Positions 1 through 64,000 of a DNA stretch of 64,000 bases are shown one piece after another. The notes beneath the pieces were generated by a model. It ran no database searches. It saw only the letters and a list, made by a program, of their open reading frames with translations, and was not told the DNA's origin. Origin of the DNA: an uncultured Pelagibacteraceae bacterium. Lineage in GTDB: Bacteria; Pseudomonadota; Alphaproteobacteria; Pelagibacterales; Pelagibacteraceae. A program made the position numbers and the translations under genes. How positions within the stretch are numbered: the stretch's first letter is position 1; each line of letters starts with the position of its first letter. The DNA lies in assembly GCA_902588625.1 (NCBI GenBank), contig CACIPU010000004.1, positions 1 to 64,000 of the forward strand. Reading direction: 5' to 3'.

Positions 1-1
1 A

Positions 2-487
2 ACAGTTTATAAAGCAATAAAGGCTTTGGATGACATTAGCTTTGGTTATTTAACAATTCACGGTCAAGGTGGGAAGAAAATGATAGAACAAGCTACAAAA
101 GCTGCTAGTGAGATTAAGTGTAAACCTAAAATTATGATGGTTACAATCTTAACCGCTTTAAGTGACTCTGACTTAAAAGATATGGGAAATACAAATACTG
201 TAATCGAACAGGTTAAAAAATTAGCAAAAATTGCAAAAGAAACAAAGGTTGGTGTTGTGTGTTCTGGGAATGAAGCTAAAATTGTTAGAGAAATTATAGG
301 TCCAGATCTATCAATATTTACTCCAGGTATTCGAATGAAAGATGATGATTCAAATGATCAACAAAGAGTATGCACGCCTATAGATAGCATTAAAAATGGA
401 GCCAACCAAATAATTATGGGAAGAAGTCTGATGAAAGGTGATGTAGAAAAAAATTTAGATAAAGTGTTAAATTCTCTCAAAGAATAA
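2..487 (+). CDS. pyrF: Orotidine 5'-phosphate decarboxylase, 5'-truncated by window edge
   Basis: Open frame continues upstream of the listed ORF to base 2 (TVYKAIKALDD...); motifs LTIHGQGG, TILTALSDSDL, FTPGIR, DQQRV, MGRSL; precedes trpF. Confidence 0.85.
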   Translation, partial: TVYKAIKALDDISFGYLTIHGQGGKKMIEQATKAASEIKCKPKIMMVTILTALSDSDLKDMGNTNTVIEQVKKLAKIAKETKVGVVCSGNEAKIVREIIGPDLSIFTPGIRMKDDDSNDQQRVCTPIDSIKNGANQIIMGRSLMKGDVEKNLDKVLNSLKE

Positions 488-490
488 TTT

Positions 491-1096
491 ATGTCTATGG
501 AATTAAAAATTTGTGGAATTAATTCTAAAAATAACATTAAAACAATTATAAAGAATGGAGGATGTAAATATTTGGGATTTGTTTTTTATCCTGCATCTCC
601 AAGAAATTTATCTATTGAACAATCAAAAGAGCTTACGGATATAGTCCCAAACTATATTAAAAAAGTTGCTGTTTTAGTAAATCCTAAAAATGATTTTATA
701 AATAAAATCAAAAGTCAATTTGATTACCTGCAACTTTATGATACGCCTCCATCAAAAATTAAGGAAATTAAACTAATCTTTAATAAAAAAATTATCAAAG
801 CTATTAAAGTTAAGAAAGAAGAAGATATAAATATATATAAGGATTATATTGGAGTTGCAGATGAATTTTTATTTGACTCTGCCGCAATGGAAAAAAGTTC
901 CATTTTTAATTGGAGCTACTTAAAAAATGTTAATATTAAAAACTGGTTTCTTGCTGGTGGTATAAATATCAATAATCTTGAAGAAGCTTCAAAAATATCT
1001 TTAAAAATTGATATTAGTTCAGGTTTAGAGGATAATCCAGGCATAAAATCAGAAGAAAAAATTTTAAATTTTTTAAAAAAGATTAAAAAGTTATGA
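491..1096 (+). CDS. trpF: Phosphoribosylanthranilate isomerase (divergent)
   Basis: LKICGI N-terminus, YLGFVFYPASPR, FDS, DISSGLEDNPGIKS; followed by trpB. Confidence 0.85.
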   Translation: MSMELKICGINSKNNIKTIIKNGGCKYLGFVFYPASPRNLSIEQSKELTDIVPNYIKKVAVLVNPKNDFINKIKSQFDYLQLYDTPPSKIKEIKLIFNKKIIKAIKVKKEEDINIYKDYIGVADEFLFDSAAMEKSSIFNWSYLKNVNIKNWFLAGGININNLEEASKISLKIDISSGLEDNPGIKSEEKILNFLKKIKKL

Positions 1097-2325
1097 TAAA
1101 AATAAAAAAAGATAAACTTCTAATAGATCAACATGACAAAAATGGTTTCTGGGGAAAATTTGGAGGAAACTTTATACCTGAGACTCTAAAAAAGCCTGTA
1201 GAAGATCTTACTATTTTGTTCGAAAAATTGAGAAAAGATAAAAAATTTATAAAAGAAAGAGATTATTATTTCCAAAATTGGGTTGGTGCTCCTACCCCAT
1301 TTGTAAAGTTAGAAAATTTAACAGATCATTTAGGTGGAGCTCAAATATGGACAAAAATTGTTTCTGAAGCTAAGGGAGGTGCTCATAAAATTTATAATGC
1401 TACCGTTCATTGCCTTATAGCTAAAAGAGCTGGGAAAAAATATATAGTTGGCGATACTGGCGCAGGATATGCTGGAAAAATGTTGAGTATGGCTGCTAAA
1501 AAATTTGGTTTGAAATGTAAAATATTTATGGGAGCAAAAGATATTAAAAGACAAAAACCTAATTGTGATGCAATACGTGCAAATGGTGCAGAAATAATTC
1601 CAGTTTATACAGGCAGCCAAACTCTTGTGGACGCTGTTAGTGAATGTATGAGATATTGGGTATCTAACTGTCTTACAACAGCAATGTGCGTGGGCTCAAC
1701 TGTTGGGCCAAATATATTTGTAAAAATTTGTGGATGGAGTACTTCGCAAATTTCAAGAGAATTAATGCTTCAAATAAAAGAAGAGTTTGGAGAAGTTCCA
1801 AAAAAACTAAAATTAATAAATTGTGTTGGAGGAGGATCGTCAAGTTTTGGTTTTTGGAATGAATTTATGCATTATAACAAAAAGCAAGTTGAGTTTATTG
1901 GTGTTGAAGCTGGTGGGCCAAAAAAAAGTAAAAGACACGCAGCTCCTCTAACCTATGGATCAAAAATTGGAATTTTACATGGTGCAGCTCAATACGTAAA
2001 TCAAAATAGAGATGGCCAGATAGAAGAAACAGAATCAATAAGTGCTGGACTGGATTATCCAGGAGTATCCCCTCTTCATTGTTTTTTAAAAGATACAAAT
2101 AGAGCAAGATATACTGCAGCCAGTGATGAAGAAGCTTTAAATGCATATCAATTAGTTACTGGATTTGAAAATTTAAATCCTAGCCTAGAGCCAAGCCATG
2201 CATTTGCAGAAGCTATAAAAATAGCACCAAAATTAAGTAGAGATATTATTATTTGTGTTAACTCATGCGGAGATGCAATAAAAGATCGTGATATTTTAAA
2301 ACAAAGATTAGGAAAATATAAATGA
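1093..2325 (+). CDS. trpB: Tryptophan synthase beta chain-like protein (divergent active-site motifs)
   Basis: FWGKFGGNFIPE, GGAHKIYN (PLP Lys), DTGAGYAG, CVGGGSSS, DGQIEETESISAGLDYPGVSP, SLEPSHA; synteny with trpF/trpA. Confidence 0.85.
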   Translation: MIKIKKDKLLIDQHDKNGFWGKFGGNFIPETLKKPVEDLTILFEKLRKDKKFIKERDYYFQNWVGAPTPFVKLENLTDHLGGAQIWTKIVSEAKGGAHKIYNATVHCLIAKRAGKKYIVGDTGAGYAGKMLSMAAKKFGLKCKIFMGAKDIKRQKPNCDAIRANGAEIIPVYTGSQTLVDAVSECMRYWVSNCLTTAMCVGSTVGPNIFVKICGWSTSQISRELMLQIKEEFGEVPKKLKLINCVGGGSSSFGFWNEFMHYNKKQVEFIGVEAGGPKKSKRHAAPLTYGSKIGILHGAAQYVNQNRDGQIEETESISAGLDYPGVSPLHCFLKDTNRARYTAASDEEALNAYQLVTGFENLNPSLEPSHAFAEAIKIAPKLSRDIIICVNSCGDAIKDRDILKQRLGKYK

Positions 2326-3125
2326 TTAGTTCTCAAATTAGTTTGGCTTTTAAAAAATGTAAAAAGGAAAAAAGGCCAGCTTTGTTAACTTATACAGTTG
2401 CTGGAGATAATACTAAAAAAAAATCATTAGAAATTTTAAATTCAATTTCTAATCATGCAGATATTTGTGAGATAGGATTTCCACATAACACTCCGATTGC
2501 TGATGGTGGGCAAATTCAAACTTCGTCTTACCGTGCAATAAAAAATGGTATTAAAATGCAACATGTTTTTGAGATTGTTAAAATGTTCAAAAAAAACAAA
2601 AATCAAAAACCTGTAATTCTTATGGGTTATTTCAATATGATTTTTCAATATGGTGAAAATAAATTTTTAAAGAAGTGTAAAAATGTTGGGGTGGATGGTT
2701 TAATTGTCGTAGATTTACCATGGCCAGATAATAAGACCTTTTCAAAGAAATGTAAAAAATTTTCAATCACCTTTGTTCAGCTTCTAAGTCCAACAACTTC
2801 AATATCACGAATGAAAAAAATTGTAAGGGACTCACATGATATGATGTATTTTATTTCTACTTTATCTACTACTGGAGGAAAGTTAAAAGCTTTACCAAAA
2901 GAAATTTTAAAAAATTATAATAAAATTAAAAAAATAGATAAATCAAAAAATTTGGTTATTGGTTTTGGAATTACCAGTAAAAATATATCTGCATTTAAAA
3001 CTGCCGATGGATGTGTGGTAGGTAGTGAAATCTGTAATAAAATTTCATTATCTTTGAAAAAAAAACAAAATCCTGTCATAAATGTTAGTAATATGGTAAA
3101 AAAATTAAAGAAAAAAATTATATGA
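2322..3125 (+). CDS. trpA: Tryptophan synthase alpha chain-like protein (divergent)
   Basis: ALLTYTVAGD, CEIGFPHNTPIADG (E49/D60 equivalents kept), MGYFNMI, GVDGLIVVDLP; overlaps trpB stop by 4 nt. Confidence 0.85.
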   Translation: MISSQISLAFKKCKKEKRPALLTYTVAGDNTKKKSLEILNSISNHADICEIGFPHNTPIADGGQIQTSSYRAIKNGIKMQHVFEIVKMFKKNKNQKPVILMGYFNMIFQYGENKFLKKCKNVGVDGLIVVDLPWPDNKTFSKKCKKFSITFVQLLSPTTSISRMKKIVRDSHDMMYFISTLSTTGGKLKALPKEILKNYNKIKKIDKSKNLVIGFGITSKNISAFKTADGCVVGSEICNKISLSLKKKQNPVINVSNMVKKLKKKII

Positions 3126-4096
3126 ATTGGATTTCAGGTTTTAAAAAATTAAAAATTAAAGTTAAAAAACTTTTTAAAGTTCAGGAAAAACTAGATCCAA
3201 ATGCTTCCCTTTGGGTAATCTGCCAAAGTTGTTCTACTATGATTTTAAAAAGCTCTCTTCAAGAGCAAGACTGGATTTGCAGCAAATGTACTTATTATCT
3301 TGACAAACCTCCTCGAGCAATAGTTAAAACTTTTTTTCCTGAAGGTGGAAATTTAATTCAACCTCCTACAGAATTAGGAAATGATGATCCTTTAAATTTT
3401 AAAACTGAGCTAGGTAGTTATAAAGATAAGCTTGCTAAGGCTAGAAAAAAAGAAAAACAGTGGTGTTCAATACTTGCGTATAAAGGAATTGTAGATAATT
3501 TAAAAATTCATCTTATTGTAAGCAATTTCAAATTTTTAGGGGGCTCTTGGGGTGTCAATGAAAGCTTTTACTTTCAAAAGGCAGTTGAAGATGCAATTGA
3601 AAATAATGCAGATGCTTTTGTTCTAATACTAAAATCTGGAGGAGTTTCAATGTTTAATTCAACTATGGGACTTAATGCAGTAATGGGAGCGGGAGTGATT
3701 GGAATGCAAAAACTTAAAGAAAAAAATATTTTAACAGTTTCTGTAGGTCAATCAAAAACAACTGGTGGAGTACTCGCTAGTATTTTTTATGCTTCTGAAA
3801 TTATAATTTTTGAAAAGGGATCCCATGATGTAACTTTTGCTGGAAAAAAAATTTCAAAAAATTATTTAGCTGCTGGAGAAACTATGGATGAAAAAACATT
3901 TGGTACAGCTGAAGAAAAACTAGCTGGAGGCTTTGCTGATTTGGTTCTGCAACGATCAGAAATCAAATCAACAATTTGTACACTTGCTAAAATTATTAAA
4001 AAGAAGGAAAATCTGCCTATAATTGAAAATAAATCTGATGATAGCGCAGAAATTGAAAGCGGAAAAATTTTACCAAAAACTGCAGAAAAAATATAG
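3122..4096 (+). CDS. accD: Acetyl-CoA carboxylase carboxyltransferase beta subunit-like (divergent)
   Basis: Zinc ribbon CQSC...CSKC, DPLNF, FKFLGGSWG, TTGGVLAS, TFAGKKIS; synteny trpA-accD-folC. Confidence 0.8.
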   Translation: MNWISGFKKLKIKVKKLFKVQEKLDPNASLWVICQSCSTMILKSSLQEQDWICSKCTYYLDKPPRAIVKTFFPEGGNLIQPPTELGNDDPLNFKTELGSYKDKLAKARKKEKQWCSILAYKGIVDNLKIHLIVSNFKFLGGSWGVNESFYFQKAVEDAIENNADAFVLILKSGGVSMFNSTMGLNAVMGAGVIGMQKLKEKNILTVSVGQSKTTGGVLASIFYASEIIIFEKGSHDVTFAGKKISKNYLAAGETMDEKTFGTAEEKLAGGFADLVLQRSEIKSTICTLAKIIKKKENLPIIENKSDDSAEIESGKILPKTAEKI

Positions 4097-5318
4097 CAGA
4101 AGAATAAATTTAGACTTATCAAGAATAAAAATAGCTCTTAAAAAGCTCAAGATAAATCCAAATAAAGATTTACCTGGAAAAGTTTTATCAATTATAGGAT
4201 CTGATGGAAAAAATTCTGTTGTCCAAAGTTTAAAAGCAATACTAACAGAAAATAAAAAAAATATTGCAACTTTTACGTCTCCTTCAATTGTCTCCCCTTT
4301 AGATAGAATATTTTTAAAAAATAAATTTATTAGTCTAAAGAAATTTAAAAACAATGCTAAAAAAATTGCTTCATTAAAAACAAAACTTACTCTTTTTGAA
4401 GTAATAACTTTAATCTACATAAAAAGTGTAAAAAATATTAAGAACATAGATTACTTAATTAATGAGGCTGGTTGTGGTTTTGATAAAGATTCTACAAATT
4501 TATTTGATAGCCCCCGTGCACAAATAATAACTAATTTAAATCTACAACATAAAGACTTACTTGGCGCAAAGAATATAAATGATATATGCAGAATCAAATG
4601 TGGATCACTTAGTAATGATACTTCTATTTATATTGGTAAGCAGAAAATAAAAACACTTAAAATCATTAAAAAAGTTCTTAAAAAAAACAGTAGCAAAAAA
4701 TTTTACTATGGTAAAGATTTTAAAATTATAAGAAAAAAAAATTTCTATCTTTATAAAGATAAAAAATGTTCACTTAAACTTCATGCAAAACAAATTCATA
4801 GTGAGGGATTATGGGAAAATATAGCTCTTTCTGTAAAAGTAGCTAGAGATTTAGGAATTAGTAATCTAACTATATTAAAGAGTCTTAAAAATATAAAATT
4901 TTTAGGGAGATTACATTTCATAAAAAATGGAAAAATAAGAAAATTATTATCTCCTAAAGAGGATCTTATTTTAGATGGATGTCACTCTATTGTAGCTATT
5001 GCTAACCATATTAAATTTTTAAGAAGTATAAAAAAACCTAAGTACGCCATATGGTCTTTAATGAAAAATCGTGAACCAGAAAAATTTGTAAAATACTTAA
5101 AATGTTTTAAAAAAATAGTAGCAATAAAAGTACCAAATGAAGCGAATGCATGCTCAGCCGAACAACTTAAACAAATTGCTAATTTAAACGGAATAAAATG
5201 TCAAACGGCTGAAAATATTCAATCAGCAATTAAATTAATTTCTTCAGATCAACCTAAATGTTTAAGTATTATTGGTAGTCTTTACACTGCCGGGGCTGTT
5301 CTTAATTTAAACAATTGA
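4023..5318 (+). CDS. folC: Folylpolyglutamate synthase/dihydrofolate synthase-like (divergent); true start uncertain
   Basis: GSDGKNS at P-loop position, TFTSPSIV, EAGCGFDKDSTN, LQHKDLLG, LDGCHS; ORF start lies inside accD, so the start may be further downstream. Confidence 0.7.
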   Translation: MKINLMIAQKLKAEKFYQKLQKKYSRRINLDLSRIKIALKKLKINPNKDLPGKVLSIIGSDGKNSVVQSLKAILTENKKNIATFTSPSIVSPLDRIFLKNKFISLKKFKNNAKKIASLKTKLTLFEVITLIYIKSVKNIKNIDYLINEAGCGFDKDSTNLFDSPRAQIITNLNLQHKDLLGAKNINDICRIKCGSLSNDTSIYIGKQKIKTLKIIKKVLKKNSSKKFYYGKDFKIIRKKNFYLYKDKKCSLKLHAKQIHSEGLWENIALSVKVARDLGISNLTILKSLKNIKFLGRLHFIKNGKIRKLLSPKEDLILDGCHSIVAIANHIKFLRSIKKPKYAIWSLMKNREPEKFVKYLKCFKKIVAIKVPNEANACSAEQLKQIANLNGIKCQTAENIQSAIKLISSDQPKCLSIIGSLYTAGAVLNLNN

Positions 5319-5684
5319 TTCTCTTACCCAAGCAATAAAAGCTTCGGCTGCGACTAGCCCAATTTTTTCGGAAATTCTTTCACCGTTTTTATATATAATT
5401 GTCGTTGGAACACCCCTTACACCAGCAGCACTACTAATATTAATTCCCTTATCCTCTACTGCAACAGTTCCAAAATTAACTTCATTTGCTATTGGGTCGT
5501 TAATTACTTCATTTTTAAGAACTTTATGTAACTGAATACATGGCTGACAATAAGATAAAGCTGAATATGTGACCACATAGGGCTTAGAATTTTCTAAAAC
5601 TTCTTTTTGAAAATTTTCATCTGTAATTTCATTTAATTTAGACATAAGATTATAGGAATTTAATAATTTTACTGTAAATGTCAA
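5307..5684 (-). CDS. Thioredoxin-like protein with CQPC active site
   Basis: SYCQPC, GVRGVPTTIIYKNGE (cis-Pro region); thioredoxin fold pattern. Confidence 0.7.
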   Translation of the reverse strand: MTFTVKLLNSYNLMSKLNEITDENFQKEVLENSKPYVVTYSALSYCQPCIQLHKVLKNEVINDPIANEVNFGTVAVEDKGINISSAAGVRGVPTTIIYKNGERISEKIGLVAAEAFIAWVRESIV

Positions 5685-7154
5685 TTATGCGTTTTGATAT
5701 CTTTTTTCTATATCTTGAACAAATGAATCATACTCATCTAAAAGTTGTAAAGCCTCATTATTACCCTGTCTATCAAAGGTATTACGATAGTCATCTAATT
5801 CTTTATAAAATTTTCCAACGGTTTCAAAATTTTCATCGTTGTTTGATAAAAGTCTTCTACCAAACTCTCGATGAATCTCATTATAAATAGATTTTGGAAG
5901 TAATTCAGGATGGTTTTCATAAAAAAGTGTTGCTGCAAAAAATCTATATTTTTCAGTAAATTTGTCTATTAAAGGTAGCCTGTCCTTCCACTCCAATTTA
6001 TGAAAAAGTTCCATATTTTTTTTATCTGAATCAGATGGAAAGCCATCTAAATATAAGCGTTCTTCCGGTATTAGTTCTTTTTGATCAAATTGTTTTTTTT
6101 CTTCTGCTTGATCTTTTAATATAGTTTGCATTAATTTGAGAAATTTTGGATTCTTGTCTAAAAGTTCAACTCTTTTGTTTAATTCCTCTTCTCCACCTTT
6201 TATTTTGTTATAAGGATCTGCTTTAAAGGCATGGCTGCTCTGGAGTAAAATTTCATTACGATTTTGTTTTATAGTTCGTAGAAATTTAGGAGACTTTTTC
6301 ATTGCTTTTTCTAAATCTTTATATCCAAGTTTTAAATAAGGTTCTATTGGCTCTCTAAGATCCCAACAAATTGCCCATTGATATACTGGGTGTGAAAACA
6401 AATAGTGAATAGCGTACCATCTTGCCTTGCCATAAAAATAAGCAACATGTGAGAGAATTTTATTTTTCTCTAATAATTTTTGAGTTTCAGATTTATGGCC
6501 AGTTTTTATTGCACCCTCCCAAACCTCAGGAACATTTTTCATCATAATGCGAGCCAGCTCAGCATTGGCAAGAACGTCACTCATAGCTTCATGGGCAACT
6601 TCATGTTTAATGTCATTTTTTTCACATAAACTGGCTAATTTAAATAAAAACGATCCCTTAGGCGATATTTCACATTTAAGACTTTTGTCATCTACAAGCT
6701 TAGTTGCTCTTGCTATGTTAAGAGTATCAATAATTCTATGTGGTAATTTTTTTAAGTGGTAAACATCTGGAATCAAATTTTTATAAAGTTGCCTAATATA
6801 TGCCTCCATATCAAATGATATAATATTGTGACCAAGAACCGTAACTGGTCCAATTTTATTAAGGAACGCATGAATTTGCATGACAGCATCATAGTGCGAA
6901 AGATTTGCCCCTTTTAAAGTTTGAACTTTCACTTTGTTTACAAGTAGAGCTCCAATTGACGGTACTACGGTTGGACGCATTCTACAACGAACATCTAATC
7001 GCTTTAATTCTCTCCAGCGTTCATCGAATAAAACAAAAGCACCTTGAAGTAATGAAAGATGATTTACTGCACTTGATGATGTTTCAAAGTCTGCTACTAA
7101 ATAATTCATATATTTTAAATTTCTATTTCCTGGTGTTCTTGTAAGTAACGACAC
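5685..7154 (-). CDS. sbcB: Exodeoxyribonuclease I-like DEDD 3'-5' exonuclease
   Basis: DFETS (ExoI motif), GHNIISFDMEAYIRQLYKNL (ExoII), AHEAMSDVLANAELARI (ExoIII); ExoI-like length and C-terminal part. Confidence 0.75.
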   Translation of the reverse strand: MSLLTRTPGNRNLKYMNYLVADFETSSSAVNHLSLLQGAFVLFDERWRELKRLDVRCRMRPTVVPSIGALLVNKVKVQTLKGANLSHYDAVMQIHAFLNKIGPVTVLGHNIISFDMEAYIRQLYKNLIPDVYHLKKLPHRIIDTLNIARATKLVDDKSLKCEISPKGSFLFKLASLCEKNDIKHEVAHEAMSDVLANAELARIMMKNVPEVWEGAIKTGHKSETQKLLEKNKILSHVAYFYGKARWYAIHYLFSHPVYQWAICWDLREPIEPYLKLGYKDLEKAMKKSPKFLRTIKQNRNEILLQSSHAFKADPYNKIKGGEEELNKRVELLDKNPKFLKLMQTILKDQAEEKKQFDQKELIPEERLYLDGFPSDSDKKNMELFHKLEWKDRLPLIDKFTEKYRFFAATLFYENHPELLPKSIYNEIHREFGRRLLSNNDENFETVGKFYKELDDYRNTFDRQGNNEALQLLDEYDSFVQDIEKRYQNA

Positions 7155-7876
7155 ATATCACAGTTATCTTCACCACTAAAATCAGGGATTTTGTCTCGTG
7201 TTAATAAGTCTTTTATTCTATCTAGAACATCTTCTACCCATGTATAATCAATTTTATAATTGATAATCTGAATATCAAAGATTAATTTTTCATTCCATTC
7301 TTTAGGTTCTAAGCTAGCATTGCAAAAAACTATGTAGGAGTCTTCTGAAATTTTAAAACCATTTTTTTCTAAGAGATAACCATAAATTTCTAGTTGGTTT
7401 TTCCAAGTTTTGTGGTACGGCTGTCCTAAATATTTAACTGAATCACCTTCCTTTGTTTGTGTACTTTTAAATTCTACTGGACTTAATTCGTTTGTTCTAA
7501 GATTAATTAATATTTCATCGACAGCTCCTTGAATTATTAGATTAGCTTTTTTATAATGAAATTTTACTCCTTGAAAATTTTCTCTCCATTCGTTTATTTT
7601 TTCATGTTGAAAAGGAACTAAATTAATTTTTTTATCCTTAAAATATCTATGAGGAATTTGTTTTTCTCTAGCTGCATCAAATGTTTTTTTTAGCAATGTG
7701 TCAGTTGCAGAATTAAGTCTAAATGGAAATGATCTTAAGGCTTTAATAGCAAGCTTATTTTGCAAATAAAAACATCTTTGACAATCTAGAAATCCTTGAA
7801 TGCGACTTCTACTAACAGTAAAAGGTTTTTCACTGCTCGGATCAAATTTTCTCACTCTACTTTTTTTTTTAATCAC
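7115..7876 (-). CDS. PD-(D/E)XK superfamily nuclease (RecB/Cas4-like)
   Basis: SRIQGFLDCQRCFYLQ N-terminus, GAVDEILIN...LSPVEFKS catalytic pattern, C-terminal CDMCRY cysteines. Confidence 0.65.
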   Translation of the reverse strand: MIKKKSRVRKFDPSSEKPFTVSRSRIQGFLDCQRCFYLQNKLAIKALRSFPFRLNSATDTLLKKTFDAAREKQIPHRYFKDKKINLVPFQHEKINEWRENFQGVKFHYKKANLIIQGAVDEILINLRTNELSPVEFKSTQTKEGDSVKYLGQPYHKTWKNQLEIYGYLLEKNGFKISEDSYIVFCNASLEPKEWNEKLIFDIQIINYKIDYTWVEDVLDRIKDLLTRDKIPDFSGEDNCDMCRYLQEHQEIEI

Positions 7877-7922
7877 TGTTTATTTAACCTTTAAGTTTTA
7901 ACTATATATTTTGAATTTTTTA

Positions 7923-9083
7923 CTAGTGAATAAATGGACCTTTATCTTCTGGATCGTTCACACTTGGTATTTTATCTTCTTCAGGAAGAGTTTTTTCAAT
8001 ATTTTTTGCTGGTAAATATTTTTTTTCTTTTAAATCAGTCAATTGTTTTTCAAGACTATCCTTACCTCCCCACCCACTTTTTATAACATTTTCTAGATTT
8101 ACACCGTGTGTTCTGTAACTAGTAACCAACTTCTTAAGAAACCCTTTTAAAGTCCCATATTTTTCATAAATTTTTGTAGCACTTTTAACAATCTCATCCA
8201 CACTTTCGATTTGTTTTTGCTTAGATTTTATAGTTTCAACAATTTTAATTATAGCCATAAGATTTCCAGGTCCAGCTAATATTATATTCTTATTGTAAGC
8301 TTTTTCTCCTAAATTTGGATCATGCTGTACTGCTGTAAGATAACATGCTTCGAAAGGTATAAACATTATAGTTGTTGGAAAAACTTTTGTGTTTAATATT
8401 TGTGAATATTTTTTTGTACTTAGTTTTTGAATGTGATCTGTTATAGATTTTATATGTTTTTTTAAATGATCCTCTTGTAATTTTTTATCTTTTTTTTCAT
8501 TTGACCAATTTTTCCAATTATCTAAGGATACTTTTGAATCAATCACTAGATAACTTTCTTCCATCCTTATAAGCACATCTGGTATAACTCTTTTTAAAGA
8601 TTGACTATCGTTAGGATCTTGAATTTTATCTCCAACATGGCACTTAAAATCAGTACCTTCACGAAATCCGCATGAAATTAAGAGAGTTTTTAAGATTTTT
8701 TCGCCAAACTCTCCTTGAAATTTACTGCTACCAGTAAGATCTTCAAGATATTTTTTCATTTCACCAATATTATCCCTGTCAAATTTGTTTCTTTCTTCTG
8801 TTATCTGCGTATATTCAGATATTGCGGTTTTATGATCGTCTATCTTATTTATTGTTTTAAGCTGCTCTTTAGTTAGTTCTTTTTCAGATTTAAGAGTTTC
8901 TTCTAGGTTTTTTTTAATTTCTAAAAGACCTTTTTTTTCTGATTCTAAAGATGCAATAACCTTTTCTTTTTCAAAAACATCAATGTTTTGAGATTTATCA
9001 ACTTGATTTTTTTTAAAATAAAACCACACAATAGAAGCTAGTATAACTCCTATAAGGATTCCTAAAAACAAACCTTCATTCAT
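7923..9083 (-). CDS. rmuC: DNA recombination protein RmuC
   Basis: N-terminal TM, coiled coil, GEFGEKIL, IPDVLIRMEESYLVIDSKVSLDNW, MFIPFEACY. Confidence 0.85.
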   Translation of the reverse strand: MNEGLFLGILIGVILASIVWFYFKKNQVDKSQNIDVFEKEKVIASLESEKKGLLEIKKNLEETLKSEKELTKEQLKTINKIDDHKTAISEYTQITEERNKFDRDNIGEMKKYLEDLTGSSKFQGEFGEKILKTLLISCGFREGTDFKCHVGDKIQDPNDSQSLKRVIPDVLIRMEESYLVIDSKVSLDNWKNWSNEKKDKKLQEDHLKKHIKSITDHIQKLSTKKYSQILNTKVFPTTIMFIPFEACYLTAVQHDPNLGEKAYNKNIILAGPGNLMAIIKIVETIKSKQKQIESVDEIVKSATKIYEKYGTLKGFLKKLVTSYRTHGVNLENVIKSGWGGKDSLEKQLTDLKEKKYLPAKNIEKTLPEEDKIPSVNDPEDKGPFIH

Positions 9084-9249
9084 TTTAACTACCTCTTAAA
9101 TAAAAGTAATTTTAACTTATTATTAAGTATACGATGTAATGTAAGATTTTGTTAATTACTAAACACATCAGTGTACATTACAAGGTTAACTTTATTATTT
9201 AGTATTTATAAAATATCAAATAAATATTTAGTTGTCAATAATAAAGTAT

Positions 9250-10455
9250 TTAATTAGCTTCCTTTTTTTTTTTAAAAATTCTATCCAAATGTCCAACGAT
9301 TCTATCTGTAAGAAAATCACTATAAGCAAAAACTTCGTTGGTATTAAATTTTTTAAGAATGTTTTTTGATTCATCACTTTTGTCCTCAATGGTAATAGTT
9401 TTTGAATCTGTGTTATTATCTTCAAGATAAATTAAAAAAATCCAATTATCTTCAACTTCGTTATCATACCTGATGTAAAATAAATTCTCCTCCCACCTTC
9501 TATCAATTACTCTTAAAATTTCAGATTTTTTAGGTAGCCATCTTTTGTTTATTTGAAATACTAAACTTTGGGCTGATCTAAAAAAACTTTCTAAAACTAT
9601 TTCTACTTGAAGTCGTTTTTCATTAAATTCTTTTTCTTTTCTATAAAGATCTTCGCGCGTATCGCCTGATTCAACTGTAATCCCTAAAGCTTCAATTCTC
9701 TCTTTGATTTTATTTTCTCTTATCTGCTTATATTTGAAACGGATTCGCTCAATAGCTTCCTGAACAGATCGATATTCTGATATATTTTCTTTTAATGACA
9801 ACCGTTCAAGATTAGCTATCTCATTTGCTTCACGTTTAGCAAATTGATCTAATTTACGTTGTACTTGCATACTTTCATATAATTTACGTTTTTTTTCTTG
9901 CAATTCTTTACGTAATTGAGCCTGACCTTCCTGAATAAACTTTTTTAAATCATTTTTTCGTTCGCGCTCTAATTTTATTTCAAACTGAAGTTCTTTTCTT
10001 TTTTCATCTATTTTTTGTTTTTCATATTCTTTTATTTTTTTTTCTTCTTCTTTTTTATCTAAAGCGATTTTTGCTAACTTTTTAAGTTTTTTATTCTCAA
10101 AATAACTATCATATGCAACAAAAAAAGGTCTCAATATGTAATTAGCTATTTTTTGTAAACTTATTTTTGTAATTTTAGCTGTTTGTTTTCTAATTTTTGA
10201 AATTTGTTTTTTTTTAAATTTTAATTTAAATTTTGTTTTTTTTATTTTTGGTAAACTAAATTTTAAACTTTTTAATCTATCTAAAGGTTGTCTTCTGAAT
10301 TTTGTAGTTTTTTTTCTTTTATTTTGTTTTTTTTTTTTAATATTTCTTTTGTGTTTGATTTTTTTTTTTTTAAAATAGACTTTGTATAACTTTTTTTTAA
10401 TTTTTCTCTTCTTAGTTATATTTTTTTTTAGTGATTTTTTTTTCTTTTTTTTCAT
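9250..10455 (-). CDS. Hypothetical protein with extremely Lys-rich N-terminus and coiled-coil centre
   Basis: Long intact ORF; first ~100 aa mostly K/R, then E/K coiled coil, then a more ordinary C-terminal domain. Confidence 0.65.
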   Translation of the reverse strand: MKKKKKKSLKKNITKKRKIKKKLYKVYFKKKKIKHKRNIKKKKQNKRKKTTKFRRQPLDRLKSLKFSLPKIKKTKFKLKFKKKQISKIRKQTAKITKISLQKIANYILRPFFVAYDSYFENKKLKKLAKIALDKKEEEKKIKEYEKQKIDEKRKELQFEIKLERERKNDLKKFIQEGQAQLRKELQEKKRKLYESMQVQRKLDQFAKREANEIANLERLSLKENISEYRSVQEAIERIRFKYKQIRENKIKERIEALGITVESGDTREDLYRKEKEFNEKRLQVEIVLESFFRSAQSLVFQINKRWLPKKSEILRVIDRRWEENLFYIRYDNEVEDNWIFLIYLEDNNTDSKTITIEDKSDESKNILKKFNTNEVFAYSDFLTDRIVGHLDRIFKKKKEAN

Positions 10456-10486
10456 AAAAGATTACTTTACTTATATATAACAAATA

Positions 10487-11683
10487 TTAGTTGTATATAT
10501 AATCTCTTCGATTACTCGGGATAGAACTAAAATCTTTTACAATCTGAAGTTGGTATACTAGCAAATCTCTATAATGGAATGCAGCTGAACAGCTGGCGAG
10601 ATAAAATTCCCACATTTTGCAAAAACGTTCAGAATACATTTTTTTTGCTTTTTCCCTATTTTCTAAAAATCTGTCTAGCCAAGCTTTTAAAGTTTTGTCA
10701 TAGTGATGTATTAGACTCTCCATATCGGCCAATATTAAGCCTGTTTTTTCAATAGAATCTAAGAGATCGCTTCCACTAGGAACCAGACCCCCTGGAAAAA
10801 TATATTTCTGTATAAATGGTTGAGGAGGTCCCTTTGGTTCTGTTGAACCAATGGTATGAACTAAGCTCAGACCATCGTCAGTCATTAAATTATTTAATTT
10901 TTTAAAAAAAGTTTTATAAAATTTCCTACCAACGTGCTCTAGAAACCCCACTGAAACAATTCTGTTAAATTTTCCTTTTATTTTTCTATAATCTATTAAT
11001 TCAAAATGACATTGATTATCTAGTTTTAATTCTTTAGCCTTTTTAATACAATAATCATATTGATTTTTGCTTAATGTAACTCCTGTTACTTCACATTCAG
11101 ATTGTTTTGCAATCTCAAAACACATTGAACCCCAACCACATCCTACATCTAATACTCTTTGACCTGGACGTAAATCTAATTTTTTAATTATATGATCAAT
11201 TTTATTCTGTTGGGCGTTTTCAAGAGTATCAGTTGAAGATTTCCAATATCCACAGGAATATTGACGATGTTTTTTATCTAAAAATAAATTATATAAATCT
11301 TCTCCCAGGTCGTAATGATGTTCAACATTTTTTTTTGATTTACCTGGTAAATTATAATTTGTAAAAAATCTCCACACATGTAAAATTTTTTTAAAAGTAT
11401 AGCCAGCTGTATTGATTTCACTATGACCTAAATTTTTAAAAGTTAAATTTAAAAAATCTAATAGCGTACCATTTTCAATTTTAATATCACCATTCATATA
11501 TGCTTCTGGAAAAGAAAGGTCAGGATTAATTAATAGCTTCCAATTAAGATTTTTATTTAAAATTTTTAAAGTTAATGGTTTCTTAAGATTTGGATTTCCA
11601 CAAATAAATTTTTGTCCCAGATGGTCAATTAAAATTATACCATCTTTTTTATATATCTTTGAAAATAATCTAGCTATTAACAT
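10487..11683 (-). CDS. cfa: Cyclopropane-fatty-acyl-phospholipid synthase family methyltransferase
   Basis: VEHHYDLGEDLYNLFLD, YSCGYW, VLDVGCGWGSM, VGFLEHVGRKFY. Confidence 0.9.
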   Translation of the reverse strand: MLIARLFSKIYKKDGIILIDHLGQKFICGNPNLKKPLTLKILNKNLNWKLLINPDLSFPEAYMNGDIKIENGTLLDFLNLTFKNLGHSEINTAGYTFKKILHVWRFFTNYNLPGKSKKNVEHHYDLGEDLYNLFLDKKHRQYSCGYWKSSTDTLENAQQNKIDHIIKKLDLRPGQRVLDVGCGWGSMCFEIAKQSECEVTGVTLSKNQYDYCIKKAKELKLDNQCHFELIDYRKIKGKFNRIVSVGFLEHVGRKFYKTFFKKLNNLMTDDGLSLVHTIGSTEPKGPPQPFIQKYIFPGGLVPSGSDLLDSIEKTGLILADMESLIHHYDKTLKAWLDRFLENREKAKKMYSERFCKMWEFYLASCSAAFHYRDLLVYQLQIVKDFSSIPSNRRDYIYN

Positions 11684-11686
11684 AAT

Positions 11687-12571
11687 TTAGGCCGCAATAT
11701 TTTTGTCAGGATAAAAATCTAAACTTTTTAACTCTGACATCATTTTTTTTTCTTGATCCTTATTTAGTAAACTTAATGGTGGTATTATAAATTTATATTT
11801 TTCATCTTCTAATGACATAAAAGTATGTATCCCTGAAATTAAATTATTTTTATCAAAAATTGAACGTATAGCGCATAAGCGTTCATTATGTGTTTGTTTT
11901 TTTTTATTATGAAAATCATCATAAACTTTACGAGCTAAGTTTGCAGTAACATTACAGACTGCACTAATAATGCCTGCACAACCTAGCTTTAGACCTTTAA
12001 GTAATTTTGTTTCTGAGCCTGGAAAAACTAGAAAGTTTGGTATTTTTAAATCTTCATATAGATTGTAAGTACTATCCTTAACGCCAACTATTTGTTTCGG
12101 AAAATTTTTAACTAATTTTTCTATTACCTGAATACTAAATTTATACCCACTAAGCTTTTCAAAATTGTAAAGTATTATTTCACAGTTTGGAACTCTCTGG
12201 ATTACATTTGAAAAAAAATTGTAAACTTCTTCGTCGCCGTACTTGTAGTAAGCTGGGGGCATTATAAGAAATTTATTCATTCCGTTAGTTAAACTACGTT
12301 TCATTAACTCAACTGTTTCCTTAAGTGAATTGTTAGATGTGCCTATTAAGAAATTTTCTTTAAATTTGCTATTACAAACTTTATCTATTAATTTTTCTTT
12401 TTCATTTCTTGAAATTAACTGACCTGCGCCTGTACTTCCAAATATAGCGACTCCATGACAACCTTGGTCTATAAGTCTTTCTGCATGCGATATTGTAGAA
12501 TTAATATCTAAAGATAGATCTTTATCTACACAAGACATAGATGCTGCATAAATTCCTGGTTTGACTGCCAT
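11687..12571 (-). CDS. Dihydrodipicolinate synthase/N-acetylneuraminate lyase family aldolase
   Basis: GCHGVAIFGSTGAGQLIS, MPPAYYKYGDEEVYNFF, YNFEKLSGY, VGVKDST (Schiff-base Lys). Confidence 0.85.
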   Translation of the reverse strand: MAVKPGIYAASMSCVDKDLSLDINSTISHAERLIDQGCHGVAIFGSTGAGQLISRNEKEKLIDKVCNSKFKENFLIGTSNNSLKETVELMKRSLTNGMNKFLIMPPAYYKYGDEEVYNFFSNVIQRVPNCEIILYNFEKLSGYKFSIQVIEKLVKNFPKQIVGVKDSTYNLYEDLKIPNFLVFPGSETKLLKGLKLGCAGIISAVCNVTANLARKVYDDFHNKKKQTHNERLCAIRSIFDKNNLISGIHTFMSLEDEKYKFIIPPLSLLNKDQEKKMMSELKSLDFYPDKNIAA

Positions 12572-12623
12572 ATTTTTACCTCTTAACTTAATTAATTAAT
12601 ATAAATTATATAAAATTGAAAAA

Positions 12624-13559
12624 ATGAATCAAACAGCTTTAGTTATAATAAAATCAATGGGAATTGGTGATCTGGTAATTCTAAAGAGTAATATTGATGC
12701 AATTAGCAAATCTATTAATAAAAAAGTAGTAGTTCTAGCGCAGGCAAATACACGCGCATCTGAAATATTAAAATTTGACCCACATGTGCAGGAGGTAATC
12801 GATTTAGATAAAAAAGGATTTTTTAAAATCATTAAAAAAATTAAATCTAGAAATTTCAACCAATCATATATTTACAGTGATAGTTTAAGACTTTATCTGA
12901 TCTCAAAGTTTTCAGGAATAAAAAATAATTTTCAATATAGATTTTTTTCAAAAAGAAAAAAAAATTTCTTTAAAACTGCAAAAGAATTTACTGAGAAGAC
13001 TTTAAATTCCAAAATTGATCACGAATCAAAAATTTTTTGGGATGAAAATGAAATAGAAAATATGAAAAAAAAATTTAATATTTCAAATAAGACAAAAAAT
13101 ATTGTATGTGGAATTTCAGCATCTGGGCCAACAAAAAGGTGGGATGTTAAAAATTATATAAAATTATTTGAAAATCTAAATAGTAAATTTGCTTGTAAAT
13201 TTTTTATTGCCGCGGGTCCCAAGGATGAAGATCTCGTAATGGAAATTATGAGCTCTTCCTCAATAAAAGATAAATGTATTTCTTTTTCAAATATGACCAT
13301 TGCAGAAACAATACCTATTATTAGTGCCTGTCAAAATTTTATAGGAAATGATACTGGTTGGGCTCAAATTTCTGCAGCTTTAAATTTAAAATCACTAATT
13401 ATTTTTTGCGATAGCCCCAGCGAAGCTTATGGTGTTTGGAGAAATAATATTAAAATTATTGTGCCGGAAGGTTTACAAATCTGCCAACATAACACTAGAG
13501 GGAAGGACAAGATTTCTTTTGATGAAGTTTTGAAAAAATCTATAGAATTAATTAGCTAA
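12624..13559 (+). CDS. Glycosyltransferase family 9 (heptosyltransferase-like)
   Basis: IKSMGIGDLVILK N-terminus, ISASGPTKRW, FIGNDTGWAQISAAL, RGKDKIS. Confidence 0.8.
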   Translation: MNQTALVIIKSMGIGDLVILKSNIDAISKSINKKVVVLAQANTRASEILKFDPHVQEVIDLDKKGFFKIIKKIKSRNFNQSYIYSDSLRLYLISKFSGIKNNFQYRFFSKRKKNFFKTAKEFTEKTLNSKIDHESKIFWDENEIENMKKKFNISNKTKNIVCGISASGPTKRWDVKNYIKLFENLNSKFACKFFIAAGPKDEDLVMEIMSSSSIKDKCISFSNMTIAETIPIISACQNFIGNDTGWAQISAALNLKSLIIFCDSPSEAYGVWRNNIKIIVPEGLQICQHNTRGKDKISFDEVLKKSIELIS

Positions 13560-14067
13560 AGTCTGTTTTAATTATCAAATCTTTTGCTTCTGTTAACATT
13601 TGAGATATTTTAGTGCTATCTATATCCTTGTTTAGATCTGGATGAACCTTAAGCATTAATTTTTTATAATTTGACTCGATTTTTTCTTGAGAATCTCCCT
13701 TTTTGCAATTTAAAAGCTCATAAGCTTCATTTAAACTTATACTACTAGATCCTGGCGAGAAATTTGTTCCAGATGTATATGAAAATCTTCCTTGTTGTCT
13801 TAATCTATTTAATAATCTAAAAATCATAATTGCTTTAAAAAGGGATAAGCCAGATTTTAATTTTATTAAGGGTAATATTAATAAAAATATTGGAGCTGCT
13901 AATAAAATTCTACCGGCAATTAGTAGAATAATACCACCAAGTATAGAAAAAATGATAACTAGTATTCTTATGCTTTTCGAAATCTTTTTAACATTGGCCC
14001 TAGCAAACCAAGTCAAAATTAAGACTAAAATAATAAAAATAATTATACCCAAAAAGATTAAGTTCAT
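13552..14067 (-). CDS. Membrane-anchored DnaJ-domain protein
   Basis: Two N-terminal TM segments, C-terminal J-domain with HPD (KVHPDLNKD). Confidence 0.85.
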   Translation of the reverse strand: MNLIFLGIIIFIILVLILTWFARANVKKISKSIRILVIIFSILGGIILLIAGRILLAAPIFLLILPLIKLKSGLSLFKAIMIFRLLNRLRQQGRFSYTSGTNFSPGSSSISLNEAYELLNCKKGDSQEKIESNYKKLMLKVHPDLNKDIDSTKISQMLTEAKDLIIKTDFS

Positions 14068-14085
14068 ATATTAATGCTCATTTAA

Positions 14086-16170
14086 ATGAATATACCAAAA
14101 CTAAGAAAAGAAAAAACAGTCAAAAAGTACCATGGTTATGAATTAACTGATCATTACGCTTATGTTGATCAACCCCATAATATTCTTGAAGTTTTACAAA
14201 ATCCTAAAAAACTTTTACCTGAAGTAAGAAAATATTTGGAAGAAAATAATAAAATAGCGGAAGAGTATTTTAATGATACAAAAATTTTACAAAAAAAATT
14301 ATTTGATGAAATAAAAGGGAAAATACAGCTAGAAGATGAAAGTTTAAAATTTAAAGATGCTAGATATTTTTATTGGACGAAAACAACTAAAAAAGGAAAC
14401 TATGTTAAATATCTCAGACAAAAAATTGGATCATCTAATATAGAAACTTATTTTGATGGTGATAAAGAAAAAAAATTAAATAAGTCAAAATATTTTGGTC
14501 TTGGTTCCGTTTCTGTATCACATAATGATCGATTACTTGCGTACTCAATTGATTTAAAGGGTTCTGAGTACTATGATATATTTTTAAAAGATATTAAAAC
14601 GAATAAATTTATAGATGAAAAAATCAAAAATACATCTGGAAATATTACATGGAGCCTGGACTCGAAGAGTTTTTTTTATTCACCATTAGACAAATATCAT
14701 AGATCAAAAAAAATTTATAGACACACTTTAGGAACCTCAATATTAAAAGATAAACTTATATTTGAAGAAAATGATGATTCTTTTTCTGTAGGTATATCGT
14801 TAACCGCTGATGAAAAATTTTTTGTGATTGCCACTTCAGATTCAAATACGGTCGAAGAATACTTTTTTCCTTCAAAAAGTAAAACTATTAAACCTTTATT
14901 ATTTAGTAAACGTAAAAAGGGAATAAAATATTCAATAGATAGTTGGAAAAACTATTGGTACATTCATACAAACAAAAATGCTCTGGATTATCAAATCTTA
15001 CGCTGTAAGCATAGCAGAATTAAAAAATTAGAGACATTTATTCCACCAAAGGAAAAAACTATTATAGGTGGTTTAAATTTTCTAGATGATTATATTTTGA
15101 GGGCAGAAAAATCAAATGCTATTCCTAAAATGTTTATTAGAAATATTCATTCTAATGAAGAAGAAGAATTAATAATTTCAAAAGAGCCAGTTGGATCACC
15201 AGGAATTTCTCTAATGCAAAAAAAAACAAATACGACAAAAATTTGGATCTCTTGGGACAGTTTAGCTACTCCAGGGAAAGTTTATGAGTATGATATTATT
15301 ACTAAAGAAAAAAAGTTAGTAAAAGAGACTAAAATTCCTTCAGGTCACAATCCCGATAACTATGTAGTAGAAAGATTGAAAGCTATCGGAAGTGATGGTC
15401 AAAAAATCCCTATAACTTTAGTAAGGAGAAAAGATGTTAAACTTGACGGTAAGTCAAAACTGCTTCTTTATGCTTATGGCTGCTATAAGCATAGCGTACC
15501 TGTTTCATTTAGTGCTTCAAAATTTTGTCTCGTTGATCGAGGAATTATATTTGGAATCGCACATGTTAGAGGTGGAGGAGAATTAGGTGAAAATTGGTAC
15601 TTAGAAGGAAAACTATTAAAAAAAAAACAAACTTTTTCTGACTATATAAGTGTTTGTGAGTATTTAATAAAAAATAAATACACATACAGAGGTGGCCTTG
15701 CATTTTATGGAGGGAGCGCTGGTGGAACTACTGGTGCTGCTGTTATTAATATAAATCCTGAATTATTTTTTGCAGCATTGCTTTTAGTACCTTATGTTGA
15801 TTGTTTAACAACTGCTTTAAATGATAAATTACCTTTGACACCTGGTGAATATGAAGTTTTTGGAAATCCAAAAAAATATAAAGAATATTTTGAATATATA
15901 AGATCTTATTCTCCTTATAATAATTTACGTAAAGCTAATTATCCACCTATGTTAGTTACTTCTTCAATTTTTGATAACCGAGTCCTATACTCAGAACCTA
16001 CAAAATATATTGCAAAGCTGCGCGAATTAAAAAGTGACAATAATGTTCAATTACTAAAATGTAAGTTAGAAGCTGCGGGTCATGGTGGTGCATCGGGACG
16101 GGACAACGCAATAATAGAATTGGCTGAAGAATATTCATTTATTCTAAAAAATGCAAAAATAAATAAATAA
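14086..16170 (+). CDS. ptrB: Prolyl oligopeptidase family / oligopeptidase B (S9A)
   Basis: ARYFYWTKT, AHVRGGGELGENWY, FYGGSAGGTTGA, AGHGGASGR catalytic His region. Confidence 0.85.
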   Translation: MNIPKLRKEKTVKKYHGYELTDHYAYVDQPHNILEVLQNPKKLLPEVRKYLEENNKIAEEYFNDTKILQKKLFDEIKGKIQLEDESLKFKDARYFYWTKTTKKGNYVKYLRQKIGSSNIETYFDGDKEKKLNKSKYFGLGSVSVSHNDRLLAYSIDLKGSEYYDIFLKDIKTNKFIDEKIKNTSGNITWSLDSKSFFYSPLDKYHRSKKIYRHTLGTSILKDKLIFEENDDSFSVGISLTADEKFFVIATSDSNTVEEYFFPSKSKTIKPLLFSKRKKGIKYSIDSWKNYWYIHTNKNALDYQILRCKHSRIKKLETFIPPKEKTIIGGLNFLDDYILRAEKSNAIPKMFIRNIHSNEEEELIISKEPVGSPGISLMQKKTNTTKIWISWDSLATPGKVYEYDIITKEKKLVKETKIPSGHNPDNYVVERLKAIGSDGQKIPITLVRRKDVKLDGKSKLLLYAYGCYKHSVPVSFSASKFCLVDRGIIFGIAHVRGGGELGENWYLEGKLLKKKQTFSDYISVCEYLIKNKYTYRGGLAFYGGSAGGTTGAAVININPELFFAALLLVPYVDCLTTALNDKLPLTPGEYEVFGNPKKYKEYFEYIRSYSPYNNLRKANYPPMLVTSSIFDNRVLYSEPTKYIAKLRELKSDNNVQLLKCKLEAAGHGGASGRDNAIIELAEEYSFILKNAKINK

Positions 16171-16188
16171 AAAATTAGTCTTTAAATT

Positions 16189-16506
16189 TTAAAAACACCC
16201 CTTGGACTCAAATCCTGTGATCATATCACCTTCATCGACAGTAAATTTTCTTACACATTTTAAACCATATCTTTTAGATTGATAAATTAGATTTCTAAAA
16301 CCTTTTTCGTCTCTTAATTCTTCATTAGGTTGTCCTAATTCTATTAAAACATGTCTTTGATTTTTGCCGATAAACATAGATAATTTTTGATTTTCTTTTT
16401 TGACTGTTTCTGAAATTTTTTTATTAACAGTTTCGCAGCTGGTTAACAAAATGAATAGTGAAAGTGTCATGGATAGTAAATTACGTCTCATAAAACAACT
16501 TAACAT
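16189..16506 (-). CDS. Putative small lipoprotein
   Basis: Signal peptide ending in LLTSC lipobox; start probably an internal Met (MRRNLLS). Confidence 0.55.
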   Translation of the reverse strand: MLSCFMRRNLLSMTLSLFILLTSCETVNKKISETVKKENQKLSMFIGKNQRHVLIELGQPNEELRDEKGFRNLIYQSKRYGLKCVRKFTVDEGDMITGFESKGCF

Positions 16507-16647
16507 AGAATTTAACGAATTAAACTAACCCTCAAGTTGAAATTTTGTGCACAATAAAATTTAAAAAAATAAGTTAATTTATTGTTATTAGCAAAGAAGT
16601 AATTAGAGTCTTGAATCTAAAATAAATAACAATTTAAGGAGAAAAAT

Positions 16648-17934
16648 ATGTTGGATAAATATTTCAACTATAGAAAACATAAAACAGATTTTAAAACAGA
16701 AGTAATAGCTGGAGTGTCAACATTTTTGACAATGGCTTATATTATGTTTTTGAATCCGGTTATACTTGCTGATGGTGGGTTTGACTTTGGTGGTGTTTTC
16801 ACAGCAACAGCCCTTGCTGCGGCATTGGCTTGTTTCATAGCTGCTTTTTACGCAAAAACATGGCCTGTTGGTCTTGCGCCTGGAATGGGAATAAATGCAT
16901 TCATTGCTTATGGAGTTTGTTTGGGTATGCAATATACTCCAGCAGAAGCACTTGGTGCTGTTCTTGTAGCCGGTGTAGTGTTCTTAATAATTTCACTAAC
17001 TCCAATTAGAGCTTGGCTAATTAACTCAATTCCAAAAAGTTTAAAACTAGGAATTGGTGCAGGTATTGGTCTATTCTTAGCTATTATTGGTTTCCAATTA
17101 ATGGGACTTACTTCTGATAATCCAGTAGTACTAGTTCAACTTGGTGACCTTTCTAATCCTTTACTTCTTTTAGGTGCAGGTGCATTTATATCGATGATCG
17201 TAATGGAAAAAATGAAAATTAAAGGAAATATAATTATAGGAATTATTGCCTTTAGTATCATTGCTTGGGTTACTGGCTTAGGTAAATTTAATGGAGTAGC
17301 TTCTATGCCTCCTCCGATGACTCATTTATTTGCATTTGATTTAGGAGCTGCACTTTCAGCTTCAATGGTAACAGTAATTTTTACTCTGTTCTTCATTGAC
17401 TTTTTTGATACTGCAGGAACTTTAACGAGTGTTGCTAATGTTTCAGGAAAAATTGGAAGCAATGGTAAGATTGAAGATGTAGACAAAATGATGTTGTCAG
17501 ACAGTGTATCAACTGTTGCTGGAGCTGTAATGGGAACTAGTACGGTTACTACTTATGTTGAGTCTGCCGCTGGAGTTAAAGCTGGCGGAAGAACAGGAAT
17601 GACATCACTTGTTATAGGGATTTTATTCTTAGCAATGTTGTTCTTATCACCATTAGCTACAAGTTTACCAAAAGAGATAGATGCAGCAGCTCTTATTTAT
17701 ATTGCCACTTTATTTGTTCGTAATATTAAGGACATAGAATGGGATGATATAGGTGAAGCTGGACCTGCGGTCCTTGCAATGATTGCAATGCCATTTACTT
17801 ACTCTATTTCAAATGGAATAGCTTTAGCGTTTGTTTCTTATGCTGCTATTAAAATTTGCACAGGAAGAACAGATGTTAGTCCTGCTATTTGGGTGATTGC
17901 TATATTAAGTCTTATAAGCTTTATAGTAGGTTAA
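16648..17934 (+). CDS. AzgA/PbuG-type (NCS2-like) purine permease
   Basis: TEVIAGVSTFLTMAYIMFLNP, PVGLAPGMGINAF, DFFDTAGTLTSVAN, GTSTVTTYVESAAGVKAGGRTGMTS; Shine-Dalgarno aaggag just upstream. Confidence 0.9.
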   Translation: MLDKYFNYRKHKTDFKTEVIAGVSTFLTMAYIMFLNPVILADGGFDFGGVFTATALAAALACFIAAFYAKTWPVGLAPGMGINAFIAYGVCLGMQYTPAEALGAVLVAGVVFLIISLTPIRAWLINSIPKSLKLGIGAGIGLFLAIIGFQLMGLTSDNPVVLVQLGDLSNPLLLLGAGAFISMIVMEKMKIKGNIIIGIIAFSIIAWVTGLGKFNGVASMPPPMTHLFAFDLGAALSASMVTVIFTLFFIDFFDTAGTLTSVANVSGKIGSNGKIEDVDKMMLSDSVSTVAGAVMGTSTVTTYVESAAGVKAGGRTGMTSLVIGILFLAMLFLSPLATSLPKEIDAAALIYIATLFVRNIKDIEWDDIGEAGPAVLAMIAMPFTYSISNGIALAFVSYAAIKICTGRTDVSPAIWVIAILSLISFIVG

Positions 17935-17954
17935 AAATTTAAATATTTTATAAG

Positions 17955-17987
17955 AAAGGGCCGGATTTATTCTGGCCCTTTTTTTAT
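17955..17987 (+). terminator. Rho-independent terminator after purine permease
   Basis: GC-rich inverted repeat aaagggcc...ggccctttt followed by T-tract (agaaagggccggatttattctggcccttttttt). Confidence 0.85.
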
Positions 17988-18508
17988 TTGGTGTGCTTTT
18001 TTTTTAAGTCTTCAATTCTAATTTCTTCATAATGCTCAAATGGCTGAACGATCCATGGATTATCAGACAAACGCACTGCACAATAATCAGGTTCAAAAGT
18101 TGATTTCTTTTTTTTCCATAATGTTGCTGTTTTTATATCTTCAATTTTATCCTTTATAGGTTCATAGTTTTTTAACCAATCAACACTTTTATTTAAAGTA
18201 ATTCCAGTATCAGAAAGATCATCACATAAAAGAATTTTTCCACCCATATTTTTTGCTATTGAACTCATCTCTCTAGAAAACACTATATCTCCCTGTTCGT
18301 CTTCAATTCCTTTTCCACTATAAGATTCTACAGCTAAATATGCACATTTTAATTTAAAAACCCTACTCAAGAGATCTATCATTGGGGCACCACCACGCAT
18401 TATACCAACAAGTAAAGTTGGTTTATAACCACTGTCATGAATCATGACTGCTAACTTCTCTACAGTTTTATTATATTCATCCCAAGAAAGAATTAATTTT
18501 TCTGACAT
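17984..18508 (-). CDS. Purine phosphoribosyltransferase (xanthine/hypoxanthine type)
   Basis: LLVGIMRGGAPMIDLLSR, ILLCDDLSDTGITL (PRPP loop), next to purine permease. Confidence 0.8.
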   Translation of the reverse strand: MSEKLILSWDEYNKTVEKLAVMIHDSGYKPTLLVGIMRGGAPMIDLLSRVFKLKCAYLAVESYSGKGIEDEQGDIVFSREMSSIAKNMGGKILLCDDLSDTGITLNKSVDWLKNYEPIKDKIEDIKTATLWKKKKSTFEPDYCAVRLSDNPWIVQPFEHYEEIRIEDLKKKHTK

Positions 18509-18556
18509 ATTAATTCTGCTATCATAGCTAAAAAAAATTAATTAAAAAGGAGAAAA

Positions 18557-18850
18557 TTGATGCCTAAAGGATATTGGTTAGCAACCTACAAAAAAATAGA
18601 AAACAAAGATAATCTTGGTAACTATGCCGCAAAAGCAACTGAGACGATAAAAAGTCATGGAGGAAACGCTCTTGTACGAGGAGGAAAATATAAATGTTTA
18701 GAGGGTAATGATTTTCCGCGAACCGTGATATGGGAATTTCCAACTTACGATGCTGCAGAAAAATGTTACAACTCAAAGGAATATCAAGAAGCCTGGAAAT
18801 TGGCAAAAAGTTCAACGGTGAGAGATCTACAGATTGTTGAAGGGGTTTAG
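18557..18850 (+). CDS. DUF1330 family protein
   Basis: KGYWLATYKKI, GGKYKCLEG, TVIWEFPTYDAAEKCYNSKEYQ. Confidence 0.8.
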   Translation: MMPKGYWLATYKKIENKDNLGNYAAKATETIKSHGGNALVRGGKYKCLEGNDFPRTVIWEFPTYDAAEKCYNSKEYQEAWKLAKSSTVRDLQIVEGV

Positions 18851-19689
18851 CTGCTTTCTTTTTTGTTCTTCAAATTAACATAATGCTGTATTGATCCAAA
18901 AATTATTGCCAATACAAAAAGAATTATCCAATTATATTTACTATTCGAAATGAAGGATGCATGTCCGCTTAACATTATAAACAAAACTAATAATGTAATA
19001 ATATTGTTGTGAACTGATCTCACCTTTGCTCGAACTGAAAGATTTAAATCAATTTTTTCTTTTTTGAAAGCAGCTAACGCTATTTTTTTACCATTAGGAG
19101 CTATGACATGAAATACATTTAAAGTCATTATACTTCCCAAAATAATACCTGATTGCAGAAAAGCAAATCGTGGACCATAAACTTTAGTTAAAGCAAATGA
19201 AATTATTGTTCCAAAAATTAATAATAAAACTGGGAAAATAATTTTATAATTTATCAATTTAGATTTACAAATTAAATCATATATTTTCCACGAAACTACT
19301 ATTGAGACGATTGAAATTAATATTGCTATTAGAGGAGTAATATTTTCATTTACTCTTTTATCAATCATTAAAATATCAGCATTTACAAAATAAATTAATA
19401 TCAATAACGCTATACCTGATAAAAAAGTCAAATAGGAAGTATACTTCCAAATAATTACATTCTTTGGAACTTCCGGAGGTGCGCCATGATATCTGGTTAG
19501 TTTATAATAATAACCGCTGTGTTGTAAAATTCCTTCAGCTTCAGTATCTTCTGCTTTTGAATTTTTTGGCAATTTGTTATCTAGATAATTAAAAGTAAAT
19601 GATGTACCTACCCATAGTATAGCAAAAAAAACATGTCCCCATCTAAGTAAAGCTTGAGTCCATTTAGTGATATCGGGTAAGAATTCCAT
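18847..19689 (-). CDS. puuD: PuuD-like integral membrane urate oxidase/hydroxylase domain; no cytochrome c domain
   Basis: LLRWGHVFFAILWVGTSFTFNYLD, YKLTRYHGAPPEVPKNVIIWKYTSY, multiple TMs, NVFHVIAPNGKK; no CxxCH in the 280 aa. Confidence 0.75.
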   Translation of the reverse strand: MEFLPDITKWTQALLRWGHVFFAILWVGTSFTFNYLDNKLPKNSKAEDTEAEGILQHSGYYYKLTRYHGAPPEVPKNVIIWKYTSYLTFLSGIALLILIYFVNADILMIDKRVNENITPLIAILISIVSIVVSWKIYDLICKSKLINYKIIFPVLLLIFGTIISFALTKVYGPRFAFLQSGIILGSIMTLNVFHVIAPNGKKIALAAFKKEKIDLNLSVRAKVRSVHNNIITLLVLFIMLSGHASFISNSKYNWIILFVLAIIFGSIQHYVNLKNKKESS

Positions 19690-20154
19690 TTAATATTTAA
19701 CCTTATCTGTTTTTTTGTCCCACAGTTCAAATGCTTTCAAAGCTTCATCTCTCATCATTTGATGCATAGGAATCTTTCTCTCTTTTATAGTCTTGTTTAA
19801 TTCTTCATAAATTAAGGCATCAGAAAAATCAATCTTCTGGGCATCGCTTCTTGTGTTAGCGTAATAAACTTTATTTAGTCTAGCCCAATAGATAGCGGAT
19901 AAACACATAGGGCATGGTTCACATGTCGTATACAAATCGCAGCCTTCTAAGCTAAAATTATTTAAATCTTTACATGCAATTCTAATTGCTGCAATTTCTG
20001 CATGTGATGTAGGATCGTTAGCTAGAGTAACAGTATTAAAACCCTCAGAAATAATTTTGTTATTTTTAACAATTACTGCACCAAAAGGCCCAGTACCACT
20101 ATTAACACTTTTAATTGAAAGCTCAATTGCTCTTATCATAAACTTGTTACTCAT
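19690..20154 (-). CDS. guaD: Guanine deaminase (cytidine deaminase-like fold)
   Basis: PFGAVIVKN, SHAEIAAIR, CEPCPMCLSAIYWARL zinc motif; purine-degradation context. Confidence 0.85.
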   Translation of the reverse strand: MSNKFMIRAIELSIKSVNSGTGPFGAVIVKNNKIISEGFNTVTLANDPTSHAEIAAIRIACKDLNNFSLEGCDLYTTCEPCPMCLSAIYWARLNKVYYANTRSDAQKIDFSDALIYEELNKTIKERKIPMHQMMRDEALKAFELWDKKTDKVKY

Positions 20155-22460
20155 ATTTTCCTTTTTAGTTTATTTATACTCATTAAAATTTTTTCTGGTG
20201 TAGCTGGAGCATCAAGTTTTGGATTTATATTATAATTACTCACTGATGCTATAGCATTTTTAATAGCAAAAAAAACAGACATAGCATTCATTAATGGTGG
20301 TTCACCTGTAGTTTTGGATTTATTAATTACACTTTCATTATTTATGCCTTTTTTATAAATCTCTACATTAAACTTTTCTGGCATATCACTCGCACTAGGT
20401 ATTTTATAAGTTGACGGTGAGTGAGTTGTAAGTACACCATTAGATTTCCAATTTACTTCTTCCATTGTTAACCATCCAGCTCCTTGAACATAACCACCTT
20501 CTATTTGTCCTAATTCAATTGCAGGGTTAATAGCTTTGCCTGCATCATGTAAAATATCAACTTGTAATATTTTATTTTCCCCTGTTAGTATATCTATTAC
20601 TACTTCACTTACTGCTGCACCATAAGCAAAGTATAAAAATGGTCTTCCAGTAAAAGTTTTTTTGTCAAAATAAATTTTGGGTGTTGTATAAAAACCAGAA
20701 GAAGATAATGAAACTCTATTAAAGTAAGCTTCTTTAATTAACTGATTAAATTTAAAAGATTTACCTTTAAACTTTACCATTCCATTTTCATAAATTCCCT
20801 CACTATTTTTAATTTTATACTTACGCTTTACAAACGCTTTTAAATTCATTTTTATTTTATAAATCGCATTTAACATGGCAGCTCCATTTAAATCTGTAGT
20901 AGAACTTGCTGCGCTAGCTGATGTATTCGGAACTTTATCAGTACGAGTTGCTGAAACTTTAATTTTACTAAATGGTAACCCTAAGGCGTGTGCTGCCAAT
21001 TGTGCTATTTTTGTATATGTGCCTTGGCCCATTTCAATTGCTCCAGTATTTACGTGAACACTTCCATCATTAAAATAAATATGCACAAGTGCTCCTGCTT
21101 GATTTAAGTGCCAAGTTGTAAAACTAATTCCAAACTTGACTGGAGTAATAGAAATACCTTTTTTAATATATCTATTTTCAGCATTAAACTTTTTTATACT
21201 TAATTGCCTACTTTTATAGTTTGAAGATTTTAAAAGTTGATCAAACATATCTTGGATTATGTTATCTTCTATCTTCATATTGTAATGAGTAATATTTTTT
21301 TTCTTTTTTTGATAAAAATTTCTTCGTCTAATCTCTGATGGGTCTTTTTTAAGTGAGTTTGCAATATGGTCAATAATATTTTCAATAACCATCATGCCTT
21401 GATTGCCACCAAAGCCACGGAAAGCCGTGTTAGAAGCTGTATTTGTTTTACAAAGATAGTTCTCAATTAAAATATTCTCAAGAAAGTAAGCATTATCTAT
21501 ATGTAATAAAGCTCTTTCATTGATTGCTCCTGAAAGATCTGGAGAAATTCCACATCTAGATGCAAGTTTTACTTTCAAACCCTTAATAATACCTAGTTCA
21601 TCAAAACCAACTTCATATTCAGAATAAAAATCATGTCTTTTTCCTGTAATAATAATATCATCGTCACGATCTATTCTAAGTTTAACTGGACATTTAGTTT
21701 TTTTTGCAAGTAAAGTACAAATTGCTGCAAATATGAATGACTGAGTTTCTTTTCCACCAAAACCGCCTCCGATTCTTCTAGTTTCAACTGTAATGCTGTT
21801 ACTTTTTTGGTTTAGCATTTTTGCTACTATTTGTTGTGTTTCGCTTGGGTGCTGAGTAGATGAATAAACTTTAAAGTCACTGTCTTCTTGAGGAATTACA
21901 AAAGCTGTCTGACCTTCAAGTGCAAAATGTTCTTGGCTACCTGTGGTAAAGTTGCCTTTTAATTGATGTTTTGATCTTTGAATCTCTTTTAGCGCATCTC
22001 CTTTTTTTACTATTCTTTCTTTCAAAACATAAGATTTTTTTCTTAAAGCCTCTTTAATAGTAGTTATTGTTTTTAATGTTTTATAAGTTATTTTTGCCTT
22101 TAACACAGCCTTTCTTGCTAACTCGGTTGTTGTCGCAGCCACCGCAAATAAGGGTGCTCCAAAGTATTTGGGATTTTTAGTAAATATTGGATCTCCATCG
22201 TATACAGGGCCAACATCATTTCTTCCAATAATATCATCTGAAGTAACCACAGCAATTACCCCTTGGCTTTTAATTACTTCTTCCAGATTCATTTTCTTGA
22301 TTATAGCATGGGCTTTTTTACTCCAACCTATAGCTCCATAAATAGTATTTGGATACTCAGGAATATCATCTATGTAATGTGCTTTTCCACTTACATGTTT
22401 TATTCCACTTTCATGAGGTCTTTTTTCATTAATAAAAATCTCTTTTTTAGTTTTGAGCAT
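20151..22460 (-). CDS. xdhB: Xanthine dehydrogenase, molybdopterin-binding subunit
   Basis: ESGIKHVSGKAHYIDDIP, IGGGFGGKE, FRGFGGNQG, GAIEMGQGTYTKIAQ, GYVQGAGWLTMEE, TTGEPPLM. Confidence 0.92.
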   Translation of the reverse strand: MLKTKKEIFINEKRPHESGIKHVSGKAHYIDDIPEYPNTIYGAIGWSKKAHAIIKKMNLEEVIKSQGVIAVVTSDDIIGRNDVGPVYDGDPIFTKNPKYFGAPLFAVAATTTELARKAVLKAKITYKTLKTITTIKEALRKKSYVLKERIVKKGDALKEIQRSKHQLKGNFTTGSQEHFALEGQTAFVIPQEDSDFKVYSSTQHPSETQQIVAKMLNQKSNSITVETRRIGGGFGGKETQSFIFAAICTLLAKKTKCPVKLRIDRDDDIIITGKRHDFYSEYEVGFDELGIIKGLKVKLASRCGISPDLSGAINERALLHIDNAYFLENILIENYLCKTNTASNTAFRGFGGNQGMMVIENIIDHIANSLKKDPSEIRRRNFYQKKKKNITHYNMKIEDNIIQDMFDQLLKSSNYKSRQLSIKKFNAENRYIKKGISITPVKFGISFTTWHLNQAGALVHIYFNDGSVHVNTGAIEMGQGTYTKIAQLAAHALGLPFSKIKVSATRTDKVPNTSASAASSTTDLNGAAMLNAIYKIKMNLKAFVKRKYKIKNSEGIYENGMVKFKGKSFKFNQLIKEAYFNRVSLSSSGFYTTPKIYFDKKTFTGRPFLYFAYGAAVSEVVIDILTGENKILQVDILHDAGKAINPAIELGQIEGGYVQGAGWLTMEEVNWKSNGVLTTHSPSTYKIPSASDMPEKFNVEIYKKGINNESVINKSKTTGEPPLMNAMSVFFAIKNAIASVSNYNINPKLDAPATPEKILMSINKLKRKI

Positions 22461-23922
22461 ATATTCCTATTATTTTTTTTTGTTTCACTTCGACATACAA
22501 TTTTTCAAGTAAATTTTTTGCTACTTGCATACGATACTGTCCACTTGCTCGCATGTCACCAATTGGCTTAAAATCTTCGTCTAAAGCATCTTTGGCTTTA
22601 TTGATAATTTTTTCTGTAAATAAGGATTTTAAAAGAATTTTTTCACAATGGGTTGCTCTCTTGGGTATTGCTGCCATACCACCATATGCAATTTTTATAT
22701 CTTCAATTTTATTCTTTACAATTTTAAAATTAAAAGCTGCACAGACAGATGATATATCATCATCAAATCTCTTAGAAACTTTGTATGCTTTAAAAATATT
22801 ATTTTCTACTAAAGGAATCTTAATAGAATGAATAAATTGGCCTTTTTTTAATTTAGTTTGTCTGTAACTAATAAAAAATTTATTAAGAAGTAAAGTTTTA
22901 GTTTTTTTTAAATCTTGTAAAACTATTTCTGCATTTAATGATAGTAATAAAGGAAGACAATCTCCTATTGGTGATGCTGTAGCTATATTTCCTGCTATTG
23001 TTCCAACATTACGTATTTGTGGAGAACCATATCGTTTAAGAATTTTCGTAAAATCCGGATAGTATTCTTTTATATAAATTTCGAAATCAATTAAAGGTGT
23101 TGATGCTCCTACTTCGATATAACTGTTATCATTTTTTATATAATTTAATTCTTTAACTGAATTCAAATAAATAATTGAATTAATATCCTTTCTTTTTTTT
23201 GTAACATTCAAGGATAAATCTGTACCTCCACTAAGAAAATCAGAATCATTATTTTTTTTAAGTATTTTTTTTAATTCTTCCAAATATCTTGGTGCGAAAT
23301 ATTTTTTTTCTTCCTTAAAAATAGCTATACTTTTAGTATTTATTTTTTTTATTAATTTTAAAGTATTATTTTCATTTTTTGTAAAATGATCAATTTTTTT
23401 TTTATTTTTTAAACTTTTGGCTGCTTTAATAATGGGAGAATAACCTGTGCATCGACAAAGGTTACCTGCTATTGTATCTTTGATAGTCTCATCCTTAAAT
23501 TTAGAATTATTTTTGAACATCGAAAATAAAGACATAACGAATCCAGGAGTGCAGAAACCACATTGACTACCATGAAACTTTACCATGGCCTCTTGTACTG
23601 GATGTAAAGACCCATCTTTTGAGATGAGATCTTCAACAAGTATTAATTGTTTTCCTTGCAAGGTAGGTAAAAAAGTTATGCAAGAATTTACTGCTCTGTA
23701 ATTCATTTGATTATTTTTAAAATCACATAAAATAACTGTACATGCACCACAACCACCTTCAGCGCATCCTTCTTTTGTTCCAGTTTTTTTCAATTGTGTT
23801 CTTATATAGTTAAGTAGTGTTTCATTTGGATCAGGATTTTTAATTTCTATAATTCGATTATTGTGAACAAAACTAATAATATTAGAAATCATTAGCTTCC
23901 TCGGTAAGTAGAATAAGCCCAA
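22447..23922 (-). CDS. xdhA: Xanthine dehydrogenase, 2Fe-2S/FAD subunit
   Basis: CAEGGCGACTV, CGFCTPGFVMS, GNLCRCTGY, GGTDLSLNVTKK, NVGTIAGNIATASPIGDCLP. Confidence 0.92.
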   Translation of the reverse strand: MGLFYLPRKLMISNIISFVHNNRIIEIKNPDPNETLLNYIRTQLKKTGTKEGCAEGGCGACTVILCDFKNNQMNYRAVNSCITFLPTLQGKQLILVEDLISKDGSLHPVQEAMVKFHGSQCGFCTPGFVMSLFSMFKNNSKFKDETIKDTIAGNLCRCTGYSPIIKAAKSLKNKKKIDHFTKNENNTLKLIKKINTKSIAIFKEEKKYFAPRYLEELKKILKKNNDSDFLSGGTDLSLNVTKKRKDINSIIYLNSVKELNYIKNDNSYIEVGASTPLIDFEIYIKEYYPDFTKILKRYGSPQIRNVGTIAGNIATASPIGDCLPLLLSLNAEIVLQDLKKTKTLLLNKFFISYRQTKLKKGQFIHSIKIPLVENNIFKAYKVSKRFDDDISSVCAAFNFKIVKNKIEDIKIAYGGMAAIPKRATHCEKILLKSLFTEKIINKAKDALDEDFKPIGDMRASGQYRMQVAKNLLEKLYVEVKQKKIIGIYAQN

Positions 23923-24233
23923 GGAGAAACTAATAATGGTATGTGGTATTTTTCCTTTGGATTTGAAACGCCAAACTTAATTGAAACATCATTAAGAAAT
24001 TTTGGATTTTTTAATTCTATTATCTTTTCGAAATATTCTCCAACGTGAAAAACTAGTTCATAATTTCCGGTTTTAATAGTGTTTACTAAAACTTCATCAG
24101 GTCTACCATCTTCATTTAAAATAATTGATTTAATTTTTTCTTTTTTATCTGAAATAAAATATATATCAACTTTCATGCCTTTTGCAGGTTTTCCAGAATA
24201 AGTGTCTAAAGCATGTGTTGTTAATTTAGTCAT
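23892..24233 (-). CDS. hiuH: 5-hydroxyisourate hydrolase (transthyretin-like)
   Basis: LTTHALDTYSGKPAKGM, YHIPLLVSPWAYSTYRGS C-terminal motif. Confidence 0.92.
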   Translation of the reverse strand: MTKLTTHALDTYSGKPAKGMKVDIYFISDKKEKIKSIILNEDGRPDEVLVNTIKTGNYELVFHVGEYFEKIIELKNPKFLNDVSIKFGVSNPKEKYHIPLLVSPWAYSTYRGS

Positions 24234-24271
24234 AAAATATTATTACTATAATATACATATTAACAAAAAAA

Positions 24272-24778
24272 ATGTTCAATAAAATAGACAAGCTATCTGA
24301 AACCGAATTTACTGAAGTTTTTGGTAATATTTTTGAAAATGCAAGCTGGATAGCTGTAAGATTATATAAACAAAAACCCTTTTATAACTTTAATAATTTG
24401 TGTAAAAAAATGATCTCTATATTTGAAGAATCTGATAACCAGAGTAAATTAAAAATTCTGAATTCGCACCCCGATCTTGCTAATAAAACAAAAATAGGTT
24501 CTTTAACTCTCGATTCAAATAAAGAGCAAGCAAGTGCTGGGTTAGATCAATGTAATGAAGAAGAATTTAATGAATTTAAAAATTTAAATATAAAATATAA
24601 AAATAATTTTGGTTTCCCTTTTATTCTAGCTGTTAAAGGAAAAAATAAGTTGGAAATCTTGGACAATTTTAAAAGAAGAATTGTTTCTGATAAGCAAGTT
24701 GAATTTGATGAGGCTATTAAGCAAGTAAAAGAAATTGCAAACTTGCGTTTAATTGAATTAAAAAAAAGATTTACTTAA
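24272..24778 (+). CDS. uraD: 2-oxo-4-hydroxy-4-carboxy-5-ureidoimidazoline decarboxylase
   Basis: FGNIFENASWIA, NSHPDLANKTKIG, EQASAGLDQC, FGFPFILAVKG. Confidence 0.9.
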   Translation: MFNKIDKLSETEFTEVFGNIFENASWIAVRLYKQKPFYNFNNLCKKMISIFEESDNQSKLKILNSHPDLANKTKIGSLTLDSNKEQASAGLDQCNEEEFNEFKNLNIKYKNNFGFPFILAVKGKNKLEILDNFKRRIVSDKQVEFDEAIKQVKEIANLRLIELKKRFT

Positions 24779-25401
24779 TATTCAACGTCAGTTGGATCTA
24801 TACTCCTCCACATATACCATGTAAAAACAGTTCTATAACCTGAGTGTAATTTAGAAATTTTTTCTAAAAATCGGTTACTAGGTGGATATGAAACTTTATA
24901 ATTTTTTGAAATAGCTCTAAGCAAACCAATATCTTTAACTGGGAATATATCTGATCTATTTAGATTAAACATTAAAAACATTTCCGCACTCCATACACCT
25001 AATCCTTTTAATTTTGTAATATAATCAATGGCATCAGCATTATTCATTTTTTTAATTTTTTTAATTTCAAAAGTTTTATCTTTAAAAGCTTTTGAAATAA
25101 TTTTAAGGTAACTAATTTTTTGGCGAGACAAACCAGCACTTTTAAGTTCTCGGGAGGATATTTTTAATACAACTTTAGGCTCTATTTTTTTTCTACATTT
25201 TTTTGAAAATTTAAACCAAATAGAGTCAGCGCTTGCAACAGATACTTGCTGTCCTACTATGGTTCTGCATAGAGAAAAAAAAGGATTATTTTTAGTTGCT
25301 AAATAACCTTTTTTATATTTCTTTATAATTTTTCTTACAACCGGATCTCTTCTAGATAAAATTTTTTTTGCCTTATACCAATATGATGGGGGTTTTTTCA
25401 T
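24775..25401 (-). CDS. DNA-3-methyladenine glycosylase II-like (HhH-GPD)
   Basis: IVGQQVSVASADSIW, KLKGLGVWSAEMFLMF, PVKDIGLLRAI. Confidence 0.85.
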   Translation of the reverse strand: MKKPPSYWYKAKKILSRRDPVVRKIIKKYKKGYLATKNNPFFSLCRTIVGQQVSVASADSIWFKFSKKCRKKIEPKVVLKISSRELKSAGLSRQKISYLKIISKAFKDKTFEIKKIKKMNNADAIDYITKLKGLGVWSAEMFLMFNLNRSDIFPVKDIGLLRAISKNYKVSYPPSNRFLEKISKLHSGYRTVFTWYMWRSIDPTDVEY

Positions 25402-26291
25402 TGTTGCCTAGGTAATGTAATAGGTTTTTTTAATTGATGTTCTCTAACAAAAATTATAGCAGATGAAATAACAATTAATCCTGCACCTGATAATGTATAA
25501 ATAGTTGGGCTTTCATCAAAAAAATAAAATCCAAAAATAATAGCAAAAACTAAAGATAGATATTTTAAAGACGTTGTTAAAGATACCTCAGCTAACTTAT
25601 AACTTTGTGTTAAAAGTAAATTTGCTATACTACCAAAAAGACCTATCAAGATTAGTAAGATTAGTTCATATGCTGTTGGAAAAACCCATCCGCCAAATGG
25701 TAAAGTTAAAAGCCCCATAGTTCCTGAGCAAATTGAAAAATAGAAAGCAATTAGGTAAATAGGTTCATTTACTAAAGTTAATTTTCTTATAAAAATGGAA
25801 ACACTTGCAAATCCTAAAGTAAAAATTACGGGATAAATATAATAAAAATTTAAATTATCAAACCCAGGTTTTGAAATTATAAGAACACCAATAAATCCTA
25901 AGCCTACTGCAATCCATCTTTTGGCTTTTATTTTTTCTCCTAAAAATAAAATAGAAAATATAACAACCCAAATTGGTCCTGAAAATGCCATTGAAGTCAC
26001 CTCTGCAAGACCTAAATTCCTAATTCCTACAAAAATGGCATACATAGCTATAGCCCCCCAAAAACTTCTATGAAAGTGAAGGCTAATATATTTTGTTTTA
26101 TAAAAATCTTTAAATCTATTTTTAGGTATCAAAAAAATTATTGGAATTAAGCCAAATAAAGCTCTACTAAACATTACTTGTCCAACCGCAAATTCAGTAG
26201 CAGTTACTTTAATAAGACAATCCATAAGTGAGAAAAATAAAACACTTAATATCATGCAAATTGCCCCGAGGTGATTTTGGTTTTTGATCAT
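25398..26291 (-). CDS. EamA-family DMT transporter
   Basis: ~10 TM segments; MILSVLFFSLMDCLIK..., FLGEKIKAKRWIAVGLGFIGVLII duplicated EamA pattern. Confidence 0.85.
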   Translation of the reverse strand: MIKNQNHLGAICMILSVLFFSLMDCLIKVTATEFAVGQVMFSRALFGLIPIIFLIPKNRFKDFYKTKYISLHFHRSFWGAIAMYAIFVGIRNLGLAEVTSMAFSGPIWVVIFSILFLGEKIKAKRWIAVGLGFIGVLIISKPGFDNLNFYYIYPVIFTLGFASVSIFIRKLTLVNEPIYLIAFYFSICSGTMGLLTLPFGGWVFPTAYELILLILIGLFGSIANLLLTQSYKLAEVSLTTSLKYLSLVFAIIFGFYFFDESPTIYTLSGAGLIVISSAIIFVREHQLKKPITLPRQQ

Positions 26292-26334
26292 TTTGATAAA
26301 TTAATTTATATTTACCACTAAATTAAAAAATATT

Positions 26335-26784
26335 ATGCAAATATTTATAGGCGGAATCGGTTGCTTTTGGGATGAAACTGAATATCAAGATGTTCCTGGT
26401 ATTATTTCTACCGAATGTGGATATTGTGGTGGAAAAAATCCAACTGTATCTTACGAGCAAGTTTGTGGCGGTGACACCGAACACATAGAAGTTGTTAAAG
26501 TTACATTTGACCCTGAAATAATTTCTTATGAAGATATTACTAGATTATTCTTCAAAATCCACGATCCAACGACTCTAAATCGCCAAGGCCCCAATGTTGG
26601 TTATCAATACCGTTCAGAAATTTTCTATACTAATGATGATGAAAAAAAATCTGCTGAAAAAATATTAGATGAAGTGAACAAAGAACTTAATGGAAAAGTT
26701 GTAACAGTTATTCGAAAAGAAAAAAACTACTGCAAAGCTGAAGAATACCATCAAAAATATTTCGAAAAAAGAAATAAAAGATGA
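26335..26784 (+). CDS. msrA: Peptide methionine sulfoxide reductase A
   Basis: GGIGCFW, TECGYCGG, SYEQVCGGDTEHIEVVKVTFDP, HDPTTLNRQGPNVGYQYRS. Confidence 0.9.
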   Translation: MQIFIGGIGCFWDETEYQDVPGIISTECGYCGGKNPTVSYEQVCGGDTEHIEVVKVTFDPEIISYEDITRLFFKIHDPTTLNRQGPNVGYQYRSEIFYTNDDEKKSAEKILDEVNKELNGKVVTVIRKEKNYCKAEEYHQKYFEKRNKR

Positions 26785-26966
26785 CTTTAGTTTCAACAGA
26801 TTGGCTCAACGAAAATTTAGATAAAGTTAAAATTATTGATGCGTCCTGGCATTTAGTTAAAAATAGAAATGCAGTTGAAGAATACAATAAAGAACATTTA
26901 GAAAATGCAATATTTTTTGACTTAGATAAAAATTCTAACCAGAGAAAAGATTTATTGAAAAAGTAG
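26781..26966 (+). pseudogene. sseA: 3-mercaptopyruvate sulfurtransferase (rhodanese) N-terminal fragment, truncated at a junction
   Basis: VSTDWLNENLDKVKIIDASWHL...EEYNKEHLENAIFFDLDKNSNQ is a rhodanese N-terminus; runs into rpsP sequence and stops. Confidence 0.75.
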
Positions 26967-27268
26967 GTTTTTTTAATCCATTATTACCAAAAACAAAAAA
27001 AGAAAGAATAAATTTAGAAATAGAAAGAATAAAACATTGGATTAGTAAAGGTGCCAAACCAACTCTAAGAGTATCAAGAATATTAGGTGAAGCAGATATT
27101 TATCCTATGCCACCAAAAGGGAATAATCCATTAAAGGCAATTCCGAAAAAAGATAGAAAAAAAAATTCATCTGAACCTAAAAAAGAGGAAGCAAAAAAAG
27201 CAGCTGAACCTAAAAAGGAAGAACCTAAAAAGGAAGAACCTAAAAAGGAAGAACCTAAAAAAAACTAA
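26948..27268 (+). pseudogene. rpsP: 30S ribosomal protein S16 lacking its N-terminus; Lys/Glu/Pro-rich C-terminal extension
   Basis: Frame reads RFIEKVGFFNPLLPKTKKERINLEIERIKHWISKGAKPTLRVSRIL then KKEEPKKEE repeats; no N-terminal MLKIRLARGG-type segment; followed by trmD. Confidence 0.8.
27206..27265 (+). repeat. 15-bp tandem repeat gaacctaaaaaggaa (3 full copies plus a 4th degenerate)
   Basis: Direct reading; encodes EPKKE repeats in the S16 C-terminus. Confidence 0.95.
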
Positions 27269-27958
27269 ATGTGGACATCAAGAATATTTACTTTATATCC
27301 TGAATTATTTCCAGGGCCGTTGGATATTGGGCTTTACAAAAAAGCAATTGAAAAAAAATTATGGTCCTTGGAAGTAGTAAACATAAGAGATTATTCATCC
27401 AATAAACACAAAACAGTAGACGATACTCCGTTTGGAGGTGGTTCTGGAATGTTAATGAGAGCAGATGTAATAGCTAATGCATTAGATAAAAATATTTTTA
27501 ACAAAGACGAAAGAATTATATATTTATCCCCAAAAGGAAAAAAGTTTGAGCAAACTGATGCTAAAAAAATGTTAAATAAAAATTTAAATATAATATGCGG
27601 ACATTTTGAAGGTGTTGATCAAAGATTACTAGAAACCAGAAATATAGAAGAAATTAGTGTAGGAGATTTTATATTATCAGGTGGAGAAGTTGCAGCTTTA
27701 GTCATAATTGATGCAATCGTAAGATTAATACCTGGCGTAATAGGAAACAGTAATTCATTAGATGAAGAGACTTTTGAAAGGAATCTGTTAGAATATCCTC
27801 AATATACAAAACCCCAAATATGGGAAAAAAAGGATATTCCTGAGGTATTATTAAGCGGAGATCATGCTAAAATTAAAAACTGGCGTTTAGGTCAATCTGA
27901 GAGTATAACACAACGCCGACGTCCTGATTTATGGACAAAATATAAAAAAAATAAATGA
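27269..27958 (+). CDS. trmD: tRNA (guanine37-N1)-methyltransferase
   Basis: [66 protein letters not shown]. Confidence 0.95.
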
Positions 27959-28482
27959 AAAATATAGAAGAAATAAACAAAGATAGTGTTAAAAAAATTT
28001 TAGCAAAAAAAAAGATTCCTGAATTTTCTGCAGGTGATACTCTTAAAGTAGGGGTGAGAATTGTTGAAGGCAAAAGGGAAAGAATTCAATTTTTTGAAGG
28101 AGTTTGTATTGCAATAAAAAATAGAGACTTAAACTCTTCCTTTACTGTTCGTAAAATTTCATTTGGAGAAGGTGTTGAAAGAACTTTTGCATTATATAGT
28201 CCAATTATTGGATCTATAAAGGTTGTAAGATCAGGTAGAGTAAAAAGAGCTAAACTATATTTTTTGAGAAGTAGAAAAGGTAAATCTGCAAGAATTGCTG
28301 AAAAAATTAAAAAAAGTATTGGTCTTGATGTTTCTGAACAAATGGTTGAAAAAGAAATAATTAGTAAAGAAGCAGAAAATACTAAATCAGAAATAAAGTC
28401 AGAAGAAAAAGCTGAAAAACTTGAAAAAAATATTACATCTAAAGAAGAACAAAAAAAAGAATTAAAGATTAAAAAAAAATAA
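27955..28482 (+). CDS. rplS: 50S ribosomal protein L19 with Lys/Glu-rich C-terminal extension
   Basis: [55 protein letters not shown]; tail [22 protein letters not shown]. Confidence 0.95.
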
Positions 28483-28494
28483 TTTTTTTGTAAA

Positions 28495-29898
28495 ATGCCC
28501 AACACTCTCTACGACAAAATATGGATTGAACATATGATTCATCAACAAGATGATGGTACTGCTTTAATATACGTAGATAGGCATCTTGTTCACGAAGTAA
28601 CGAGCCCACAAGCTTTTGAAGGTTTAAGATTATCAAATAGAAAAGTAAGAAAGCCAAACCTTACGCTTGCTGTGGCAGACCATAATGTTCCTACATCCAA
28701 CAGATCGGAAGGAATAAAAGATAAAGAATCTAAAATTCAAGTGGAAGTTTTAGAAAAAAACTGTAAAGAATTTGGAATAAAACTTTTTGATATAAATGAT
28801 AAAAGACAAGGTATAGTTCATATAATTGGACCAGAGCAAGGTTTCACTCAACCAGGTACAGTAATTGTTTGTGGAGATAGTCATACAGCAACACATGGAG
28901 CATTTGGTGCACTAGCTTTTGGAGTAGGTACTTCAGAAGTTGAACATGTATTAGCGACACAAACATTAATACAAAAAAAATCAAAAAATCTTAGAGTAAA
29001 CGTTACAGGAAAATTATTAGTTGGAGTGACTGGTAAGGATGTTATTTTACAAACAATAGGTAAGATTGGAACAGCTGGAGGAACAGGTACAGTCATAGAG
29101 TACAGTGGAAATGTTATTACTAATTTAAATATGGAACAACGAATGACAATATGTAATATGTCAATTGAAGCTGGAGCGCGAGCAGGTCTTATTGCACCAG
29201 ATGACAAAACCGTTCAATATTTACAAAATAAACCAATGTCACCTAAAAAAGAAAATTGGGATAAAGCAGTCGAGTATTGGTCTAAACTTAAATCTGACAG
29301 GGATGCAAATTTTGACCAAGAAATAGAAATTATAGGTGAACAAATTAATCCAATGGTAACGTGGGGCACTTCACCACAAGATGTAGTTTCAATTACAGAA
29401 ATGATTCCAGATCCAGAAAAAGAAAAAGATCAAGATAGAAGAACCGCTATGAATAGATCATTAAGTTATATGGGTCTAAAACCTAATACTAAAATGACAG
29501 ATATAAAAATAGATAGAATTTTTATTGGGAGCTGCACTAATGGACGAATTGGAGATTTAAGAGATGCTGCAAATATTTTAAAAGGTAAAAAAATAGCTCA
29601 ACATGTAAGTGCCATGGTTGTGCCGGGTTCTGGACTTGTTAAGCAACAAGCAGAAGAAGAAGGTATTGATAAAATTTTTACTCAAGCAGGGTTTGATTGG
29701 AGAGAACCAGGATGTTCAATGTGTTTAGCTATGAATGAAGATAAGCTTAACCCACAAGAAAGATGCGCTTCAACTTCAAATAGAAATTTTGAGGGACGCC
29801 AGGGTCGTGGAGGCAGAACTCACTTAGTAAGCCCAGCTATGGCTGCAGCTGCAGCTATTGATGGTCACTTATCTGATGTAAGAAAGTTTAAAAATTAA
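28495..29898 (+). CDS. leuC: 3-isopropylmalate dehydratase large subunit
   Basis: [73 protein letters not shown]. Confidence 0.97.
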
Positions 29899-29899
29899 T

Positions 29900-32071
29900 A
29901 TGAAAAAGTTTAATATTTTAAAAGGTGTACCTGCCAATTTACCAATGATTAATATTGATACTGATATGATTATACCTAAGCAATTTTTAAAGACTATAAA
30001 AAGAACTGGACTTGGAAAGAGTTTATTTTTTGAAATGAGATATGATGAAAAAGGTTGGCGTTCAGGTGTTGCAGTTGAAAGAAAAAAACTTTCACAATGG
30101 TTTTTTAATATTAAGAAGTTTTCTCAAGAATTATTAGATGAGTTAGAAAAATTAAAAAACTGGCCTGATAAAGTTAAACTTATGCAAAAGAATTGGATAG
30201 GAAAGTCCTTCGGGTGTGAAATTAATTTTAAAATTCAAGAAAAAAGTGACGATAACGAAATAAAGGTCTTTACAACAAGGCCAGATACAATATTTGGAGC
30301 ATCATTCGTTGCACTTTCAATTGACCATCCAATAGCTAAAAATTTTGAAAATGATAAAAATTTTCAAAATTTTAAGTTAGAATGTTCAAAGTCTGGAACA
30401 ACGGAAGAAGCTTTAGCAATTGCTGAAAAAATTGGTTTCAATACAAAATTATTTGCTCAACATCCATTCAAGAAAGATATAAAACTACCAATTTTCATAG
30501 CTAATTTTGTTCTAATGGATTATGGAACTGGAGCTATATTTGGATGTCCAGCTCACGATCAAAGAGATTTGGATTTTGCTAAAAAATATAAACTTAACGT
30601 TTTGCCTGTTGTTAGACCTAAAGATTCTAATCCTGAAAAATTTAAAATTGATAATGAGGCATATACTGAAAATGGGATATTATTTAACTCAGATTTTTTA
30701 AATAATTTAACAGTCGATAAAGCTATAAATAAAGCAATAGAAGTAATAACAAAAAAAAAATTGGGAGAAAGAAAAATTACATTCAGGCTTAAGGATTGGG
30801 GTGTTTCGAGACAGAGATATTGGGGCTGCCCCATTCCAATAGTATACAATCAAAAAGGTGAAGCGTTACCAGTTGAAAAAAAAGATCTTCCTATTTTATT
30901 ACCTGACAAAGTTGATTTGAATACAAAAGGAAATCCTCTGGCAAATCATCCTACGTGGAAATTTGCTAAACTTGAAAATGGAGAAAAAGTTATAAGAGAA
31001 ACAGACACGCTTGATACTTTTGTAGATTCTTCTTGGTATTTCTTAAGATTTTGCTCACCAAAATATAAAAAATATGGATATGAAATTGAGGATATTAATT
31101 ATTGGATGCCCGTAGATCAATATATAGGAGGTGTGGAACATGCAATTTTACATCTTCTTTATTCAAGATTTTTTATGAAAGCATTAGCATTTAAAAACAA
31201 AAAATTTAATTATTCTGAACCATTCGAAAGCTTATTTACACAAGGTATGGTTTGTCATGAAACTTACAAAAACGAGAATAATAAATGGTTATACCCAGAT
31301 GAAATAGAAAAAAATTCTGATGGTAATTTGATAACTAAAAAAGACAAAAAAAAAGTAATAGTTGGGCCATCTGAGTCGATGTCAAAATCTAAGAAAAATA
31401 CAATAGATCCCGAAGAAATGATAAAAATATATGGAGCTGACTCGATAAGATGGTTTATGTTGTCAGATAGTCCACCTGAAAGAGATGTTCAATGGTCACA
31501 AGAAGGTGTGTCAGCATCTTTTAAATTTATACAAAAAATTTGGAAATTAAATTATGATATCTTGAATAAAAAGGAATCTTCTTCCTCAAATTCTGATATC
31601 TATCTTAAAAAAGCTGTTAATAGAACGGTATATAATGTGACTAAAAATTTAAATAATTTTCAATATAATGTTGTTATTGCTAATCTGCACGAAATATACA
31701 ATATATTTTATGAACACGTAAATAATGATAAATCATCCAAAGATACACTAAGAAATGAATGGGAAAAAATAATAATGCTTCTATTACCACTTACACCACA
31801 TCTTGCACACGAGTGTTGTGAAAAACTAAGCAAAAAATTTTATTGGCCTAAATATGATCTTAAATTACTAGAGGAAAAAAATTCTAAAATAGTAATACAA
31901 GTTAATGGAAAAAAGAGAGGCATAATAGAAATGCCTACAGATTCGAAAGAACAAATTGTTATAAAAAAATCAAAAGAAATTGATAATGTAGTAAAACATA
32001 TTGGAAATACTGAGATTATTAAAAATATTTATATTAAAAATAAACTTGTAAACTTTATAACTAAAAAATGA
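29900..32071 (+). CDS. Chimeric ORF: LeuD N-terminus (about aa 1-50) fused in frame to leucyl-tRNA synthetase lacking its N-terminal region
   Basis: aa 1-50 [33 protein letters not shown]...[11 protein letters not shown] is LeuD; from [18 protein letters not shown] onward is LeuS (editing domain, SMSKSKKNT, anticodon-binding); no HIGH motif. Confidence 0.9.
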
Positions 32072-32562
32072 AAAAATTAATTTATTGCATTATCTCTATT
32101 ATTTTATTCTTACATACTAGCAACTGCTCGGGATATAAACCTATATTTGCTTCATCTAAACTTAAATTTAAAATTGAAGATTATCAAATAAAAGGTGAAA
32201 AAAGGTTAGGAAAAATTATTTATTCTAAGCTGTATAATTCTTCAGGACTAAATGCGGACGATCCTTCTTTGCAAAGTGTAACTTTAACAATTGAAGTATC
32301 TAGGGAAAAAATTCCTACAGTTAAAAATAATGCTGGAAAAATTTTAGAATATAAAATTAATTTGAAAACTGTAATAGTCATGAATGACTTTCTTACTAAT
32401 AAAGAAATATTAAATCAAAACTACAATTACTCTGCTTCCTATGATACTCAGGAACAACATTCAGAAACAGTAAAGCTTGAAAATATAAATACTGCAAATC
32501 TAGTTAATAAAACTTATCAAAATATAATACTTAAAATATCAAATATTTATTCATCCCAATGA
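32068..32562 (+). CDS. lptE: LPS-assembly lipoprotein LptE
   Basis: Lipobox [19 protein letters not shown]; between leuS and holA. Confidence 0.75.
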
Positions 32563-33581
32563 TATTAAAAAGTTTTGAAATAAAAAAAAATAAAAAAAGT
32601 TTGTTAAAAAGTAATTTTTTTTTATTGTATGGAGAAAACTTGGGATTAAAAAAAGATATAAAAAATTTTATTACGAAAGCTGTAAACGAACTAGAAAATG
32701 ATATTGAAACCTTATCTTTTTATGAAAGTGATATTATTAAGGACGAAAGTTCGTTTATAAATTTGTTATATTCGGGATCATTATTTAGCAAAAAAAAAAT
32801 AGTAACTATTTATGATGCATCAGATAAAATTGTAAAAAAAATTGAAGGATCTCTTCATAAATATTCTAATGATATATTTTTAATTTTTTTTTCAGATATT
32901 TTAGAAAAAAAATCTAAATTAAGAAATTTATTTGAAAAAGAAAGCGAAACTATTTGTATTCCCTGTTATCTAGATAGTGAAAAAGATTTATTAAATATTG
33001 CGCAGTTAGAACTGGAAAAAAATAAAATTATTTTATCAAGAGAATCAATTAATTTATTAATTGAAAAATCAAATGCAGATCGTAATAATCTAAGAAATGA
33101 AATTGAAAAGATTATATCTTATTCATTTAATAAAAAAAAAATTGAGTTTAATGAAATTGAGTCTTTAATTAATTTTTCGGGAGACTATAAATCTGATATC
33201 ATGGTAAATGAGTGTTTATCAGGAAATCTTCTCCAATATAAAAAAATTATATCGGAATTGTATACGAACACAGTAAATCAAGTATTACTATTGAGAATTT
33301 TAAGCAGCAAAATACACCGTTTATTAAAAATCAAGGAACAAGAAACTGAAACTAATAGTTTAGATAATTTAATTAATGTTTGTAAACCACCAATTTTTTG
33401 GAAAGAAAAGCCAATTATTAAAAAACAACTATCTATTTGGAAATTAAATGACTTAAAAAAAATAATTGAGGATATTAATAATACTGAATTTATGTGCAAA
33501 AAAAACCCACAAATATCAAACAGTATTTTTTTTAGTTTTTTTTCTAAAATATGTAAAAAAGCTAATAATTATTCTTTATAA
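32559..33581 (+). CDS. holA: DNA polymerase III delta subunit
   Basis: FFLLYGENLGLKKD, NLRNEIEKI, LLRILSSKIHRLLKIK; location after lptE. Confidence 0.8.
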   Translation: MILKSFEIKKNKKSLLKSNFFLLYGENLGLKKDIKNFITKAVNELENDIETLSFYESDIIKDESSFINLLYSGSLFSKKKIVTIYDASDKIVKKIEGSLHKYSNDIFLIFFSDILEKKSKLRNLFEKESETICIPCYLDSEKDLLNIAQLELEKNKIILSRESINLLIEKSNADRNNLRNEIEKIISYSFNKKKIEFNEIESLINFSGDYKSDIMVNECLSGNLLQYKKIISELYTNTVNQVLLLRILSSKIHRLLKIKEQETETNSLDNLINVCKPPIFWKEKPIIKKQLSIWKLNDLKKIIEDINNTEFMCKKNPQISNSIFFSFFSKICKKANNYSL

Positions 33582-34407
33582 TATTAATGATTTTATCTAA
33601 TTGATCTAAATTTCTGTATTCAAAAGAAATTGTCCCTGTATTATTTTTTTTATTATTAATTGAAACATTTAAGCCAATTTTATCTTCCAAAGTTTTTTGT
33701 AAATCCAATATGTTTGGATCCTTTTTATTTACCAATTTAAATTTTTTATCCTTAAATTGTTTAGTTAATTGCTCAGCTTGTCGAACAGATAATTTTCTTT
33801 CAATAATTTTTTTTGCTAAAATTAATGAATTATTTAGACCAATCAGTGTTCGCGCATGACCCACTGACAGATGTCCTTTTTCTATCATTGATAATATTTC
33901 ATCAGATAGTGACAATATCCTTAATGAATTAGCAATATAACTTCTGCTTTTACCAATAAATTGAGATAATTTATCATGGTTGTAATTAAACTGGTCAATT
34001 AATCTTTTGTAACCCTGCGCTTCTTCAATTGGATTTAAATTTTGTCTTTGAACATTTTCAACAATCGCAAACTCTAGTGACTTAACATCATCTATATCAA
34101 AAATAATAACTGGGACTTCATGTAATCCAGCATTTTGAGAAGCAATCCATCTTCTCTCTCCAGCTATAATTTCATATTTGCCATTTGAATTTTTGTCTGG
34201 ACGAACTAGAATAGGCTGAATAACACCTCTTTCTTTTATAGAATTAGATAATTCTTCAAGGCTCTCCTTGCTAAAATGTTTTCTTGGTTGAAATTTATTT
34301 CTTGATAAATCTTTTATACTTAATTTGGTATTTTCAAACTTTTTTGCTTCGCCTAACAAAGATGATAAGCCTCTTCCCAAACCTTTTTTTATAGTACTCT
34401 CAATCAT
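33562..34407 (-). CDS. parB: Chromosome partitioning protein ParB
   Basis: KKGLGRGLSSLLGE, RKHFSKESLEELSNSIKERGVIQPILVRP, YEIIAGERRWIAS, VENVQRQNLNPIEEA. Confidence 0.97.
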   Translation of the reverse strand: MIESTIKKGLGRGLSSLLGEAKKFENTKLSIKDLSRNKFQPRKHFSKESLEELSNSIKERGVIQPILVRPDKNSNGKYEIIAGERRWIASQNAGLHEVPVIIFDIDDVKSLEFAIVENVQRQNLNPIEEAQGYKRLIDQFNYNHDKLSQFIGKSRSYIANSLRILSLSDEILSMIEKGHLSVGHARTLIGLNNSLILAKKIIERKLSVRQAEQLTKQFKDKKFKLVNKKDPNILDLQKTLEDKIGLNVSINNKKNNTGTISFEYRNLDQLDKIINIIKNNY

Positions 34408-35207
34408 TATGCAGCACTTTCCATTATACTTTCTTGACTCAAAAATTCTTCAGCAAAACTAATATACGACTTACTACCTGAGCAGTTTTTATCATAAACT
34501 AAAACTGGAGCTCCATGAGAGGGCGCTTCTGATAGCCTAACATTTCTTGGTATAACTGTTTTATAAACTTTATTACTAAAAAATTTTCTTGCTTCTGCAT
34601 CAACTTCTGATGACAATTTATTTCGCTTATCAAACATTGTTAAAAGTACACCTCTTATATTAAGTTCAGGGTTAAGTTTTTCCTTAACTCTATCTATTGT
34701 TTTTATTAATTGACTTAATCCTTCTAATGCAAAAAACTCAGCTTGAAGTGGGACTATTAAAGATTTAGCAGTTACCAATGCCATTACTGTCAGAAGATTT
34801 AATGAAGGGGGGCAGTCTATAAAAATATAAGAATAAATATTTTTTTCACTATTTATGAATTTTTCTATTTTATCTTTAAGTAAAAAAGCTCTTCTTCCTT
34901 CGTTAGCAGTCTCTACTTCAAGCCCAGATAAATCTACATTTGATGATACGATTTTTAAATTATCTATTTTAGTATCTTTAATAACATCTTCAAAATTAGA
35001 TTGTCCATTAAGCACATCATAAATAGTCTTAGCATTTTCACCATTTGATAATCCAAATCCAGTTGTAGCGTTACCTTGTGGATCTAGATCTATTACTAAA
35101 ATTTTTTTATTTTTATAGGATAGGGCTGTTGCTAAATTAATAACAGTCGTAGTTTTACCAACGCCTCCCTTTTGATTTATTACTGATATAATTTGACTGT
35201 TATTCAA
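34407..35207 (-). CDS. parA: Chromosome partitioning ATPase ParA
   Basis: VINQKGGVGKTTTVINLA, LVIDLDPQGNAT, IDCPPSLNLLT. Confidence 0.97.
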   Translation of the reverse strand: MNNSQIISVINQKGGVGKTTTVINLATALSYKNKKILVIDLDPQGNATTGFGLSNGENAKTIYDVLNGQSNFEDVIKDTKIDNLKIVSSNVDLSGLEVETANEGRRAFLLKDKIEKFINSEKNIYSYIFIDCPPSLNLLTVMALVTAKSLIVPLQAEFFALEGLSQLIKTIDRVKEKLNPELNIRGVLLTMFDKRNKLSSEVDAEARKFFSNKVYKTVIPRNVRLSEAPSHGAPVLVYDKNCSGSKSYISFAEEFLSQESIMESAA

Positions 35208-35841
35208 TTTTTTTTTTAAGTTCTTTTATTTCCAATATTGTCGAATCATTGCTTGTTATACTCTTAGTTTGCTTATACTTAATATCCCAACTTTTTGAAG
35301 CTCGAAGTAACTCTTGATGACCAGTTTTTCCCATAAAAATAATGGCTTTTTTAAAATTTTTTGCTTTTTTGTGTATAAGTTCTAAAATTATTGGTAAAGG
35401 CTTGAAGGCTCTAGCTATAAAAAAATCATCAACAAATCTAAAATTTTTTTCATTTACATTTTCATTATAAACTTCAGTATTTAATTTTAATTCCTTTATT
35501 ATTTTTTTTAAAAAAATTATTTTCTTTGGACTTTTTTCAATTAGTTTAATTTTTAATGAAGATTTTCTATCTTTTGCAATAATTGAGATGACCAAACCGG
35601 GAAAACCTGCTCCAGAACCAATATCTACCACAGTTTTTTGATTTTCGTCAATTAAATCAACTACTTGCGCACTATCTAGAAAATGTCTAGTCCATATTTG
35701 TGGTATTGTTGATTTTCCTATTAGATTTACGTTTGTATTTGCTTTTATTAAAGCTTTTTCATATTTATTTAAACTTACAATTGTTTCACGTGAAACTTGA
35801 GTAATTCTACTAAATGTGCTTATTTGGATACTCCTATCCAT
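35200..35841 (-). CDS. rsmG: 16S rRNA (guanine527-N7)-methyltransferase
   Basis: RHFLDSAQV, VVDIGSGAGFPGLV, RAFKPL; parA-rsmG-mnmG order. Confidence 0.93.
   Translation of the reverse strand: MDRSIQISTFSRITQVSRETIVSLNKYEKALIKANTNVNLIGKSTIPQIWTRHFLDSAQVVDLIDENQKTVVDIGSGAGFPGLVISIIAKDRKSSLKIKLIEKSPKKIIFLKKIIKELKLNTEVYNENVNEKNFRFVDDFFIARAFKPLPIILELIHKKAKNFKKAIIFMGKTGHQELLRASKSWDIKYKQTKSITSNDSTILEIKELKKKIE
35782..35797. promoter_or_regulatory. parS (ParB-binding) site inside rsmG
   Basis: tgtttcacgtgaaact; 15 of 16 bases match the canonical parS TGTTTCACGTGAAACA, next to parAB. Confidence 0.9.
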
Positions 35842-35872
35842 TTATGCTCTTTTTCTACTTTTATCCCGTTTT

Positions 35873-37714
35873 TTAACAAATGAAAGCAATATATACAGCA
35901 GCAGGAGTAATCCCATCAATTCTCAATGCCTGACCAAGTGTTTTTGGTCTAATAAGCTTAAATTTAGCTTTAACTTCATTAGAAAGACCGCTCAATTTAC
36001 TATAATCCATATCCAAAGGTATTAATAAATTCTCATCTTTCCTAAAGGCAACTATATCTGCATTTTGTTTTTTTAAATATCCAGAATAATGAGCATTTAT
36101 TTCAATTTGCTCTTCTTCTTCTCTTGAGGCCCTTGGTATTTTTTGCCAAATAGATCTAAGCTTACTGAAAGTAACATTTTCTCTTGAAAGAATTTCTAAA
36201 GCTGTCCTCTTTACTCCATCTTTTGCAATTTTAACATTATATTTCTCTGCGTGATTAGGGGATATCTTGAGACTTTTTAAAATATTACTTAATTCATTGA
36301 TTTTATTGACTTTCTTCGTATATATTTTTGCTCTGTAAGGATGAACTAAACCAATATTAATTCCTAATTGTGTTAAACGTACATCAGCATTATCTGCTCT
36401 TAGACTTAATCTATATTCGGCACGAGAAGTGAACATACGATAAGGTTCTGCAACTCCTTTAGTAATTAAATCGTCTATCATAACTCCGATATAAGCTTGG
36501 GCGCGATCTAAAATTAATGGCTCTTGTTTTTGAATTGCTAAAGCAGCATTGATCCCTGCCATGAGTCCTTGTGCAGCTGCTTCTTCATATCCTGTTGTGC
36601 CATTTATTTGACCAGCGAGGTAAAGTGATTTTATTTTTTTTGTTTCCAAAGTAGAATATAGTTCCCTTGGATCAACGTAATCATACTCAATAGCATATCC
36701 GGGTCTTATTATCCGAGTTTTCTCTAAACCATTGATTTTACTCAATATTTCAGCCTGCACTTGAGCTGGTAAAGATGTTGAAATACCATTTGGATAAACC
36801 GTATTGTCATTAAGACCTTCGGGTTCTAAAAAAATTTGATGTCTTATCTTATCAGAAAATTTTACAATTTTGTCTTCAATAGATGGGCAGTATCTTGGGC
36901 CAACACCCTTTATGCTTCCTGAATACATTGCACTTTTTTTTAAATTCTTCTTAATAATTTCATGAACTTTTTTATTTGTATAAGTAACTCTACAAGCAAT
37001 TTGTTTGTTATAAGTTTTTTTTGTTAAAAAAGAAAAATACTCTGGGTCAGAGTCTGCATCTTGTTTTTCTAAATTTTCGAAATTTATAGTTGATCCATCT
37101 AGTCTTGGTGGAGTTCCAGTTTTTAATCTTCCCAATTTCATTTTAAATTTTTCTAACTGTTCACTTAAACCTGTTGATGGTTTTTCATTATGTCTACCTG
37201 CAGGGGTTCTTTCATTACCAATATGAATCAATCCATTTAGAAAAGTTCCTGTTGTCAGAATCATTTTTTTGCAATTTACTTTTTTTCCTGACTTGGTATG
37301 AAACCCGACTATCTGATTTTTAACAAAAATGAACTCAATTACAGGGTCTGAAAAAACCCTTAAATTACAATAACTTAGGAGCAATTGTTGCATATATTTT
37401 TTGTAAAGAGCTCGATCAGATTGGGTTCTAGGACCTCTTACTGCTGGACCCCTGCTTCTATTTAATAATCTATATTGAATACCTGATTTATCTGCTACTA
37501 CGCCCATTACTCCATCTAGAGCGTCTATCTCTTTTACAAGATGTCCTTTACCTAAACCTCCAATAGCTGGATTACAAGACATCTCTCCTATAGTTTCAAT
37601 TTTATGGGTGAATAAGCCTACGTTAACTCCCATTCTAGCTGATGCAGCAGCAGCTTCACAACCAGCATGGCCTCCACCTATAACTACAACATCAAATGTT
37701 AAATCTTTGTACAT
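35873..37714 (-). CDS. mnmG: tRNA uridine-5-carboxymethylaminomethyl modification enzyme MnmG/GidA
   Basis: [65 protein letters not shown]. Confidence 0.97.
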
Positions 37715-37812
37715 AAATTTAACTTACAGGTGATAGCTTTATTTTCAAGGAAAGAGATTATAAGAGTGTTGAAAAACGTTGATTATATTGGACTTTTACT
37801 TGTTTTTGATAA

Positions 37813-39144
37813 CTACTTTCCAATGCAAAAATCATTAAAAATACTACCTAAGAGTTCCTCAACATCAACTTTTCCAACTATCATCCCAAGATTTCTAGTG
37901 GCTAATCTTAAATCTTCAGCAGCTTTATCAAAATCGCTTGTTGATTTTTTATTTTTAAACCTTTCTAAATGTTGAACACAATTAATTAAATTTTGTCTAT
38001 GTCTTTCCCTAGTGATTAAAATATCTTCACTTGATATAAATTTATTTTTTAATTTACTTTTTATTTTTAAAATTAGTTTATTTAAGTTTGAATTTTTTTT
38101 TAGTGAAATTAAAATATTTTCATATTTCTTAAAATTTTTATTTAACTTTCCTTTTATTAAATCAGATTTATTTATCACCAAAATAGAATTTTTAGACATA
38201 AGGCCCTTCAAAACTGAGCTAAATTCAACGTTTTTAGCGGAAACTATGATTAACCTCAAATCTGCGTCTTGCGCTCTTTTTAGGGCAATTTTTATTCCTT
38301 TTTTTTCTATTTCATTTTTAGAATTTCTAATTCCTGCTGTATCAGAAGCTATAACTGGGTAACCATCAAGATTTAAATGTGTTTCTATCACGTCTCGCGT
38401 AGTACCAGCGGTTTCTGAAACTATCGCAACATCTCTCCTAGATAAATAATTTAATAAACTGGATTTCCCTGAATTGGGAGGTCCTACAATTGCTATTTTA
38501 AAACCTTCCCTGATTCTTTCACCAACTTTTTGGTCATCTAAAGTTTTTTTAATTTCGTTTAATATTTTATTTGATGTTTTGTGTATTTCTTTAAGAATAT
38601 TATTTGGTAAATCTTCATCTGGAAAATCAATCTTTGCTTCGATATGAGATAAAATTTTTAAAAGCTTTTCTCTCCACAAATTAAATTTATCTGATGATTT
38701 TCCTCGCATAATTTTAAGTGCCTGCTTTCTCTGTATTTCTGTTTCTGCGGAAATTAAATCTGCAATACTTTCAGCTTTTAATAAATTTATTCTTCCGTTC
38801 TGAAAGGCTCTTTTAGTAAACTCACCTGGTTCTGCTAAACGACAATTTTTTATTTTCGATATGGCCAATTGCATTGCATGAACCACCGCTCTGCTACCAT
38901 GTACATGGAATTCTGCTAAATCTTCTCCTGTGTAGCTATTTGGAGCTGGAAACCATATAAGTATACCTTCATCAATCATGTTTTTTTCCCCATTTTTGTT
39001 GAACTTTCTGAGTGTTGCTATTTTTGGAGGTGGTAATTTCGTTCCAGTAATTTTTTTAATAACAGTAGACGTGTTTTTCCCTGAAACTCTTATTACAGCT
39101 ATTCCTGATATTCCTGATCCAGATGATAAAGCATAAATTGTCAT
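37813..39144 (-). CDS. mnmE: tRNA modification GTPase MnmE
   Basis: SGSGISGIAVIRVSG, AIVGPPNSGKSSLLN, DTAGIR, C-terminal CIGK. Confidence 0.97.
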   Translation of the reverse strand: MTIYALSSGSGISGIAVIRVSGKNTSTVIKKITGTKLPPPKIATLRKFNKNGEKNMIDEGILIWFPAPNSYTGEDLAEFHVHGSRAVVHAMQLAISKIKNCRLAEPGEFTKRAFQNGRINLLKAESIADLISAETEIQRKQALKIMRGKSSDKFNLWREKLLKILSHIEAKIDFPDEDLPNNILKEIHKTSNKILNEIKKTLDDQKVGERIREGFKIAIVGPPNSGKSSLLNYLSRRDVAIVSETAGTTRDVIETHLNLDGYPVIASDTAGIRNSKNEIEKKGIKIALKRAQDADLRLIIVSAKNVEFSSVLKGLMSKNSILVINKSDLIKGKLNKNFKKYENILISLKKNSNLNKLILKIKSKLKNKFISSEDILITRERHRQNLINCVQHLERFKNKKSTSDFDKAAEDLRLATRNLGMIVGKVDVEELLGSIFNDFCIGK

Positions 39145-39147
39145 AAT

Positions 39148-40974
39148 TTATTTAAACCAAGAATATTTTTTTCCCAAATCCTGTATAAATTTTTTATATG
39201 GTAAATATTTATTTGACGACTGCTTGTATACTGACTCTCTAATTTGCACGTTACTAGCAGTTTTTGATATCAAATCTTTTCTTTTATAAAACTCCAAACA
39301 TTTTTCATCCCAAGGAAGATCACAAAATTTCATTAACTTTTTAGATTCTACTTTGGGATTTTCTGTTAATTCTTCGAGCTCAATTTGATACATAGTTTGG
39401 GGATTTTTATTATTATAATCATCTATAATTTTAAAATAATTATCAAAATACTTAAATATATTTTCTAAATCATGTGTCCAAGCTAGTTCAGCTAAATTAT
39501 TTTGAAAGATTGATATTATTGATGAAACTACATCTCTTTTGCAATTTATTATTTTCGCGTTAGGATAAATGTCTTTTATAAATTTTAAATAAAAGAAATT
39601 ATTTAAAGATTTATCTGTAAAAGTATAATTGTTTTTTTTTGATATTAGTCCTCTATTTTCATAAATAGAATTAATTTCATTTCTAATATCCGAACACCTA
39701 CCTAAATTTAATGATTGTTTTTCTAGTATTTTTTTATTTATAAAATTTTCAAATATCCCAGTTTCTTCACCTATTAAGATTGGTTTGCTTCCTGATGCAA
39801 TTATTTTCTCTATTAACGTTGATCCTGATCTTGGAACTCCTACTATAAAAATTGGTTTAATCTTTGAGTCTTTTTTTCCATTTAAAACTTTAACTTCCAG
39901 ATTTTGATTTATTTTTATTACATCATCAAAACAATATTTGACACCCAACTTAAATTTATTCTTTCTAGTTTCAAAAAAACTTTTGTGTCCTTTTTTTAAT
40001 AATTCTAATTCTTCTTCATAATTTTTTGATTTCCTTTCATATTTGGCTAATAGATAATTCCCATATGCATTGTTTATTTGTGATTTATTAGTAACTATAA
40101 TTTTATTAATATTTTTTTTAAGTTCAGAGTCCAAAATATCTTTTTTTAGTTCACTTAAATAATAATAATGAGCTAAATTAGTTGGTTCAGATTTGATAGC
40201 TGCTTCATGAGATTTAATTGCATTATTGAACTGTCCTAATTCTTTATACGCTAATGCTAAATTATGATAAGCGCCACCGTGATCAGGTTGAATTTCAATC
40301 GCCTTTTTATAAGAATTTAATGCATTTTGAAAATCATTAAGTGTTCTATATATTAAACCTAAGTTATTATGAGCGCCAACAAGTTTTGGATTGATGTCAA
40401 TTGCTTTTTGGTAACAACTTATGGCTTCATGATATTCCTTTAAATCAGTATGTACGTTTCCTAAACTGAAAAAAGCAAGTCCATAGTTTTTTTGAATATC
40501 AATTGTTTTTTGGAAATATTTTTTTGCAAGCTTTAGATCTTTCGTTTGATAAAAAATTATCCCAAGATTATAGTAAGAATTTGTATGCTTAGGATTGATT
40601 TCCAAAACTTTATTATAATATTTTTTTGCCTCCTCAGTATTACCCATTTCTTTATAGCATGTAGCTAAATTATGAATTGCACTTATGTTGTTAGGTTGTA
40701 TATCAATAGCTTTAATCAAAAATTCTTTTGCTTTTTCAAAGTTTCTACTTAAAACAGAAATAGTTGCTAATATTATCAATGAGTCAAAATGATAAGAATT
40801 TATGCTAAGTATTTTATAACAATAAATTTCAGCATTTTTATAATCTTTATTTTTATAAAACTCTAAGACTTTTAAAAATTCATTTTGTAAAGATTCATTT
40901 TTTTTATCCATAATTTTAATTATATAGCTAATTTTATAATCTATGTTACATTTATATAAAAAATGGTGAAGCAA
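39148..40974 (-). CDS. TPR-repeat protein with C-terminal sulfotransferase domain; start likely at internal MDKKNES
   Basis: About 7 TPR units (NPKHTNSYYNLGIIFYQ...), then IFIVGVPRSGSTLIEKIIASG PAPS-binding motif. Confidence 0.85.
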   Translation of the reverse strand: MLHHFLYKCNIDYKISYIIKIMDKKNESLQNEFLKVLEFYKNKDYKNAEIYCYKILSINSYHFDSLIILATISVLSRNFEKAKEFLIKAIDIQPNNISAIHNLATCYKEMGNTEEAKKYYNKVLEINPKHTNSYYNLGIIFYQTKDLKLAKKYFQKTIDIQKNYGLAFFSLGNVHTDLKEYHEAISCYQKAIDINPKLVGAHNNLGLIYRTLNDFQNALNSYKKAIEIQPDHGGAYHNLALAYKELGQFNNAIKSHEAAIKSEPTNLAHYYYLSELKKDILDSELKKNINKIIVTNKSQINNAYGNYLLAKYERKSKNYEEELELLKKGHKSFFETRKNKFKLGVKYCFDDVIKINQNLEVKVLNGKKDSKIKPIFIVGVPRSGSTLIEKIIASGSKPILIGEETGIFENFINKKILEKQSLNLGRCSDIRNEINSIYENRGLISKKNNYTFTDKSLNNFFYLKFIKDIYPNAKIINCKRDVVSSIISIFQNNLAELAWTHDLENIFKYFDNYFKIIDDYNNKNPQTMYQIELEELTENPKVESKKLMKFCDLPWDEKCLEFYKRKDLISKTASNVQIRESVYKQSSNKYLPYKKFIQDLGKKYSWFK

Positions 40975-41409
40975 ATTTCAATAAAAACTAAATTTGGCTG
41001 GATATCTGCTTTTGAGGTAAAAAATGCCATTACAGAAGTCAAATTCGGTAAATATAAATCTATAGGTAAAAGCAAAAATCTCAAGAAATTCAAATTAAAT
41101 TTGAAAAAATACTTCTCAAAAAAAAGTAAATTTTTTAATATTAATACTAAGGTTGATGGCAATTTTGTCCAAAAAAAAATATGGAACGAACTAAAGAAAA
41201 TAAAATTTGGTCAAACAAAAACTTATGGGGAAATAGCTAAAAAAAATAAATTATCTCCTCGACATATTGGAAAAATATGCGGCCAAAATAAAATTTTACT
41301 AGCCATCCCTTGTCATAGGGTAGTTAGATCAGATGGTACTATGGGAGGGTTTTCTGCAAAAGGAGGAATTTCCCTTAAGAAAAAATTATTAAAATTTGAA
41401 AATTGTTAA
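40963..41409 (+). CDS. ogt: Methylated-DNA-[protein]-cysteine S-methyltransferase
   Basis: [31 protein letters not shown]. Confidence 0.92.
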
Positions 41410-42677
41410 CTTGGTTTATTCATTGAAACAAAAAAGTCAGCATTATTTTTTGTGGTTTTCAATTTAGAAAGAAGAAATTCTATTGCATCCATAGTTCCCA
41501 TTGAACTTAATATTTTTCTTAAAACATTCATCTTAAGCAAATCGTCATTTTTGAATAGCAATTCTTCTCTTCTAGTTCCAGACCTAGTTATATCAATAGC
41601 TGGGTAGATTCTTTTATCTGAAATTTTTCTATCTAAAATTAATTCACTATTTCCTGTTCCTTTAAATTCTTCAAAAATTACTTCATCCATTCTACTTCCA
41701 GTATCAATTAACGCTGTTGATATTATAGTGAGAGAGCCTCCTTGTTCTATATTTCTTGCTGCACCAAAAAATCTTTTTGGTCGTTGAAGTGCATTAGCAT
41801 CTACTCCTCCAGTTAAAACTTTTCCAGAGCTCGGCACTACTGCATTATATGCTCTTCCTAGTCTTGTTATTGAATCCAAAAGAATAATTACATCTTTTTT
41901 GTGTTCTGTTAATCTTTTAGCCTTTTCAATAACCATTTCAGCTACCGCAACGTGTCTCGAAGCTGGCTCATCAAAAGTAGAACTTATGACTTCTCCTTTT
42001 ACAGATCTTTGCATATCAGTTACCTCTTCTGGTCTTTCATCAATAAGTAAGACCATTAAGTAACATTCAGGATGATTCTTCGCTATAGAGTTTGCTATAT
42101 TTTGTAATATAATTGTTTTTCCTGCTTTTGGTGGAGATATAATTAATGATCTCTGTCCTTTACCAATTGGGCTAACAAGATCAATTAGTCTTGCTGTTTG
42201 ATCTGGTTTTTTTTCAATTTTAGTAGTCTCAACCTCCATAACAAGTTGAGAATCTGGATATAAAGGTGTTAAGTTTTCAAAAGCAATTTTATTTCTTGAT
42301 TTATCAGGATTGTCAAAATTTATTTTATCAACTTTTAGTAAAGCAAAATATCTTTCTTGGTCTTTTGGAGCTCTTATTTCACCCTCAACAGAGTCCCCAG
42401 TTCTTAATCCAAATCTTCTTATTTGACTTGGACTAACATAAATATCATCTGCTCCGGGAAGGTAATTTGACTCTGTAGCTCTCAAAAAGCCAAAACCATC
42501 TTGTAAAACTTCAAGAGTTCCACCACCAATTATTTGTTCATTTTTTTCAGCAAGTTTTTTTAAAATTGCAAATAAAATTTCTTGTTTTCTAAGTGTACTT
42601 GGGTTTTCAACTGAAAGTTTTTCAGCTTGTGAAATAAGTTCCGCAGGTGTTTTTTTTTTAAGTTCTTCTAAGTTCAT
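41406..42677 (-). CDS. rho: Transcription termination factor Rho
   Basis: [60 protein letters not shown]; fully canonical. Confidence 0.98.
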
Positions 42678-42742
42678 ATGTGGGGTTTTGTTTATTGAGA
42701 AATGTAATATTAATATAATATCTTTTTAAAAAATTACAAGTC

Positions 42743-43186
42743 TCATAGTGGTTTAAAAACAACTATTATTATTATGCCTATTAGTAAAACAGTAGGTATT
42801 TCGTTGATAATTCTATAAAATTTAGATGAATAAGAGTTATTGTTTTCAGAAAATTTTCTTACACATTCAAATAAAAAGAAGTGATAAATAGTCAAAATAA
42901 TAACAAATAATAGCTTTAACTGAAGCCAAAGAAAACTTACATTTTCTATACCAATAATGTGTATTAAAAGCACTCCAAAAATCCAGGATATAATCATTGC
43001 AGGATTCATAATATAAATAAAAAGTCTTCTTTCCATAATTTTAAAAGTAGATGTTAAATCTTCAGATTTGTTATTTAAAACAGCATCACTATGGTAGACA
43101 AAAATTCTAGGTAAATACAAAAGGCCTGCCATCCAAGAAATCACGGCTATAAGATGAATTGATTTAAATAATAAATATGTATTCAA
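42743..43186 (-). CDS. hemJ: HemJ-like protoporphyrinogen oxidase (UPF0093 membrane protein)
   Basis: SIHLIAVISWMAGLLYLPRIFVYH, four TM helices, heme-gene context. Confidence 0.85.
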   Translation of the reverse strand: MNTYLLFKSIHLIAVISWMAGLLYLPRIFVYHSDAVLNNKSEDLTSTFKIMERRLFIYIMNPAMIISWIFGVLLIHIIGIENVSFLWLQLKLLFVIILTIYHFFLFECVRKFSENNNSYSSKFYRIINEIPTVLLIGIIIIVVFKPL

Positions 43187-43188
43187 TA

Positions 43189-44574
43189 TTATTTTCTATC
43201 TTTTATTGGATTAAGCGATAGTATTTTTTCATTATACCTAAATTTAGATTTCTTTTTAGAGCTGTAATGAAGAGAATTGATTACGGTAATGGTTGATGTT
43301 TCTGGTGCAATCAATATGGAAACTCCCCCATAGCCACTCATTCCAAATACTACTCGATCTTCTAAACCTTTATAATCCATGTGAAAGTAACCCCCGTATG
43401 CTTTTGCTGGATTGTAAGGAGGATCTCTAAATTCTTGAGTAGTTTTTTTCTTTATTCTTCTTTCATGAATATCCTTAAAATATTTACCTACACAAGTATC
43501 ATTTTGATAATCATCCATTATACTTTTTGCAATTCTTAAATAATCATACCTATCTGCATAAAACATAGAATTTGCTTTTCCAGCGTCAGGAAGCTCTCTA
43601 CTTTTAAAAAAAAGAACACTATTTTTAATTTTTACATGTCTTTGGAAAACATCCTCTAAAAATTTTTCAAATTGATCACCTGTTTTATATTTTATGTAAT
43701 TAAAAACTATATTTGGTAACAGTCCGTGATAATTATATTTAGGTTTAGATTTTTTTTTATCTTTCATCATAAACATATAACGAGCAAGATTTTCATCATC
43801 ATTGCTTGTGCCATCCCACATAGCAACATCAGTAACGTGTTTATGATCTCCCGCATTCATGTTCAAAAGATCTATTAATTTTTGGTCATGATAAAGAGTT
43901 TTTTCAATTAGTGGCCAATCATTTAATTTTGAATCTATGCTATCAATATAACCTGCACAAATTGCATGGCCCGCAAGTAATCCAATCATACTTTTACCAA
44001 CAGAATTGGAACGAAATTTTGTTTCGTCATCAAAAAATTCTCCTAGTCTTTCTTTGGGTGATTTTTCGTCTATAACAATTTTATCACCCTCAAAAAGTAA
44101 ATAACTAAGTATAGCTGACTCTTTTAATTCCTTTTTTGCAGTCTCATCGTTCCTTAAATTTGATTTAAATTCATAAGTTTCTTTCGAGGGATTTATTTCA
44201 TATGTATGAAACGAGAAAGAATATGGATGATTAATAGTTTTCCATAAATAATAAATTAGTGTATCCCTGTTAGGTTCTGCGTTTGGACGAACTTGCCACC
44301 TATCTTTATAAAATTTTATTTTTAAATTATTTTCTGCTCTCGCATTACATCCATTATCATACCAAGCTTGGCTTCCTTTTTCTAAAGTCTTGCATATTTC
44401 TTTAGTTTTTATAATTAAATATTGATGATGACCATTATCATGCAGCCACTTATTAAAATCTGTTACATTATTTTTGAAATCGCTTTTATCTTCAAATCCA
44501 GACGCAATATTATCCGCTTTCACTGGAACGCTAAATAATAAAAATATATAAAAAATTATTAGAAGTTTTTTCAT
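43189..44574 (-). CDS. Secreted serine hydrolase (beta-lactamase/penicillin-binding-like)
   Basis: Signal peptide; FRSNSVGKSMIGLLAGHAI (SxxK-like), YGGYFHMDYKGLEDRVVFGMSGYGG. Confidence 0.7.
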   Translation of the reverse strand: MKKLLIIFYIFLLFSVPVKADNIASGFEDKSDFKNNVTDFNKWLHDNGHHQYLIIKTKEICKTLEKGSQAWYDNGCNARAENNLKIKFYKDRWQVRPNAEPNRDTLIYYLWKTINHPYSFSFHTYEINPSKETYEFKSNLRNDETAKKELKESAILSYLLFEGDKIVIDEKSPKERLGEFFDDETKFRSNSVGKSMIGLLAGHAICAGYIDSIDSKLNDWPLIEKTLYHDQKLIDLLNMNAGDHKHVTDVAMWDGTSNDDENLARYMFMMKDKKKSKPKYNYHGLLPNIVFNYIKYKTGDQFEKFLEDVFQRHVKIKNSVLFFKSRELPDAGKANSMFYADRYDYLRIAKSIMDDYQNDTCVGKYFKDIHERRIKKKTTQEFRDPPYNPAKAYGGYFHMDYKGLEDRVVFGMSGYGGVSILIAPETSTITVINSLHYSSKKKSKFRYNEKILSLNPIKDRK

Positions 44575-45402
44575 TTAATATTTCCCTACTTTTTTAGCAT
44601 CTCTATAAAAAATTTTAGATAATTCTTCATTGGCTTTATTTTTTAATATCTTGTCATATTTATTCATTAATTCAACTGGTCTTTTTGTGTGCTCATGATA
44701 CTTAAATTTATCTATTCCTCTTGCTTGTTGCACATAGACTTTTCCAATTACTTGATCAACATTCGCTCCTATATAGCTTTGAATAACAAATCCAATTCTT
44801 CTGCTATTGCTTCTGTTTGGAGTAGAGCCATGAACAATCATTGGATGATGAAGCGATAGCTGACCAGCTTTTAATTCATTGGGGACTGTGTCCTCTAATG
44901 GTACGTTTTGAACTGTTTGACCTCGAGTTAATAAATTGTTTTCATTAAATGTGTCCCTATGTTCTCGGATTTCTTCTTTATGAGTACCACGCCACATTCT
45001 CATGCAGCCATTTTCTTCATTTGCATCAGTAACAGCTAACCAGGCAGTAACCCAGTTGTGTGGCTCAAAACCAATATATTTTGCATCTTGGTGCCAACTA
45101 ACAAAACCTTTGTTATCAGGATCTTTAATAAATAAAGTTGTTCCACCAATTAAAATATCTTTTCCAATAATACTTTCGACGACATCTAAAATTTTAGAAT
45201 TATGGCAGACTTTATCAAAAACAGGTGAAATCATATGAACATAATTTCTTCCTAATCCATATAGTTCATCTGGCCATTTTTTTTCAATTTTTTCTATCTC
45301 TATTTTAATTTCATTTGCCTCATCCGCCGTTAAAATATCTATGGGCGCAACATAACCATGATCATTATAATCTTTAAGTTGCTTAGGCGTTAGTGAAGTC
45401 AT
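44575..45402 (-). CDS. Phytanoyl-CoA dioxygenase (PhyH) family protein
   Basis: SWHQDAKYIGFEPHNWVTAWLAVTDANEENGCMRMWRGTHK, HGSTPNRSNSRRIGF. Confidence 0.88.
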   Translation of the reverse strand: MTSLTPKQLKDYNDHGYVAPIDILTADEANEIKIEIEKIEKKWPDELYGLGRNYVHMISPVFDKVCHNSKILDVVESIIGKDILIGGTTLFIKDPDNKGFVSWHQDAKYIGFEPHNWVTAWLAVTDANEENGCMRMWRGTHKEEIREHRDTFNENNLLTRGQTVQNVPLEDTVPNELKAGQLSLHHPMIVHGSTPNRSNSRRIGFVIQSYIGANVDQVIGKVYVQQARGIDKFKYHEHTKRPVELMNKYDKILKNKANEELSKIFYRDAKKVGKY

Positions 45403-46283
45403 TTTTCTATTTCATTTCCATTTACACATTTATAACCAATGTGTTCTAACTTGAGTTTTTTGCAGGTTTTTTTTGTTTGTCTAAGCTCATCATAATAAAT
45501 CACTTGTGTTGTGTAGAGAGACTTAGGAATATAATCTTCTCTAAACCCCCCTCTGTATAATCCCCATTTCCAATAAGGCTTTGTACCTTTCATTTTAGTT
45601 TTTCCTTGATGGTTAAGTTTCAATTCTCCATTTACCCAAATTTTAAAAAATCCTTTATCCTCTTTATCTGACCATTTAACATGGACAATAAGATCATTCC
45701 ATTTACCCAAAACTTCTTTTTCTTTTAAAAGTTGTTTAGCATTAAATTGTGAACCACTAGTTCTTCTCGCTAAATTGCTTGGATTGCCCATTCTGTGATC
45801 AATACAAATCCAGTAACCACCTGTATGATCCCAAAACATAAACGTAGGGAAATCATTTTTATTGGCATCTTGATGAAATTGCGAAACTACATTCCATCCC
45901 TTTCCACTAAAATGCTTGTGCTCCTTGGGAAAATAGATTGACCAGGCATACCAAAGTTCACCTTTTCCGCTTCCCCAGTCCATCTGACCATTATGAAGTT
46001 CTGATCTTTCTGCATCATTTTTACAATCGTCATAACCTCCTTTACTGATCCCACAATCACCAGGTCGAACTTCAAATCTCATACTCTCTTCTCCAGACCT
46101 AACTGGATGCCCATCTTTAGCTTTGACCTTTTCAAAAAAATAACTCTTTTTGTGTGATACAGTCGAAACTTCAGTTTTATTAAGGCCTATAGCAAGATCT
46201 TTTGAAAACTTAATTTTTTTTCCAGCTTCAGCGTTGTTACTGAATAACAAACCTAGAACCAAGATCCCTAAAAAAAATTTCAT
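45399..46283 (-). CDS. Secreted polysaccharide lyase-like protein (heparin-lyase-I-like fold), copy 1
   Basis: Signal peptide MKFFLGILVLGLLFSNNAEA; RFEVRPGDCG, ELWYAWSIYFPKE, QFHQD, WNDLIVHVKWS, FKIWVNGEL, KWGLYR. Confidence 0.7.
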   Translation of the reverse strand: MKFFLGILVLGLLFSNNAEAGKKIKFSKDLAIGLNKTEVSTVSHKKSYFFEKVKAKDGHPVRSGEESMRFEVRPGDCGISKGGYDDCKNDAERSELHNGQMDWGSGKGELWYAWSIYFPKEHKHFSGKGWNVVSQFHQDANKNDFPTFMFWDHTGGYWICIDHRMGNPSNLARRTSGSQFNAKQLLKEKEVLGKWNDLIVHVKWSDKEDKGFFKIWVNGELKLNHQGKTKMKGTKPYWKWGLYRGGFREDYIPKSLYTTQVIYYDELRQTKKTCKKLKLEHIGYKCVNGNEIEK

Positions 46284-47071
46284 TTAAGGTTACCAACTAC
46301 ATCATCTTTTTTTTTACCAGCTCTAATCTCATCATAATATACTATTTGTGTAGGGATTTTTTTTTTATACATTAGTTCGTAAGTGCTTACCTTTGATCTA
46401 TATATTCCAAACTTGAAATATGTTTTAACCCCTTTGGATTTTGTTTTTCCTTTAAAATCCTGAACTAATTTATTATTAACCCAAACTTTAAAAAAACCAT
46501 CATCTTTATGGCTCCAATTTACATTAACTAAAATATCATTCCATTTTCCTGACATCTGCTCTCGGGTTAATATTTGAGTAGAGGAAACAGTATATTCAGG
46601 AACATAATTTTCAATCCAATATCCTCCATGTTTATTTTTAAACATCCATATGACATGTTTTTTTTCTTGATGAAATTGGGCCAACATAGTTGAGGCCGGT
46701 TGTACATTTTTAAAATCTTTTGGCAGATAAATTGACCAAGCATACCATCTCTCACCTTTGCTAACTCTATATCTTCCACTTAATTCATGTCTTTCACGAT
46801 CCTTTTTACAATCGCTCCATCCACCATCTCTGTCTTTTCCACAATCCCCAGCTCTAAGTTCAAATCTTATTGATTTTTCTCCCATTCGTACGGGATGACC
46901 ATCTTTCTTATCGACGACTTGCATTCCATATTTTTTATAATAACTTCCAGTTAAACTTTTTTTAAACTTGCTCCCTGAAACAGTATCTTTTGGAAGATTA
47001 ACTGCTTTCCCAGCAAATCCATTATTGCAAAATAATAAAGTTAAAACCAAAATTCCTAAAAGTTTTTTCAT
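46280..47071 (-). CDS. Secreted polysaccharide lyase-like protein, copy 2 (tandem paralog)
   Basis: RFELRAGDCG, ERWYAWSIYLPKD, QFHQEKK, WNDILVNVNWS, FKVWVNNKLV, KFGIYR; parallels copy 1 throughout. Confidence 0.7.
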   Translation of the reverse strand: MKKLLGILVLTLLFCNNGFAGKAVNLPKDTVSGSKFKKSLTGSYYKKYGMQVVDKKDGHPVRMGEKSIRFELRAGDCGKDRDGGWSDCKKDRERHELSGRYRVSKGERWYAWSIYLPKDFKNVQPASTMLAQFHQEKKHVIWMFKNKHGGYWIENYVPEYTVSSTQILTREQMSGKWNDILVNVNWSHKDDGFFKVWVNNKLVQDFKGKTKSKGVKTYFKFGIYRSKVSTYELMYKKKIPTQIVYYDEIRAGKKKDDVVGNLK

Positions 47072-47730
47072 TAAATTATCCTACCAATTTCATTTAGTTC
47101 GTTCGACTCAAAAACTGTTTTTTTATTATGATTTTGAGCAATGGCTACCATAGCTTTTGCAACATTTTGAGCTTGAATAGGTTTGTATTTTTTTAAATTT
47201 CCTAAAAAAAATATAGATAAAGCTTGCATTACAAATATACCAATACGTTCACCCAATCTAAAAACCTTTCTGTTTCCAAGCAAAATTGATGGTCGTATTA
47301 CTGCAAGTTTTGGAAAATTTAAATTATTTAATTCTTTTTCTACCTGGCCTTTGTTTTTTAAGTAAGAACTAGAACTGTTTGGGTTTGCGCCTAATGATGA
47401 CACATAAATAAAAACCTTTACTGAATTTAATTTTGAAATTTTTGCAACATCTACAGGTATATTATACTCGACTCTTCTATATTCATTTTTGTCTGGGGTA
47501 TCTTTTCTAGTTGTTCCAATACAAAAAAAACAATCTCCTCCTAAGATTGAATCTTTGTGCTTTTCTAAATTATTAAAATCAGTTTGAATAATCTCAACTT
47601 TTGGATCGTTGTTATTGGGCACCGAACGAACGAATAATTTTATCTTATTGTAATTATTATTTTGCTTAACAACATTTAAAAGTTCGTTGCCAATTAACCC
47701 AGAAGAACCAAATATTAATGCGGTTTTCAT
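47071..47730 (-). CDS. NAD(P)-binding oxidoreductase (HTATIP2/epimerase-like)
   Basis: ALIFGSSGLIGNELL Rossmann motif, GDCFFCIGTTRKD, YVSSLGANPNSSSSYLKNKGQVE, RPSILLG. Confidence 0.8.
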   Translation of the reverse strand: MKTALIFGSSGLIGNELLNVVKQNNNYNKIKLFVRSVPNNNDPKVEIIQTDFNNLEKHKDSILGGDCFFCIGTTRKDTPDKNEYRRVEYNIPVDVAKISKLNSVKVFIYVSSLGANPNSSSSYLKNKGQVEKELNNLNFPKLAVIRPSILLGNRKVFRLGERIGIFVMQALSIFFLGNLKKYKPIQAQNVAKAMVAIAQNHNKKTVFESNELNEIGRII

Positions 47731-47741
47731 TTTTGCAAATA

Positions 47742-48302
47742 TTAACTATCCCATTTAACATTAAACATTACCTCGTTGCGACGAAATAACGGGAGCGTCC
47801 AAGGTGGATTATAAGTTGCTTTAATTGCAGAACCATTCATTAAAATTTTATCTTCTAAAAGTTTTTCACGAAGAATTTCAGTATATTTTATAAAATTTTT
47901 ATCAGAAGATCTTCCCGAATATCTTATTACTGCAAAATATCCTTCTTCCATTAATGTAATTTCAACATCCGAATTAGTTGGAATGGGTGTCGTTTTTTTA
48001 TTAAATTCTGAAGGAAGATAGAACTGCATAAAGGACACATTATTTTTTTTCATCTGAGTAACTGGTGTTGTCATTTCTATCTTTTTAGAAGAATTATTGT
48101 CACCTGAAATATAATTAAAAAGTTTTCTAAAAGTACTACTATCCTTATCATTAATAGCTTGAACTACAAGACGTTCTGAGTACTTTCTGATTTCATATAT
48201 TTCATTTTTATGAATAATATCAAATTTTACTTCTTCGGTTGCCATCGTAGTATTAGTACTTAAAAATAAACCAATAGCCAAGATGCCTAAAAGTTTTTTC
48301 AT
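47742..48302 (-). CDS. SOUL heme-binding family protein, secreted
   Basis: Signal peptide; YEIRKYSERLVVQA, LFNYISGDNNSSKKIEMTTPV, YFAVIRYSGRSS. Confidence 0.88.
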   Translation of the reverse strand: MKKLLGILAIGLFLSTNTTMATEEVKFDIIHKNEIYEIRKYSERLVVQAINDKDSSTFRKLFNYISGDNNSSKKIEMTTPVTQMKKNNVSFMQFYLPSEFNKKTTPIPTNSDVEITLMEEGYFAVIRYSGRSSDKNFIKYTEILREKLLEDKILMNGSAIKATYNPPWTLPLFRRNEVMFNVKWDS

Positions 48303-49288
48303 TTTTTGTTTAAATTAATTGAAATAAGACAAATAATTTCAAACATTATTGAAGCAGCAACCATAGAAGTAATATTGTTTGGATTGTCTTTTGTTGGCAT
48401 TAGGCAGGCAACGTCGCCACCGATTACATTTTTACCTTTAAGACTTTGAATAAGATTTCTTGCTTCATCCATATTAAAACCTCTAAAAGCTGGCTCAAGA
48501 TTTGCTGTACCTGGTGCCACTGTCGTGTCCAAACAATCTAAATCAAAAGTCACATAAATTGGATTATCACCTAATCTATCCAAAATCATTTTAGAACATT
48601 TTTCATGACCTAATTCTTTGTATTCTTCCATAGTTATAACTTGGTATCCAATGTCATAACTTGCCTGCAACCAATCTAAAGTTCTGGGGTTTCCTCGAAT
48701 TCCTATTTGTGTACTTGTGCTGGGGTCAACATTTCCTTGTTTAACTAAATAAGAAGCCCAATGGGCTGCTGATTTTTTAGCACCTAAAAAGTGGTCTAAT
48801 TTTTCATAACAATCAGTATGCGCATCAAAATGAACTAGGGTTATTTTTTTTCCTTTGGTCAGCTTAGAATTTTTTTTTGCTAAACTTTGTACTATTCCAC
48901 CTGTTACTGAATGATCGCCGCCAATTGATACTACTGGCTTTTCTGCTTTTTCAATGTGATCGTAAAAACTTGAAATTCTTTCAATACATTTTTCATTATC
49001 GTTAGCTTCTGGAAAAGGTACATCTCCAAGATCATGAATTTTATTTAGCGCCCAAGGATCAATACCATATTCAAGATGAGATCTTCTTAACATCGCAGAA
49101 ATATTTCTTACAGCTCTTGGACCAAGATGTTGATCTCTTTCCGTAGTACCATTACCGGTACTATGAGGAACCCCTACTAAAGCAATATCACACTTATTGG
49201 GATCGGGTTCATTTTTACATCTAAACAAAGTTGGAATACCCCACCAATATAGGGTCTCCATCATTATTTTATCTTCATCTGAAATCAT
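48299..49288 (-). CDS. speB: Agmatinase/ureohydrolase family
   Basis: GVPHSTGNGTTERDQHLGPRAVRN, SIGGDHSVTGGIVQ, HFDAHTDCY, YVTFDLDCLDTTVAPGT; substrate not certain. Confidence 0.85.
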   Translation of the reverse strand: MISDEDKIMMETLYWWGIPTLFRCKNEPDPNKCDIALVGVPHSTGNGTTERDQHLGPRAVRNISAMLRRSHLEYGIDPWALNKIHDLGDVPFPEANDNEKCIERISSFYDHIEKAEKPVVSIGGDHSVTGGIVQSLAKKNSKLTKGKKITLVHFDAHTDCYEKLDHFLGAKKSAAHWASYLVKQGNVDPSTSTQIGIRGNPRTLDWLQASYDIGYQVITMEEYKELGHEKCSKMILDRLGDNPIYVTFDLDCLDTTVAPGTANLEPAFRGFNMDEARNLIQSLKGKNVIGGDVACLMPTKDNPNNITSMVAASIMFEIICLISINLNKK

Positions 49289-49301
49289 TTTTTTTTATTT
49301 T

Positions 49302-50318
49302 TTATAAACTTAAACATGGACATTTTCTATATTTATTAGGACACATTACTGATGAAACAAAGTTACCTCTTGTTACTTGTTGCAAAACTAACTCAGAAAG
49401 ACCCTTAATAAAATTCTCCTCTATTCCTAATGCTGGTACTCTTTTATAAAAACTGCAACCATTTTTTTCAGCTAATTTCTTATATTCTATATCTAATTCA
49501 ACTAATGTTTCTGAGTGCTCTGAGACAAAGGCAACTGGGACTATAACAATTCCTTTTTTTTCCTTTGAATATTTAATAATTTCATCATCTGTTGACGGGC
49601 CAATCCATTTTAAAGGCCCCACACGACTTTGATAGCTTATTGTGTGATCTAGGTTGTCATTCTTCAACTCTAACATTATTTTTCCAACTGTTTCTTCGAC
49701 TTGCCACTGATAAGGGTCCCCTTTTTTTATTTTAATTTCTGGTAGACCGTGAGCCGAAAATAGTAATTTAAAATTTTTACTTTTTACATTTTGAATTGTT
49801 TTCCTAATTAAATAAACATGAGATTTTATAAAATTATTTTCTGTAGGATAACAACAAATTGTTTTTGTCTTAATATTGAAATTTTCTTTTTTGCACAAAT
49901 CATTCCATTCATTAATAGATGAACCTGAGGTTGCCGCAGAAAATTGCGGATAAAGTGGTAACAATATTATTTCTTCTGGATTAAATTCTTTAACTTTTTT
50001 TATTACATCAGTGGCTCTAGGATGCCAACAACGCATAACAACAAAACATTTATATTTACCTTTTGTTAATAAGCTATTTTCTAAACTCGTTGCTTGTTCT
50101 TGTGTTAATTCAAGTATTGGTGATTTATTTCCAATTTCTCTATAAATATTTTTTGCAATTGGTGCTCTTCTTTTAGAAATAAATTTAGCTAAAGGATATC
50201 TAAAAAATGAAGGAATACTAAGTATTTCAGGATCATTAAATAAATTAAAAAGGAAAGGTTCAACGCTTTCTAATTTATCAGGGCCACCCAAATTGAATAG
50301 AATAACTGCTCTTTTCAT
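49302..50318 (-). CDS. hemH: Ferrochelatase
   Basis: AVILFNLGGPDKLESVEPFLFNLFNDPEI, PLYPQFSAATSGSS, LFSAHGLPE, YQSRVGPLKWIGPSTDD. Confidence 0.95.
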   Translation of the reverse strand: MKRAVILFNLGGPDKLESVEPFLFNLFNDPEILSIPSFFRYPLAKFISKRRAPIAKNIYREIGNKSPILELTQEQATSLENSLLTKGKYKCFVVMRCWHPRATDVIKKVKEFNPEEIILLPLYPQFSAATSGSSINEWNDLCKKENFNIKTKTICCYPTENNFIKSHVYLIRKTIQNVKSKNFKLLFSAHGLPEIKIKKGDPYQWQVEETVGKIMLELKNDNLDHTISYQSRVGPLKWIGPSTDDEIIKYSKEKKGIVIVPVAFVSEHSETLVELDIEYKKLAEKNGCSFYKRVPALGIEENFIKGLSELVLQQVTRGNFVSSVMCPNKYRKCPCLSL

Positions 50319-50321
50319 TTA

Positions 50322-50795
50322 TTAAATAATTTTACAGCTTGCAGATTCGAACCTAATAAATCCTGTGCCTTTTTTAATGTAATTCAAACCTTCAACATGT
50401 TGGTTAATTTGAAGTAATAAAACTCCATATTTGTAATTAGTTTCAAGATCATTGGGATTAAGATTTAAAAATTTTTCAAAAATTTTTTTTGTCTCAATTA
50501 ATTTTCCTTTTTTGGAGGATATACTTGCTAGCATTTTATATATAGCGCAAAGATTATCACTAACAGCAGGATATTTAGGGTTTATTTTATACACTTTTTC
50601 AAATAATTCCCCCGCTTCATTAAAGAGTTTTTTTTGCGCAAACAAACCTCCTAAATAAAAAAGTGATCCCAAATGATTGGGGTTTTCTTTAATTGCATCT
50701 TTATAAAAACTTTCTGCCACTTCAAGATTATTTTTTTTGTGGTTCTCAAACGCATGCTTAAATAATTCTTCAGATGATATTTTTTTTTTATTCAT
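50322..50795 (-). CDS. TPR-repeat protein
   Basis: NHLGSLFYLGGLFAQKKLFNEAGELFEKVYKINPKYPAVSDNLCAIYK. Confidence 0.75.
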   Translation of the reverse strand: MNKKKISSEELFKHAFENHKKNNLEVAESFYKDAIKENPNHLGSLFYLGGLFAQKKLFNEAGELFEKVYKINPKYPAVSDNLCAIYKMLASISSKKGKLIETKKIFEKFLNLNPNDLETNYKYGVLLLQINQHVEGLNYIKKGTGFIRFESASCKII

Positions 50796-50806
50796 ATTTA
50801 TTTAAT

Positions 50807-51403
50807 TTACTTTACTGGGAAATGTAACCATCCTGTAACTATGTATTTTATTCCACTTTTTAAAACCTCGCCCGCATGAGCATGGGTCCATTCAGCTGGC
50901 CAAATTAATGTTTTCCCTACTTCTGGTTTAATCTTTATTTTATAATAATCAAAATTTGTTTTACCTCCATCTTCAACATTATTTAAATAAGTCATGAAAG
51001 CAAAAAGCCTATGTAAAGAATTTAGTGAAGTTCTTTCACAGTGAAGGTGTGAAAAATGATCTCCTGGATTATACTTTTGTACATTAAATACTCCAATATC
51101 AACTTTACTAAAAATAGATTTAACAAAAGGCCATTGTTTTTGATAGTCAACATAACATTTGTGTAACTCATTAAAGTATTCTTTAAAAATATTAAATTGA
51201 GGTTGTTCTAAATTTTTTGGTGTAATAGTAATATCAGTTGTTTTTTTTGCATCTACATTTTTCCCAAGGGTAGTAGTGCCTTCTTTGGATAAATCTTTAT
51301 TTTTTTCAAAAAAAGAAATTATTTCATCACATAGAATTTTATTCTCAATATTCCAACAGCCTATAAAATTAGGTTTTTGATTTTCAATTTCTATTCTTTT
51401 CAT
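50807..51403 (-). CDS. 2OG-Fe(II) oxygenase (prolyl 4-hydroxylase-like)
   Basis: HFSHLHCERTSLNSLHRLFAFMTYLNNVEDGGKTNF..., WPAEWTHAHAGEV. Confidence 0.75.
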   Translation of the reverse strand: MKRIEIENQKPNFIGCWNIENKILCDEIISFFEKNKDLSKEGTTTLGKNVDAKKTTDITITPKNLEQPQFNIFKEYFNELHKCYVDYQKQWPFVKSIFSKVDIGVFNVQKYNPGDHFSHLHCERTSLNSLHRLFAFMTYLNNVEDGGKTNFDYYKIKIKPEVGKTLIWPAEWTHAHAGEVLKSGIKYIVTGWLHFPVK

Positions 51404-51409
51404 TTTCTT

Positions 51410-52420
51410 TTATTTTTTATCTCTCACAGTATTAATAATACACTCGATACTCTCAGGTTTGGTTTCTGGTAAAACTCCATGACCAAGATTAAATATATAT
51501 GGATAATCTCTAAATATATCTAAATATTTTTTTGTATTTTTAATTATATTTTCTTTATTAGTTAATAATATTTTGGGGTCTAGTCCACCTTGTATAGGGA
51601 TATTTTTAAGTTTGTTTTTAACCCACATAGGATTAACTTCGTAATCAATACTAATGCAGTCTGGATTAACTGTTGAACAAAATTCTATATAATTTTCTGC
51701 AATGCCTCTTGGGAAACAAATTGTCGGTATTTTTTTGGATTTAACGTGTTCAACAATTTTTAAAGTTGGAATGAAACAATAGTTCGGAAGCTCCTTTTTT
51801 GGTAACAATCCAGCCCAAGAATCAAATATTTGTATTATGTTTGCTCCAGCCTCAATTTGTTTATCGATATGTAAACATATTATCTCCTCTACTTTATTTA
51901 ATAATCTATTAATTAAATATTTATCTTTATTTATTTTATCAAAATTAAAATTATTTTTAGGTGACTGTTTATTGAGCATATATAATAATAAGGTCCATGG
52001 CGCCCCAACAAAACCTATAAGATTTTTTCCTTTTATATTTTTTTTAACTTTTTCTATACCTTTATAAACAGGTAATAATTTCTGTACAAAATCTACAGGG
52101 TCAGTATTAATTATTTTATCAAGATTAACATCGCCAAGGAAGGGACCAAATCCTTTTTTAAATTCAACTTTTTGGCCAAGGCCATATGGTATCATTAATA
52201 TATCAGAAAAAATTATTGCAGCATCAATATCAAATCTTTTTAGTGGTTGAATTGTTATTTCATTAACTAGTTTTGGATTTAAACAAAGTTTAATAAAATC
52301 CGTATTGACTTTTCTAATTTTTCTGAATTCAGGTAGATACCTTCCAGCTTGTCTCATAAACCATATAGGAACATAAGATGTATCTTTATTTAGAATGCAG
52401 TTCTTTAATGTATCTTTCAT
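51410..52420 (-). CDS. hemE: Uroporphyrinogen decarboxylase
   Basis: VPIWFMRQAGRYLPEFR, FSDILMIPYGLGQ, FVGAPWTLLLYML, NLGHGVLPETKPE. Confidence 0.97.
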   Translation of the reverse strand: MKDTLKNCILNKDTSYVPIWFMRQAGRYLPEFRKIRKVNTDFIKLCLNPKLVNEITIQPLKRFDIDAAIIFSDILMIPYGLGQKVEFKKGFGPFLGDVNLDKIINTDPVDFVQKLLPVYKGIEKVKKNIKGKNLIGFVGAPWTLLLYMLNKQSPKNNFNFDKINKDKYLINRLLNKVEEIICLHIDKQIEAGANIIQIFDSWAGLLPKKELPNYCFIPTLKIVEHVKSKKIPTICFPRGIAENYIEFCSTVNPDCISIDYEVNPMWVKNKLKNIPIQGGLDPKILLTNKENIIKNTKKYLDIFRDYPYIFNLGHGVLPETKPESIECIINTVRDKK

Positions 52421-52429
52421 TAATATATT

Positions 52430-52699
52430 ATATAAATAAGTTAATTGTATTATTAGGCTATGTTAATAACGGTATTAATTAGTTGTGTACAGGTTATCCA
52501 TAAAAACTGTTAATAATTTATATTATAAATTATTGATTTAATTACATATATTATAATTTATTAATTTTTTATAATAATTTGTTTATATTTTATTAACGTA
52601 TATAACTTGTCTAAATTATTGTTGATTTTATTTAACAACATTAGTTATTTTAAAAAATATTATGAATAATCTTATTATTAATTATTTATTAACAGTATT
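52430..52699. other. Candidate chromosomal replication origin (oriC)
   Basis: Long non-coding, extremely AT-rich interval between divergent hemE and PPSRP; one near-consensus DnaA box ttatccata at 52494-52502; surrounded by parAB-rsmG-mnmG-mnmE-rho-hem and maf-aroE-coaE-dnaQ. Confidence 0.55.
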
Positions 52700-53518
52700 A
52701 TGAACAATGTTTACCAGGTTTATCAAGTATCAGATTCAACCGGAGAGACTTTAGATAGAATATTTTTAGCTATAAAAGCACAATTTTCTAACTTTGATTG
52801 TAAAACAATCCATTATTCTTTTACACGGACTGAAAATCAAATAGATAAAATTATATCTAAGTCAAAAAATGAAAATAATGTAATTATTTTATATACTATC
52901 GTAGATAAAAAATTAGCAAAATATATGTATGAAATATCCAAAAAAAATAATATTCCAAGTTTTGAAGTGTTGGGCGGCTTGATATCAGACTTTTCAAAAC
53001 TACTAAATCAAGAAGCCAGCCGCAAACCAAGCGGTCAACATATATTAGACGAGGAATATTATAAAAGGATTGAAGCTGTTCAATTTACAATAGCACACGA
53101 TGATGGAAAAATTATATCTGATATTAATAAATCTGATATAGTTTTAGTTGGAGTAAGCAGAACGAGCAAAACACCCACATCTATCTACTTAGCAAATAGA
53201 GGTTATAAGGTAACCAATATACCTCTTATTCCTGGGAAAGAATTGTCTAATCAAATTATAGAAGAAACTAAAAACACTTGCGTTGTTGGACTTACTTGTG
53301 ACCCAACTAGATTGTTAGATGTTCGAAGAAACAGAATTCAGTCTATGAATGAAGATAGAGCAAGTGACTATACAGATGAGAAAAATATTTTAAATGAGCT
53401 GGAAAATTCAAAAAAATTATTTAAAAAATATAATTGGCCAATAATAGATGTTACAAGAAAATCTGTGGAAGAAACAGCCGCCTCTCTAATAAAAATTCTA
53501 GACATTATGAATTCTTAA
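52700..53518 (+). CDS. Pyruvate, phosphate dikinase regulatory protein (PPSRP, kinase/pyrophosphorylase)
   Basis: YQVSDSTGETLDRIF, RKPSGQHILDEEYYKRIEAVQFTIAHDDG, VGVSRTSKTPTSIYLANRG. Confidence 0.93.
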   Translation: MNNVYQVYQVSDSTGETLDRIFLAIKAQFSNFDCKTIHYSFTRTENQIDKIISKSKNENNVIILYTIVDKKLAKYMYEISKKNNIPSFEVLGGLISDFSKLLNQEASRKPSGQHILDEEYYKRIEAVQFTIAHDDGKIISDINKSDIVLVGVSRTSKTPTSIYLANRGYKVTNIPLIPGKELSNQIIEETKNTCVVGLTCDPTRLLDVRRNRIQSMNEDRASDYTDEKNILNELENSKKLFKKYNWPIIDVTRKSVEETAASLIKILDIMNS

Positions 53519-54105
53519 TGACCGATAAAATTATACTTGCATCAAAAAGTGGGGTGAGAAAAAAAATTTTAGAGAACAATGATATCGTTTGTGAAGTCAT
53601 TCCAGCTAATATCGATGAAGACCAAGTAAAAGAGGCACTGCTTACTGAAAAAGCTTCACCAAGTATAATATCTAAAAATTTAGCTGAATTGAAAGCGAAT
53701 AAAATAAGTCAAAAAAAATTAGACCATTTAGTTTTAGGAGCCGATAGCGTTATTGATTTAAATGGTGAACTCATTTCAAAACCAAAAAGTAGGGGTGAGG
53801 CTTTAGATATATTGAAAAAGTTAAATGGAAAAAAACATCAATTAATAAGTTCAGTTTGTATTTCTAAAAACGGCTCTATGATCTGGCATTATACAGAAGA
53901 TTCAAATTTAACAATGAAAGAACTAAATTTAGACGAAATTAAATCATATTTATCAAAGATAAAAGATAAAGAATTATATGCGTACGGAGTTTATCAAATC
54001 GAGGCAGATGGAAGGTCTTTATTTTCAAAAATAGAAGGAGATGAAAATACAATTATGGGACTACCAGTTAAAAAAATAATGGAATATTTAAATACATTAA
54101 AATGA
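53518..54105 (+). CDS. maf: Maf-family nucleotide pyrophosphatase; start refined to ATG at 53518
   Basis: IILASKSGVRKKIL, VIPANIDED, LGADSVIDLNGELISKPKSRGEALDIL, GVYQIEADG. Confidence 0.92.
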   Translation: MTDKIILASKSGVRKKILENNDIVCEVIPANIDEDQVKEALLTEKASPSIISKNLAELKANKISQKKLDHLVLGADSVIDLNGELISKPKSRGEALDILKKLNGKKHQLISSVCISKNGSMIWHYTEDSNLTMKELNLDEIKSYLSKIKDKELYAYGVYQIEADGRSLFSKIEGDENTIMGLPVKKIMEYLNTLK

Positions 54106-54914
54106 AAAAATATTTAGTTATAGGAAATCCAATTGAACATAGTTTATCACCTAAACTTCATAATCATTGGTTTAGGGAAAACAATATAGATGCAATATAT
54201 GAAAAAAAGTTCGTCAACAAAGTCGACCTTAAAGATATCATTAATCAAGTTAGGGAAGGCAAAATTGCTGGAATAAATGTTACCGTTCCTTTTAAAAAAG
54301 AAGTAATTTCTTATTTAGATAAACTAACTTTAGATGCTGAATCCACACAGTCAGTCAATACAATTTTATTAGCTAATGATAAAATTGTTGGTCACAATAC
54401 CGATATAGGTGGATTTGAAAGTGCCATCAAAGATACAAAGTACAATTTTGTAGGAAAAAAAATTTTAATCCTAGGAGCTGGAGGCGTTACACCATCAATA
54501 ATTTTTGCACTATACAAGATGAAAGTATCTAGCATTATACTGTCTAATAGAACTAAAGCAAAAGCTGAACACTTAAAAAATTTTTATAATCCTATAATGG
54601 TTGAAGAGAATGGTTGGAAAAAGATAAGGGTAGTTGATTGGGGAGAAATACCCGAATTTGATATGGTTATTAATACAACTAGCGTAGGTTTAAAAAATGA
54701 TCAAAAGTTAAATTTGGACTTTTCTAAAATTGGCAAAGGTAAATTTTTCTATGACGTTATTTATAATCCTAAAGAAACAAATTTTTTAAAAACAGGAAAA
54801 GATTTAGGTAACAAAACCGAAAATGGAAAAAAAATGTTCATTTACCAAGCAGCAGGGGCCTTTAAAATTTGGCACGATATTTTACCAAAAATTAATGAAA
54901 GCTTACTAAATTAA
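54102..54914 (+). CDS. aroE: Shikimate dehydrogenase
   Basis: VIGNPIEHSLSPKLHNHWF, GINVTVPFKKEV, GHNTDIGGFESAI, ILGAGGVTPSI. Confidence 0.95.
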   Translation: MKKYLVIGNPIEHSLSPKLHNHWFRENNIDAIYEKKFVNKVDLKDIINQVREGKIAGINVTVPFKKEVISYLDKLTLDAESTQSVNTILLANDKIVGHNTDIGGFESAIKDTKYNFVGKKILILGAGGVTPSIIFALYKMKVSSIILSNRTKAKAEHLKNFYNPIMVEENGWKKIRVVDWGEIPEFDMVINTTSVGLKNDQKLNLDFSKIGKGKFFYDVIYNPKETNFLKTGKDLGNKTENGKKMFIYQAAGAFKIWHDILPKINESLLN

Positions 54915-55492
54915 TGATTAGAATTGGTATAGTTGGGGACATTGGTTCAGGTAAAAGTTATGTGGCAAAACAATTTGATTATCCAGTTTTTAATGCAGAT
55001 CTGGAAGTTTCTAAACTATATAATAATGATAGAAAAATTTATATTAAACTTAAAAAAGCGCTTCCTAGTTATATAATTTCATATCCAATTAAAAAAAATA
55101 AACTTACGGAAGCAATTTTATCAAATATTAAAAATTTAAAAAAAATTAATAAAGTAGTTCACCCTTTAATTAGGAAAAAAATGAATAATTTTTTGAAAAA
55201 AAATAAAATGAAAAAAATAGTAATTTTAGATATTCCTTTATTTTTGGAGAATAAACTAAATAAGAAAAATGATATTATTCTTTTTGTTGATGCAAAGAAA
55301 AAACAAATTGAAAAAAGACTTAAAAAGAGAAAAAATTTTAATCCTGGAATTGTTAAAAAATTGAAAAAATTTCAACTTCCTTTAGAAATAAAAAGAAAAA
55401 AATCTAGTTATATTCTAATAAATAATTTTACAAACATTTCTGTTAAAAAAAATGTTAAAAAGCTAGTAAAGAAAATTTTATTAAATGCTTGA
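54914..55492 (+). CDS. coaE: Dephospho-CoA kinase
   Basis: IGIVGDIGSGKSYVAKQF, VFNADLEVSKLY, VILDIPLFLE. Confidence 0.92.
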   Translation: MIRIGIVGDIGSGKSYVAKQFDYPVFNADLEVSKLYNNDRKIYIKLKKALPSYIISYPIKKNKLTEAILSNIKNLKKINKVVHPLIRKKMNNFLKKNKMKKIVILDIPLFLENKLNKKNDIILFVDAKKKQIEKRLKKRKNFNPGIVKKLKKFQLPLEIKRKKSSYILINNFTNISVKKNVKKLVKKILLNA

Positions 55493-56159
55493 AGTAATAT
55501 TAGACACAGAAACTACAGGTTTATCTATTTCCGAAAAACATAAAATAGTAGAAATAGGATGTGTTGAATTAAAAAATCAAATACCCACTAAAAAAATCTT
55601 TCACGCTTATATAAATCCAAATAGAAAAGTTTCAGATGAAGCATTCAAAGTACATGGTTATTCCGATAAGTTTCTAAATGATAAAAAAACTTTTAAAGAA
55701 ATTTCAGATGATTTTTTAAGTTTTATAAAAGATAAAAAATTAATTATACACAATGCATCATTTGATTTGTCTTTTCTTAATTACGAACTAAGTTTAATAG
55801 ACAAAAAAAAAATTAATAAAGAATATGTTGTAGATACATTAGATCTAGCAAGAGCAAAATTTCCAGGATCTCAAAATTCATTAGACGCACTTTGTAAACG
55901 TTTTAATATTGATAACTCTAGGAGGGAAAAACATAGTGCTTTAGTAGACTGTGAACTTTTAAAAGAAGTTTATATTAATCTTTTAGACCAAAAAGAACCC
56001 AAATTAAATTTAGAAAACAATGAAGTAATAAATCTTAGCTCAAATAACAAAACTCTAGGGAAAAATATAAAAAGAAAAGTAATTAAAATTAGTTCCAATG
56101 AATTAGAGAGTCATAAAAAATATTTAAAAAGCAGCCTTTCTAAAAATTATTATAGTTAA
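55485..56159 (+). CDS. dnaQ: DNA polymerase III epsilon subunit
   Basis: VILDTETTGLSISEKHKIVEIGCVEL, HNASFDLSFLNYEL, KHSALVDCELL. Confidence 0.95.
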   Translation: MLEVILDTETTGLSISEKHKIVEIGCVELKNQIPTKKIFHAYINPNRKVSDEAFKVHGYSDKFLNDKKTFKEISDDFLSFIKDKKLIIHNASFDLSFLNYELSLIDKKKINKEYVVDTLDLARAKFPGSQNSLDALCKRFNIDNSRREKHSALVDCELLKEVYINLLDQKEPKLNLENNEVINLSSNNKTLGKNIKRKVIKISSNELESHKKYLKSSLSKNYYS

Positions 56160-56166
56160 AAAAATA

Positions 56167-56241
56167 TGGAGCGGGTCAAGGGAATCGAACCCTCTACCTA
56201 ATCGTTGGCAACGATTCGCTCTACCAATGAGCTAGACCCGC
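56167..56241 (-). tRNA. tRNA-Gly (GCC), CCA encoded
   Basis: Reverse complement gcgggtctagctcattggtagagcgaatcgttgccaacgattaggtagagggttcgattcccttgacccgctcca folds as cloverleaf; loop TTGCCAA. Confidence 0.95.
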
Positions 56242-56291
56242 TAAATGGTCTGGATATTATTAATCAAGGCTAACTTAAAGGTCAAGAAATA

Positions 56292-57716
56292 TTAGTCAGC
56301 AACATAAACTGATATACCTCTTTTATTAAGATCTATATCAAACTTTTTATGCAAAGGGGGAAACGCTCTTTGTTGGCAATCCATACGATCACAAGTCCTA
56401 CAATTTACACCTATTGGTGTTTCAGTTTTTTTATCATTTAAATTTAGAGAATCGGCATATACAAAATCTTTTGCATACTTTGCTTGGCAACCAAGACCTA
56501 TTGATAACAAGCTTTTAAACATTCCATGTTTGCCAACTCCTTTTTCTACAGTTCTCGCAATACAAACATATTTTTCACCGTTAGGCATTTTTGAAACTGC
56601 TGCATTAATTTTTCCTGGCATAGTGAATGCTGCATAAATATTCCATCTTGGGCAAGCACCACCATAACGAGGTATCTCTATACCTGATAAGGAGAACCTT
56701 TTAGATATATTCCCCGCAACATCAGCTCTTAACATATGAAATGGGATTCCTTTCATTTTAGGATTTTGCAAACATGTAATTCTATGGGCAACCTGTTCGA
56801 ATGAAGTAGCAAAGGTATTTTGCAGAAGCTCTACATCATATCTTTGTTTAATACATTCTTCAAAAAAAGGCTGATATGGCATAATTATTGCTGCTCCTGT
56901 ATAATTTAGTAATGCAACTTTAGACAATTTTTTTGACTCTTCAGTAGGAAAAGAAAAGGATTTCAAATATTCATCAATAATTTCATTAGCTTCCAATTGA
57001 GCTACTTGTGCGGCTGCAAATAGTTTTTTAGTTTCTAAGGATAAATAATCAGATAAAACAAAATTTTTTGTGTCAGGGTAAAATTGTTTAGTAAAAGGTT
57101 TGTTCTCATCAGGAACAACATCTTTAACATTGATATTGTGATTATTTACCAAGTATTCACAAATTGATGAGTAACCAGCTCTATTGTTTGTTTGAATTTT
57201 ATGAAATGTATTAGTTGCAAAGTCTTCTAATTTTGGAAAGTAATTTTCATTCTCTTGAATAAAATCTGAGACTACTTCACCTGGAAAAGAGTTTTTTCTG
57301 CTATCAATAAATTTACCTGATATGTTTTCTACTTTACTAACTATATCCTGGTTTTTTTTTTTATAATTATCTCCAAGCTTAACTAATGCTTTTGCAATTG
57401 ATGGATTGGTGTTTATTAGTTCTTTGACGTCAAAATTTGTTATATCTAAATTTTCGAATAAATTATCACCAAGCAAGTCCATTAAATTTTGATACAAATT
57501 TGTGTCTATTTTTTTTGATATATCTGACACATCGACATTAAGTTCATTTGAAATTTTCAAAAGTAGATCTAAATCTATTTTACGTTTACCACTTTCCATT
57601 AAGTTGAGATATGTTGGTGATATAGCTAGTTTTTTAGATAAATTTGCTTGAGTAATTTGTAATTTTTTTCTCTTAGCCTTTATTTTGTGGCCAATTTGTT
57701 GATCTATTTGATTCAT
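56292..57716 (-). CDS. XRE-family regulator with ImmA/IrrE-like and C-terminal Cys-rich domain (RamB/ScfR/PccR type)
   Basis: N-terminal HTH IGHKIKAKRKKLQITQANLSKKLAISPTYLNLMESGKRKID; FEQVAHRITCLQNP; CRTCDRMDCQQRAFPPLHKK; divergent from aceA. Confidence 0.88.
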   Translation of the reverse strand: MNQIDQQIGHKIKAKRKKLQITQANLSKKLAISPTYLNLMESGKRKIDLDLLLKISNELNVDVSDISKKIDTNLYQNLMDLLGDNLFENLDITNFDVKELINTNPSIAKALVKLGDNYKKKNQDIVSKVENISGKFIDSRKNSFPGEVVSDFIQENENYFPKLEDFATNTFHKIQTNNRAGYSSICEYLVNNHNINVKDVVPDENKPFTKQFYPDTKNFVLSDYLSLETKKLFAAAQVAQLEANEIIDEYLKSFSFPTEESKKLSKVALLNYTGAAIIMPYQPFFEECIKQRYDVELLQNTFATSFEQVAHRITCLQNPKMKGIPFHMLRADVAGNISKRFSLSGIEIPRYGGACPRWNIYAAFTMPGKINAAVSKMPNGEKYVCIARTVEKGVGKHGMFKSLLSIGLGCQAKYAKDFVYADSLNLNDKKTETPIGVNCRTCDRMDCQQRAFPPLHKKFDIDLNKRGISVYVAD

Positions 57717-57807
57717 ATTTACAACATTTACATATATAATATATTTTATTTACAAATATTTACAAGCAAAATCAACAAAAATATTGCATTATTAAATATT
57801 TGTAAAT
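57717..57807. promoter_or_regulatory. Candidate multi-site operator in regulator-aceA divergent region
   Basis: ATTTACAA at 57717-57724, 57748-57755, 57758-57765 and inverted TTGTAAAT at 57800-57807. Confidence 0.5.
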
Positions 57808-57818
57808 ATAGTAAATTT

Positions 57819-57950
57819 ATGAACAAGTTAACTGATCCAAATAATCGAATTATGATAGATCGATCTTCTGATAAAGGTTTGTATGTTAATGATGATGATC
57901 AAGATTGGGGCAGCGCAGGCATGAACAACGTTCAAGAAGATTCAGAGTAA
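57819..57950 (+). CDS. Putative 43-aa small protein upstream of isocitrate lyase
   Basis: ATG at 57819 in frame with listed [46 protein letters not shown]; ends just before aceA start. Confidence 0.45.
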
Positions 57951-57958
57951 AATTAATA

Positions 57959-59233
57959 ATGAAATCTGGAAATGTTTCTTTTGACCTAAAAAGATTTGTA
58001 GGAATAAAAAGAGACTATTCAAAAGAGGATGTTGAAAAACTTAAAGGAACATTTAATATTGCATATACTCTTTGCAAATCACAATCAGAAAAACTTTGGA
58101 ATTTATTAAATACAGAGTCTTATGTAAATACCCTTGGTTCATTATCTGGAAACCAAGCAGTACAGCACGCTAAAGCAGGCTTAAAAGCAATATATTTAAG
58201 TGGTTGGCAAGTAGCGGCTGATGCTAACAGTGCTGGCGAAATGTACCCAGATCAAAGTCTATATCCTTACGATAGTGCTCCTAAATTAGTTGAAGCAATG
58301 AATAATGCATTAATTAGAGCAGATCAAATTCAACATATGGAAAGTTCTGAAGGTAAAATTAATAAAAATGATAAAATAGATTATAAAATGCCTATCATAG
58401 CTGATGGAGAAGCTGGATTTGGCGGACCCTTAAACGTTTTCGAATTGACAAAGAAATTTATAAAGGCTGGAGCTGCTGGAGTGCATTTTGAAGATCAGTT
58501 AGCGTCGGAAAAAAAATGTGGTCATATGGGTGGAAAAGTTTTAGTGCCCACACAAACCATGATTAAAAATCTTAAATCTGCTAGGCTTGCTGCAGATATA
58601 ATGGAAGTTCCATTAATTATCTTAGCAAGAACTGATGCAAATGCAGCAAAACTTATAACAAGCGATATAGACGAAAATGATAAGCCTTTCCTAACTGGAA
58701 AAAGATCTCCCGAAGGATTTTATTATGTGAAAGAAGGGTTAGACCAAGCTATATCAAGAGGATTAGCTTATGCACCTTATTGTGATTTACTTTGGTGTGA
58801 AACAGCAAAACCAAATCTAGAAGAAGCTAGAAATTTTGCTACCGCTATTCACAAAAAATTTCCTGGTAAATTATTAGCCTATAATTGTTCACCTTCATTT
58901 AACTGGAAAAAAAATCTGTCCGACAAAGAAATTGAGATATTCCAAAAGGAAATTGGCAATATGGGTTACAAATTTCAATTTATAACACTAGCAGGTTTCC
59001 ATGCTCAAAATTATGCAATTTTTGATCTAGCTAAAAAATATAAGCAGTATGGGATGTCAGCTTATTCAAGATTACAACAGAAAGAGTTTGATAGTGAAAA
59101 AGAAGGATATACTGCTACAAAACATCAAAGGGAGGTAGGAACTTCATATTTTGATGCTATATCAAATGCTATAACTTCCGGTGAAAGTTCCACAACAGCA
59201 ATGAAAGATTCAACTGAAACAGATCAATTCTAA
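57959..59233 (+). CDS. aceA: Isocitrate lyase; start refined to ATG at 57959
   Basis: [78 protein letters not shown] (KKCGH). Confidence 0.96.
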
Positions 59234-59240
59234 ATTAGAA

Positions 59241-60380
59241 TTAAAATCTTAAACCTTTATTAGCAATATCAAAAATAATATTTTTAGCAAAATTACTCTT
59301 ATTTACAATTTTAAATATATCATTTCGTGTTTTTTTAAAAGCAATTGAGTTTTTTAACAAATTAGATCCCAGAGAAAAAACAAAATTTCTTGGTTTAGTT
59401 TTATTTGAAAATTCAGACAAAACATCATCTGTGCCTATATCTAAACCTAAATTAATTCTTTTTTTCAAAACATTTTCTAAACATTTTAAATCTCTGATAG
59501 TCATATTAAAACCTTGTCCCATAAAGGGATGTAAAACGTGGAGAGCATCACCAAACAAAAGTGTTCTGTTTAAAAAATATTTATTTCTAATTAAAAAGTT
59601 TAAATTTTTAAATTCTATATTTTTATTAAATTTAATATTTTTTAAATAATTTGAAGCAAAGGATTTTATTTTCTTTTTAAAATTAAGTTGATTATTTTTA
59701 TTTAATTTATTTTTGATTGACCAAACTATTGAGGTTTTTGTGTTTGAAATAGGAAGTAGTGCAAATATTGAGTTGTCTAGAAAAATTTGTCTTGCTGTAT
59801 TATTTTGAATTAGATCGTGGTTTAGAACTGTGCTAATAGCAGTTTCATTATAGTAATTTTCTATTTTATTTTGATTAAAGTTTTTTTCCACTAGATCAGA
59901 ATTATGTCCAATACAAAGAATTACCAAATTATATTTATAAATTTTTTCTTTAATTTTTATTCCCTTTAACGAGTCTTGATCTAAAATATGAGTAACATTA
60001 TCTCTTTTTATCGAAATAGATTTTATTTTATTAATCTCTTTCATTAGAATTTTCATTAACTTTGAATTTTCTAACATGTAAAAAATATTTTTTTTCTCTC
60101 TATCTAGCTCAAAAATTTTATTAAACTTCTTATTTTTATTTTCAGTGTACAGTTCCATTTTTGAACATATCCAAGATTTATCCCTAAGTGATTCTGATAT
60201 ATTTAGTTTATTGATAAATTTAAAATTATTTTCTGAAATAGCTATAGTTCTACTAGAATTTTGTCTTTGAGTTGTGTTTCCAATTACTAAATCTACATTA
60301 AAATCAAGCTTAGAAAGACATATTGCAGTCACAAGTCCTGACATGTTGCCTCCCACAATGCAAATCTTTTGTTTTTTCAT
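59241..60380 (-). CDS. FAD-dependent monooxygenase, UbiH/ubiquinone-hydroxylase family
   Basis: ICIVGGNMSGLVTAICLSK, LLFGDALHVLHPFMGQGFNMTIRDLKCL. Confidence 0.85.
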   Translation of the reverse strand: MKKQKICIVGGNMSGLVTAICLSKLDFNVDLVIGNTTQRQNSSRTIAISENNFKFINKLNISESLRDKSWICSKMELYTENKNKKFNKIFELDREKKNIFYMLENSKLMKILMKEINKIKSISIKRDNVTHILDQDSLKGIKIKEKIYKYNLVILCIGHNSDLVEKNFNQNKIENYYNETAISTVLNHDLIQNNTARQIFLDNSIFALLPISNTKTSIVWSIKNKLNKNNQLNFKKKIKSFASNYLKNIKFNKNIEFKNLNFLIRNKYFLNRTLLFGDALHVLHPFMGQGFNMTIRDLKCLENVLKKRINLGLDIGTDDVLSEFSNKTKPRNFVFSLGSNLLKNSIAFKKTRNDIFKIVNKSNFAKNIIFDIANKGLRF

Positions 60381-60450
60381 GATTTTTTATAAATTAATTT
60401 TAACAATTATTAATAAATGATACAAAGTTAATTAACTTATTGAAAATAAA

Positions 60451-62568
60451 ATGGAATCTCAAATAATAAAAAAAATTAACTCCTTTATTAAGAAAAGAAC
60501 AATAGAACTTTCTGGAATTATATTAATAATACTAGGTCTTTTCATTTTAGCATCAATATTAACATATACACCAAATGACCCAAATTTTATCTACTCTCCA
60601 GAAAATACAGAAGTAAAAAATATTGGGGGTTTTTACGGTAGTATTATTTCTGATTTTCTTCTTCAATCTATAGGACTAATATCTATTTTACTTGTAATTA
60701 ATCTTTTCTTTTGGGGCTTAAAAATTATTTTTGAAAAATCATTGAAGAATTTTATTACAAAATTTTTTTTCGTTATAGTTTATATAATATTCGGAACTTT
60801 TGTTTTAAATAATCTATTAAATGATTCATTTTGGTTAATAGATAACGGAAATGGAGGATTTATTGGAAGAGTAATTAAAGAAAATATATATTATTTTAGT
60901 TATTTAAATGATAATCAAAATGTAACTTATTTTTTTGCCTTTTTTACAATTGTTTTTTTCATTTTAAGTTTAAGTACAAGTTTTAATGAAATTATAAAAA
61001 TTCTTTTGTTTCCCATTTCTGGGATTAGAACAATTTTTAGATTTATAAAAAAAGATAAAGAAAAAATAGATGCAGAAAAAGAAAACTTAAATATTTTTTT
61101 AAACCAGCCAGATGCAAATGAAGAGAATAAAATAACACAACCAATTTTACCATTTTCTCAAAACAAAGAAATAAAAACTAAGAAAAGCATTTTTAAATTA
61201 CCTGGTACAAATTTTTTAAAAAAAAATACTGACTTAAGAAACAAAAAAAATATAGATGATAGCGAATTAACAAAAAATTCTGAATTTTTAGAAAAAATTT
61301 TGCTTGATTTTGGTGTTGAAGGTAAAATAAGAAGAGTAAGTTGTGGTCCCGTTGTTACTCTTAATGAATTTGAACCAGCATCTGGAATTAAAGTATCAAA
61401 AATAATTAATCTTGCAGATGATATAGCCCGAAATACTAGTTCTATTTCGACTAGAGTTGCGACAATACCAGGTAAAAGTACTATTGGAATAGAAATTCCT
61501 AACTCAAAAAGAGAAAACGTTTTTTTAAGTGAAATTATTTCAGATGAAAGATTTAATAAAAAAGAATTTAAACTACCAATTGCTTTAGGAAAAAATATTT
61601 CTGGTATTCCTGTTATTGGAGACTTATCTTCGATGCCTCATTTATTGATCGCAGGAACCACTGGTTCTGGTAAATCAGTTTGTATTAATACAATAATTTT
61701 ATCTTTGCTTTATAAGTATACGCCAGAAAAATGTAATTTAATTTTAATAGATCCAAAAATGCTAGAACTTTCAGCTTATGAAGGAATTCCTCATCTACTT
61801 TGCCCGGTAATTACAGAAGCTAAAAAAGCTACTGCTGCTCTTGGCTGGGCGGTAAAGGAAATGGAAAGTAGATATAAATTAATGACTAGCGTTGGTGTTA
61901 AGAATATTGATGGGTATAATTCTAAACATAAAAAACATATGCCTTATATAGTTGTAATGGTAGATGAAATGTCAGACTTGATGTTAGTTGCTGGAAAAGA
62001 AATAGAAAATTATATTCAAAGATTGTCACAAATGGCTAGAGCGGCTGGCATACATATTATAATGGCTACACAAAGGCCAAGTGTAGATGTTATCACAGGT
62101 ACAATAAAAGCAAATTTTCCTACACGAATATCGTTTCAAGTGAGTTCAAAAATTGATAGCAGAACAATTTTGGGAGAACAGGGAGCCGAACAACTGTTAG
62201 GTAAAGGAGACATGTTGTTTATGTCGTCAGCAAATAGGATTATAAGAATTCACGCTCCCTACGTGTCAGAATCCGAGATAGAAAAAGTAAATAGTTTTTT
62301 AAGATCCCAGGGAGATCCAGATTATATTGATGAGATAACAATTATTAGAGATAAAGATTCATCCATAGGCGAAGATAGTGATAATGAAAAAGATGAATTG
62401 TATATTAAAGCTGTTGAAATTATAAAAATTGAAGGTAAAGCTTCTACAAGTTTTCTTCAAAGAAAATTACAAATTGGCTACAATAGAGCGGCAAGAATTA
62501 TGGAAACAATGGAAAAAGAAGGAATAGTCGGCCAAGCCAATCATGTAGGTAAAAGAGAAATTTTATAG
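60451..62568 (+). CDS. ftsK: DNA translocase FtsK
   Basis: N-terminal TMs, AGTTGSGKSVCINTIILSLL, LILIDPKMLELSAYEGIPHLLCPV, MATQRPSVDVITGTIKANFPTRISF, gamma domain. Confidence 0.97.
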   Translation: MESQIIKKINSFIKKRTIELSGIILIILGLFILASILTYTPNDPNFIYSPENTEVKNIGGFYGSIISDFLLQSIGLISILLVINLFFWGLKIIFEKSLKNFITKFFFVIVYIIFGTFVLNNLLNDSFWLIDNGNGGFIGRVIKENIYYFSYLNDNQNVTYFFAFFTIVFFILSLSTSFNEIIKILLFPISGIRTIFRFIKKDKEKIDAEKENLNIFLNQPDANEENKITQPILPFSQNKEIKTKKSIFKLPGTNFLKKNTDLRNKKNIDDSELTKNSEFLEKILLDFGVEGKIRRVSCGPVVTLNEFEPASGIKVSKIINLADDIARNTSSISTRVATIPGKSTIGIEIPNSKRENVFLSEIISDERFNKKEFKLPIALGKNISGIPVIGDLSSMPHLLIAGTTGSGKSVCINTIILSLLYKYTPEKCNLILIDPKMLELSAYEGIPHLLCPVITEAKKATAALGWAVKEMESRYKLMTSVGVKNIDGYNSKHKKHMPYIVVMVDEMSDLMLVAGKEIENYIQRLSQMARAAGIHIIMATQRPSVDVITGTIKANFPTRISFQVSSKIDSRTILGEQGAEQLLGKGDMLFMSSANRIIRIHAPYVSESEIEKVNSFLRSQGDPDYIDEITIIRDKDSSIGEDSDNEKDELYIKAVEIIKIEGKASTSFLQRKLQIGYNRAARIMETMEKEGIVGQANHVGKREIL

Positions 62569-62575
62569 GTACATT

Positions 62576-63199
62576 TTGACAAAAAAAATATTTTTCCTTT
62601 TAAAAATTCTGTTTTTTTTTTTATTAACCATTAATACGTCTTTTGCGGATTTACAAAAAAAACTTATTAATAAACTAACAGCAACTCAAACATTAACTTT
62701 TGATTTCAAGCAAATAATTGGTGAAAAGGAGGAAAATGGGCGATGCTTCATAAAATATCCTTTGTTAATGAAATGTGATTATAAAGAACTGGCGGTTTTA
62801 AAAGATTCTAATAATAAATTATCTTTAAAAGATTTAAAAAATAAAACAATTATTTCTAATGGAAAAACTGTAGCAGTAGTAAAAAAAAAATATAAAAAAA
62901 TTTATTTATATCCCTTAAAATCGACTCCACTTTTTTTTATTTTAAAAAAAGAAAAAATTATTAATTTAATAAGAAAAAGTGATCCATCTGAGTTAAATCC
63001 AGATTTAATTGGATTTATATTTGCTGGTAAAAAAACAAATAAAGTAAAAATACTCTTCGATAAAAATACTTTAGAACTTAGAGGTTGGGAAACTAACGAT
63101 GCATATTCAAATAAAGTAAATTTTGAAATAAATAATTTAATAATTAATAATCAAATTGTAGATAGTTTTTTTAAAATTCCACAGGAAAAAGATCTCTAA
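62576..63199 (+). CDS. lolA: Outer-membrane lipoprotein carrier LolA-like
   Basis: Signal peptide, TATQTLTFDFKQIIGEKEENGRCFIKYPLLMKCDY, ISNGKTVAVVKKKYKKIYLYPL; downstream of ftsK. Confidence 0.75.
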   Translation: MTKKIFFLLKILFFFLLTINTSFADLQKKLINKLTATQTLTFDFKQIIGEKEENGRCFIKYPLLMKCDYKELAVLKDSNNKLSLKDLKNKTIISNGKTVAVVKKKYKKIYLYPLKSTPLFFILKKEKIINLIRKSDPSELNPDLIGFIFAGKKTNKVKILFDKNTLELRGWETNDAYSNKVNFEINNLIINNQIVDSFFKIPQEKDL

Positions 63200-63564
63200 G
63201 AAACCATTTTCCCAACTCTTTCTCCTCCAAAAATATGAAAATGTAAATGTGGTACTTCTTGTCCTCCATTTTTTCCTATATTAGCCAAAGATCTATAACC
63301 TTCTCCTTTAACCACTTCGGATAGACCCAATTTTTGGGCAACATTACTAATGCCTTTTATTAAACCAACAATCTCCTTTTCAGATGCTTTTGATGAAAAA
63401 TCGTCTAAGTTTACATAGGAGCCTTTAGGAATTACAAGCGCATGAACTTTTTTTTGGGGATTTATATCGTGAAAAGCTAAAACATACTCATCCTCATAGA
63501 TTTTTTTACAAGGAATCTCACCTCTCAGAATTTTAGCAAAAATATTATTTTTATCGTAAGTCAT
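63196..63564 (-). CDS. HIT-family nucleotide hydrolase
   Basis: NIFAKILRGEIPCKKIYEDEYVLAFHDINPQ, GGQEVPHLHFHIFGG. Confidence 0.94.
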   Translation of the reverse strand: MTYDKNNIFAKILRGEIPCKKIYEDEYVLAFHDINPQKKVHALVIPKGSYVNLDDFSSKASEKEIVGLIKGISNVAQKLGLSEVVKGEGYRSLANIGKNGGQEVPHLHFHIFGGERVGKMVS

Positions 63565-63579
63565 TTTATTTTTTTGTCA

Positions 63580-63714
63580 TTATTTAATAAAAAAATGGTA
63601 AATTAATAGACCAATAATTAATCCTTTAATAAATGATATCCAAGCAACTTCATAATCAGAAACGTTTAGTTTTTTTTTCCAATATTCTATATATCTTTTA
63701 TGCCAATTTATCAT
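63580..63714 (-). CDS. Small membrane protein (44 aa)
   Basis: Reads MINWHKRYIEYWKKKLNVSDYEVAWISFIKGLIIGLLIYHFFIK; overlaps hisE stop by 4 nt; absent from the ORF track (too short). Confidence 0.55.
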   Translation of the reverse strand: MINWHKRYIEYWKKKLNVSDYEVAWISFIKGLIIGLLIYHFFIK

Positions 63715-63983
63715 TTTTGTCTTTTTTTTAATTCATCCATTACATCCTCAATTTTAATATCATTTGCTTCTAAGAGCACCATCAAATGATAAAGAACATC
63801 TGCTGATTCATGAACTTTATTTGAATTTTTGTCGATAGCATCAATAAGTTCTGATATTTCTTCTTTCACTTTTTCTATGTTTAATTTTTTATCACCTAAT
63901 AATTTCTTCGTATAAGACGCTTCAAGTGAAGATTCTTTTCGTTGACGAATAATTTTAATTAATTCTTCTAAATTTTTAAACAT
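63711..63983 (-). CDS. hisE: Phosphoribosyl-ATP pyrophosphatase
   Basis: LEELIKIIRQRKESSLEASYTKKLL, KVKEEISELIDAI, ESADVLYHLMVLLEAND. Confidence 0.9.
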   Translation of the reverse strand: MFKNLEELIKIIRQRKESSLEASYTKKLLGDKKLNIEKVKEEISELIDAIDKNSNKVHESADVLYHLMVLLEANDIKIEDVMDELKKRQK

Positions 63984-64000
63984 TTATCAGATTCTTACAG

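Follow-up and report, generated by a model that had tools for sequence, protein, structure and literature searches.

A truncated sseA joined to a start-less rpsP in a Pelagibacteraceae contig is almost certainly an artefact of single-cell amplification and assembly

In the genome of an uncultured marine SAR11 (Pelagibacteraceae) bacterium, a truncated sseA frame runs directly into an rpsP gene lacking its start codon, which raises the question of whether the chromosome has really lost the DNA between them or whether the join arose between the cell and the contig. We find that the broken sseA/rpsP pair is almost certainly not a true deletion, but an artefact of single-cell amplification and assembly. 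The window analysed is a stretch of 64,000 nucleotides, corresponding to bases 1–64000 of contig C4 (78,993 bp) of genome G000 (989,831 bp in 44 contigs, 78% complete). The closest relatives among the genomes compared are Pelagibacteraceae, the nearest named ones being single-cell assemblies whose contigs carry SPAdes-style NODE names, and G003, a relative with large contigs, was used as the reference for gene order. In our view, with a probability of about 97%, contig C4 is a chimera of three distant chromosome pieces (segments A, B and C), derived from multiple displacement amplification (MDA) and retained by the assembler, and a genomic deletion is not favoured. An MDA chimera was among the explanations offered by an earlier sequence-only reading of this stretch, and it is the one that the evidence supports.

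The sseA 5' part (26781..26954, + strand) is the last piece of segment A and holds codons 1–58 of about 271, with 84% identity to residues 1–58 of G003 SseA (tblastn). The sequence-only reading had correctly placed a breakpoint at 26940–26970 and described a truncated sseA of 61 residues, the open reading frame at 26781–26966 consisting of 61 codons, of which 58 align to G003 SseA and the last three are foreign. It had also rightly recognized, from about 26948, an S16 frame without start codon or N-terminus: the rpsP 3' part (26948..27268, + strand) begins at codon 31, the first 30 residues being absent, and shows 92% identity to residues 31–105 of G003 S16 and a match to PF00886 (Ribosomal_S16, E-value 1.3e-13) from profile position 22–23 to 62 of 62. 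The C-terminal tail of this S16 (27160–27268) is rich in Lys, Glu and Pro and encoded by tandem 15-nt repeats (EEPKK); its length varies among relatives, and the contigs of several of them break at or near it. The two gene parts meet at junction 1 (26947..26954), where AAGATTTA provides 6–8 nt common to the sseA and rpsP sides, the relatives having AAAGATTT(A/G)CC in sseA and GG(A/T)AGATTTATTG in rpsP at this site. This agrees with the short common sequence that had been suspected near agatttattgaaaaa, and the comparison suggests that, in all likelihood, the sseA frame passes into rpsP codon 31 via these shared nucleotides.

A second join, overlooked in the earlier reading, lies 3.1 kb downstream of the first. 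Between the two is segment B, a 3.1-kb fragment with the order rpsP3'-trmD-rplS-leuC-leuD5' that bridges sseA5' and leuS3'. Its three internal genes are intact and all on the + strand: trmD (27269..27958; PF01746, E-value 2.5e-54; 74–86% in relatives), rplS (27955..28482; PF01245, E-value 3.2e-44) and leuC (28495..29898; PF00330, E-value 1.3e-180; 82% to G003). The segment ends with the leuD 5' part (29900..30055, + strand), which covers codons 1–52 of about 199 and is 90% identical to residues 1–52 of G003 LeuD. Junction 2 (30049..30055) is the heptanucleotide AAAAGGT, common to the leuD and leuS sides and located inside an imperfect 12-nt match, GATG(A/G)AAAAGGT, when the leuD and leuS genes of relatives are compared at the join. 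Segment C then starts with the leuS 3' part (30049..32071, + strand), which runs from nt 519 (codon 173–174) and has 82% identity to residues 168–846 of G003 LeuS. As an artefact of this join, leuD and leuS form an in-frame fusion of 723 residues (29900..32071, + strand), with Pfam matches to Aconitase_C at residues 1–51 and to LeuRS domains beyond residue 97.

The three segments have separate origins in G003. Segment A, from the trp genes to sseA5', is collinear with G003 contig C5 at 2.6–28.4 kb (+), whereas segment B maps to 64.7–61.5 kb (−) of the same contig, so that the two are mutually inverted. Since the G003 sseA and rpsP loci lie in opposite orientation, 36 kb apart, junction 1 is an inverted join, and the description of this site as a deletion junction does not hold: the join is inverted in G003 terms and is one of two that bound the bridging fragment. 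Segment C, comprising leuS3'-lptE-holA-parB-parA onward, is collinear with G003 contig C4 from 131.8 kb (+); segments B and C would lie in the same direction, about 80 kb apart, if these two G003 contigs join through ubiH, which is found at both contig ends.

Comparing synteny with relatives, as had been proposed in the earlier reading, showed the sseA, rpsP and leuS loci to be separate and intact. In same-family relatives the orders msrA-sseA-acrA-acrB, ffh-(NTF2)-rpsP-trmD-rplS-leuC-leuD-leuB and DUF3576-leuS-lptE are uninterrupted where covered, the exceptions to complete native loci being contig ends and one chimeric single-cell contig, L202. Neither the sseA-rpsP nor the leuD-leuS join is present in any of the same-family relatives (other species) in which the loci are covered. 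Contig L202 (AG-430-O13_NODE_18, from a single-cell assembly) has an inverted join of its own at about position 5010, where 5 kb of sequence carrying rpsP and ffh is flipped beside trmD, the latter being without its first 28 residues.

Another difference in gene order is found at 41406–57905 of the window, where rho-hemH-hemE-aroE-coaE-dnaQ lies beside ogt and mnmE, unlike in G003 and as in another relative, G015. The rho-hemE-dnaQ order was considered as a further chimera and rejected, as G015 shares the order of the window; judging from these gene orders, the difference seems to stem from a natural rearrangement on the G003 side. Natural Pelagibacterales rearrangements resemble the contig C4 joins in that the order of segments differs from that of a relative, as with rho-hemE beside ogt in the window and G015 but not in G003. 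However, the natural breakpoints found here are intergenic and common to other genomes, whereas the two contig C4 joins interrupt four genes and are confined to the G000 assembly.

Two of the missing gene halves are found in register at contig ends elsewhere in G000. Contig C24 opens at base 1 with sseA residues 74–271, after which come acrA, acrB and one further gene, and contig C22 ends, at base 3, in leuS residues 1–157, downstream of DUF3576 and porins. The same DNA sample thus contains native sequence for sseA 3' and leuS 5'; rpsP 5' and leuD 3' are missing from the assembly. The earlier suggestion of looking elsewhere for intact sseA and rpsP was therefore rewarded in the case of sseA, with residues 74–271 on C24, and not in that of S16, for which nothing else was found in G000. 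Likewise, the accompanying idea of a second gene copy fails for rpsP, which has no second complete copy in the assembly, while for sseA the other half does exist, a mere 45 nt past the break but on contig C24. Searches of G000 for rpsP 5', leuD 3', leuB and ffh gave no result, for the first two also at permissive settings. Because these four are missing from the assembly, the true path around segment B is known from relatives only. An NTF2-like gene that opens contig C34 was considered as the native neighbour of rpsP and dropped, since the distance is wrong and ffh is absent from C34.

The missing continuation of segment B on both sides could also be explained if this segment came from a second SAR11 cell, co-sorted or contaminating. 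We regard this as very unlikely, as trmD is single in the genome, neither rplS nor leuC has another close copy, and the contamination estimate for G000 is 1.55%; the result would in any case remain an artefact.

The gene sseA can be followed up to nt 174 at the join and resumes at nt 220 with the first base of C24; in leuS, C22 stops at nt 473 and the first base past the join is nt 519, which leaves a gap of exactly 45 nt in both cases. The single-cell mode of SPAdes ends with k = 55. A branch contig at a fork in such a graph would have 55 nt in common with the other path, and cutting 100 nt from its end would leave a 45-nt gap to the fork; we infer that the 45 nt correspond to a 100-nt contig-end trim minus a 55-nt graph overlap at a 55-mer fork. 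A published marine single-cell pipeline ran SPAdes with --careful --sc, removed 100 bp at either end of every contig and retained those >2000 bp (Stepanauskas et al. 2017, PMC5519541). The smallest contig of G000 has 2054 bp, as the 2000-bp cut-off predicts.

This explanation was devised after the two gaps had been seen, and a third junction is its sole test. In a survey of split genes, in which 771 G003 ORFs, taken from 777 kb of sequence, were compared with G000, eight genes were split between contigs. Five of the eight were ordinary contig-end pairs, and the other three (sseA, leuS and a tauA-like gene) had a break in the interior of a contig. At the third junction, at about position 25426 of contig C10, residues 1–253 of the tauA-like protein are joined to residues 226–475 of DnaB, the N-terminal part of dnaB not being found in G000. 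The remainder of the tauA-like gene begins at base 1 of contig C31; the last common nucleotide is nt 760 and C31 runs from nt 806, so that the identical 45-nt geometry is present at all three junctions. Forks in the graph imply that the native path as well as the chimeric one had reads in the library, and therefore that intact sseA and leuS were present in the sample.

Signs of amplification are also found elsewhere in the assembly. Contig C16 has inverted ends (1–5561 and 11255–16815) that are 100% identical over 5561 bp, and so has contig C12 (1–5512 and 19798–25309, 5512 bp). Perfect fold-backs are a classic product of MDA with phi29 polymerase, and these two contigs are fold-back amplification chimeras. 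The common sequences at the joins in contig C4 have 6–8 nt (junction 1) and 7 nt (junction 2), as deduced from relatives because the strain's own native sequence over the joins is missing. Among random joins in G000, at least 6 nt are common in 0.5% of cases, and at least 7 nt in 0.17%.

We infer phi29 amplification as the source of the joined molecule, and SPAdes at k = 55 with a 100-nt end trim as the procedure that gave the contigs their ends. During MDA, displaced 3' ends would have re-primed on other templates at 6–8 matching nucleotides. This would have produced a join between sseA and the interior of rpsP that is inverted with respect to G003, and a direct one between leuD and the interior of leuS, and the 3.1-kb rpsP-leuD fragment would thereby have come to bridge two distant loci. 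The assembler would then have taken the chimeric path, with the true continuations splitting off as C24 and C22.

In a study of MDA chimeras, 85% were inverted and most were primed at 2–21 matching nucleotides; for joins beyond 10 kb, inverted (69) and direct (58) cases were about equal, and matching bases were found in about a third (Lasken and Stockwell 2007, PMC1855051). The two contig C4 joins, as judged from relatives, fall within this 2–21 nt range, and like those chimeras they connect distant segments, often inverted, at a few matching bases, in an assembly that also contains fold-back contigs. Contig C4 differs from typical MDA chimeras in holding two joins 3.1 kb apart, and the join distances, which in G003 amount to 36 kb and about 80 kb, belong to the rarer class of >10 kb.

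A pure assembly or scaffolding misjoin, made without any chimeric DNA molecule, would equally produce a wrong contig with the true continuations present as other contigs, and we give it even less credit than a second cell. De Bruijn assemblers work with k-mers of 21 or more, longer than the 6–8 nt in common; neither join contains Ns, and C12 and C16 document joined molecules in the same assembly. Since an assembler can make such a join only from reads spanning it, joined molecules must have existed.

A real cellular rearrangement, that is, an sseA/rpsP inversion combined with a separate leuD-leuS joining event, is hardly credible, even though the sequence is continuous over both joins and segments A and B are mutually inverted in G003, as an inversion would produce. 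It would break rpsP and leuS, both held to be essential, plus two more genes within 3.1 kb, and it is seen in no relative examined. The reciprocal junction of such an inversion was not seen in the (incomplete) G000 assembly. Nor is the native arrangement absent, as it would be after a real deletion or inversion: sseA and leuS each have their two halves in the assembly, in register; that the leuS ends lie 45 nt apart on two contigs, and likewise those of sseA, fits an intact gene at a graph fork. It is just as hard to believe that the cell truly carried both joins together with intact rpsP and leuS in unassembled DNA, for example after a recent amplification and rearrangement.

The 45-nt rule (100-nt end trim minus 55-mer overlap) has a practical use. 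It provides a chimera test that needs no reads, for single-cell assemblies made by the same procedure, its signature being that the missing part of a broken gene begins exactly 46 nt past the break, at base 1 of another contig. For the organism itself, the junction region holds no biological novelty and is not a real feature, and the value of the finding is as a caution on data quality rather than as a discovery. Contig C4 gives rise to false annotations, namely a LeuD-LeuS fusion, a start-less S16 and a truncated SseA, and to false gene neighbours, with msrA-sseA placed beside rpsP and leuC beside leuS.
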